A DNA stretch of 31,138 bases from IMG/VR virus record IMGVR_UViG_3300012351_000187, positions 1 to 31,138 of that record. One strand, written 5' to 3'. How positions within the stretch are numbered: position 1 is the first letter of the stretch; each line of letters starts with the position of its first letter. This stretch comes from a virus. A program made the position numbers and the translations under genes. The notes under the pieces were generated by a model. It ran no database searches, was not told where the DNA came from, and saw nothing but the letters and a program-made list of their open reading frames with translations. Below are positions 1 through 31,138 of this stretch, piece by piece.

Positions 1-650
1 GACGGAGTCATTCCTAGGCGTTGCCCTCCTATCCCGGTTGCAGCCGGTCCGCCCCCAAGGGCTGTGCCGCCCTGCCCTCCGCTGCCGAACGCATTCCCGA
101 AGAATTGCCCGACAGTAGTTTCTGTCGCGTTTGTTCCATCACCGATAAGCTTGGTATTCGGGTCTAGTTGAGTACTTGAATCTACGGACAAAATTTGTCC
201 GCTAGGGGATCTGATTAAATTATACCCGGCGCTTTTCAATTGCTGAAGTTGAGCCGGAGACAACGTGCCTGCACCGACTCCGCCTCCTGTACCTGGAGCG
301 GCCCCGGCCCCTGGAGATCCCGCAGACTGAACACCCGGCGTTCCACCTTGCCCCGGTGTGCTTGAAAATCCAGGGTACTGGGTTGCGGGCGTTATAGCTG
401 ACCCGCCTGTGTACTGATTCCATGCGTTGTACGCTGGCGTATTGCCGAACCCCAGGTACGACCCGCCCTGCATGGCGTTGCCGCCTGTAGCTATGTCGCT
501 GGCCCAATTGGCCATCCCGAGTATGGACGGCAGCGTGGAAGCCGCGTAATATCCCATTGGGTTAAAGTTATTGTACGCAAGGTCATTAACACCTTGCGGA
601 ACCTTAACCTGTGGAACTGAACCGCCGCCTCCGCCTTTGCCTTTTCCCAT
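1..650 (-). CDS. Gly-rich phage structural protein, partial (C-terminus beyond the left edge)
   Basis: An open leftward frame begins at the ATG at 648-650 and runs off the window, giving about 216 residues without a stop. The N-terminus is MGKGKGGGGG, followed by aromatic and Asn-rich sequence (YNNFNPMGYY). The middle is low-complexity Gly, Pro, Ala, Thr and Gln. It is the last visible gene of the late operon, downstream of fibre-type genes, where short-tailed phages often carry internal or ejection proteins. That role is inference; no domain is recognised. Its start overlaps by two bases the start of a rightward gene at 649. No clear Shine-Dalgarno sequence lies upstream. The composition and long open frame make coding likely. 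Confidence 0.7.
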   Translation of the reverse strand, partial: MGKGKGGGGGSVPQVKVPQGVNDLAYNNFNPMGYYAASTLPSILGMANWASDIATGGNAMQGGSYLGFGNTPAYNAWNQYTGGSAITPATQYPGFSSTPGQGGTPGVQSAGSPGAGAAPGTGGGVGAGTLSPAQLQQLKSAGYNLIRSPSGQILSVDSSTQLDPNTKLIGDGTNATETTVGQFFGNAFGSGGQGGTALGGGPAATGIGGQRLGMTP

Positions 651-1092
651 GATTAGTGAACGATTAAAATGGTTGGAACAAATCTTACTCGATAATTGCC
701 CGTGGATAAAGCGATTAGAGGTTTCCGGGAATGAACAAATGACGCCGGCTGAATGGTTGCGGCTATGGATTTCATGGGGCGCGCCTAAGGAATTTTTCTG
801 GGTCCTGGGACAGCCTGACCCGTTCGCCGCAATCGTCCTGCGGCCAATAGCGCACGATATGGTTGAGCGGATCTCTAACGATTATTTCGGAACAATCTGC
901 GAGTACGATCCGCGTGGTGAAATCACGATGGTAGATTACGCGTATGGGCCCGGACACTATGACATTCTCTTGGCCGTCGCCCGCGCTACTGATCGCCGGT
1001 TGCTCGCCTGGGAACATCGAAACAGGGTTCATGTCGTTCATATGGATGAAATGCCTAGGTCCCGGCTGCTGCTCGGGCGGCCAGCTCAGTAA
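649..1092 (+). CDS. Hypothetical protein, rightward gene inside the leftward late operon
   Basis: This 147-residue frame starts MISERLKWLEQ. It has well-mixed, globular composition: seven Trp, many Asp/Glu/Arg and motifs such as PWIKRLEV, WVLGQPDPFAA, YGPGHYD and LAWEHRNRVH. The antisense frame at 772-1041 is less protein-like. An upstream in-frame ATG at 571 would add 26 residues that are only the complement of the neighbouring gene, so 649 was chosen. No good ribosome-binding site is visible. The 3' end overlaps the leftward gene at 1055-1297 by 38 bp. Alternating strands, a compact alpha/beta look and this location resemble small moron-like genes or T7 gp13-like virion accessory genes. I do not recognise the family; function unknown. 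Confidence 0.6.
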   Translation: MISERLKWLEQILLDNCPWIKRLEVSGNEQMTPAEWLRLWISWGAPKEFFWVLGQPDPFAAIVLRPIAHDMVERISNDYFGTICEYDPRGEITMVDYAYGPGHYDILLAVARATDRRLLAWEHRNRVHVVHMDEMPRSRLLLGRPAQ

Positions 1093-1297
1093 AGTACGGA
1101 GTTAAACTCGCGTACAGGGATTGGAGCGTTACAACCTGCGGATTTAAGGCCGAGGGCGAAATCTGGTTCAATGTCATCTGCGTTATTAACCCGGAACAGG
1201 TTTGCGCCTGGGCGAACACCGGGAGGGCCGCTTGTTGAAACAACGCTGCGAATTGCGCGTTGGTAAGCAGAGCGAATGGATTTGTTCCGTTAGCCAT
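1055..1297 (-). CDS. Small hypothetical late protein
   Basis: An 80-residue protein starting MANGTNPFALL. It is rich in Ala, Gln, Leu and Thr and predicted mostly helical, with one Cys. It begins two bases after the stop of the upstream fibre-like gene, so it belongs to the same late operon. Placement among fibre and baseplate-type genes suggests a virion or fibre-assembly component, but there is no recognisable domain. Its last codons overlap the 3' end of the opposite-strand gene at 649-1092. Confidence 0.6.
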   Translation of the reverse strand: MANGTNPFALLTNAQFAALFQQAALPVFAQAQTCSGLITQMTLNQISPSALNPQVVTLQSLYASLTPYFTELAARAAAGT

Positions 1298-1298
1298 T

Positions 1299-1823
1299 TT
1301 ACAGACTCAAAAGAAATAAATTCGTGGTCAAAGCCTGGCCATAAAAATATTGCGTAGCTCCGGCTGCGATACTGAATCCGGCTGTTGTCATATTGGTTTC
1401 AGCTCCAGCCGATGCAAATACCGCCAGAACACTGGTAAACGTAGTGTTTGCAGCATTGGTTCCTCCCAACTTTAAAACTAACGCGCCGCCGCTTGTGTTC
1501 TGGCACCGTATTAAAACCGGCACCGACACAGACAGGAACGTCAGGTTCAGGGTTATTGCCGCCGTGATTGATAAATTGACCGTGACGCCAACCGCCCCGG
1601 AACAGCTCACCGTCTGGTTTGTGGACACCGACCCCAGGCTTGTCGCTACGCTGGACAATGCCCCCGCTGGAAGCGAGCCCGACGTTTGCAGTATTGCCGC
1701 CAGACCGTTTGGTGTCATCAACTGATTCATCATGATCGACAACTGCTGCACAAATACGCGCGCCTGATCTTTTTGCGTCAGATCATAGGTTTGAATCTGC
1801 TGCGGATTGAATGGGAAAGGCAT
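1299..1823 (-). CDS. Beta-rich virion protein, possible fibre component
   Basis: A 174-residue protein with a short helical N-terminus (about residues 1-50, Gln-rich, containing LTQKDQARVFVQQL). A long Thr/Ser/Ala/Gly/Val-rich beta-type domain follows (about 55-174). This polar, repetitive beta composition is typical of phage fibre and decoration proteins, and its neighbours are a fibre-like protein and a gp10-like propeller. The helical N-terminus could be the particle-anchoring part; that is inference. It sits eight bases after the upstream fibre gene. No enzymatic motif is seen. Confidence 0.65.
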   Translation of the reverse strand: MPFPFNPQQIQTYDLTQKDQARVFVQQLSIMMNQLMTPNGLAAILQTSGSLPAGALSSVATSLGSVSTNQTVSCSGAVGVTVNLSITAAITLNLTFLSVSVPVLIRCQNTSGGALVLKLGGTNAANTTFTSVLAVFASAGAETNMTTAGFSIAAGATQYFYGQALTTNLFLLSL

Positions 1824-1831
1824 CGTATTAT

Positions 1832-2584
1832 CTATGCGGACAACGCCAGAAATCCGTTTCCTGTCACTCCTGTGTAAATAACCCAGGAACCAGCGGTACA
1901 GTTTAAATTACCGGGAACCATATTAACTACCGATCCGCCCAGGTACGAAGTCGGGAACACGGAAACAACCGAGCTATACGCTGTGCCAGCCGAGTCAGTT
2001 AACGCCAGGCCGTAAGTAGTGCTGCTGGTGAAATTATTGTTGTAAGTGACACTGACGGGCACCCCCGGACCGACATGCTGCAATGTGAGGATTGTGCCGG
2101 TGTTAGAGTTCCATGAAACAAAAGCCGATATTGACCTCGCTCCCGCGCAATCAACCGTGGCGTTACCTATCTGGTTGACAAGCGAGATAATCTTTGAAGG
2201 CGGGGTTATTATCCTGAAGCTTGTCCCGTCATAAACCAGTACTGAAATTCTGCCGGCAACAAGCTCCCCGGGGGCTAGCGTTGCGCCCAGAGCGGTAAGC
2301 ACCGTTTTATTCCCCAATGAGTTCACGTTTATGACGCTGGCCCCGGTATTGGAGTTGGCCGGCGTTACGGCGAGGATCATGCCGGACTGGTAAGATGTGG
2401 GCGGGCTGGCCAGCGTTACCACGTAATTATTGGCGCTCCCTGTGTCAACTGCGTAACTGCAAAGACCTATCCCTGAATCGTTGACCAGGTTGTTCAGGGA
2501 ACTAAAATTATCGGACAATGTCGTTACCGGCTCTGAACCCGTAAACACCGACATGTCCCAGGGCAATGTATTGGGTCTAGGCAT
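1832..2584 (-). CDS. Tail-fibre-type protein
   Basis: A 250-residue protein. The N-terminal part (MPRPNTLPWDMSVFTGSEP) is followed by a segment reading GSANNYVVTL and NTGASVINVNSLG. This pattern is the repeated tail-fibre beta module found in many phages (an ANAYVVT / NTGASTLNVNGLG-like signature). The C-terminal half is again Thr/Ser/Val-rich beta sequence. Expected role: part of the host-recognition fibre or tailspike attached near the connector. The start is four bases from the stop of the gp10-like gene. The fibre assignment rests on motif memory and position; the receptor is unknown. Confidence 0.72.
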   Translation of the reverse strand: MPRPNTLPWDMSVFTGSEPVTTLSDNFSSLNNLVNDSGIGLCSYAVDTGSANNYVVTLASPPTSYQSGMILAVTPANSNTGASVINVNSLGNKTVLTALGATLAPGELVAGRISVLVYDGTSFRIITPPSKIISLVNQIGNATVDCAGARSISAFVSWNSNTGTILTLQHVGPGVPVSVTYNNNFTSSTTYGLALTDSAGTAYSSVVSVFPTSYLGGSVVNMVPGNLNCTAGSWVIYTGVTGNGFLALSA

Positions 2585-2587
2585 AGA

Positions 2588-3976
2588 TCATGAACCCCAT
2601 TTTACTTGAGTGATTTCGGCTTCCATAGATACGGATTCAAGCATTGCGCCCGCGCCGTTAAGAACAAGCTGCGCCCCGAATCGCCGCGCGATATCGTCAA
2701 TCCCAAATTCCCAGAACTCGTACTGTTGCGACGCTGAAACCGTCCAGGTAATGTTTACGCCCGCCGTCCACGTTATTGGGTTCCCGTTTGAATCGGTGAA
2801 GATGACAGTTGGAGAATAGCTTTGCGTATTGCTCGTAAGGTTTAGCGAATTACCGTTTTCGTCATACCCGGAGAGCGTTGCGTTTGCTGTTCCGTTCAGC
2901 ATTAAAGATGCTCCGAATCTGTACATACGCTTAAAGAACGCCGATTGGCCGAAGGACCAGTACTTGAAACCGATCGTCGAATTAATCGCGTTCGCAGTGT
3001 TTGAATACATCTGGAAGATATTGGTGCCATCGCACCCGAACACCTTGCTTGCACCGGTCGTCTGATCGATGTCGCTGGATATAAATTTCTCGTTGGAAAG
3101 CACCGTCCTGAACCATTTCCCTTTCACCTGTGACGCGGTGTCAATCGCGATCCCGAACACAGTCAACGTCGAGTCAGTCGCGTAATTGGATTGCCAGAAC
3201 AGGCACGGCACATTGTAGATGTACCCGAACGCGGCGAACAGGTTAGAGTTAGCTCCAAGGTTCTGGAAGAACCCGTCAAGGGGCGTAGATAACTTGGTTG
3301 GGAAAGTCCCCTGCAACGCCCAGATCCCGTTCTTATTCGCCCAATAAAGTGTAGACCCAAGCCCAATAATGCTCCAGCGCGACGAGGTTCCCACCCGGTT
3401 CTCGATCATGTTGAGTTGGAAATTGACTACAGGCGGGGAGCCGACATCGTAAATGTTCCCCAGGACTTCAACCCAGTCATACCCGAAAATGTAGAGTAGC
3501 CCGGCGAACGGGTATAGGGCGATAATGGGAGGCTGCGCGTCAGACTGGGTTATAACGAAAGACCCTGCATCGCCGCCAAGCGAGTTAAACGTGTTGGCGT
3601 TCGTGAACGTGACAGTGTTGTTATGCGCCATCCATAGCCGCCCTGAATACACCGTGATGATTTCGGCTGGTTGCGCTGTAAACACGGTCGCGAACGTGGC
3701 CCCGTTCCATGAATAAATCTTCTGGGCAACCGGATCGGTAAAAAGAATTGTGGTTCCCTGCCAGTTGGCGATGTCGCTTGTGGCCGCCATGCTCGTTGCG
3801 CCGCTTACATCGGTGATTGTGCCGCCAAGTGATACCTGGTAAATGTGTCCGTTCGCGCAAAGGAAGTATAAATACTGCCCGAGATTCAAGGTCTGCGCAC
3901 TCATCCAGATTGCTGCGCTTGCCAATGTCGCGAGTGTTGCGCCGTTGGCCGGCACCTGGCGAACCGAATTTCCCAT
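2588..3976 (-). CDS. P22 gp10-like beta-propeller tail/head-closure protein (N-terminus uncertain)
   Basis: From the first ATG the product is 462 residues. Recurrent blade-like motifs such as SGRLWMAHNNTV, GLLYIFGYDWVEV and STLYWANKNGIWAL match the style of P22 gp10-type head-completion/tail-hub propellers. It lies directly after the gp4-like adaptor, as in P22. The same frame stays open and protein-like upstream to about 4163 and reads VVIAQRGTGQPQLIQ and DDELINW-like sequence (LTIPDTDFDELINWIP), but no ATG, GTG or TTG occurs there. A strong AGGAAGGAG lies at 4135-4143. The true N-terminus is probably upstream, through a rare ATC start at 4127-4129 or a frame change; see findings. Confidence 0.75.
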   Translation of the reverse strand: MGNSVRQVPANGATLATLASAAIWMSAQTLNLGQYLYFLCANGHIYQVSLGGTITDVSGATSMAATSDIANWQGTTILFTDPVAQKIYSWNGATFATVFTAQPAEIITVYSGRLWMAHNNTVTFTNANTFNSLGGDAGSFVITQSDAQPPIIALYPFAGLLYIFGYDWVEVLGNIYDVGSPPVVNFQLNMIENRVGTSSRWSIIGLGSTLYWANKNGIWALQGTFPTKLSTPLDGFFQNLGANSNLFAAFGYIYNVPCLFWQSNYATDSTLTVFGIAIDTASQVKGKWFRTVLSNEKFISSDIDQTTGASKVFGCDGTNIFQMYSNTANAINSTIGFKYWSFGQSAFFKRMYRFGASLMLNGTANATLSGYDENGNSLNLTSNTQSYSPTVIFTDSNGNPITWTAGVNITWTVSASQQYEFWEFGIDDIARRFGAQLVLNGAGAMLESVSMEAEITQVKWGS

Positions 3977-4165
3977 AGGTATCCAGTTAATCAGCTCGTC
4001 AAAATCGGTATCGGGAATCGTTAGGCGCGAGTACGTGTCGTACTTGTTGAGGCTACCCCATGGTTGACTGTCGCCTGGAAGGCTTACGGTCTGGATTAGC
4101 TGCGGTTGCCCTGTGCCTCGTTGAGCGATAACTACTCCTTCCTGTAATCCAGTTGAAACGCCATT

Positions 4166-4828
4166 TTATATATTCCTGTTCAGCGCAGAAAATGGCGGCA
4201 TTTGCGAGAGCATCATGTTCTTTTCCATCTCGTAATGAATAATGAACTCGTCCAGTCGGCTTTTGTCCTGTTCGTAATAGGTCGCCCACCGAGCTGCCAT
4301 CAGGGGTACAAGCTCCGAGAGCGGGTCAGGGATAGCAGTCTCAACATTAGCCGGGTCAGTAAGGTTGTTCGGCAAGTACAAACAATCAATTTCCGCCGTG
4401 TAGTCCGGCCCGGGTGGCGTGGGCCCCAGGAAGAACACGCCGTACCCTTGCATACTCCATGCCTGGCACATGCTTTGGAACGGGTTCGACCGAAATACCC
4501 GGTTAAAATCGCTCCAGGCGAGGCGACGCAATGGCATGTAAAAGGTCGTGGTCTGGATAAAGTTGATGTTTAGGATCGCCTGGATATTGCGCGCCGGTGG
4601 AGATCCAGGCAACGATTGTACGGCAGCCAGGACAAGGCCGAATCTGTACGCTTCCTGGCCTTGTGTTAACGCAATGGTCGCGTTAACGCGAGTAGCGTTT
4701 GTATCGATTGCAACCCGGTCGCGTGCCAGGTTAACGTACTTCGTGATGTCAGAGTCTAGCTTCCAGAACCGTTTATTAGCGTCCCGCAATAGGTTGCGCG
4801 TGAGGTAAATGTAATCTGAAAGAAGCAC
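4166..4828 (-). CDS. Head-to-tail adaptor, P22 gp4-like
   Basis: A 220-residue protein. The helical N-terminus (LLSDYIYLTRNLLRDANKRFWKLDSDITKYVNLARDRVAIDT) is followed by a beta region and a C-terminal helix containing LVPLMAARWATYYEQDK. This arrangement, including the DI..YVN.AR.rva.dt pattern, is typical of adaptor proteins that dock under the portal in P22 and related short-tailed phages. Its position between coat and gp10-like genes agrees. Expected job: the ring joining the portal to the tail hub and sealing packaged DNA. The stop is one base before an ATG (4164) that opens a ten-codon frame at the head of the next gene. Confidence 0.75.
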   Translation of the reverse strand: MLLSDYIYLTRNLLRDANKRFWKLDSDITKYVNLARDRVAIDTNATRVNATIALTQGQEAYRFGLVLAAVQSLPGSPPARNIQAILNINFIQTTTFYMPLRRLAWSDFNRVFRSNPFQSMCQAWSMQGYGVFFLGPTPPGPDYTAEIDCLYLPNNLTDPANVETAIPDPLSELVPLMAARWATYYEQDKSRLDEFIIHYEMEKNMMLSQMPPFSALNRNI

Positions 4829-4830
4829 AT

Positions 4831-5259
4831 TTAAGTTTTCAGGTTATCGAATTCTGCCGTGGTCATTGAACGCGGTGTTTTAACAATCCTGAAATCAATC
4901 CCGTCACTGAACCAGGCGCGGAATTCCTTGAACGCTTTGTGGTCGCGATCTTCGGTGCGACCGTGCGTAAGGCCGTAGGGCGAATAACTGGCCATCCGGT
5001 TTGAGTACCAGCTTTGAGAACCGTCGGGACTGACGTCTCTCTTTTCCCTGACAAGTTTTCCGCCCTGCACCTCAACGGCAAAATGGAAATAAGCTACTTC
5101 GTATGGAACGACGGTAACGTGATCCACCGGGTACTGGTAGCCTTTGCCGCCATAGAAGAGCTCGGGCTCAATCGGCCCTTTGTTGCGCACGGCGATCTTA
5201 ACGTCCTGGAACGTTTTGCCTTGGCGCTCGTTTACAACTGAATCAGTATTCGGATTCAT
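4831..5259 (-). CDS. Hypothetical virion-module protein
   Basis: A 142-residue soluble protein starting MNPNTDSVVNERQGKTFQDVKIAVRN. It contains YPVDHVTVVPYEVAYFHF and a C-terminal helix with FKEFRAWFSDGIDFRIV. The start is three bases after the decoration-like gene and the stop three bases before the adaptor gene, so it is co-translated with head proteins. No family is recognised. A role in head completion or connector assembly is inferred from position only. Confidence 0.65.
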   Translation of the reverse strand: MNPNTDSVVNERQGKTFQDVKIAVRNKGPIEPELFYGGKGYQYPVDHVTVVPYEVAYFHFAVEVQGGKLVREKRDVSPDGSQSWYSNRMASYSPYGLTHGRTEDRDHKAFKEFRAWFSDGIDFRIVKTPRSMTTAEFDNLKT

Positions 5260-5261
5260 GG

Positions 5262-5906
5262 TTACAGGTTCGGCCAGGCGCGCAATCGATAGAATGTAAA
5301 GGACGGGTTAGTCGCTCCCAATGCCTGGAACCGCACGTTACCGCCGTCGCACACGAGTATACCCGGAAAGAACGTGGTGACAGAAACGGTCGCCGTAAAG
5401 ATCGTTGTCCATGTAGCGACTGCGGTCTGAATCTGGATTGTGGACCCGGTTGTAGCGCCGTTTGTGATCGAGATATATCCGGCTCCCGGAGCTGGAACAA
5501 ACAGGCCCGTGCCCGCAACGATTGTCTGAGTTTCCGGAATAGCGAAATCGCAGCCAGGAACATCAACAAGAGCGGATGACGGGAGGCCCCAGTTGGCGTT
5601 AAAGCTGAACGCGCTTTGAAGCTGTGGGTTCGCTCCAAACGTAATCGGGGTTGCCGTCAGAGTTGTCGTGGCCGCCTGGCTCATTACGACAGACGTAGCG
5701 TTGGTGATGGATGCAATCGTGGTTCCAACTGGGATGCCTGAACCCGAAATCCCCTGACCAACCGCGAGGAAACTCGTGCCCGTTACCAGGGTGTCAAGCG
5801 TGGTGTTGGTATGCGTGTTCCCGTTCTGCACGATACCCGAATAGATCCACGCGCCTGCGGTCGGGATCGGAGTGAAAGCCGGATTAGCGTTAAATGCTTG
5901 AGCCAT
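5262..5906 (-). CDS. Possible head decoration/fibre protein
   Basis: A 214-residue protein rich in Thr, Ala, Gly and Ser. It includes a repetitive motif, GQGISGSGIPVGTTIASI, of the kind seen in phage head-fibre and tail-associated beta proteins. The C-terminal half is beta-rich and ends FTFYRLRAWPNL. It sits immediately downstream of the coat protein with a three-base gap, the usual place for decoration or head-fibre genes. That assignment is by context and composition; no catalytic residues are seen. Confidence 0.6.
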   Translation of the reverse strand: MAQAFNANPAFTPIPTAGAWIYSGIVQNGNTHTNTTLDTLVTGTSFLAVGQGISGSGIPVGTTIASITNATSVVMSQAATTTLTATPITFGANPQLQSAFSFNANWGLPSSALVDVPGCDFAIPETQTIVAGTGLFVPAPGAGYISITNGATTGSTIQIQTAVATWTTIFTATVSVTTFFPGILVCDGGNVRFQALGATNPSFTFYRLRAWPNL

Positions 5907-5909
5907 AAA

Positions 5910-6914
5910 TTATAAGGTTGCGGTGTTTTGAATACCGTAGAGCACCGAACATGAACGAGGTTTCGTGTTAATCAGCTGCAAGAGCAGCACCGCGACTCCG
6001 ACGTAGTTGAGTTGATAAGCCGGGACCATTGACTGGAAATCCACAAACTCCCAGTTAACCAGGCGATGAATGCGAAGGGTGAGGTAGTTGCAATTAAAGA
6101 ACCAGATATTCCCTTCAGCCGCGTAGGGGTCCATGTAGATGGGGACGCCCATGACTTCAAGAGCCGGGAACGCGGACATGTACTGGTCAGTTGTCTGTTC
6201 TGCGGGGATGTACCGTTCCTGCGGGAGAAAATCTTGAGCCAACTGCGCCCAGGTGGCAGGCCCGGATATACCGAAATCAGGCTTTTCGCCACTGTATTTG
6301 GTCGTACCCGTTAGGTACAAAAGGGAGAGTGAACGCGTAATAGCGGCGGCGACATTGTAACGCTTTGACTGCCACCAGGTATTCCCGGCGCGCGCAATTC
6401 CGCCAAACGTCGCAGCGTTTGTTCCGTCATCAATCGCCCAAGGAAGACCGATCAGCTGCTGCGTATTTGTCGAGTTGGTAAAGAGCGAGTTAGCCAGCAT
6501 GTCGCGTGCAGCGTTCCCGGCGTCTGTCATCCTGAGTTCAACAATGTCCTGGATCTTTTGCTCGTCCTGGATCAGGAGTTCATTGAGATAGACTGGAACT
6601 GGCACCAGGACCATCGTGTAAGCCCAGGCAGCAGGTTGAACAAACTGGACTAGTTGCGGGGCAGCAAACGTAGCCGTAAAATCGCTGTACTGCGGGGTAA
6701 CGCCTTGCGTATACTGGACGTTGGCAGTCAGGTTATCCATGCCGCCTGATTCCTCCAGGGCGTTTGCCATGAGCCCTACGATAGATGGAGCGCTGGTATA
6801 AATCTGGCAGTAAGCGTTTGCCAAATATGATCGCCTTGTCAGCGCGCTTAACTGGTTGCCAAGACCGCCTGCCGGTTCAATCCCGGTTCCTTGTACAAGT
6901 GGGAATAATGCCAT
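5910..6914 (-). CDS. Major capsid protein
   Basis: A 334-residue protein following a scaffold-like gene and preceding decoration-like and connector genes. Features include NQLSALTRRSYLANAY near the N-terminus, LVPVPVYLNELLIQDEQKIQDIVELRMTD-type helix content around residues 105-135, and a C-terminal PAYQLNYVGVAVLLLQL segment. Size and context fit an HK97-fold coat protein. This is the shell subunit that assembles around the scaffold with the portal at one vertex. The start has an AT-rich leader and lies 12 bases after the scaffold gene. The fold is inferred from position and size, not from a diagnostic motif. Confidence 0.75.
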   Translation of the reverse strand: MALFPLVQGTGIEPAGGLGNQLSALTRRSYLANAYCQIYTSAPSIVGLMANALEESGGMDNLTANVQYTQGVTPQYSDFTATFAAPQLVQFVQPAAWAYTMVLVPVPVYLNELLIQDEQKIQDIVELRMTDAGNAARDMLANSLFTNSTNTQQLIGLPWAIDDGTNAATFGGIARAGNTWWQSKRYNVAAAITRSLSLLYLTGTTKYSGEKPDFGISGPATWAQLAQDFLPQERYIPAEQTTDQYMSAFPALEVMGVPIYMDPYAAEGNIWFFNCNYLTLRIHRLVNWEFVDFQSMVPAYQLNYVGVAVLLLQLINTKPRSCSVLYGIQNTATL

Positions 6915-6926
6915 AAAATTTTATCT

Positions 6927-7499
6927 CTATTTCCCTCGTCTGTAAGCGTCCACAAGCGAACCAGTTGGAGCGCTTTCTTTCCATTTCTTGTCGAGGATTT
7001 CTTTGCGTTTGCGTTTATCGAATATGCCGCTCTTAGGATCTTTGATCATTGCACGCCACTCATCTTCACCGTCCACGTGCCGGCTAAATGGATTCAGGGG
7101 CGCTCCGGTAGGATGGTTCGGAGCGTCCTGATACTGGTAATAGCGCGCGGCTTCGGCGTATGACCCGTACATGTTGCGATCCTTGATCATGCGCTCTTCA
7201 AGATCAGTGATCTGGGCGTCAGAGAAATAAAAGGGAGCCCCGCGCACCTCGCCCCGGCGCGACTCGATCATGTCGGTCTTGGATTTATCATCCAGCTTCT
7301 TTTGAAGCTCTTCAACGCGCTCCTGCCACGGTTTAAGGGCGGATGTGATTTTTTCCTCAACCTCAGCAGCAGCGTCTATTTCAGGGACAGAGGCTTGCGG
7401 ATCAAGCCGTTTATAATGAGCGAGCAAATCCCGGCGCGCCTGAGGGTCGCGCGAGAGGATATTAAAAATTCTTGCTTCAGCGTCTGGGATCTCAGCCAT
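6927..7499 (-). CDS. Probable scaffolding protein
   Basis: A 190-residue, highly charged and mostly helical protein. It has a coiled-coil-like stretch around residues 45-75 (VEEKITSALKPWQERVEEL) and a very basic C-terminal region (DKRKRKEILDKKWKES). Scaffolds are typically charged, helical and encoded just before the coat gene, with a basic C-terminus that binds coat protein; this matches all three. It lacks hydrophobic segments. The start is five bases after the stop of the Ig-like small gene. Assignment is by composition and position. Confidence 0.65.
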   Translation of the reverse strand: MAEIPDAEARIFNILSRDPQARRDLLAHYKRLDPQASVPEIDAAAEVEEKITSALKPWQERVEELQKKLDDKSKTDMIESRRGEVRGAPFYFSDAQITDLEERMIKDRNMYGSYAEAARYYQYQDAPNHPTGAPLNPFSRHVDGEDEWRAMIKDPKSGIFDKRKRKEILDKKWKESAPTGSLVDAYRRGK

Positions 7500-7504
7500 T
7501 AGTA

Positions 7505-7801
7505 TTAAGTCTCGGAGAGCCGGAGATTCTGCGGGATACCAGGCGTTGGAACGGGCGGAACAACAGGCAGGGTAAAGGTTAGGCTAGCAGAAGCCGCGCT
7601 TGCGCTACCGGCGAGAGACGCTTTGACGGTGACTGTGTAAGTGCCATCCGGAGTGCTGGACAAGTCAAAATGCAGATCAACCGAGCCATCGGTTAGGACG
7701 CGCGCCGGGCTATCGATGTCAGCGCCACCAATGCCTGAAATAACAAACTGGTCAGGCTTCACAGTGTCGGATGCGGGGTAGGGGTCGCATACAAGAAACA
7801 T
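7505..7801 (-). CDS. Small Ig/FN3-like beta protein
   Basis: The ATG at 7799-7801 (MFLVCDPYPASD) is chosen because AAGGAGA lies five bases upstream. An upstream in-frame start at 7846 would overlap the previous gene. The 98-residue product reads as one immunoglobulin/FN3-like domain (VDLHFDLSSTPDGTYTVTVKASL) with a Pro-rich tail (VVPPVPTPGIPQ). Small proteins of this pattern occur next to portal and scaffold genes in many phages and may decorate the head or aid assembly. The role is inferred. Confidence 0.7.
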   Translation of the reverse strand: MFLVCDPYPASDTVKPDQFVISGIGGADIDSPARVLTDGSVDLHFDLSSTPDGTYTVTVKASLAGSASAASASLTFTLPVVPPVPTPGIPQNLRLSET

Positions 7802-7814
7802 GTCAATCTCCTTT

Positions 7815-7985
7815 TTATTTACCTGCCTTGATTGTGCGCCCAGCAAACTTAGCGGGCTGAAACTTTTTCATGTCGATTGGCGCAATGTCCGGGATGATCC
7901 TGGGACTTACGAGCGGTCCGGGATCAAGTTGATTAGAATCGCGCGGATCTTGCGGTTTAGATGATTTAGGACGTGGAACTGCCAT
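7815..7985 (-). CDS. 56-residue hypothetical late protein
   Basis: The frame starts MAVPRPKSSKPQDPRD and ends FAGRTIKAGK. The N-terminal half is Pro/Ser/Asp-rich and disordered, with a basic C-terminus. The start is three bases after the stop of the upstream 61-residue gene. The last residues (RTIKAGK) resemble the end of that neighbour (RTLKAGK), so the two may share a C-terminal segment by duplication. Function unknown. Confidence 0.6.
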   Translation of the reverse strand: MAVPRPKSSKPQDPRDSNQLDPGPLVSPRIIPDIAPIDMKKFQPAKFAGRTIKAGK

Positions 7986-7988
7986 AAA

Positions 7989-8174
7989 TTATTTCCCTGC
8001 TTTCAGTGTTCGGACGATGTAATAACTGGGATTTTCCTGCACCTGTTTTGGAGCGCCTTTCATGAAATTCAAGTTCGGGTATCCCAGGGATTCAATAATG
8101 ATACCGCGAATGAGTTGTTTCCCGGGGTCGTACATGCACGGCCTGAATTTTGCGCCTGAAGGATGTTTAAACAT
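7989..8174 (-). CDS. 61-residue hypothetical late protein
   Basis: A basic protein starting MFKHPSGAKFRPCMYDPGK and ending SYYIVRTLKAGK. Its ATG lies inside the last codons of the upstream 53-residue gene, which supports translational coupling. No domain is recognised. It shares a C-terminal RT(L/I)KAGK ending with the next gene. Its location between portal and scaffold genes suggests a minor head or packaging component. Confidence 0.62.
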   Translation of the reverse strand: MFKHPSGAKFRPCMYDPGKQLIRGIIIESLGYPNLNFMKGAPKQVQENPSYYIVRTLKAGK

Positions 8175-8328
8175 TGACTGTACCTAGTGCTTCCTGACTG
8201 TCATAAAGCCCTTGGGCAATTGCGCCGAACGCTTCTATGCGAAGAAGCTCGTCGAGTTTGTCGCCGTCCATCAGATGCATGAAAAGCGCGTTGGCGGTCT
8301 TTTCTTCCATATGAATTGTGACAATCAT
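8167..8328 (-). CDS. 53-residue acidic helical late protein
   Basis: The frame starts MIVTIHMEEKTANALFMHLMDGDKL and ends LYDSQEALGTVNV. GGAGG lies six bases before the ATG. The ATG overlaps the upstream TGA (ATGA), and the end overlaps the next gene's start by eight bases. The product is acidic and predicted helical, with no membrane segment. Function unknown; operon position suggests an assembly role. Confidence 0.68.
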   Translation of the reverse strand: MIVTIHMEEKTANALFMHLMDGDKLDELLRIEAFGAIAQGLYDSQEALGTVNV

Positions 8329-8795
8329 ATATTGCCTCCGGATAAAGCCGGTATAGGGCCTGTGGGCGGCTGCGGCATAGGACCGGCTGTCTGAGGTGCG
8401 CCACCCGGCGCGCCTTGACCTTGCGGGATCTGGTTTAGCTGCGGCATTTTACCGCTCTTAGCCACGTCAGAATCCGGTTTAAAATGTTTGATGAGGGCGC
8501 GAATAGCTGTGTCGAAGGCTTTAGCTTCTTCGCTGTAAGGATCGAACATGACCCGGCCGAAATGGAGCGCGCCAACGACTTTGCGCCCGATCTCGCGCCC
8601 GAACGCTTCGAGGCCCTGGGCAGGAACGCTTTTATCTATTGCGCCTGCACCGCCTGTGGGTGGCAGCGTACCGGTAGTTTCGGGACCCGGAACTGCTGCC
8701 GCCCCTCCGCTCGGAACCGCGCCGTCCGGAGGTTGACCGGACTGGGGAGCTGTAGAGGGATCTTGTCCTCCGCCTGGTGGCATTGGGATAGGCAT
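8325..8795 (-). CDS. Pro/Gly-rich portal-adjacent protein
   Basis: A 156-residue protein. It has a disordered Pro/Gly/Ala-rich N-terminus (about 1-55), a compact central helical block with FGREIGRKVVGALHFGRVMF and IRALIKHFKPDSDVAKSG (about 60-118), and a second Pro/Gln/Gly-rich tail. Phages of this type often encode such a low-complexity protein right after the portal; it may act as a chaperone or minor head protein. This is inferred from context. Translation is coupled to the following gene through ATGA. Confidence 0.65.
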   Translation of the reverse strand: MPIPMPPGGGQDPSTAPQSGQPPDGAVPSGGAAAVPGPETTGTLPPTGGAGAIDKSVPAQGLEAFGREIGRKVVGALHFGRVMFDPYSEEAKAFDTAIRALIKHFKPDSDVAKSGKMPQLNQIPQGQGAPGGAPQTAGPMPQPPTGPIPALSGGNI

Positions 8796-8828
8796 CCCTA
8801 CAAAAGTTCTAACGGTTCCCAGTGCTAA

Positions 8829-8882
8829 TTAATGTCGGCGACCTTTTCGTCGTCCGCGCTTGAATTCAACTGGAATAAACAC
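8829..8882 (-). CDS. Possible 17-residue basic micro-ORF
   Basis: In the 160-bp gap between portal and the Pro/Gly-rich gene, a GTG-started frame encodes FIPVEFKRGRRKGRRH after the initiator. AAAGGAGG lies about ten bases upstream. Nine of its residues are Lys, Arg or His. The sequence is short enough to arise by chance; the ribosome-binding site is the main support. If real, it resembles the other tiny basic proteins at the right end of the window. Confidence 0.3.
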   Translation of the reverse strand: MFIPVEFKRGRRKGRRH

Positions 8883-8955
8883 GCTCTAGAACCCTCCTTT
8901 CTAATAGTTTTTCACTATAGAGAGGGGATTTGACGCGCAATCAAGGGCTTTTATT

Positions 8956-10590
8956 TCATTCGCTGCCGGATGCTTTGCCTTTACCGCTGCGTTTAGCTTG
9001 CTGCTCGAGCTGCATCCGGGTCTGTTCCTGAACTTTTACCCATTGGATTTTCCTAAGGTCGTGCAGGATTTTTCCTTCGAGGGCCGGGTGTAACATACGG
9101 ACAAGTGTTTCCTGCGTAATTGCACCGTATCGCATAAGACCCATTGCGAGCTGGGCGTTATCTTCGACAAACAACGGATTCGAACTGTGACCGTCAACCC
9201 TAATGCGCGCGTCATCGGGGAACTCAACCAGAGAAAAAAGTTTACCATCTTCATCAACGACTTTCTCCGGTGAATACCGGCGCAGATATCTGAACAACAT
9301 CTGGGCGCATTGTTGCGCCTGTTTCTCGATTGCCAGGCCCATGACGCGCATCTCAGCGCCGGCAACGCGCAAGAGGCCAGCCGCCATGCCTTCAGTCCGT
9401 ACGCCAGCCTCTTGCCGCCCGAACATACTGGGCCGCATATTGGATTGATCCATTAAGAGCGCGTCAATGCCTTTGATATATTCAAACACCGACTCGGGCA
9501 TTGTGGGAACGAACTGTTCGATCTTTGCTGTTGTGGATGTGGTCGTAATCTGACCGCCCGGTTTACGGAATGCAGCGAGACTTTCCTCGTAAGATTTTCC
9601 CATCCCGGTTGCAGCGGTCGGAGGGTTCAAAATCTGGTCGATCAGGTTATCCATGTCGTCCATCTTGCCGCTATACCAGTCCTGAAGTTTCTTTAGATCG
9701 TCTACGAGGGAGATTCCCCAGAAGTATTCGGGATGTTCTTCAGCACAGACTTTGACGAAGGGCAGCATCCCGGGTATGCCAATACGAGATATGGGACGAT
9801 CCCAGACGATTGAGTTCCCGGTAACAGTGAATACGCGCCAGTCTCCCAGATCGTCGTCGAAACAGTAGAGATCGTAGAATCCATAGTATGTTACGGGCGT
9901 ATTTGGAACGTAAGGTGATGGACCACCCTTCCAGTATTGCGCTTCGAACTGGGTTGCATTCGGGCCCATTGTAATGACATCAGAATCCGCGCCGCCCATA
10001 GTCGCGGTCGCAAGTTCTTTAAAGATTGAGTTGCGGTCCGGGTGCCGCGATATCCGCGCCTCAATCTCTTCAATCGTATAATAGTTGGTGAGAGACACGG
10101 CCTGTTGCCGTTCAAGCCGGTTAACGTCTTCACGCAATACCCCAAAATATTTCGGGTTAATGTTGTAGGAGATCAGATCAATCTTGCCATCGGTTCGGGG
10201 CCTGGGCAGCACCGAGATAATGCCGCACCCGTTTACGCGCGAGTGTTTAACGGCTTCAAAGAAGAGCGTGTCTAAGTCAGAATCAGTCCAGGCCTGGGAA
10301 ACAACCTGGGATACCGGGTCACTGCGTTTATAGTTCTCGTCGGAATCCTCTTCAGGGGACACGTCCGCCCAGAACTTGATTGATTCAGGCGCGTACAGAA
10401 AGCTTGCCTGCCGGTTGACTACGGGCTTGACCTTGTTGGCCCGACCCCTGGAGATGTCGGTGCCGCCCTGCATGTAGTAGGCCATGTTCTCGTTGTAAAA
10501 CGTTTCACGCGTCCCGCGGGTCGATGTGCACATCCGGACCATATCCAGGACTGTATAGAGAAGTTTAGTGGGATCGCGTGGCAGAATCAT
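8956..10590 (-). CDS. Portal protein
   Basis: A 544-residue protein of typical portal size, encoded after the terminase and before head genes. Recognisable portal-like features are an N-terminal helix-rich region with SFLYAPESIKFWAD, an Asp/Glu-rich middle region, DLKKLQDWYSGKMDDMDNLI (stem-helix-like, about residues 305-330), MDQSNMRPSMFG and a charged, Gln/Lys-rich C-terminus (about 505-544). It would form the dodecameric channel through which the terminase pumps DNA and to which the gp4-like adaptor binds. Its start overlaps the stop of the upstream 76-residue gene by four bases. Confidence 0.85.
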   Translation of the reverse strand: MILPRDPTKLLYTVLDMVRMCTSTRGTRETFYNENMAYYMQGGTDISRGRANKVKPVVNRQASFLYAPESIKFWADVSPEEDSDENYKRSDPVSQVVSQAWTDSDLDTLFFEAVKHSRVNGCGIISVLPRPRTDGKIDLISYNINPKYFGVLREDVNRLERQQAVSLTNYYTIEEIEARISRHPDRNSIFKELATATMGGADSDVITMGPNATQFEAQYWKGGPSPYVPNTPVTYYGFYDLYCFDDDLGDWRVFTVTGNSIVWDRPISRIGIPGMLPFVKVCAEEHPEYFWGISLVDDLKKLQDWYSGKMDDMDNLIDQILNPPTAATGMGKSYEESLAAFRKPGGQITTTSTTAKIEQFVPTMPESVFEYIKGIDALLMDQSNMRPSMFGRQEAGVRTEGMAAGLLRVAGAEMRVMGLAIEKQAQQCAQMLFRYLRRYSPEKVVDEDGKLFSLVEFPDDARIRVDGHSSNPLFVEDNAQLAMGLMRYGAITQETLVRMLHPALEGKILHDLRKIQWVKVQEQTRMQLEQQAKRSGKGKASGSE

Positions 10591-10814
10591 GGCTTTTTGA
10601 TTACGACTACCTCTGCACTTTGCGCTCCAGTTATTTCAATGGCTACCTGGACATTACTGAAATTCCAGCGCACCCTGAAGTTGCCGTTATCACGCAGGAA
10701 TATTAAGGGGTCCGCTAATACCCGACGCAATCCAGAAAGGGATTCACCGCTGCACGGGATTCCTTCTTCAACAGATAAATCGATTAAGTCCTGGATTCTC
10801 TGGCTAGCGTCCAT
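10587..10814 (-). CDS. Small hypothetical protein between zinc-ribbon and portal genes
   Basis: The most compact choice is the ATG at 10812-10814 (MDASQRIQDLIDLSVEEG), giving 75 residues and an 11-base overlap with the upstream gene's end. In-frame TTG (10862) and ATG (10850) starts would add up to 16 residues with larger overlap. No strong Shine-Dalgarno decides between them. The product has a helical N-terminus and a beta-like C-terminus (FRVRWNFSNVQVAIEITG) ending in VVVIKKP. No family is recognised. It overlaps the portal start by four bases. Confidence 0.6.
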   Translation of the reverse strand: MDASQRIQDLIDLSVEEGIPCSGESLSGLRRVLADPLIFLRDNGNFRVRWNFSNVQVAIEITGAQSAEVVVIKKP

Positions 10815-11316
10815 TGGACCCGTTGATTTCCGTAACGTTCCCGCGCTCATCTGTGCGCGCAATCGTTTGAGTGCGCTGCGCGAGTTCGGGGTTGACCTTA
10901 CCCACTTTTGTTCCGTAAGGAACGGGGGCGGTGGAAAGCTTTGACGGGTCGGGCAAGCTGTACGGCGATCCTTTGACGCTTAATGCTGACATGTCAACCT
11001 TGTATTGAGCGAGGTCCTGCGGGTTGAATGTTGCAGCTATCGCCGGTTGCGGGATACCGCCCGCGGTCGTTGCTGTACCGCCGCTAGTAATAAACGTTGG
11101 CCGTGATACGCCGCCTGAGTTCGTGAAGTTCGTAATACCGCGCCGTTTAAATTCTCGTTCAAGAATCGTGTCGGTCTTAACAGCGACCCGTTTAGTATTG
11201 ATCTGGGGGGCGGTCCGATAATCGCGCCGGGCTTTGTGCCCGCACCGCACACAGATCGCGAGGAACGATTCAAAATCGTGCCCGCACTCTTCGCAATGAT
11301 ATTCGAGTAAGATCAT
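10804..11316 (-). CDS. Zinc-ribbon protein in the packaging module
   Basis: A 170-residue protein. Residues 6-29 contain CEEC and CVRC pairs in a short zinc ribbon (YHCEECGHDFESF / ICVRCGHKARRD), similar to FmdB-type ribbons. The remainder is low complexity, Pro/Thr/Ser/Gly-rich and probably extended. It overlaps the terminase stop by four bases (ATGA), so the two are co-translated. Zinc-ribbon proteins beside terminases may contact DNA or the packaging motor; here that is inference. It is not a recognisable small terminase. Confidence 0.7.
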   Translation of the reverse strand: MILLEYHCEECGHDFESFLAICVRCGHKARRDYRTAPQINTKRVAVKTDTILEREFKRRGITNFTNSGGVSRPTFITSGGTATTAGGIPQPAIAATFNPQDLAQYKVDMSALSVKGSPYSLPDPSKLSTAPVPYGTKVGKVNPELAQRTQTIARTDERGNVTEINGSNGR

Positions 11317-13208
11317 CTGTAAGCCCCGCGCCGCCTGGCCATCTGCTTCTTTTCTTCCTGGTCTTTCAAATCTCTCATATAAACCGACTCACGCCAGTTG
11401 AGTATATTTGCAGTCAAGATTTCTGAGGGCGTGATTTCGCCTGACTCCGCGCGCTCTTCTTTCTTGAAGAAGTCTTCTGTAAACTTCGTTCCCCCGATAT
11501 CAGTTTCCAATAATTGGACGTAGGCCATGGTTGCAAAACCCGTTGCCATGAGTCGGTGATCTTCTTTTCCGGTATCGATTGTGCCATCTTTAAGCCTCTG
11601 CATGAGTTCAATTTCTTCGAGTAACTCCATGCTTTTAATTTCCATTATGCCTTGCTCAAAAAAATCTCTGAACTGCGACAGCATCCGCACCTTATTATCC
11701 TGAGATGTGCGCCAATGGAAGCTCGCGTAATTGCGCCGGACAGCGTCGGGCCGGCTATAGACGTAATGACGCATGTTATCGAAGTGGCGTGATAACACCG
11801 GGTTATACCCGTGCGCAACTGAGGCTTGCAGCCGTTGCAACTCTTCCATAACAGCGAACCCGCCGCCTTGCAGTTCAACATTAAGGATGGTCTCAGAGTT
11901 GTAGGTGCCAGCCAGGTGCATGACAGCCCAGGCTAACTTGTAGGTAGGCAACTCGCGCCGGACAAACTCAGCTACTTGCACAGCTTTATCTGAGTAACAT
12001 CTGAACACCTGTACGCAAGCGTGGTCGCCTTCTTCGTTAGCGCCATAAGCCGGGTCAACGCCAATAACGTAGCGCACGCCCTGCCCTTCCCTGGGCTCGT
12101 CCCATGTAATGAGATCGTACCACTGCTCGCGCTTACTCACTTCCTGGATATCGGTCTCTTCGAACGAATCCCCGAACTGACACTGGAAACAGCGAGGGCA
12201 AAATTGCCGCTCTTTAACTTCAAGCCGGCGTTCGAGAAGTTTCGCGCCGTTTACGAACGTGCGCCCGCCGTAACGCCATGCGTATTCAGGAAGAGGCGGG
12301 TACTCCTGGTACATAAGTTCCAGGTTCCCGAATTTAAGTTCTTTCAAGTGCCAGCGCCACCAGCCAATTTGAGTTTCGGTAATCGACCAGCCGTAACGCC
12401 GCTTGACCGCATCAACCCAGAGCGCTTCTTCTTTGTTGGGCCTAGGGAACGTTCGCCAATACACGTTATATCGCTCAAGATCTTCAGGTACTTTAAGGTT
12501 AAGATCGTAATCAGATTGCAGCCACCAGCCTACAAAGATAAATTTCTTGCTCGTGTTATCCCCGCGTTCAGCTTCACGACACATATCCCGGAATATGTTT
12601 GGACCTTGAGCTGTGCCTTCGAACAGATAGAATCGGTTGGGATTAGTCTGGGCCAGGGATGATAGAAGCGAGCCCACGCCTTCCTCATCTTTCCATAAGC
12701 CTACCTCTGTGCCGTGGCAGCCGACGACGCCTGTGCCTCTGCCTAAACCGCCTTCGTCACGGCTGTTGGCGTTGTTCCAGATAATCTTTGACCGGTTACC
12801 GAAACTGATCATGTCCCGGTTATCGTCGTCGATTTGCTGCCGCCACTCGGGATGTTTAGCGAGACTTCGCACGAAGTCCCTGAGCAAAGAACGGTTATAG
12901 TTCGTCCGCTTGGAGTTGTCCGCGATAAAATTAAAAATGACGCCGTCATGCCGGAAACACCAGTATAAGTCAAACGCCAATCCGAGTGTGGTGATCCCGG
13001 ATTGACGGCACTTAAGGATAACGAAGAAATGGATTCCCCGGGAGAGGCCTTCGAGGATTTCGTCGAGCACATAAAGCTGGGTCCGCATCGGGATAAGGGG
13101 CACAAGCGCAGAGCTTGTTTCTTTATCCCCTTCTTTAGCGGGGATTGAGAGCCGTTCGCAGAAGGCTAAGAACGTCGCGCGATCTATCCCGGACACAGTT
13201 TTGGTCAT
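11313..13208 (-). CDS. Terminase large subunit (packaging ATPase-nuclease)
   Basis: A 631-residue protein. The ATPase part has a deviant Walker A, CRQSGITT (residues 67-74), the hydrophobic-acidic Walker B EVGLWKDEE (168-176) and the coupling motif FEGTAQG (196-202). The RNase H-like nuclease starts at VIGVDPAYG (381-389), with later acidic sites at NVELQGGG (443-450) and KEDHRLMATGFA (548-559). It cuts concatemers and drives DNA into the head through the portal. A Cys cluster, CPRCFQC (337-343), sits between the two domains. The start overlaps the upstream gene by ATGA. No adjacent small terminase is evident. Confidence 0.92.
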   Translation of the reverse strand: MTKTVSGIDRATFLAFCERLSIPAKEGDKETSSALVPLIPMRTQLYVLDEILEGLSRGIHFFVILKCRQSGITTLGLAFDLYWCFRHDGVIFNFIADNSKRTNYNRSLLRDFVRSLAKHPEWRQQIDDDNRDMISFGNRSKIIWNNANSRDEGGLGRGTGVVGCHGTEVGLWKDEEGVGSLLSSLAQTNPNRFYLFEGTAQGPNIFRDMCREAERGDNTSKKFIFVGWWLQSDYDLNLKVPEDLERYNVYWRTFPRPNKEEALWVDAVKRRYGWSITETQIGWWRWHLKELKFGNLELMYQEYPPLPEYAWRYGGRTFVNGAKLLERRLEVKERQFCPRCFQCQFGDSFEETDIQEVSKREQWYDLITWDEPREGQGVRYVIGVDPAYGANEEGDHACVQVFRCYSDKAVQVAEFVRRELPTYKLAWAVMHLAGTYNSETILNVELQGGGFAVMEELQRLQASVAHGYNPVLSRHFDNMRHYVYSRPDAVRRNYASFHWRTSQDNKVRMLSQFRDFFEQGIMEIKSMELLEEIELMQRLKDGTIDTGKEDHRLMATGFATMAYVQLLETDIGGTKFTEDFFKKEERAESGEITPSEILTANILNWRESVYMRDLKDQEEKKQMARRRGAYR

Positions 13209-13363
13209 ACCTCTGGAGGGTCGCCTTCCCGGACAAAATCACCGGCTGCCTTGATTTTATCTTTTAATTCCTGAACTTCAGCTCGTAGCCGTTCAAGCTC
13301 CGAGTCTCGCTCGCGAATATCTTCGTAGCACTGCGCTATTTCCCTGGCTGCTACTTCACTCAT
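13205..13363 (-). CDS. Small coiled-coil protein before the terminase
   Basis: A 52-residue protein starting MSEVAAREIAQCYEDIRERD. It has heptad-like ELERLRAEVQELKDKIKAAG in the centre and an acidic tail. It overlaps both neighbours by ATGA (GH16 stop at its start, terminase start at its end), so coupling is strong. The position is that of a small terminase, but it is much shorter than usual and has no visible DNA-binding motif. It could be a reduced oligomerising partner; uncertain. Confidence 0.65.
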   Translation of the reverse strand: MSEVAAREIAQCYEDIRERDSELERLRAEVQELKDKIKAAGDFVREGDPPEV

Positions 13364-14130
13364 AGATTTGGAGGCGCGTAGCAGCGCACGTAATCGACGT
13401 ACATAAATGACGGACTGATTGCTCCGGAGGTGCTGTACATAGCAAAGTCAATCATACAGTAGAGCGGCAGCGTTGCTTCGGGCGGCGTAGGCACAGTCCA
13501 AATTTCGTATCCGTCAATGTAATAATGGATAAAATCCTTATTCACTAGGCAGCCGTATACGTGCGTAAAATTGGTGAGATTCCAGGATTGCACATGGCCG
13601 CTAGCGTAAACTTGGCCACCGGACCCGTTCCATACGTGCAAAACCTGGTGCGCTACAGAAGGCTGGCTACCGTAAGCTTCTAAGATATCGATCTCGGCGG
13701 TATTGTTGGCGTGCGGCAATATTCCGTTCGCGCTGGCCAGCCAGAATCCTGGCCACGTGTCGAGCTCGCCGTGCCAGCGGATTGCGCATTCCCAGTAGCC
13801 TAATGCCTGGGCAAATCCATTGGCTTTTGTATCCATGCTGGATAAGAGACACCCGAGCCATCGGTTTTTACTCGTATCGAAGTAATCCATCATGACCAGG
13901 ACGCCGTTATTGGTGTACAAACGGTTCGGCCAGTAGCCGAATGCCGCTACCCCGAAATTCCCGTTGTACGGAGTGTTGGCAATCCATTTTGTGCCTGGCC
14001 CCCAGTTGGAGCAGGACAACGGTTCCTTAAATTCATCACTGAAAACCAGTGTATAACCGGCTGGAGGTGCCGCGTGTGCCAGGACGTGGATCAAGATAAT
14101 CAGGGACAAAAGAAGGATTCGTGTTCGCAT
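13360..14130 (-). CDS. Secreted GH16-family glycoside hydrolase (beta-glucanase/galactanase type)
   Basis: A 256-residue protein. Residues 1-20 form a Sec signal peptide (MRTRILLLSLIILIHVLAHA, likely cut after AHA). The mature part opens with GYTLVFSDEF, a common GH16 start, and contains WPGFWLAS followed by the catalytic signature EIDILE, matching ExDxxE with nucleophile, helper Asp and acid/base. The C-terminal strand (FMYVDYVRCY) is the usual GH16 end. The length fits a single catalytic domain with no fibre anchor. GH16 enzymes cleave beta-1,3(4)-glucans, agars, carrageenans or related galactans; the substrate cannot be told here. It is first in the late operon, coupled by ATGA to the gene before the terminase. 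Likely exported during infection. Confidence 0.85.
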   Translation of the reverse strand: MRTRILLLSLIILIHVLAHAAPPAGYTLVFSDEFKEPLSCSNWGPGTKWIANTPYNGNFGVAAFGYWPNRLYTNNGVLVMMDYFDTSKNRWLGCLLSSMDTKANGFAQALGYWECAIRWHGELDTWPGFWLASANGILPHANNTAEIDILEAYGSQPSVAHQVLHVWNGSGGQVYASGHVQSWNLTNFTHVYGCLVNKDFIHYYIDGYEIWTVPTPPEATLPLYCMIDFAMYSTSGAISPSFMYVDYVRCYAPPNL

Positions 14131-14155
14131 TTGTACATACCCTTGTAATCTTTAA

Positions 14156-14184
14156 TTGACGAATCCGCAAACATCGCTTTAGCT
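14156..14184 (+). promoter_or_regulatory. Weak candidate promoter, early region
   Basis: TTGACG at 14156-14161 and TTAGCT at 14179-14184 are separated by 17 bp. The -10 match is poor. A transcript from here would first meet the terminator at 14223-14280, making that hairpin a possible attenuator. The same hexamer style (TTGACG with TTAACT) occurs before the operon at 18491. Confidence 0.25.
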
Positions 14185-14222
14185 TGAGGCTGCAACGCTT
14201 ATCTTGGCGATTGTGTGTTCAG

Positions 14223-14280
14223 CCCCGGCAGGACAAGTGCCGTGAAAACTCTTTATCCTGCCGGGGTAATTTTTGTCTTT
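14223..14280 (+). terminator. Intrinsic terminator in the divergent control region
   Basis: CCCCGGCAGGA at 14223-14233 pairs perfectly with TCCTGCCGGGG at 14256-14266, an 11-bp GC-rich stem with a 22-base loop. It is followed by TAATTTTTGTCTTTTT, so it terminates rightward transcription; the reverse strand has no T-run. No rightward gene ends here, so it acts either as an attenuator for the gene at 14335 or as insulation against transcripts crossing from the late operon. Confidence 0.75.
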
Positions 14281-14288
14281 TTCTTCAC

Positions 14289-14317
14289 TTGCACTTCTTT
14301 TTGTGCTGCACTAGTAT
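14289..14317 (+). promoter_or_regulatory. Candidate promoter for the gene at 14335
   Basis: TTGCAC at 14289-14294 and TAGTAT at 14312-14317 are 17 bp apart, and expected initiation near 14324 leaves a leader of about 11 bases. Only half of the -35 matches the consensus, so support is modest. Its position just past the terminator is what a fresh promoter would need. Confidence 0.4.
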
Positions 14318-14334
14318 GCTCAAATATTCACGGC

Positions 14335-14625
14335 ATGACGATACCAGACGCAACTTTTAATGATTACTGGCCGGCGGTGAATCGCGAGCTGGTCAACCTG
14401 ACCCAGCCCAGGGAACGGATATTTGTCTGTTGCGGGTGCGGCATGGAAAAGCGGGTGCGCGGCTTGCGCCTCAATAACCATTGGCATTATCGCAGCAAAT
14501 GTCCGCAATGCGGGACCCTCGCCAGCACAATTGTCCGGCTCTCAACCAGATGCCCGGAGTGCGGCACGTTCAATACCGTTAACCACAAAAACCCTCTGGG
14601 CGGGTGCGGGTGCATGTTGCGATGA
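14335..14625 (+). CDS. Cys-rich double zinc-ribbon protein
   Basis: The start MTIPDATFNDYWPAVNREL at 14335 is preferred over the 40-residue hydrophobic extension from 14215, which would translate through the terminator stem. The 96-residue product has CCGCG (about 33-37), CPQC (about 58-61), CPEC (about 74-77) and a terminal CGC. These give two probable zinc ribbons with basic, aromatic sequence between them (RLNNHWHYRSK). It is the first rightward gene of the early region and could be a nucleic-acid-binding regulator. Family not recognised. Confidence 0.65.
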   Translation: MTIPDATFNDYWPAVNRELVNLTQPRERIFVCCGCGMEKRVRGLRLNNHWHYRSKCPQCGTLASTIVRLSTRCPECGTFNTVNHKNPLGGCGCMLR

Positions 14626-14966
14626 GCGATTTTACGGGCAATCATCCAGTACGAAATCCCGGAGTTAAAAAGCTTTCCAGGCTGGATCTGGAAGCTTCTA
14701 TACCTCCGCCGCCTGCACCTGATCATAAGATCCCACGGCTGCCATCCATCGAGCCGACATCCGAAGAATTACGAAAATACGGATGGTCTCACGAATATAT
14801 CCGGGCCACATGGGGGTATGATCAAAAAGATTTCAATGGACCACGCGATCCTTCCAAGGCTCGCAAAAGACGCGAGCGGAAAAAGATTGCGCGACTTTAC
14901 CGGAAACTTACATCCACCTGGAAGACTCAGGAAAAACTGGATAACCGGATACGATTTTTAAAATAG
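14622..14966 (+). CDS. Basic hypothetical early protein
   Basis: ATG at 14622 overlaps the previous stop as ATGA, giving 114 residues; the in-frame start at 14604 is within the upstream gene. A Pro-rich N-terminal half (ASIPPPPAPDHKIPRLPSIEPTS, broken by charged residues) leads to EELRKYGWSHEYIRATWGYD and a very basic C-terminus (KARKRRERKKIARLYRK). The composition suggests nucleic-acid binding. It is cotranscribed with the zinc-ribbon gene. A 632-bp stretch without convincing genes follows. Confidence 0.6.
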   Translation: MSDFTGNHPVRNPGVKKLSRLDLEASIPPPPAPDHKIPRLPSIEPTSEELRKYGWSHEYIRATWGYDQKDFNGPRDPSKARKRRERKKIARLYRKLTSTWKTQEKLDNRIRFLK

Positions 14967-15598
14967 CCCCCTGTTTGGGCAAGAGAAACAACTGCGGCCT
15001 GCCCCCCCATCTCCACGTACATTTTGGAAGAGCGGACATGGTTCCCGGCTAAGGAGGGCGCTGCAGGGTGCATGAGAAACTAAAGTAAGCTGTCCCGGCT
15101 TTCACCGGCGGTTCGCCGGTTCTACGAGACAGACTTTGCTCTTTAAAATAAAGAGCTTCTCAAAAACACTTCTTTAGGATTAGTCTGCTCAACGCTTAAT
15201 GCGCCTTCACAATCGTTCCCCCGATTTCTCCACGTGCTCGGCCGCCAGCCGCGATCACCAGCCTCTCAACGCCGCCGAAACAAAAGACGCGATCTGGCGA
15301 TCTTCCTTAAGATGACGGAAAAGGGAGTTCCAGGGGAACGTTCTAACGCTGGTATCCCATTCGGGAATTTTCCGGGGACCGCTTGCACGTGGTGAGTCTC
15401 TTTTATTCTGAGGACACGACCCGTCTATTTGTGCTTAGAGCGTAAAAAGGCATGCTTGTTCCCTCCAGAGCGAGGGAATAAGATAGAGGAGAGGAGAGGG
15501 AGAGAGGGTCATCATCCACGCCATGTCTCTAAGCGCGCGTGCGCGCGTTGATCTGCTCCCTTTGAAATGGAAGCTCAGGTAGAATAAGATGGGAATCA
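14967..15598 (+). other. Non-coding 632-bp region with structured elements; candidate origin or RNA locus
   Basis: No convincing long frame on either strand. Perfect hairpins occur at about 15109-15125 (ACCGGCG/CGCCGGT), 15137-15155 (GCTCTTTA/TAAAGAGC) and about 15459-15478 (TTCCCTC/GAGGGAA). The last is followed by a roughly 37-base purine-rich run (to about 15508) and an alternating GCGCGCGTGCGCGCG at 15533-15547. Two tiny ATGA-coupled frames (15199-15315, 38 codons; 15312-15395, 27 codons) are present but weak. Such features could mark a replication origin, a packaging site or a small RNA. I cannot separate these. Confidence 0.4.
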
Positions 15599-16099
15599 GT
15601 GCATACGCGCGTCATAAGTCCGGGCAACGTTCTTGACTGTGTTAAAGCGCTGAGGTCGCATTTGATTACGCCAGAAAAGAAAAGAGTGGCGCTAGGTTAC
15701 TCGCCGTCTATGAAACTAGCGCTGCGTTTAGTTGGGGTGAGTTCAGAATGGGAGAATGGCGCGCTTGTGTGGTCGCTGGCGAGCATGTGGCGGCTCAAGC
15801 TCAGGTGGGCCGGGCTCGATCCTGAGTCATGGGACGTGGTGGACGAGTCCCGGTGGGCATTGGCGTGGCAACAACTGATTGGGACGGGCACGTTTAGGAT
15901 TGACGCGCAGAAACGCTCTCTTGAGATGGGTAAGGTTGCGCCTGCCCCCTCTGATCACGTATTAGTGATGGGTAGCACGATAAGGTCGCGTGCGAAAGAG
16001 AAGCCTGCACCGCCCTCGCCTGAGAGTGACGATCCACAAGAGTCGCCATACACGAGCGTGTTGCGACACTCAATCAAAAACCGGCTCAGTAATAGATAA
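15599..16099 (+). CDS. Hypothetical early protein
   Basis: A 166-residue protein from a GTG start (MHTRVISPGNVLDCVKALRSHLI). It contains a Trp-rich central helix region (WENGALVWSLASMWRLKLRWAG, interrupted by charge) and a disordered, Pro/Ser/Glu-rich tail. The ribosome-binding site is weak. The frame is long and well mixed, so coding is likely. It is not recognised. Its end overlaps the convergent lipoprotein gene by 14 bp. Confidence 0.6.
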   Translation: MHTRVISPGNVLDCVKALRSHLITPEKKRVALGYSPSMKLALRLVGVSSEWENGALVWSLASMWRLKLRWAGLDPESWDVVDESRWALAWQQLIGTGTFRIDAQKRSLEMGKVAPAPSDHVLVMGSTIRSRAKEKPAPPSPESDDPQESPYTSVLRHSIKNRLSNR

Positions 16100-16349
16100 A
16101 GCTGGTACCGACCCCCGGCGTAATCACCATTGCCTGCCCGTGCGGCTGGCTGTTGTACGCGTTCGCGTACCCGGTGCAATAGGAACCTGCCATACGCGCA
16201 GGATCCGGCAGCGGCCGGACCACATCGCTCATGGCTTCAGAGAACGTATGGCCGCTCTCGCCGTAATACCCGGCTGTAAAGCGCGCTTGCTGATCTGCTG
16301 TACAACCGACCAGCCCGGAAATTACTATTAATGCCGCGAAACTCTTCAT
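16086..16349 (-). CDS. Small predicted lipoprotein
   Basis: The ATG at 16349 (MKSFAALIVISGLVGC) has CAGG upstream; a GTG two codons earlier is possible. The N-terminus is a classic lipoprotein signal with lipobox LVGC, so mature protein starts at Cys16 and is about 72 residues. It is small and Gly/Ala/Tyr-rich (AGYYGESGHTFSEAM), with one further Cys. It is a lone leftward gene in the early region, as often seen for moron or superinfection-exclusion lipoproteins expressed from their own promoter. An Rz1-like spanin is less likely because the lysis cassette is elsewhere. Role inferred. Confidence 0.72.
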   Translation of the reverse strand: MKSFAALIVISGLVGCTADQQARFTAGYYGESGHTFSEAMSDVVRPLPDPARMAGSYCTGYANAYNSQPHGQAMVITPGVGTSFIYY

Positions 16350-16394
16350 AAGCACCTGAATATACGACGGAAATAGAAATAAATTAAATATTAT

Positions 16395-16423
16395 TTGACA
16401 AGCTATACGGCGTAGCTTATTCT
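16395..16423 (+). promoter_or_regulatory. Strong sigma70-type promoter with operator-like inverted repeat
   Basis: TTGACA (16395-16400), 17-bp spacer and TATTCT (16418-16423). Between the hexamers, AAGCTA (16400-16405) and TAGCTT (16413-16418) form an inverted repeat with a seven-base centre, a typical place for a repressor to block polymerase. It drives the rightward genes starting at 16451. Confidence 0.7.
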
Positions 16424-16450
16424 CCCCACATGAACACAGCGGAGCAAAAC

Positions 16451-16630
16451 ATGAGAGGCAAGCGAAAAACGGTAAAAGACCAACTATACAAAGGAAAGCT
16501 AATCCAGATTCGTAGAGAATTCGGTTGGAGTGGATTCATTGACGGACAGAAGGCTGTGTCCGGTCAAAGCTGCCAGTATAACGCTTTCCGGTCTTGCGCA
16601 TGGTTAATCGACGCGGGGCGGTGGCATTGA
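16451..16630 (+). CDS. Small basic early protein
   Basis: The start at 16451 (MRGKRKTVKDQLYKGKLIQI) is favoured by GGAG six bases upstream; an in-frame ATG at 16430 adds seven residues but lies close to the expected transcription start. The 59-residue product is basic, with two Cys. It is the first gene behind a strong, apparently regulated promoter, which suits an immediate-early regulator or host-takeover protein. Family not recognised. Confidence 0.62.
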   Translation: MRGKRKTVKDQLYKGKLIQIRREFGWSGFIDGQKAVSGQSCQYNAFRSCAWLIDAGRWH

Positions 16631-16680
16631 ACCCGACTAATCTATCCTTTGATCGACAATGAAACCGACCAAAGCGAAAT

Positions 16681-16923
16681 ATGACAAAACCCGAAGGCAG
16701 ACACGCTGAAATAGTCCCAATGGACGGCAGCCACTACGTCCTGGTTGATGGACGGGAGTGGAGCAGACACGATTGCTTGGCAACCGCCGAGGCCGTCAGA
16801 GCTGCAATCGTAGAGCGATGGGCGCAGTACTACGATTGCCAGATCTACTCTGACGTGACAGGCATGACTTGGTGCGACTATGTCGCCGAAGCTTACTCTA
16901 GACCAATATACGAGGAAGAATGA
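16681..16923 (+). CDS. Hypothetical early protein, 80 residues
   Basis: The frame starts MTKPEGRHAEIVPMDGSHYVLVDG. It has a beta-hairpin-like N-terminus, a helix with AEAVRAAIVERWAQYYD and an acidic end (YSRPIYEEE). The stop overlaps the next start as ATGA. The gene follows the promoter at 16395-16423 in the same operon. No domain is recognised. A short frame at 16660 in another phase (MKPTKAKYDK) precedes it and resembles the start of the next gene (MKPPKAV). Confidence 0.6.
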   Translation: MTKPEGRHAEIVPMDGSHYVLVDGREWSRHDCLATAEAVRAAIVERWAQYYDCQIYSDVTGMTWCDYVAEAYSRPIYEEE

Positions 16924-17078
16924 AACCGCCCAAAGCCGTCAGTGAATACATGGCCGAGCTCGCCCGGCTCTCGCACGCCGCGCAACGCGGGACCGAGATG
17001 GCCCGGCGACGGTCAGAACAGAACGCGCGCAAAAGCGCACAGGCAAGGCGGAAAACCAAGAACTTTAAGAATAAATGA
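16920..17078 (+). CDS. 52-residue Ala/Arg/Lys-rich helical protein
   Basis: The frame starts MKPPKAVSEYMAELARLSHAAQ and ends RRKTKNFKNK. It is almost wholly helical and very basic in its second half. ATGA coupling to the upstream gene supports translation. Possibly nucleic-acid binding; function unknown. Confidence 0.55.
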   Translation: MKPPKAVSEYMAELARLSHAAQRGTEMARRRSEQNARKSAQARRKTKNFKNK

Positions 17079-17119
17079 AAATCTGTGATACGCCTAACGC
17101 GACTCACCATTTTTAAAAT

Positions 17120-17215
17120 ATGCTTGCCTTACTTTCGGATCCTCTCTCCTTGGTTGTCCCGGTTGTCGGGTTTATTTGCGCAGTGCTCCTCATTATAAAA
17201 TCCTTTCGCGGGTGA
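17120..17215 (+). CDS. 31-residue single-pass membrane micropeptide
   Basis: The frame MLALLSDPLSLVVPVV continues with GFICAVLLIIKSFRG: one hydrophobic segment with a basic C-terminal end. There is no strong ribosome-binding site. Similar single-pass micropeptides recur between early genes in this window (19591, 20768, 24288), which raises its credibility. Confidence 0.45.
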   Translation: MLALLSDPLSLVVPVVGFICAVLLIIKSFRG

Positions 17216-17346
17216 GTGCAATTCGGTATTAGAAAATATAGAAATTCCATTAGACTTTGCAAAAAAGTAGCAGATCGTTACATCCAGGAACACAAACAGA
17301 TGAACTTATCGCGTCGTCTCTATCGCCTCAGTCCGGCAGCGGCCGG

Positions 17347-17541
17347 ATGGATGCTGCCCGCGCTCTTGTGCTGCTCGATCCTCTTGGTATCGGCTTACTG
17401 GACGCCACAAAAGAGCTTATCGCGCTCCGTGAAGCGACCGGCCTGTGGCGACCCTATACGTTCGGCGAAGCCGTTAAAGCCGTCCTCCAGAGTCGTGTGG
17501 ATATGATGGCAAGACTGTATGAATTCCCAGTCAATTACTGA
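17347..17541 (+). CDS. Hypothetical early protein, 64 residues
   Basis: The segment MDAARALVLLDPLGIGLLDA and ELIALREATGLWRPYTFGEAV is well-formed helical protein sequence. The frame stays open back to a TTG at 17257, but the extra residues look like low-quality Ser-rich sequence. A competing frame (17216-17506) shares the same DNA and is less protein-like downstream. The end overlaps the next gene's start by 23 bases. Function unknown. Confidence 0.5.
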   Translation: MDAARALVLLDPLGIGLLDATKELIALREATGLWRPYTFGEAVKAVLQSRVDMMARLYEFPVNY

Positions 17542-17740
17542 ACGCTCAGCGAATGAATATCTTCTGTATCTCAAATACAAAGATATTCCAGGAGGGGAGG
17601 ACCGCTCGGAGATGCACAGACAATGCTCCGTGGATCTCATGATCCTCGCCTTTTTAGCGGAAATGGTTACTCCTTGCCCCAATCCAGATCATCCACCTGC
17701 CGACGGCTCTTCCAATACGCGGACCACGTCTCAGGACTGA
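17519..17740 (+). CDS. Hypothetical early protein whose C-terminus reads through a duplicated segment
   Basis: A 73-residue frame. Residues 1 to about 53 (MNSQSITERSANEYLLYLKYKDIPG and later VDLMILAFLAEMVTP) look like real protein. The last 20 (from NPDHPPADGSS) come from the 65-bp direct repeat and are the antisense of a duplicated 3' end of the RHH gene. An identical tail ends the frame at 17819-18097. The original gene was probably truncated when the repeat arrived. Function unknown. Confidence 0.5.
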   Translation: MNSQSITERSANEYLLYLKYKDIPGGEDRSEMHRQCSVDLMILAFLAEMVTPCPNPDHPPADGSSNTRTTSQD

Positions 17741-17741
17741 T
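17667..17741 (-). pseudogene. Remnant of a duplicated 3' end of the RHH repressor-like gene
   Basis: Read leftward, 17741 to 17667 encodes ISPETWSAYWKSRRQVDDL followed by DWGKE and a stop, identical in protein to the last 24 residues of the gene at 18024-18341. There is no start codon: the frame is closed by a stop about 20 bases further upstream. The final codons differ silently (GGC AAG GAG TAA here; GGA AAA GAG TAG in the intact gene), while the preceding 65 bp are identical. Confidence 0.7.
17677..17741. repeat. 65-bp direct repeat, copy 1
   Basis: Identical to 18034-18098, beginning CCCCAATCCAGATC and ending CAGGACTGAT. The spacing between copies is 357 bp. Confidence 0.9.
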
Positions 17742-17814
17742 GAAATGCTTTACCCGACATTATCGGGAACTGGTTCCCCGCGAAGAAGCCGAAACCTATT
17801 TCAGTCTTTACTAG
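17740..17814 (+). CDS. 24-residue micro-ORF after the repeat
   Basis: The frame begins MKCFTRHYRELVPREEAETY and ends FSLY. Its ATG shares a base with the upstream TGA (TGATG), a re-initiation arrangement. The residues look helical and protein-like. It may be the surviving C-terminus of a gene whose front was lost at the repeat boundary (17741), rather than a gene of its own. Confidence 0.35.
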   Translation: MKCFTRHYRELVPREEAETYFSLY

Positions 17815-17818
17815 CCAA

Positions 17819-18097
17819 ATGTTCTTTGACGTAATAGACACCCAGACAGGCCAGTACCCCAACCTTGAACGGATCGCACTGACTGAAGACTGGGCGCGAG
17901 GCCTGGTTTATTGCGACGTAAGCGGGTTCGCTATAACTGACGACGGGTGCCTTATCCTAATGGATGATTGCGATAATGTAGCGCACCCGCCCGAAGGACG
18001 ATTCAAAGTAGTAGCGTTAGACGCTACTCTTTTCCCCAATCCAGATCATCCACCTGCCGACGGCTCTTCCAATACGCGGACCACGTCTCAGGACTGA
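17819..18097 (+). CDS. Hypothetical early protein overlapping the RHH gene
   Basis: A 92-residue frame. Residues 1-72 (MFFDVIDTQTGQYPNLERI, then LVYCDVSGFAITDDGCLILMD) read as a compact, acidic alpha/beta domain that I believe recurs in phage genomes as a short stand-alone protein. Residues from NPDHPPADG onward are the antisense of the RHH gene's 3' end. The frame is convergent with that gene and overlaps it by 74 bp. Function unknown. Confidence 0.6.
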   Translation: MFFDVIDTQTGQYPNLERIALTEDWARGLVYCDVSGFAITDDGCLILMDDCDNVAHPPEGRFKVVALDATLFPNPDHPPADGSSNTRTTSQD

Positions 18098-18341
18098 TCT
18101 TCTCCCTGTTTATGCGCACAAACTCGTCCAATCCGGATCGGAATATTTTCGCATACTCGATGTCGCATTGCGCGCGGATCGACCGAATAATGCGGTCCAT
18201 CTCCGTGGGAACGCTGACACTGTACCGCCGTAAATTTGGCCGCGCGTTGTCACTCGGGCTTCCTTCATACGCTTTTAACGGTACACCGCGCCGTCGCCCG
18301 CGCACCAGCCGCTTCTTTTGTTCAGAGTTTTTGTTCTTCAT
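18024..18341 (-). CDS. Ribbon-helix-helix repressor-like protein
   Basis: The ATG at 18341 (MKNKNSEQKKRLVRGRRRG) is chosen because a near-consensus promoter ends about 20 bases upstream; longer frames would begin before the transcription start. The 105-residue product has a very basic N-terminal arm (1-20), a linker and an RHH-like core: strand RRYSVSVPT, then helices MDRIIRSIRAQCD and YAKIFRSGLDEFVRI (about residues 38-78). A C-terminal extension ends VDDLDWGKE. RHH proteins bind short operator repeats as dimers. The gene lies divergent from the early operon and probably represses its own and the early promoter. Confidence 0.72.
   Translation of the reverse strand: MKNKNSEQKKRLVRGRRRGVPLKAYEGSPSDNARPNLRRYSVSVPTEMDRIIRSIRAQCDIEYAKIFRSGLDEFVRINREKISPETWSAYWKSRRQVDDLDWGKE
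18034..18098. repeat. 65-bp direct repeat, copy 2
   Basis: Identical to 17677-17741. This copy lies within the intact RHH gene and is taken as the source. Confidence 0.9.
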
Positions 18342-18344
18342 GTA

Positions 18345-18358
18345 TTCGTGGTTCGTGG
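18345..18358. promoter_or_regulatory. Tandem TTCGTGG repeat, candidate RHH operator
   Basis: TTCGTGG occurs twice head to tail without a gap, between the -10 element and the start codon of the RHH gene. RHH repressors commonly bind tandem short repeats, so autoregulation is plausible. Confidence 0.5.
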
Positions 18359-18363
18359 ACAAT

Positions 18364-18392
18364 ATCATATCATTTGTGCGGATCTGTGTCAA
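18364..18392 (-). promoter_or_regulatory. Strong leftward promoter for the RHH gene
   Basis: On the reverse strand, TTGACA (18392-18387), 17 bp and TATGAT (18369-18364). The expected start leaves a leader of under 25 bases before the ATG at 18341. Confidence 0.75.
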
Positions 18393-18399
18393 CTTGACA
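18387..18399. promoter_or_regulatory. Palindrome TGTCAACTTGACA over the leftward -35
   Basis: A perfect 6+1+6 inverted repeat that contains the -35 hexamer of the RHH promoter and lies between the two divergent genes. Binding here would block that promoter; candidate operator. Confidence 0.5.
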
Positions 18400-18447
18400 T
18401 AATGTTCGGCCATTTACCCGAAAGCATTAGATTTTTAAAAAGATTTG

Positions 18448-18477
18448 TTGACGTTTGTTGTCCTTTTGTGCTTAACT
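18448..18477 (+). promoter_or_regulatory. Candidate rightward promoter for the recombination operon
   Basis: TTGACG (18448-18453) and TTAACT (18472-18477) are 18 bp apart and precede the ATG at 18491 by 13 bases. The -10 is poor, which would fit an activated or tightly controlled promoter. Confidence 0.35.
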
Positions 18478-18490
18478 GATCCTCATAAAG

Positions 18491-18640
18491 ATGGATGCCA
18501 AAATCACGACATTTGAACTTGGAGTCACGCCCGAGCTAGGCCGGGTGCTTGAAGATATCTCACGCGAGACAGGACTTTCACTGGAGGAAATCTTGAGCCG
18601 CGCCCTGGCTTACGGTGTAGCCAAGGCATTCAAAGAATGA
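18491..18640 (+). CDS. Short RHH (CopG-like) DNA-binding protein
   Basis: A 49-residue protein. The strand ITTFELGVTP is followed by helices LGRVLEDISRETG and SLEEILSRALAYGVAKAF, a full ribbon-helix-helix unit with no extra domain. It is the first gene of the rightward recombination operon and is divergently paired with the larger RHH-like gene. AAAG lies upstream of the ATG. The stop overlaps the next start as ATGA. Likely an autoregulatory or antagonist transcription factor acting on the shared control region. Confidence 0.68.
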   Translation: MDAKITTFELGVTPELGRVLEDISRETGLSLEEILSRALAYGVAKAFKE

Positions 18641-18891
18641 GCGCCGCACATTTTAACAACATACCGGGTATGACTAATGCAGAAGACCGAATCTACACAA
18701 TCAAAGAGGTCGCCGATATGCTTTCGATTTCTCCGATCGCCATCAAAGCCGCAATCGCGAACCGGGAACTGGAATGTTACCGCTTCGATTTCGGTACAAA
18801 CCGCGGCGTCCAGCGATTCAGGACACGCATTTCACAACGGTCACTCGAAAAGTGGCTCGAACACACAAAACAGAAAGGTATCATCAGATGA
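18637..18891 (+). CDS. Excisionase/MerR-type helix-turn-helix protein
   Basis: An 84-residue protein. YTIKEVADMLSISPIAIKAAI (about residues 20-40) is the winged-HTH motif of the excisionase/MerR-like family. The wing region contains QRFRTRISQRSLEKWLEHT, a common end of such domains. It is probably a DNA-binding regulator; no integrase is in the window, so calling it an excisionase would be unsafe. It is coupled to both neighbours by ATGA. Confidence 0.72.
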   Translation: MSAAHFNNIPGMTNAEDRIYTIKEVADMLSISPIAIKAAIANRELECYRFDFGTNRGVQRFRTRISQRSLEKWLEHTKQKGIIR

Positions 18892-19607
18892 ACTCTGAGC
18901 ACCCGCTAGAGTTTTCCAGTCCAATGGACGCAATCGTCCCGGCCCTTTTCGCTTTCCACGAGAAAGTAGGTCCGCTAATCAAGAATTCCGACAACGAATA
19001 TTTCCATAGCAAATACGCAGATCTTGCCTCCGTCCTGGAGGTCGTTAAGCCTCCGCTTCGCGACTCAGATTTACTTCTTGTGCAGGGAGCATCCACGAAC
19101 GGCGGCGAATCGGTTAACGTCGAAACCACAATCTTCCACGTTGCCTCACTGCAATGGGTTCGGACTGTATTAACCCTAAAGCCCGAAAAACCCACTCCAC
19201 AAGGGTGCGGCTCGGCAATCACTTATGCGCGCCGCTACGGATTACTCGCCATGTGCGGGATAGCTGCCGAAGACGACGACGGAAACTCGGCGTCCGGACG
19301 TTCGAAAGAGCAGTCCCCTCCAGAGCCGAAACCGACTCAGCGCGACTATAAGCTTAATTCTGCTCCGGCCGCCGCCGGACCGAGCGGATTAGGAGAAACA
19401 CAGATTGAAGGCACGATTGGGGAAGTGGAAACCTCCCAGGATAGCAAAGCCTGGTTCGTGCAGGTAGGGAAAGTTAATACATGGACACGTGACAAGGAAT
19501 TGTCTCTAGCCCTCATAGCCGACCATGGGCGCGAGGTGGTTGCGCACGGACGCATGAAACCAGGTGGAAAAGCATACCAGATCATCTCATATGTTCCAAA
19601 AGACTAG
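18888..19607 (+). CDS. ERF-family single-strand annealing protein with an extra C-terminal domain
   Basis: The ATG at 18888 overlaps the upstream stop (ATGA) and gives 239 residues; a longer frame from 18774 is within the upstream gene. Residues 14 to about 130 match the ERF pattern: FAFHEKVGPLIKNSDNEYF, HSKYADLASVLEVVKPPL and GCGSAITYARRYGLLAMCGI. A disordered Pro/Ser-rich linker (about 137-165) leads to a C-terminal beta-rich domain of about 70 residues (QIEGTIGEVETSQDS to the end) that looks OB-fold-like. ERF proteins anneal complementary single strands in phage recombination, here with the nuclease encoded next. Confidence 0.8.
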   Translation: MNSEHPLEFSSPMDAIVPALFAFHEKVGPLIKNSDNEYFHSKYADLASVLEVVKPPLRDSDLLLVQGASTNGGESVNVETTIFHVASLQWVRTVLTLKPEKPTPQGCGSAITYARRYGLLAMCGIAAEDDDGNSASGRSKEQSPPEPKPTQRDYKLNSAPAAAGPSGLGETQIEGTIGEVETSQDSKAWFVQVGKVNTWTRDKELSLALIADHGREVVAHGRMKPGGKAYQIISYVPKD

Positions 19608-19704
19608 CACCGACTTCGCCTGTTTTATTGTCGGGTTAATCATCGGTCTCTGCATCATGCTCATATGCATCGCTATCTGGGCGATGATCGGAGGTTCGCT
19701 ATGA
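19591..19704 (+). CDS. 37-residue single-pass membrane micropeptide
   Basis: MFQKTSTDFACFIVGLIIG and CIMLICIAIWAMIGG form one long hydrophobic helix with three Cys. It overlaps the end of the ERF gene by 17 bases and the nuclease start by ATGA, so it fills the gap exactly. GGAGG near its end serves the nuclease gene. Function unknown. Confidence 0.55.
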   Translation: MFQKTSTDFACFIVGLIIGLCIMLICIAIWAMIGGSL

Positions 19705-20771
19705 CCAACCACGAGCTAGGTTTCCGCCCATCGCATTTTGCAGCGCTTGAGGCATGCGTCCATCATGAACAGAGACCGCTTGGACCCGCTGCCGATAACG
19801 GCACCCGGTTTCATAAACAGATCGCTAACGATCTTATGACGGGGATAGACCTGAAAGATTCCAAAGATCAAACTAACTTGGGGATACGGTCATGGGCAAT
19901 AACCCTGGTGCACGACTACGCAAAAATAGGTTGGAACGCTCTCTACGTCGAAAAGGAACTCACCTTGGCAGGCCCGGATGGCAACACGATGACAACCGGT
20001 ACAGTTGATCTGGTGCTTGAGCGGGATCGCCATTTCCTTATCATCGACTGGAAAACCGGAGAGAACCCGCGCGATTACTCCGCGCAACTAGCAGGCCACA
20101 TCATGGCCTTAGAAGAATTGCACCTAGAAGCCATTAGTACGCGCGCCCTGGTCGCTTACGTAGATTTGCAACAAACCATCGACCATACACAAAGTTATCA
20201 AGAGAGCGCTCTGCGCGTTTCTAAACTGTACAAGAAATGGAAGGTACGTGGAAATGAACCCTACACAATTAACACTTATTGCTGCTGCTGCGCCATCCGC
20301 GGGGAATGTCCCGCATGGCGAGAACAGGCAGATTACGCCCTGGCATCCGTTGACGTGCTCGGGACGCCGGAACATCTGGTGTCGGCAAAGATTGATCATC
20401 TCAAAAATACACCTCCTGATCTTGAGAAATTCTGCATAGCATACGAACGCCTGAAGACTCTCGTGGAGGAGGAGTGGAAACTGAAATCAGCGCTCAAAGA
20501 CCATATGGAAACAGGGTACACGGCAGAACATTTCATCCTCGTTAACGTCAAGGGCAAGGAGCTCCGTGAGGAAATAATCGATCCTGAACAATACTTGCAG
20601 CATGTCGTTAAACACCTCGGCACCATGAAGGCGGCCGGCGCGGTCAAGATTGATACCGCGAAAGCCAGGGAGCTGTGGACGGCTGCGATGTTGGCTAAAC
20701 CATTCCCGGTAAACACAAAAACGCTAGTAACAACAAAAACGGGATATAGCTATATCCGCGCCAAAAAATGA
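19701..20771 (+). CDS. Cas4/RecB-like PD-(D/E)XK nuclease with Cys cluster
   Basis: The ATG at 19701 follows GGAGG by six bases, giving 356 residues. Nuclease motifs: His38 in GTRFHKQIA, Glu85, GTVDLV with Asp103 and IIDWKTG with Asp116 and Lys118. One Cys lies near the N-terminus (LEACVHH, Cys19) and a cluster CCCC plus GEC (194-203) lies after the core, the arrangement of Cas4/AddB-type nucleases with an iron-sulfur cluster. The C-terminal third (from about 220) is helical and unfamiliar. It is likely the end-resecting exonuclease partner of the ERF annealing protein. No Cas genes are nearby, so a CRISPR role is unlikely. Confidence 0.8.
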   Translation: MTNHELGFRPSHFAALEACVHHEQRPLGPAADNGTRFHKQIANDLMTGIDLKDSKDQTNLGIRSWAITLVHDYAKIGWNALYVEKELTLAGPDGNTMTTGTVDLVLERDRHFLIIDWKTGENPRDYSAQLAGHIMALEELHLEAISTRALVAYVDLQQTIDHTQSYQESALRVSKLYKKWKVRGNEPYTINTYCCCCAIRGECPAWREQADYALASVDVLGTPEHLVSAKIDHLKNTPPDLEKFCIAYERLKTLVEEEWKLKSALKDHMETGYTAEHFILVNVKGKELREEIIDPEQYLQHVVKHLGTMKAAGAVKIDTAKARELWTAAMLAKPFPVNTKTLVTTKTGYSYIRAKK

Positions 20772-20866
20772 ATATCGAAAAAGTACTATACTGCGGGTGG
20801 TGGCTATTGTTAATCGGAGCAATCGTCTCCCTGTTAGCTAAAATTGAACTCAACACCAGGAAATGA
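20768..20866 (+). CDS. 32-residue single-pass membrane micropeptide
   Basis: MNIEKVLYCGWWLLLIGAI and VSLLAKIELNTRK form one hydrophobic segment with a basic end. It overlaps the nuclease stop (ATGA) and the HNH start by four bases. It is the second membrane micropeptide inserted exactly between recombination genes. Function unknown. Confidence 0.52.
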   Translation: MNIEKVLYCGWWLLLIGAIVSLLAKIELNTRK

Positions 20867-21174
20867 TGAGTAAGTTCAAAGGCTGTTATCCGCCTGAATG
20901 GACTAAGAAATTCAGGGACGCCTTTCGCGCCGCACGTGGAAACAAATGCGAGAGGTGTGGGCATCCGCATGATCCGTCGAACGGGTACGCGCTTACCATT
21001 CATCACTTGGACAATAATAAGTCCAATTGCGAGGAATGGAACCTGGCCGCGCTTTGTCAGCGGTGCCACCTGGTTATTCAGGGTCGGGTCAACATGCTCC
21101 AAGGATGGCTACTTGAACATTCCGAATGGATGAAGCCGCATGTCGAAGGAATGAATAAGTCTATGAGGAAATGA
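20863..21174 (+). CDS. HNH endonuclease
   Basis: A 103-residue protein. CERCG and CQRC supply the zinc ligands around the HNH core, ALTIHHLDNNKSNCEEWNLA, with the catalytic His pair (HH), the central Asn and the final His of CQRCH. It is a small, stand-alone HNH protein of the type found in phage replication regions; roles include DNA nicking during packaging or recombination. It lies between a membrane micropeptide and a zinc-finger gene, all start/stop-coupled. A homing function is possible but no intron is seen. Confidence 0.82.
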   Translation: MMSKFKGCYPPEWTKKFRDAFRAARGNKCERCGHPHDPSNGYALTIHHLDNNKSNCEEWNLAALCQRCHLVIQGRVNMLQGWLLEHSEWMKPHVEGMNKSMRK

Positions 21175-21455
21175 ACTATGGCAATTGCATTCTCTGCGGC
21201 GGGCTGCGCAAGAGGCATCAGCTCAATGACAACCGGTGCGGAGAGTGCGTGCGCGAAACTAACCTGATACAGCAAATGAAGATAACCAGACCCAAAAAGC
21301 GTGTGCCGAAAATTATGCCGGGATCGGTTGTTAAGCACGGCAAACTTGGGGAAGGAAAAGTTATCGGTCAATGGAGAGATGCCAGGGTTCTCGATGTGGT
21401 GTTTGGCAAACAATTGCACTGCTGTACACGCAAATATTTGAAACTAGTCAAATGA
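21171..21455 (+). CDS. Zinc-finger plus Tudor/SH3-like protein
   Basis: A 94-residue protein. CILCGG and CGEC (about residues 6-26) form a zinc finger. Residues about 50-80, PGSVVKHGKLGEGKVIG to LDVVFGK, match the small beta-barrel seen at the C-terminus of UvrD/PcrA helicases (a G..V.H..fG.G.V pattern that binds RNA polymerase there). The combination suggests a small adaptor for polymerase or repair proteins. This is inference from motif style. The gene is coupled to the HNH gene by ATGA. Confidence 0.62.
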   Translation: MNYGNCILCGGLRKRHQLNDNRCGECVRETNLIQQMKITRPKKRVPKIMPGSVVKHGKLGEGKVIGQWRDARVLDVVFGKQLHCCTRKYLKLVK

Positions 21456-21793
21456 ATGAAAGTCGAATTAACTCTAAAGGGGTACATCACCCCAAGCCCA
21501 AACTCAACACGGTGGGCGCATTGGAGGGTAGCGTATCGGGAAAAGCAGGAAGCCGCGCGCGCCCTCATGTCAGCGTTGTGCGATGCTCAACGCGAAAGCT
21601 TGAAAAATACGACAACCTCCCAGGAAGTTGCAAAGCAATCCTTGATTGCCTCCGCTATTCTAAACTTATTACCGATGATACCGAAGAAGCTATCACGCTC
21701 GACGTCAGTCAAACGAAAGCTGCTAACCGCAAAGATCACAAAACTCTCATCACTATAGAATATGAAACGGTACCATGCCGTAAAGGTAGATGA
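21456..21793 (+). pseudogene. RusA-like Holliday-junction resolvase split across two frames
   Basis: Frame 1 (ATG 21456, stop 21758) starts MKVELTLKGYITPSPNS and TRWAHWRVAYREKQEAARAL, a RusA-type N-terminus, then turns into unlikely sequence. Frame 2 (open through 21793, with an ATGA-coupled ATG at 21452) carries the RusA-type C-terminus: RKLEKYDNLPGSCKAILDCL and LITDDTEEAITL. The halves meet around 21590-21610, in a -1 relation, near an A5 run (21604-21608). About 20-25 residues expected between them are missing, and the first acid of the usual D-x-D-N motif is Lys. It is probably a decayed gene; a sequencing error or frameshifting remains possible. Confidence 0.6.
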
Positions 21794-21965
21794 ACAATCT
21801 TATCGAGGGTTCTGCGCATGGGTATGCCGACTTGAGGGGCCACAGATTAAATATGTCGCCTCTTATAGTGGTAAGGGTGATGTAACTTCCGTGTGGGAGC
21901 TTTTTGATTCGGCGGATGATGCGATGGCCGCGGCTAAAAAGGGGGTGGATCTTGAGGTGCGTTAA
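21762..21965 (+). CDS. Hypothetical early protein, 67 residues
   Basis: MKRYHAVKVDEQSYRGFCAW followed by beta-rich sequence and VWELFDSADDAMAAAKKGVD. The alternating strand/helix pattern suggests a small alpha/beta domain. It overlaps the end of the RusA-like frame 2 by 32 bases. No family is recognised. Confidence 0.62.
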   Translation: MKRYHAVKVDEQSYRGFCAWVCRLEGPQIKYVASYSGKGDVTSVWELFDSADDAMAAAKKGVDLEVR

Positions 21966-22212
21966 ATGCGGGTGGAACTTTTATGAAAAGCGCATTGACC
22001 GCTGCACACTGGAAGAGGTGACGTCCTTTTGCTCGGAGCTTGGACTCCCGGCTAACGACGCTGAGTATATGTACCACCATTGGGAGGCTTACGGCTGGAG
22101 CAACAAAGGAATGAAGATTAAAAATTGGAAATCCGTGGTCCGCTCGTGGAAAGCAGCCGGGTACATGCCTAGCCAGCGCTCACTATCCGCAGTTAAACAA
22201 GAACAACAATGA
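21952..22212 (+). CDS. Replication-accessory-like protein with a Cys pair
   Basis: A TTG start at 21952 preceded by GGGGGTGG gives 86 residues starting (M)RCVKCGWNFYEKR; no ATG is available nearer the frame's beginning. The block AEYMYHHWEAYGWSNKG and MKIKNWKSVVRSWKAAGYM matches the C-terminal motif of phage replisome-organiser/DnaD-like proteins (W..nGW..gk.ik.W...v..W). It may recruit host helicase or bind origin DNA; that is inferred from the motif. It overlaps its neighbours by 14 and 4 bases. Confidence 0.6.
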   Translation: MRCVKCGWNFYEKRIDRCTLEEVTSFCSELGLPANDAEYMYHHWEAYGWSNKGMKIKNWKSVVRSWKAAGYMPSQRSLSAVKQEQQ

Positions 22213-22373
22213 ACATACAAATGGATACACAAGAAGAATTGGAACGCAACGCGCGCTTCCGGGCTGCCGCCCTGGAGCCGGTTGTAGAGAAACTCGCCCT
22301 CTGCCTGGAGGTCTTACTCCAGATCCGGGAAGAGCTGAAAAAACATCACAAACTCATCGAACACTGCTTATGA
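22209..22373 (+). CDS. 54-residue coiled-coil protein
   Basis: MNIQMDTQEELERNARFRA continues in a helix with EKLALCLEVLLQIREELKK. It is almost entirely amphipathic helix with one Cys pair. ATGA coupling on both sides. Function unknown; likely an oligomeric accessory factor. Confidence 0.6.
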   Translation: MNIQMDTQEELERNARFRAAALEPVVEKLALCLEVLLQIREELKKHHKLIEHCL

Positions 22374-22816
22374 TAAGAGCCACATTATTGGCACTTGGGT
22401 TTGTGTGGGCTATTAACGCAAACGCGGACAACCTGAAAAGCCAGCTAATACTTGATACGGGCCAATTTACTGCTCAGACCGATCGCACTGATATCGAATG
22501 GGTAAATCCATACGCGCTCACAGTAAGGATTCATTCAATTGAGCTGCACATGATTTGCCCTCCCGAAACGTGGATAGGGTGCGCAGCATGGATCAGTAGA
22601 GCGTCAGACGGGTCCCAGGTTATCAGGGGTGGATTATATTATTCTACTACGAGTCCGTACCTGATGGAGAAAACATTTTCCCCGAACTACATGGACATAC
22701 TGCCCGGCGATGGGTTGATCTTGCGGTACTCGTCTTCGCCTGCCGCCGCTAATCCGTACATTTACCATTACTACGCAATCGTTTGGTTTACCTTTGTTGC
22801 GCCAGGAACGCCATGA
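22370..22816 (+). CDS. Exported early protein with signal peptide
   Basis: A 148-residue protein. Residues 1-19 (MIRATLLALGFVWAINANA) form a Sec signal peptide with ANA cleavage motif. The mature part is beta-rich, aromatic and has two Cys (MICPPETWIGCAAW) that could form a disulfide. It is likely periplasmic or surface-exposed and encoded in the early operon, which is unusual for virion parts. A role in altering the host envelope or in superinfection exclusion is inferred from timing and export. Coupled to the next gene by ATGA. Confidence 0.65.
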   Translation: MIRATLLALGFVWAINANADNLKSQLILDTGQFTAQTDRTDIEWVNPYALTVRIHSIELHMICPPETWIGCAAWISRASDGSQVIRGGLYYSTTSPYLMEKTFSPNYMDILPGDGLILRYSSSPAAANPYIYHYYAIVWFTFVAPGTP

Positions 22817-23283
22817 AACGTACACTGAAATGGATTATTGGATCGCTCATAGGGGCTGGCCTTGCGCTCGCAATCGTTGAAGAGTCCGACGGCCAGATGG
22901 CCTTCCTGGGGGAGGGCGGGGACGGCCTGCCGCGGCCTAAGACGTCCGTCAGCGTAAGGGACGGCTCGGACGAACTATCCGAATGGTTCGCGTTCCATTG
23001 GTCCGCCGAAGGATACAAGATGCCCGAGTGGAACGAAATCTTTACCTGGGACAAGTACCTGGTCAAGGTGACAGACGGCATCCCTCACAAGTTCGACGCA
23101 GTCTATTACATGGAAGCCGGCGAAGTTCCGGGCTGCGGGATGATATGCGAAGAACCGAGTAATAAAGATGAGCCGGTAATCGTAGAAAACCCGTTGCCAA
23201 ATGGCATGTTTGTCCTGATACACCCGGTCGCACGCGAGAAAGTGCTTGGATACCTTAGGCCGAAATCCAAGGAGCAGGAATGA
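22813..23283 (+). CDS. Membrane-anchored or exported early protein
   Basis: The ATG at 22813 (MKRTLKWIIGSLIGAGLALA) overlaps the upstream stop; an upstream start at 22783 is inside the previous gene. The 156-residue product has an N-terminal hydrophobic segment (about 7-22), then a soluble acidic domain with WFAFHWSAEGYKMPEWNEI and PGCGMICEEPSN. It is paired with the exported protein upstream, and both may act in the envelope. Function unknown. Confidence 0.6.
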   Translation: MKRTLKWIIGSLIGAGLALAIVEESDGQMAFLGEGGDGLPRPKTSVSVRDGSDELSEWFAFHWSAEGYKMPEWNEIFTWDKYLVKVTDGIPHKFDAVYYMEAGEVPGCGMICEEPSNKDEPVIVENPLPNGMFVLIHPVAREKVLGYLRPKSKEQE

Positions 23284-23510
23284 ATACGGAATATGTTAAC
23301 TGCATGGTTGAGAATCTGGCCGCGAAAGACGCAGAGATCGAATACTGGAAATCGCACTCCCTGCAAAAAGATGCTGAGATCGAGTACTTGAAATCGATCA
23401 ATAAAAGACAAGGAGAATACACGCGCGCTCTGCAAAGCGAGATTAAGCGGATGGAGGAGGAAATCGCTGCTCTTAACAATCAGATGGAGGAAATGGAAGA
23501 AGATAAATGA
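23280..23510 (+). CDS. Coiled-coil protein, 76 residues
   Basis: The heptad-rich sequence carries an internal duplication: KDAEIEYWKS (about 16-25) and KDAEIEYLKS (about 30-39). The C-terminus is a Glu/Lys-rich helix ending MEEMEEDK. ATGA-coupled to its neighbours. It precedes the coiled-coil paralogue family and may be a diverged member. Confidence 0.65.
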   Translation: MNTEYVNCMVENLAAKDAEIEYWKSHSLQKDAEIEYLKSINKRQGEYTRALQSEIKRMEEEIAALNNQMEEMEEDK

Positions 23511-23731
23511 CAAAGGGGTGGTATGAGCGGACATTAGTTGACAAGGCATGCGAGATCGAGCGGCTTAGAAACGAAATTAATATGCTTCAGCGCAACGAAC
23601 TTTACCTGAAGGAACTAGCCCGCCGCGCGGCTGATGCGCTGGAACACGTCCTGCCAATTGAAACATACGCCTTTCTGGACTGGCATCCGTATTACGAACT
23701 GAAGGATAAACTACGGGAGGCGGCAAAATGA
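23507..23731 (+). CDS. Ead/Ea22-like small coiled-coil protein, paralogue 1
   Basis: A 74-residue protein. The N-terminal heptads ACEIERLRNEINMLQRNEL precede a conserved module, RAADALEHVLPIETYAFLDW then PYYELKDKLREAAK (about residues 40-74). The same module ends the gene at 23929-24291 nearly unchanged. Proteins with an LxRAADALE...LRxAAK tail are common in phage early regions, in the Ead/Ea22-like group; their function is poorly known. Confidence 0.65.
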   Translation: MTKGWYERTLVDKACEIERLRNEINMLQRNELYLKELARRAADALEHVLPIETYAFLDWHPYYELKDKLREAAK

Positions 23732-23744
23732 TAAAGGAACTGGC

Positions 23745-23915
23745 ATGAACGAACGCATGAAAAAAGATCAACGGAGAAGCGCTGAAAACGCCAATTACTT
23801 CTATCACATTATACTGAAACACAAATCCCTTCTCACCCGCGCCGCCAATGCGCTAGAGGCCGAGCATTATCGTTTCCCCGGATTAATCCAGGAACTGCGG
23901 GACGCTGCTAAATGA
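23745..23915 (+). CDS. Small paralogue 2 with RAANALE tail
   Basis: The ATG at 23745 follows AAAGGA by eight bases. The 56-residue product starts MNERMKKDQRRSAENANYF and ends LLTRAANALEAEHYRF and IQELRDAAK. It keeps the beginning and end of the tail module of its neighbours but lacks the HVLPIETYAFLDW insert. A tandem duplicate that has diverged or lost a segment. It has no coiled-coil N-terminus. Confidence 0.6.
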   Translation: MNERMKKDQRRSAENANYFYHIILKHKSLLTRAANALEAEHYRFPGLIQELRDAAK

Positions 23916-23928
23916 TTTAAATAAGCAA

Positions 23929-24291
23929 ATGAGTGAAATAAGTTATGATGAATATGAGATGGTCTGCTCTGATCTTCAGAGAGCAGAAGGGGAATACGAA
24001 GCACTCTTAAAGCACTTCGAGATTCTAAAGGCTTCTTGCGGCGGCAAGGACACCGAGATCGAGCGGCTGAAGGAGGAGAATTGGCATTACTCAGAAGTGC
24101 AAGCACAGTTGAAATGGGTCAAGAACACTAATGGCGAATTACTCACGGATCTAGCCAGAAAGAGGGAACTCCTGACCCGCGCGGCTGATGCGCTGGATCA
24201 CGTCTTGCCTATCGAGACATACGCTTTTTTGGATTGGCGCCCCTATTACGAACTAAAGAAAGAACTGCGGGACGAAGCCGCGAAACTATGA
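23929..24291 (+). CDS. Ead/Ea22-like coiled-coil protein, paralogue 3
   Basis: A 120-residue protein. A long coiled-coil N-terminal part (about 1-75, including KDTEIERLKEENWHYSEVQ) ends in LLTRAADALDHVLPIETYAF and LDWRPYYELKKELRDEAAKL. Its tail is nearly the same in protein as paralogue 1 but differs at many silent sites, so the duplication is old and the protein is conserved. ATGA-coupled to the next gene. Confidence 0.68.
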   Translation: MSEISYDEYEMVCSDLQRAEGEYEALLKHFEILKASCGGKDTEIERLKEENWHYSEVQAQLKWVKNTNGELLTDLARKRELLTRAADALDHVLPIETYAFLDWRPYYELKKELRDEAAKL

Positions 24292-24437
24292 GTGACTTTA
24301 TCAGCCCGTACCTTATTGCGCTTATCCTGGTCGTTGCTGGAACCGTGTACGGATATTTTACCGGGGCGCGAGACGGGTACGCGAGAGGTAGGGAAGACGG
24401 ATGGAACGACGCGTTTGATAGCAATAGGAAGCTATGA
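24288..24437 (+). CDS. 49-residue single-pass membrane protein
   Basis: MSDFISPYLIALILVVAGTV gives one membrane helix, followed by GYFTGARDGYARGREDGWND and a polar tail. The Gly/Arg/Asp-spaced tail resembles the short G.a.G...G repeats found in small phage membrane proteins. It is the last rightward gene of the early operon. A palindrome (GATGACTGTCATC, 24435-24447) lies between it and the convergent gene. Confidence 0.6.
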   Translation: MSDFISPYLIALILVVAGTVYGYFTGARDGYARGREDGWNDAFDSNRKL

Positions 24438-24448
24438 TGACTGTCATC

Positions 24449-24607
24449 CTAAATAAACCACGGGTGTCGTGCGCGCGACCGCTGCATCCGTCTACGCTCT
24501 ATCTTACACTTTTTGCACCAGTAATCGCGCCCGTCTTTACTGGTCGCTTTGATCGGGAACAATTCCAGGCGCAAGAAACGTTTACAGTTTGCACATTGCT
24601 TTTCCAC
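24449..24607 (-). CDS. 52-residue zinc-knuckle protein, end of the lysis/fibre operon
   Basis: A GTG start at 24607 lies three bases after the fibre gene stop. The product begins (M)EKQCANCKRFLRLELFPIK and continues with WCKKCKIERRRMQRSRARH. Two CxxC pairs make a compact zinc knuckle with a basic tail, as in HNH-like or DNA-binding phage proteins without the catalytic His residues. It is the last gene of the leftward operon, convergent with the early operon 11 bases away. Confidence 0.62.
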   Translation of the reverse strand: MEKQCANCKRFLRLELFPIKATSKDGRDYWCKKCKIERRRMQRSRARHPWFI

Positions 24608-24609
24608 GG

Positions 24610-27216
24610 CTAGAAGAATGCTTTTACCCCCGAGCCGTCCCCGGTTAAGACAATAGGACCATCTCCTGACGCACTTGAGCCGTTAGCGTTTACTGCGCGC
24701 ACCCTGTAAAATTTCCTTGGTAACGCGATTGTAAAGCTTGTTGCTCCCGCAGGCAGCGCCTCAGACGCTACACCAGACGTAAATCCAGGATCATTAGCCG
24801 CGTCCAGATACAAATTGTGAGGGTTAGGTTCGTGGTTAATCCATGATGCCGCGCCACCACTAACGGAAAATCCAGTAGGGGCCAACGGGGCGCCTCTAGA
24901 AGTTGGAAATACTCCGTCGAATGTCCACGAATTATTCCAATTTATCGACATCGTTGTTGATGTCGGGAACGCGATTGGCAAAAAGAATATAGTGGATGTT
25001 TGGAAATTTGCCGTGCTGGATGTATTAACACTTCCAGCTAATCCCGTATTGTACGTATCGCCAGTATAGATCCAGGCATTACGGCCCGGAATTCTGAGTA
25101 TGTTATTATTTTGACTTCCGTATGCCAGTGTATAGTCCGGTGATCCGTTTCCTCCTCCGGCCTGTTGGATAAAAGGGTTTCCTTTATTCGTCCACGGGCC
25201 TATAGGAGAGCTGGATGTTGCGTAGCAATTCAGTGTGGGTGCCCACCCATTCTGTGCGTTGCACAGAAAAAAGTACGTAGATCCATTCTGGAAAATATGA
25301 GGTCCGTCCTGGTGCAGTTGCACATCAGGCGGCCCTATGCCGAATGTGGATGCGCTATTGTATGTATTAAAATTCGTTCCATCCACATTCGTCCACGCGC
25401 TATTAAGCTTCGTGAATAACGAATTAGCGCCAGACGTGCAATTAAGGTAAGCATCTGTCCCGTTATCATCAAAAAACGCTATACAGTCCGTAGTTATGGC
25501 ATTGCTATTCAGAACTGAGTATCCCGATACGAACGTCCAGGGACCAACAGGAGATGACGCTGTATACACCTGCATGACATTGACGCTGGACTCAACCCAC
25601 ATCACATAATTAGTAGTACTTGCATTGTACCCAACACATGGCCTCCCATACGCCAAAGCGCTGTTAATCTCCAGTCCAGCTCCCGGTTGAAGTATAATTC
25701 CTGAATATATCCAGTTTCTAAGGTCAGCAGATTTATAGATGTTAATACCTATCAGCCCGAACGTTTTAACCCCTGGCTGGTCCTGATTCCAGCCGTACAT
25801 ATACCAATATTTTCCGATTGGATCATAGAAAATATACGATGATATCGCCCACAGTCTGTAATTTCTATCATCGTAAAAGTTATTAGTAGAAACAATCAGG
25901 GATGGGATATTAAAGTAAGTGCTCGTGACTCTGCTGTTCGATAGTCCAGCGCTTACTGCTATCGCTTTAAATGTACAGCTCGAATTTATGGCAAATGGAC
26001 CAGAATAGAGCGTTGAGGATATAGTGGGCGTTGTTCCATCTGTCGTATAATAAATGGACGCATCAGTTGTGATACTGCTCAACCTGACCACTACAGGCAG
26101 ATCAAAACATCTCCCAGCGGGAAGTATAGTGGGAGAAACAGCGGAGCCAACTACTCCGGATGCATACTGAACAATGAAGTCTACGTCACCGAGGTTCCCA
26201 TTTGAGCCTGATGGGGCAGCGTACCGAAAATATCTAAAGTTTGGCGCGCCTGTTATCAGGTACTCATTTAATAGAGTTCCCGATACGGGTCTATTAGCGA
26301 CAAACAAAAACAAATTAGGGTCATAAACTCCGGTCAGCTTTAATGCAACAACAGTGCATACCCAGCTCTGACTGGATGATAGCGTGAATGTTCCCGAGTA
26401 AGTTCCCGTTGCTGTAACGGGAACTTCTTCCATCGCCGCATCCCATCCGGGAGATAGATTCACGTTCATCACAAACCCAGACCCGGATGAAATCGTTGGA
26501 GCGCCCCCGCCTCCTCCGAAACAGATTATAACGTCATTTGCGCTGGTGGTAGTAATTGATCCTGAATTTAACGCCGTTCCAGTCCCGGACGCCGAGTTGT
26601 TCCCATCCAGAGCCGCTGTTCCGGTTCCCGATATTCCCGAATACTCAGCAATCATAATCGTTGGAAAATCGCTGTGGGTCGAGAACGTTACTGTCACGGT
26701 GTTCGATCCTGCTGTTGCGGCTACTATGCCAGTGGAGATGTAGCATGAGATATGCGTTCCACCGGACGGTCCGTATGCCAGGACGTAGGTATTACCTTTT
26801 GTATCTGCTACGCCGCTTATGACGGCGCTTGCGCTCATTGACACAAAAACAATATTGCAATTACCCGCTGTCTGAGCGTTGGTGAACGCCTTGGCTATTG
26901 TAGCCTGGTTGGTAGCGTTGGTAAAACCGCCGTATCCCTGCTGGTATCCTAACGCTTGCGGAAATGTGCTTGAGGAGCCACCCTGCACTATCCCACCGAC
27001 CATAGCGTCCTCGTACCCGCCAAGCGGCGACATCCGTACTCGCGTAAGGGAGCAGGCCGCGCCCGCGTCCATTCCAACCCATCCCGTTGTGGCGGCAGGG
27101 TTCGTCAACCAGTACGTCATGGCGTTCGCATCAAAAACATTGGCAGCCGTGGCGTGGCTGTTTGCCGTGCCGTCATCAAGCTGCGTTCCGTTAAGCAATA
27201 CTTCGCCAGCCGCCAT
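24610..27216 (-). CDS. Large fibre/adhesin with discoidin-like, chitobiase-type and GH43-like propeller domains
   Basis: The ATG at 27216 overlaps the upstream TAA (TAATG); a longer frame to 27303 is rejected. The product is 868 residues. Residues about 5-85 and 297-350 look like two halves of one discoidin-like (F5/8C) domain, split by a beta-rich insert (about 90-296). A chitobiase C-terminal-type beta sandwich follows (about 360-437: ASIYYTTDGTTPTIS). Residues about 445-760 resemble a GH43 five-bladed propeller (YKSADLRNW, DCIAFFDDNGTDAYL, SPIGPWTNKGNP). The C-terminus is FN3-like (about 780-868). Key acids of related GH43 enzymes seem replaced (GRPCV, DGPHIF), so binding rather than cleavage is possible. 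Position suggests a receptor-binding tailspike or fibre. Confidence 0.7.
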   Translation of the reverse strand: MAAGEVLLNGTQLDDGTANSHATAANVFDANAMTYWLTNPAATTGWVGMDAGAACSLTRVRMSPLGGYEDAMVGGIVQGGSSSTFPQALGYQQGYGGFTNATNQATIAKAFTNAQTAGNCNIVFVSMSASAVISGVADTKGNTYVLAYGPSGGTHISCYISTGIVAATAGSNTVTVTFSTHSDFPTIMIAEYSGISGTGTAALDGNNSASGTGTALNSGSITTTSANDVIICFGGGGGAPTISSGSGFVMNVNLSPGWDAAMEEVPVTATGTYSGTFTLSSSQSWVCTVVALKLTGVYDPNLFLFVANRPVSGTLLNEYLITGAPNFRYFRYAAPSGSNGNLGDVDFIVQYASGVVGSAVSPTILPAGRCFDLPVVVRLSSITTDASIYYTTDGTTPTISSTLYSGPFAINSSCTFKAIAVSAGLSNSRVTSTYFNIPSLIVSTNNFYDDRNYRLWAISSYIFYDPIGKYWYMYGWNQDQPGVKTFGLIGINIYKSADLRNWIYSGIILQPGAGLEINSALAYGRPCVGYNASTTNYVMWVESSVNVMQVYTASSPVGPWTFVSGYSVLNSNAITTDCIAFFDDNGTDAYLNCTSGANSLFTKLNSAWTNVDGTNFNTYNSASTFGIGPPDVQLHQDGPHIFQNGSTYFFLCNAQNGWAPTLNCYATSSSPIGPWTNKGNPFIQQAGGGNGSPDYTLAYGSQNNNILRIPGRNAWIYTGDTYNTGLAGSVNTSSTANFQTSTIFFLPIAFPTSTTMSINWNNSWTFDGVFPTSRGAPLAPTGFSVSGGAASWINHEPNPHNLYLDAANDPGFTSGVASEALPAGATSFTIALPRKFYRVRAVNANGSSASGDGPIVLTGDGSGVKAFF

Positions 27217-27599
27217 TACAATGTTCTGATGGAGCCGATAATCTCTGCGTAAGTGATGCTGCCGCCCGCAAGAGCCGCTACCACCATGCGAACCCCATGC
27301 CAAGGTCCGTTGATCGTTCCAGATACCGTAGCATTAGCCGCTAAAGTAAACGGGTTGCCAGCCACCGTAAGATTGAACCAGGTGGCGCCGTCGCGCGCCA
27401 ACGCTTGCAATGTGACAGTACCCGCCGAAACTCCGGCTCCGGTCGTAAACACGTATGACGCAACGTCAATTACCTGACACCCGAATGCTCCACTGCCTTG
27501 AGCATTCAAGGCGGGCATCGGAGCTGTAATCGTGCAATAATTTCCGTTGGCCGATATCGGCGTGCCCGGTGTTCCGCTCGCATTCGCTACTGGGATCAT
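27216..27599 (-). CDS. Beta-rich virion-type protein
   Basis: A 127-residue protein rich in Ala, Thr, Gly and Val. It contains GCQVIDVASYVFTTGAG and WHGVRMVVAALAGGSITYAEI, resembling the small beta-sandwich proteins encoded beside phage fibres. It overlaps the lysin gene by four bases and the fibre gene by one. It may serve as a fibre adaptor or chaperone; this is context only. Confidence 0.58.
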   Translation of the reverse strand: MIPVANASGTPGTPISANGNYCTITAPMPALNAQGSGAFGCQVIDVASYVFTTGAGVSAGTVTLQALARDGATWFNLTVAGNPFTLAANATVSGTINGPWHGVRMVVAALAGGSITYAEIIGSIRTL

Positions 27600-28138
27600 G
27601 CTGCTCCTGGGGTTAAAATCTCAATTCCGTTCACGAAATCCCATCCTTTAATTTCCATTTTTTGTCCTGTCACCCCGTTGATAATCGAGTACGCCACTAT
27701 AGCTCGGCCATTGGTAGCCAGTCCGTGCGCCATTGCGTAGGTCAGATCAATCGCGTTATGCGTCCACCGCGCCGGGCCTGCATCCACAATATCGCCCATA
27801 AGCGTCTTACCATCGCGAGTGACTAGGGCCTGTACCTTGTTTTCACCCAGGAACTTTCCAACCCGAACGTAATTCTGCGCCCAGGTACCGCTGAACCCGC
27901 ATGTCGCGATTAAGACGCCTTCAGGCAGCGATACTCCAAGAATCTCTTTATTAGCGGTATGAGCTCCCCAGGCTCCAACCCCGTTATCTGATCGATCAAC
28001 GGTCCCATTCCAATTCAAGGCGAACATTGTAGCCTCGCCCACCACAACGTCATGAACCGCCGGCGTTGTGATAGCCAACCCGGCGAAATAATCGTTAATG
28101 ACCTTTAGCGCGGCTGTGACGTTATCGGGTACGGGCAT
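27596..28138 (-). CDS. DPBB-fold (RlpA/expansin-like) probable lysin
   Basis: The ATG at 28138 (MPVPDNVTAALKVINDYF) follows GGAG, giving 180 residues; an upstream start at 28204 is rejected. The block DNGVGAWGAHTANKEILGVS (about residues 51-70) and the later DAGPARWTHNAIDLTYAMAH follow the double-psi beta-barrel pattern of RlpA and expansins: GVGAWG..T, a central V..GK, D.GP and the iDLT..aa helix. RlpA members cleave peptidoglycan. Directly after membrane and holin-like genes, this is the best endolysin candidate in the window. No signal peptide, which fits holin-dependent release. Fold assignment by motif; activity untested. Confidence 0.52.
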   Translation of the reverse strand: MPVPDNVTAALKVINDYFAGLAITTPAVHDVVVGEATMFALNWNGTVDRSDNGVGAWGAHTANKEILGVSLPEGVLIATCGFSGTWAQNYVRVGKFLGENKVQALVTRDGKTLMGDIVDAGPARWTHNAIDLTYAMAHGLATNGRAIVAYSIINGVTGQKMEIKGWDFVNGIEILTPGAA

Positions 28139-28236
28139 TACTTCTCCGGGTGAATCCAGCGTCTGAACGCGAACCAGATACACATCGATACGCACAGAAA
28201 ACATGCGGCGTCAGGTATCTCAGGCGGGCCGCTCAT
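28138..28236 (-). CDS. 32-residue Cys-rich membrane micropeptide in the lysis cassette
   Basis: MSGPPEIPDAACFLCVSMCI continues WFAFRRWIHPEK. One short hydrophobic segment with three Cys is followed by a basic-aromatic end. It overlaps the upstream gene by four bases and the lysin start by one (TAATG). Possibly a lysis regulator; function unknown. Confidence 0.5.
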   Translation of the reverse strand: MSGPPEIPDAACFLCVSMCIWFAFRRWIHPEK

Positions 28237-28433
28237 TTCTCGAATCGCGGGTCAACGTTTTTCTGGACCGTCGAAATGATCCGGCTCGTCACGTAATGAG
28301 ACGCCGCGCCCAAAACCACAGACGCTATTGAGCCCCAGATCGGTATCGGGGTTAGGAACGATGCGCCAACGCCGAATACAGTCCCGGCCCCAACGCCAAA
28401 ATGCGCCCACGCTAATTGCGTTTCCTTGCTCAT
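28233..28433 (-). CDS. Small hydrophobic protein, possible holin/antiholin
   Basis: A 66-residue protein starting MSKETQLAWAHFGVGAGTVF. Two hydrophobic stretches (about 10-27 and 32-47, including PIWGSIASVVLGAA) are followed by a charged C-terminus (VQKNVDPRFEK). The size and topology fit a two-helix holin or antiholin. It is ATGA-coupled on both sides within the cassette. The gene at 28558-28800 is an equal candidate for the main holin. Confidence 0.55.
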   Translation of the reverse strand: MSKETQLAWAHFGVGAGTVFGVGASFLTPIPIWGSIASVVLGAASHYVTSRIISTVQKNVDPRFEK

Positions 28434-28561
28434 ACCACTTGCCCAGGATGGGTCGGCATTCCGAACGCTACCCGGTCCGGGTGAGTCGGCATTCCGAACT
28501 TGCTGGCCGGATGAGTCGGAACGCTGAACGCGAGCATTGATAACAGAATTAGTATTTTCAT
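28430..28561 (-). CDS. Secreted peptide with tandem PTHP repeats
   Basis: A 43-residue frame beginning MKILILLSMLAF, a short signal-like segment, then three units: FSVPTHPASK, FGMPTHPDRVA, FGMPTHPGQVV. The DNA repeats share GTTCGGAATGCCGAC but differ at silent sites. ATGA overlaps on both sides (upstream holin-like stop, downstream start) support translation. There is no Cys, so it is not a standard lipoprotein spanin. Pro-rich small exported proteins are typical of outer spanins, so a related role is possible. Confidence 0.6.
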   Translation of the reverse strand: MKILILLSMLAFSVPTHPASKFGMPTHPDRVAFGMPTHPGQVV

Positions 28562-28800
28562 ATTTGTTTCACTGGTTGAGGAGTTGGTAACGGAGTTGGC
28601 GAATTGCTGACGTTGTGATCTTTAGCGAGCCTGCCCAGGAGTGCGATACCCACCGCTGCGATCAATCCTTTCGGATCGATCTTTGACGGATCGCCACTCG
28701 CCTGGATGTAATCCATGCCTGCAACACCCGCCGCTGTTGCATACCCGGTAAGCGTAGTTCGCCAGCTCGAACCGAATATCGTTAAAAGTAGCTTGCTCAT
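28558..28800 (-). CDS. Probable holin
   Basis: An 80-residue protein starting MSKLLLTIFGSSWRTTLTGY. A hydrophobic Ala/Gly-rich segment (about 15-30) and a second one (about 44-57, DPKGLIAAVGIALLGRLAKD) match a family of short phage holin-like proteins with the W+TTL.GY and ALLGRLAKD signatures. The Pro-rich tail (SPTPLPTPQPVKQI) is polar. Located in the lysis cassette, it would form the inner-membrane hole that frees the lysin. Confidence 0.65.
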   Translation of the reverse strand: MSKLLLTIFGSSWRTTLTGYATAAGVAGMDYIQASGDPSKIDPKGLIAAVGIALLGRLAKDHNVSNSPTPLPTPQPVKQI

Positions 28801-28804
28801 TGGT

Positions 28805-29176
28805 TTACCTTCGTAGCGGAGTCACAACACGAATTTCATCTTGCAGCGCTTTGACTTCCGCTTCTAAAATCACAATTTTATTGGCACTAGACTTGATGTC
28901 CTGATCTATCACATCGATACGCTTGCCAATAGAGATGGTATCGCTATCGGATTTCCCGAAGCGTTCCGTAAAGTTGACTCCGATTAGCTGTACCCGGTCG
29001 CTGATAGCCTTAAAATTTTCAGACGAAGACTCGATCTTGTATTTAAGGTTGTCATAGTTTTGAACCTGAGTTGTCCACATACCGCCAACCATTATAACTA
29101 CAGTCAAAATCGTTGCAACGTTCCCAAGGCTGAACCTGGACGAGAGCTTTTTACCGTTTTCAATGTTTTCGTTCAC
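28805..29176 (-). CDS. Membrane-anchored coiled-coil lysis-cassette protein
   Basis: A 123-residue protein. One transmembrane helix (about 19-36, NVATILTVVIMVGGMW) is followed by an extended helical and coiled-coil domain ending LEAEVKALQDEIRVV. The topology matches inner-membrane spanins or XhlA-type holin partners. It is first in the tight lysis block, 28 bases after the previous gene, with a palindrome in between. Function inferred from topology and place. Confidence 0.62.
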   Translation of the reverse strand: MNENIENGKKLSSRFSLGNVATILTVVIMVGGMWTTQVQNYDNLKYKIESSSENFKAISDRVQLIGVNFTERFGKSDSDTISIGKRIDVIDQDIKSSANKIVILEAEVKALQDEIRVVTPLRR

Positions 29177-29185
29177 TCTGTATGC

Positions 29186-29200
29186 GCATACCGGGTATGC
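29186..29200. promoter_or_regulatory. Perfect palindrome GCATACCGGGTATGC before the lysis block
   Basis: A 7+1+7 inverted repeat lies between the stop at 29205 and the ATG at 29176. No T-run follows on either strand, so it is not an intrinsic terminator. It could be a protein-binding site or an RNA hairpin setting lysis-gene translation. Confidence 0.4.
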
Positions 29201-29204
29201 ACAT

Positions 29205-29438
29205 TTAGATCATATCGTCAAACGCCTCATTCGTCAAAAACGTGAGTAACCTCTCCATTCTCGCCGAGTCCTGGTCTGAGAGTATCATCGCTATGTCCTG
29301 TTTCAGGCTCTGTTGCGCCTCGAAACTCATCGGGGAATCCATCACCCGATTCATTAACTCCCGCTCCAGATGAGAATTCGAATTCGGTGTCGTCGATTTG
29401 TTGTTCTTCAACCATTGGCTCATCAGGCTGCGGCTCAT
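29205..29438 (-). CDS. Nested gene: 77-residue helical protein in an alternate frame
   Basis: The ATG at 29438 (MSRSLMSQWLKNNKST) follows GGAAAGGA by four bases, a good ribosome-binding site inside the gene at 29227-29646. Residues from HLERELMNRVMDSP to LTFLTNEAFDDMI form convincing helices. It shares 212 bp with the other gene and ends 22 bases beyond it. Function unknown. Both frames look protein-like; see findings. Confidence 0.58.
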   Translation of the reverse strand: MSRSLMSQWLKNNKSTTPNSNSHLERELMNRVMDSPMSFEAQQSLKQDIAMILSDQDSARMERLLTFLTNEAFDDMI

Positions 29439-29646
29439 AAAGTCCTTTCCTGGCTTTACGGAAATTAATCAGGCTTGAGTACATCTCGCGCACGGTCAAG
29501 AGGCCGTTCTCAATCACGTCCTCGAAGACTTGCGCTACAGGTATCCTGGCTTCTTCGGCGACCGCTTTAATCTGTTTCATCGCGCCTTTGGGAATCGGCA
29601 ACATGTCCGTGTTCCTGGGGCGACCCAGTTTCTTTTCTTTTTTCAT
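29227..29646 (-). CDS. DNA-binding-like protein with acidic tail
   Basis: A 139-residue protein. The basic N-terminus KKEKKLGRPRNTDMLPIPK leads to a helical block (AMKQIKAVAEEARIPVAQVF), reminiscent of RHH or AT-hook-like regulators (GRPR). An acidic, Gly-rich tail (about 80-139) coincides with the nested gene. Coupled by ATGA to the upstream gene. A late regulator is possible. The tail may be less constrained because it shares its DNA. Confidence 0.58.
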   Translation of the reverse strand: MKKEKKLGRPRNTDMLPIPKGAMKQIKAVAEEARIPVAQVFEDVIENGLLTVREMYSSLINFRKARKGLYEPQPDEPMVEEQQIDDTEFEFSSGAGVNESGDGFPDEFRGATEPETGHSDDTLRPGLGENGEVTHVFDE

Positions 29647-29921
29647 TTTGCTCCAACAAACGATCCCGTGGCTGCAATCTGTTTTGCTAAATCAGTCAGT
29701 TTGCGCATATCAGCCGCGAATTCGTAATTGATAGGATCGATAACGACATCGTTCTTGTAGGTAGCCAGGCTGTGCGCCTGGTACTCTTTATTCTCTATCC
29801 TTAAAATGACCTTGGGCGCGGACCGGGCTGACCCTATGATCCTGATCTCTACCCGAGCAAGAGGCCCCCTGACCCAGGCCAGGAGATCATTTACCCTTTC
29901 GTACTGTACGACCGGCTCCAC
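29643..29921 (-). CDS. Hypothetical protein, 92 residues
   Basis: A GTG start at 29921 gives MEPVVQYERVNDLLAWVRG. The rest is beta-like (VEIRIIGSARSAPKVILRI) with a C-terminal helix. It starts three bases after the upstream stop and overlaps the next start as ATGA. No family is recognised. Confidence 0.58.
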   Translation of the reverse strand: MEPVVQYERVNDLLAWVRGPLARVEIRIIGSARSAPKVILRIENKEYQAHSLATYKNDVVIDPINYEFAADMRKLTDLAKQIAATGSFVGAK

Positions 29922-29923
29922 TT

Positions 29924-30079
29924 TTATCGACGTTCGGATAAAGCAAGCATTATAAGGAATAATGCCCCAATGGTTTCAGCAAGCGTCACATCATTAAATT
30001 CCTCTGAGATAATTATATCTATAAGTTTCTGGTGCAGGACATAAGCCTTGCCGGAGAACGCTATGGAGGGATTCTTCAT
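29924..30079 (-). CDS. 51-residue hypothetical protein
   Basis: MKNPSIAFSGKAYVLHQKL continues with IDIIISEEFNDVTLAETIG and a hydrophobic end (ALFLIMLALSERR). One weak membrane or core helix. ATGA-coupled to the upstream gene. Function unknown. Confidence 0.55.
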   Translation of the reverse strand: MKNPSIAFSGKAYVLHQKLIDIIISEEFNDVTLAETIGALFLIMLALSERR

Positions 30080-30219
30080 TTCTTCTTTTTCTTGCCCGGC
30101 TTGCGGGCAAAATCCTCCAGTTGCTTGACACTCATGCCGGTCTTGGTTTTCTTGCCTTTCTTAGCTTTGGCAAGCTCGGCCCCCATCATCTTTCGCTGCT
30201 TCTCGCTCTTGGCTGGCAT
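30076..30219 (-). CDS. DUF3008-like small basic protein
   Basis: A 47-residue protein. MPAKSEKQRKMMGAELAKAK and the later MSVKQLEDFARKPG follow the pattern of DUF3008 proteins (MPAKSKAQ+RLMG..., MS.KQL.DFA). The C-terminus ends in five lysines. DUF3008 proteins are widespread in phages, with unknown function. ATGA overlap with the next gene. Confidence 0.7.
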   Translation of the reverse strand: MPAKSEKQRKMMGAELAKAKKGKKTKTGMSVKQLEDFARKPGKKKKK

Positions 30220-30227
30220 ATCCCCTC

Positions 30228-30359
30228 TTAGTATCGCCCTTTTTGAGCTTTGGAAGATTTATGCTTTGGGCCAGCTTTGACCGTTTTCTTTGAATGCAGT
30301 GGAGACTTCTTCTTAGGTCCAGTGGCAGGCTTATGTACTCTTGCACGAACGATTTTCAT
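30228..30359 (-). CDS. 43-residue Lys-rich basic protein
   Basis: MKIVRARVHKPATGPKKKSP continues LHSKKTVKAGPKHKSSKA. About a third of residues are Lys or Arg and only one is hydrophobic-aromatic. It looks disordered and nucleic-acid binding. It lies eight bases from the DUF3008-like gene in the same operon. Confidence 0.55.
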   Translation of the reverse strand: MKIVRARVHKPATGPKKKSPLHSKKTVKAGPKHKSSKAQKGRY

Positions 30360-30378
30360 TTTAATACCTTCGCTTGAT

Positions 30379-30522
30379 TTATCCCGCGGCTTGTTCAAAT
30401 ACGTTGCGCCATGTTTCAGGCGGTAATTCGAGGTCTTCCCCCTGTCGTATTAATTGCTGTTTAACGCGAAAGTTTGCCTGATCCTGTTTCACTAATTCGC
30501 ATTCAAGGAATTCCAGTTCCAT
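30379..30522 (-). CDS. 47-residue acidic hypothetical protein
   Basis: MELEFLECELVKQDQANFRV continues KQQLIRQGEDLELPPETW. It is acidic and mixed, with a short helical C-terminus. It follows the basic micro-ORF by two bases. No family is recognised. Confidence 0.52.
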   Translation of the reverse strand: MELEFLECELVKQDQANFRVKQQLIRQGEDLELPPETWRNVFEQAAG

Positions 30523-30523
30523 A

Positions 30524-30577
30524 TCAGTATTTCTTTGCCTTCTTAAGGCGCTTAGGCTTTTTCGCCTTTGGCATCAT
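30524..30577 (-). CDS. 17-residue Lys-rich micro-ORF
   Basis: The frame encodes MMPKAKKPKRLKKAKKY. It overlaps the end of the upstream gene by 26 bases and stops two bases before the next start. Ten of 17 residues are Lys or Arg. It is short, but it fits the local run of tiny basic proteins. Confidence 0.38.
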   Translation of the reverse strand: MMPKAKKPKRLKKAKKY

Positions 30578-30692
30578 TTTCATATTTGTACGGCTCCAAA
30601 ACGAATCTCAGTTCCCCGGCGCGTTTCAGCGTCATGAGCTTGCCCTCCACGATGAACACGTCCGGGTTTGATGTGCGATTGATTGTCTTCAT
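30552..30692 (-). CDS. 46-residue hypothetical protein
   Basis: MKTINRTSNPDVFIVEGKL continues MTLKRAGELRFVLEPYKYE. Beta-hairpin-like with a charged tail. ATGA-coupled to the upstream gene. Function unknown. Confidence 0.55.
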   Translation of the reverse strand: MKTINRTSNPDVFIVEGKLMTLKRAGELRFVLEPYKYENDAKGEKA

Positions 30693-30820
30693 GATTCTCC
30701 CAATTCCATTAATAGCGCCCGAGCGCGTGCTCGCATGGCTACGTAATCCCGTGTTGTGGTATGAACGCGCTTCAGCTCTTCTATGATTTTATTCCAGGTT
30801 GATTTCTTGATGCGCATCAT
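30689..30820 (-). CDS. 43-residue basic helical protein
   Basis: MMRIKKSTWNKIIEELKRVH continues TTTRDYVAMRARARALLME. Amphipathic and basic; it may bind nucleic acid. Two consecutive ATGs (30820 and 30817) flank the upstream TGA, an arrangement that favours coupled re-initiation. Function unknown. Confidence 0.55.
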   Translation of the reverse strand: MMRIKKSTWNKIIEELKRVHTTTRDYVAMRARARALLMELGES

Positions 30821-31138
30821 AAGCTGTTAGAGAATTTGACCGAGTCCCACAAGGTCGATATTGCCGGGTTGCCGTCATGCCGGTAAAGGCCGGTCTTAAC
30901 CCGCATCGTGTCCAGGATATAGATATCGCCTCCAAGGCTCTGAGGCGTGTACCCGACCTTCCCGCCGTATGCAGCGACCGAACTCCCGTCGATCCAGAGC
31001 TTAACGACCCCTGATCCGCTGTAGTTTGGGAGTACTTCCAGCGCATAACTGCGCATTGTCCCAACCGGTATAGCCCCGGTCCAGGCGACGATTGGAGGGT
31101 TCGCGATAAATTTGCCGGTATCATCATTCTTGATGCAC
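30817..31138 (-). CDS. C-terminus of a polysaccharide-lyase/LamG-like protein, partial
   Basis: The frame is open to the right edge, so the gene starts beyond the window; 106 residues are visible. The sequence IPVGTMRSYALEVLPNYSG, VVKLWIDGSSVAAYGG and VKTGLYRHDG followed by LWDSVKFSNS matches the C-terminal jelly-roll pattern of heparin-lyase-type or LamG-like proteins (W.DG, K.GlYR, D.v). These act on or bind glycans. Its active-site region is outside the window. It adds a third glycan-directed protein to this phage; whether it is virion-attached is unknown. Confidence 0.5.
   Translation of the reverse strand, partial: CIKNDDTGKFIANPPIVAWTGAIPVGTMRSYALEVLPNYSGSGVVKLWIDGSSVAAYGGKVGYTPQSLGGDIYILDTMRVKTGLYRHDGNPAISTLWDSVKFSNSL

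Follow-up and report, generated by a model that had tools for sequence, protein, structure and literature searches.

A virus-encoded putative GH16 glycanase with a predicted signal peptide in a variable slot before the terminase gene

The IMG/VR virus record IMGVR_UViG_3300012351_000187, analyzed here over positions 1–31,138 (31,138 bases; referred to as the window), carries a gene for a GH16 protein with intact catalytic residues and an export-type N-terminus, overlapping the small gene that precedes the one for the terminase large subunit (TerL). With a probability of about 0.5, its product is a phage-encoded, Sec-exported, non-virion endo-glycanase that loosens exopolysaccharide (EPS) around lysis, and its gene is exchangeable cargo occupying the slot before terL.

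Results

The GH16 gene opens the structural gene block

All assignable genes from position 14130 down to 1 lie on the minus strand, and a divergent block on the plus strand contains Erf and exonuclease genes; the GH16 gene is, thus, the first of the structural block (Table 1). A major head protein and, weakly, a portal were confirmed in the window by Pfam and PHROGs, and an SU10-type adaptor is also present. The 52-aa ORF following GH16 gave no PHROG match and only sub-threshold Pfam matches. Late production of GH16 is most likely, as deduced from this gene order. The promoter scan of 13100–14700 revealed no sigma-70 consensus. Between the divergent blocks, ahead of the first plus-strand gene, a GC-rich inverted repeat of 12 bp encloses a long loop and precedes T-runs (14222–14274, plus strand; RNA fold −26 kcal/mol, z −3.9); it looks like a terminator or attenuator at an unexpected site.

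Table 1. Features of the GH16 locus in the window.
Feature	Position	Strand	Evidence
GH16 gene, 256 aa, ATG start, open frame	13360..14130	−	PF00722, AlphaFold2 model, structural matches
AAGGG ribosome-binding-like site, 9 nt upstream of the GH16 ATG	14140..14144	−	sequence
Sec signal peptide, residues 1–20 (MRTRILLLSLIILIHVLAHA), no lipobox	14071..14130	−	sequence, n/h/c score
Catalytic motif EIDILE, E146-I-D148-I-L-E151, β-bulge type ExDxxE	13678..13695	−	alignment and model
ATGA overlap, GH16 stop/52-aa ORF start	13360..13363	−	sequence
52-aa ORF, charged, coiled-coil-like, between GH16 and terL	13205..13363	−	sequence
ATGA overlap, 52-aa ORF stop/terL start	13205..13208	−	sequence
Terminase large subunit (TerL)	11313..13208	−	PF17289, 28.9 bits; phrog_2, E 4e-14
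Intergenic region from which the structural (minus-strand) and plus-strand blocks diverge	14131..14338	.	gene directions; the 14338 edge assumes that an ATG near 14338 starts the first plus-strand gene

No terminal repeats were found in the 31,138-base window. Another viral contig (L002; IMGVR_UViG_3300012211_000086) has the same gene arrangement and is 99.9% identical, without a break, over window positions 5308–15545, which makes an assembly chimera unlikely. In a search for close phage records, window positions 1–8000 gave no DNA match; when phage records were searched with tblastn, GH16 matched only Curtobacterium phages, and TerL matched five distant records.

Two pairs of neighboring plus-strand ORFs have near-identical C-terminal ends, NPDHPPADGSSNTRTTSQD in 17519–17740 and 17819–18097, and HVLPIETYAFLDW in 23507–23731 and 23929–24291, which is a sign of recent duplication.

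A single GH16 domain with an intact active site

The 256-aa protein matched PF00722 with 33.9 bits (cut-off 22). Its AlphaFold2 model, built from an alignment of eight sequences (pLDDT 80.7, pTM 0.83), is a β-jelly-roll in which EIDILE lies within the active-site strand 144–151. The motif lines up with its catalytic counterpart in laminarinases of known structure, and E146, D148, and E151 are invariant across eight GH16 proteins. Thus, profile, predicted fold, and motif all place the protein in GH16, and it looks like an active, predicted hydrolase/transglycosylase. The closest structures of the model, for which Foldseek was also run, were laminarinases and endo-β-1,3(4)-glucanases (6jhj, Z 26.5, 2.2 Å over 213 residues; SCLam, 6xqh, Z 26.2). 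As other GH16 classes were found within a few Z units of these best matches, the fold fixes the family, not the substrate; laminarin, agar, or κ-carrageenan as default substrate was therefore dropped in favor of gene context.

Within the family, EIDILE has the β-bulge form ExDxxE of GH16_3 (PMC6827312), which rules out a GH16_21 licheninase (ExDxE without β-bulge). The WPA…WXX…WPX pattern of GH16_3, described as "largely conserved" rather than strict (PMC6827312), is incomplete: WPG and FWL are present, and the WPX before the active-site strand is missing (PHANNTAEIDILE). The best NCBIfam model was EglC, an endo-1,3-1,4-β-glycanase (NF052454), with 64 bits over the C-terminal 154 positions; this is far short of the curated equivalog cut-off of 700 bits over 459 positions. 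A literature search turned up no paper on EglC.

Neither Pfam, nor PHROGs, nor the fold model indicated any domain beyond GH16. A preliminary description of this DNA had proposed a free GH16 with a Sec-type N-terminus and intact EIDILE, lacking any fiber or virion-attachment domain, coupled via ATGA to the gene before the terminase, and had suggested structure prediction as a check; on all these points, the jelly-roll included, it was borne out. As the protein consists of a signal peptide and a catalytic domain only, it lacks the N-terminal attachment or fiber domain that marks the virion-attached depolymerase/tailspike class. It might nevertheless be a virion-associated depolymerase serving entry, even without a recognizable attachment domain, as Curtobacterium phages have a GH16 domain in an annotated minor tail protein shortly before terL. 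The build of the window protein, one catalytic domain preceded by a signal peptide of cleavable type, renders this very improbable, and separate carbohydrate-active proteins in the late block could serve entry instead.

Two such proteins were noticed in the window. The minus-strand block has at its far end an 897-aa frame (24610–27303, minus strand; its TTG start is uncertain), which contains a chitobiase/Fn3-like domain, matches GH43 above the cut-off (43.8 bits), and is likely a fiber-type glycan enzyme, judging from these domains. The end of a protein cut by the contig edge (30817–31137, minus strand) matches Polysacc_lyase PF14099 below the cut-off (22.6 versus 29.9 bits) and is possibly a third carbohydrate-active protein. 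Both the GH43-like protein and the lyase-like fragment could serve entry.

The N-terminus is of the export type

The N-terminus, MRTRILLLSLIILIHVLAHA followed by APP, has a charged n-region, a hydrophobic h-region, and an AxA c-region, that is, a signal peptide with a type I cleavage site according to a crude, rule-based n/h/c score. By this score GH16 ranked first of 24 window proteins (5.2; next best 3.8) and its signal peptide predicts export. Were the host Gram-negative, a Sec signal by itself would take the protein to the periplasm but not across the outer membrane, so release would occur mostly at lysis. The earlier proposal that the enzyme acts from the infected cell is tempered by this periplasmic stop. 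Elsewhere in the window, a 148-aa protein of no family in the plus-strand block (22370–22816, plus strand) also has a signal-peptide-like N-terminus (MIRATLLALGFVWAINANA).

GH16 is sporadic among related phages, and the region before terL is variable

The preliminary description had called for a survey of related phages for a conserved position before terL, and none was found. The three nearest TerL relatives (L005, L006, and L007; 66–68% identity) lack GH16 both before terL and on the rest of their contigs. A PF00722 search detected GH16 on 2 of 83 TerL-related contigs, a lower bound because many contigs are fragments (the near-identical twin L002 was excluded from the count), and in both cases at places other than before terL. 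On one of them (L013; TerL 43%), a small cassette next to the terL block includes, on the other strand, the gene for a 291-aa exported-type GH16; on the other (G008/L090; TerL 39%), a 552-aa exported-type GH16 belongs to the tail-end part of the late block, ∼21 kb away. Hence, the placement of the gene at the head of a late/packaging operon holds for the window, where it opens the structural block, but not as a conserved position, and "late" follows from gene order.

What precedes terL instead differs widely: a co-directional ORF of at least 140 aa was found there in 33 of the 70 relatives with enough upstream sequence, falling into 17 families, glycosyltransferases included. The region before terL is, therefore, a variable accessory slot, and the GH16 gene, which close relatives do without, is swappable cargo and no fixed part of the virus. 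In a related phage (L014), the product of an ORF ∼0.5 kb before terL (2711–3769, plus strand) has 352 aa, begins with an export-type N-terminus, and matches no Pfam family; it is perhaps another exported cargo protein.

A wider rule, according to which viral GH16 genes precede terL, was tried and rejected: among 20 further GH16 viral contigs, 6 (G008 among them) had a TerL detectable by phrog_2, and the two genes were close in only one, the P22-like contig L155. Two unrelated groups, represented by Curtobacterium phages and L155, also have GH16 near terL. Viral contig L150 also encodes an export-type GH16; there (219–4026, plus strand), it is followed by a 693-aa protein that begins with a signal-peptide-like stretch and weakly matches the K1-lyase C-terminal domain.

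The sporadic distribution (2 of 83, and absence from the closest three) is also what a recently acquired bacterial gene would show if it served no selected function in the phage. Such passive cargo appears unlikely to us, because no damage is seen in the frame, the signal peptide, or the active site, an ATGA overlap joins the gene to its neighbor, its base composition fits that of the structural genes (GC 0.52, third-position GC 0.61), and similar exported-type GH16 recur in related phages at different places. The possibility of a sporadic host fragment, which the preliminary description had counted against itself, hence applies to the position of the gene, but not to the gene, which is intact and recurring. 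In a phylogenetic tree, the window GH16 paired with that of L013 (92/94), and that of L090 branched elsewhere; the branches are long, and the GH16 genes in this TerL group may have one origin or more.

Cellular relatives, some of them linked to EPS synthesis

A scan of a genome collection matched the window GH16 to a Planctomycetota protein (39% identity) and to Methylobacterium proteins. Planctomycetota relatives, found in 5 of 392 genomes, reach 43% identity and are the closest single sequences by this measure; relatives in the Hyphomicrobiales, the order of Methylobacterium, occur in 26 of 397 genomes (best 41%). In the tree, the window and L013 sequences stand beside a group composed of both (94/92), with long branches that leave the exact order unsure. 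Several of the nearest cellular relatives are single-domain and exported-type. The Hyphomicrobiales relatives (33–41% identity) have the motif GPGTRWIAHTPWNGDFG, the window counterpart of which is GPGTKWIANTPYNGNFG.

Eight of the 10 closest Hyphomicrobiales relatives are encoded within 10 kb of a PF13440 Wzx-type flippase, versus 0.17 expected (P ∼1e-13, somewhat overstated as it assumes independent genomes and uniform gene positions). Glycosyltransferases, a polysaccharide export protein, an initiating sugar transferase, and a chain-length protein are further neighbors. In the four Planctomycetota genomes checked, where gene context was assessed through flippase and export hits, no flippase was nearby. 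The EPS linkage is, thus, confined to the Hyphomicrobiales half of the sister group only. Because these relatives cluster with EPS flippase genes, bacterial EPS is most likely the substrate, and better supported as such than agar, lichenan, or laminarin. Against an EPS role speaks that close phage relatives do without the gene and that the nearest sequences by identity are those of Planctomycetota, without the flippase link.

Assigning a host through TerL was also attempted; 385 genomes of the class of Methylobacterium contained 0 matches, which, with no positive control, shows little, and this route was dropped.

Soil-virus GH16 genes are usually listed as carbon-degradation auxiliary metabolic genes (AMGs) (PMC10127799, PMC6460857, PMC12016548), and the predicted fold is closest to laminarinases, both of which would suit an exported enzyme degrading environmental β-glucan to feed the infected host. 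We deem this improbable: no oligosaccharide transporter or sugar-metabolism gene was found among the window proteins scanned, GH16 is placed with packaging genes and not with early metabolic ones, and EPS synthesis clusters were the only enriched neighborhoods found for its relatives.

Discussion

The late EPS-loosening reading draws on three lines: kinship makes bacterial EPS the likely target, gene order argues for late production, and the signal peptide argues for export. With its gene first in the late block, GH16 would accumulate alongside the structural proteins, cross the inner membrane, and be freed at lysis at the latest. Once released, it would cut β-linked EPS of the host or its neighbors, and progeny, which might otherwise be trapped in matrix or on debris, would be freed and spread. 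The earlier suggestion that the enzyme strips the host's glycan coat gains support from the EPS clusters of the nearest Hyphomicrobiales relatives, though cleavage, substrate, and benefit to the phage are still what we infer from kinship and gene order.

Influenza neuraminidase, which frees progeny, is the model for a more specific and rather doubtful version of this role. By analogy, GH16 might be a receptor-destroying enzyme, that is, an exported version of a bacterial EPS-cluster glycanase, made late, that clears from the infected cell and from debris the EPS bound by the phage's own glycan-binding fibers.

Enzymes that act on the producer's own polysaccharide are on record. In rhizobia, the glycanases ExoK and ExsH trim succinoglycan made by the cell itself (PMC4916376). 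Stewartan is cleaved by WceF, whose gene belongs to an EPS synthesis cluster and whose fold is that of phage tailspikes (PMC7949094). Phage polysaccharide depolymerases, by contrast, are normally studied as virion parts serving entry. If the late EPS-loosening reading is true, a free, exported, late glycanase akin to EPS-cluster enzymes would split a role in exit and dispersal from that in entry, and GH16 genes in soil viromes may target bacterial slime instead of carbon from plants or algae.

Comparison with known systems

The GH16_3 laminarinases and endo-β-1,3(4)-glucanases (6jhj, SCLam 6xof, 2hyk, and 2vy0) resemble the window protein in the predicted jelly-roll, ExDxxE, and a histidine in the equivalent position of the following strand; they differ in sequence (18–24% identity) and in the WPx loop motif, in place of which the window protein has PHANNTA, and the window gene is phage-carried. 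With the rhizobial EPS-cluster glycanases (ExoK and ExsH, likened by role; EglC; the Hyphomicrobiales proteins L119–L128), it has in common GPGT-W-I-A-x-T-P, EglC as best NCBIfam model and, for several of them, the export-type N-terminus. These are, however, cell genes inside EPS clusters (33–41% identity), whereas the window gene lies in a phage structural block.

Among phages, the Curtobacterium phages PQ868986 and PQ868987 likewise encode GH16 two or three genes before the terminase, but as a domain of a 914-aa "minor tail protein" whose N-terminal region is no signal peptide and whose end, judged by eye, is SGNH-like; the phage is unrelated. In the P22-like L155 (IMGVR_UViG_3300012683_000028), the GH16 gene also ATGA-overlaps its downstream neighbor, ∼1.3 kb before terL; TerL and portal are of unrelated families, and its GH16 lacks a signal peptide. 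The GH32 of Bacillus phages SP10, phiNIT1, and SPG24, with biofilm levan as proposed target, is also a free glycosidase, but of another family and without signal peptide (PMC4595243). BFVD contains a "laminarinase-like" phage protein. The soil-virus AMG reports likewise describe GH16 in viral genomes from soil and, in the excerpts available, give lists without export, operon place, or EPS-cluster kinship (PMC10127799, PMC6460857, PMC12016548). Phage GH16 genes in soil viromes are, thus, already known; what is distinctive here is the Sec-type signal peptide, the ATGA coupling toward the packaging genes, and the kinship to EPS-cluster enzymes.
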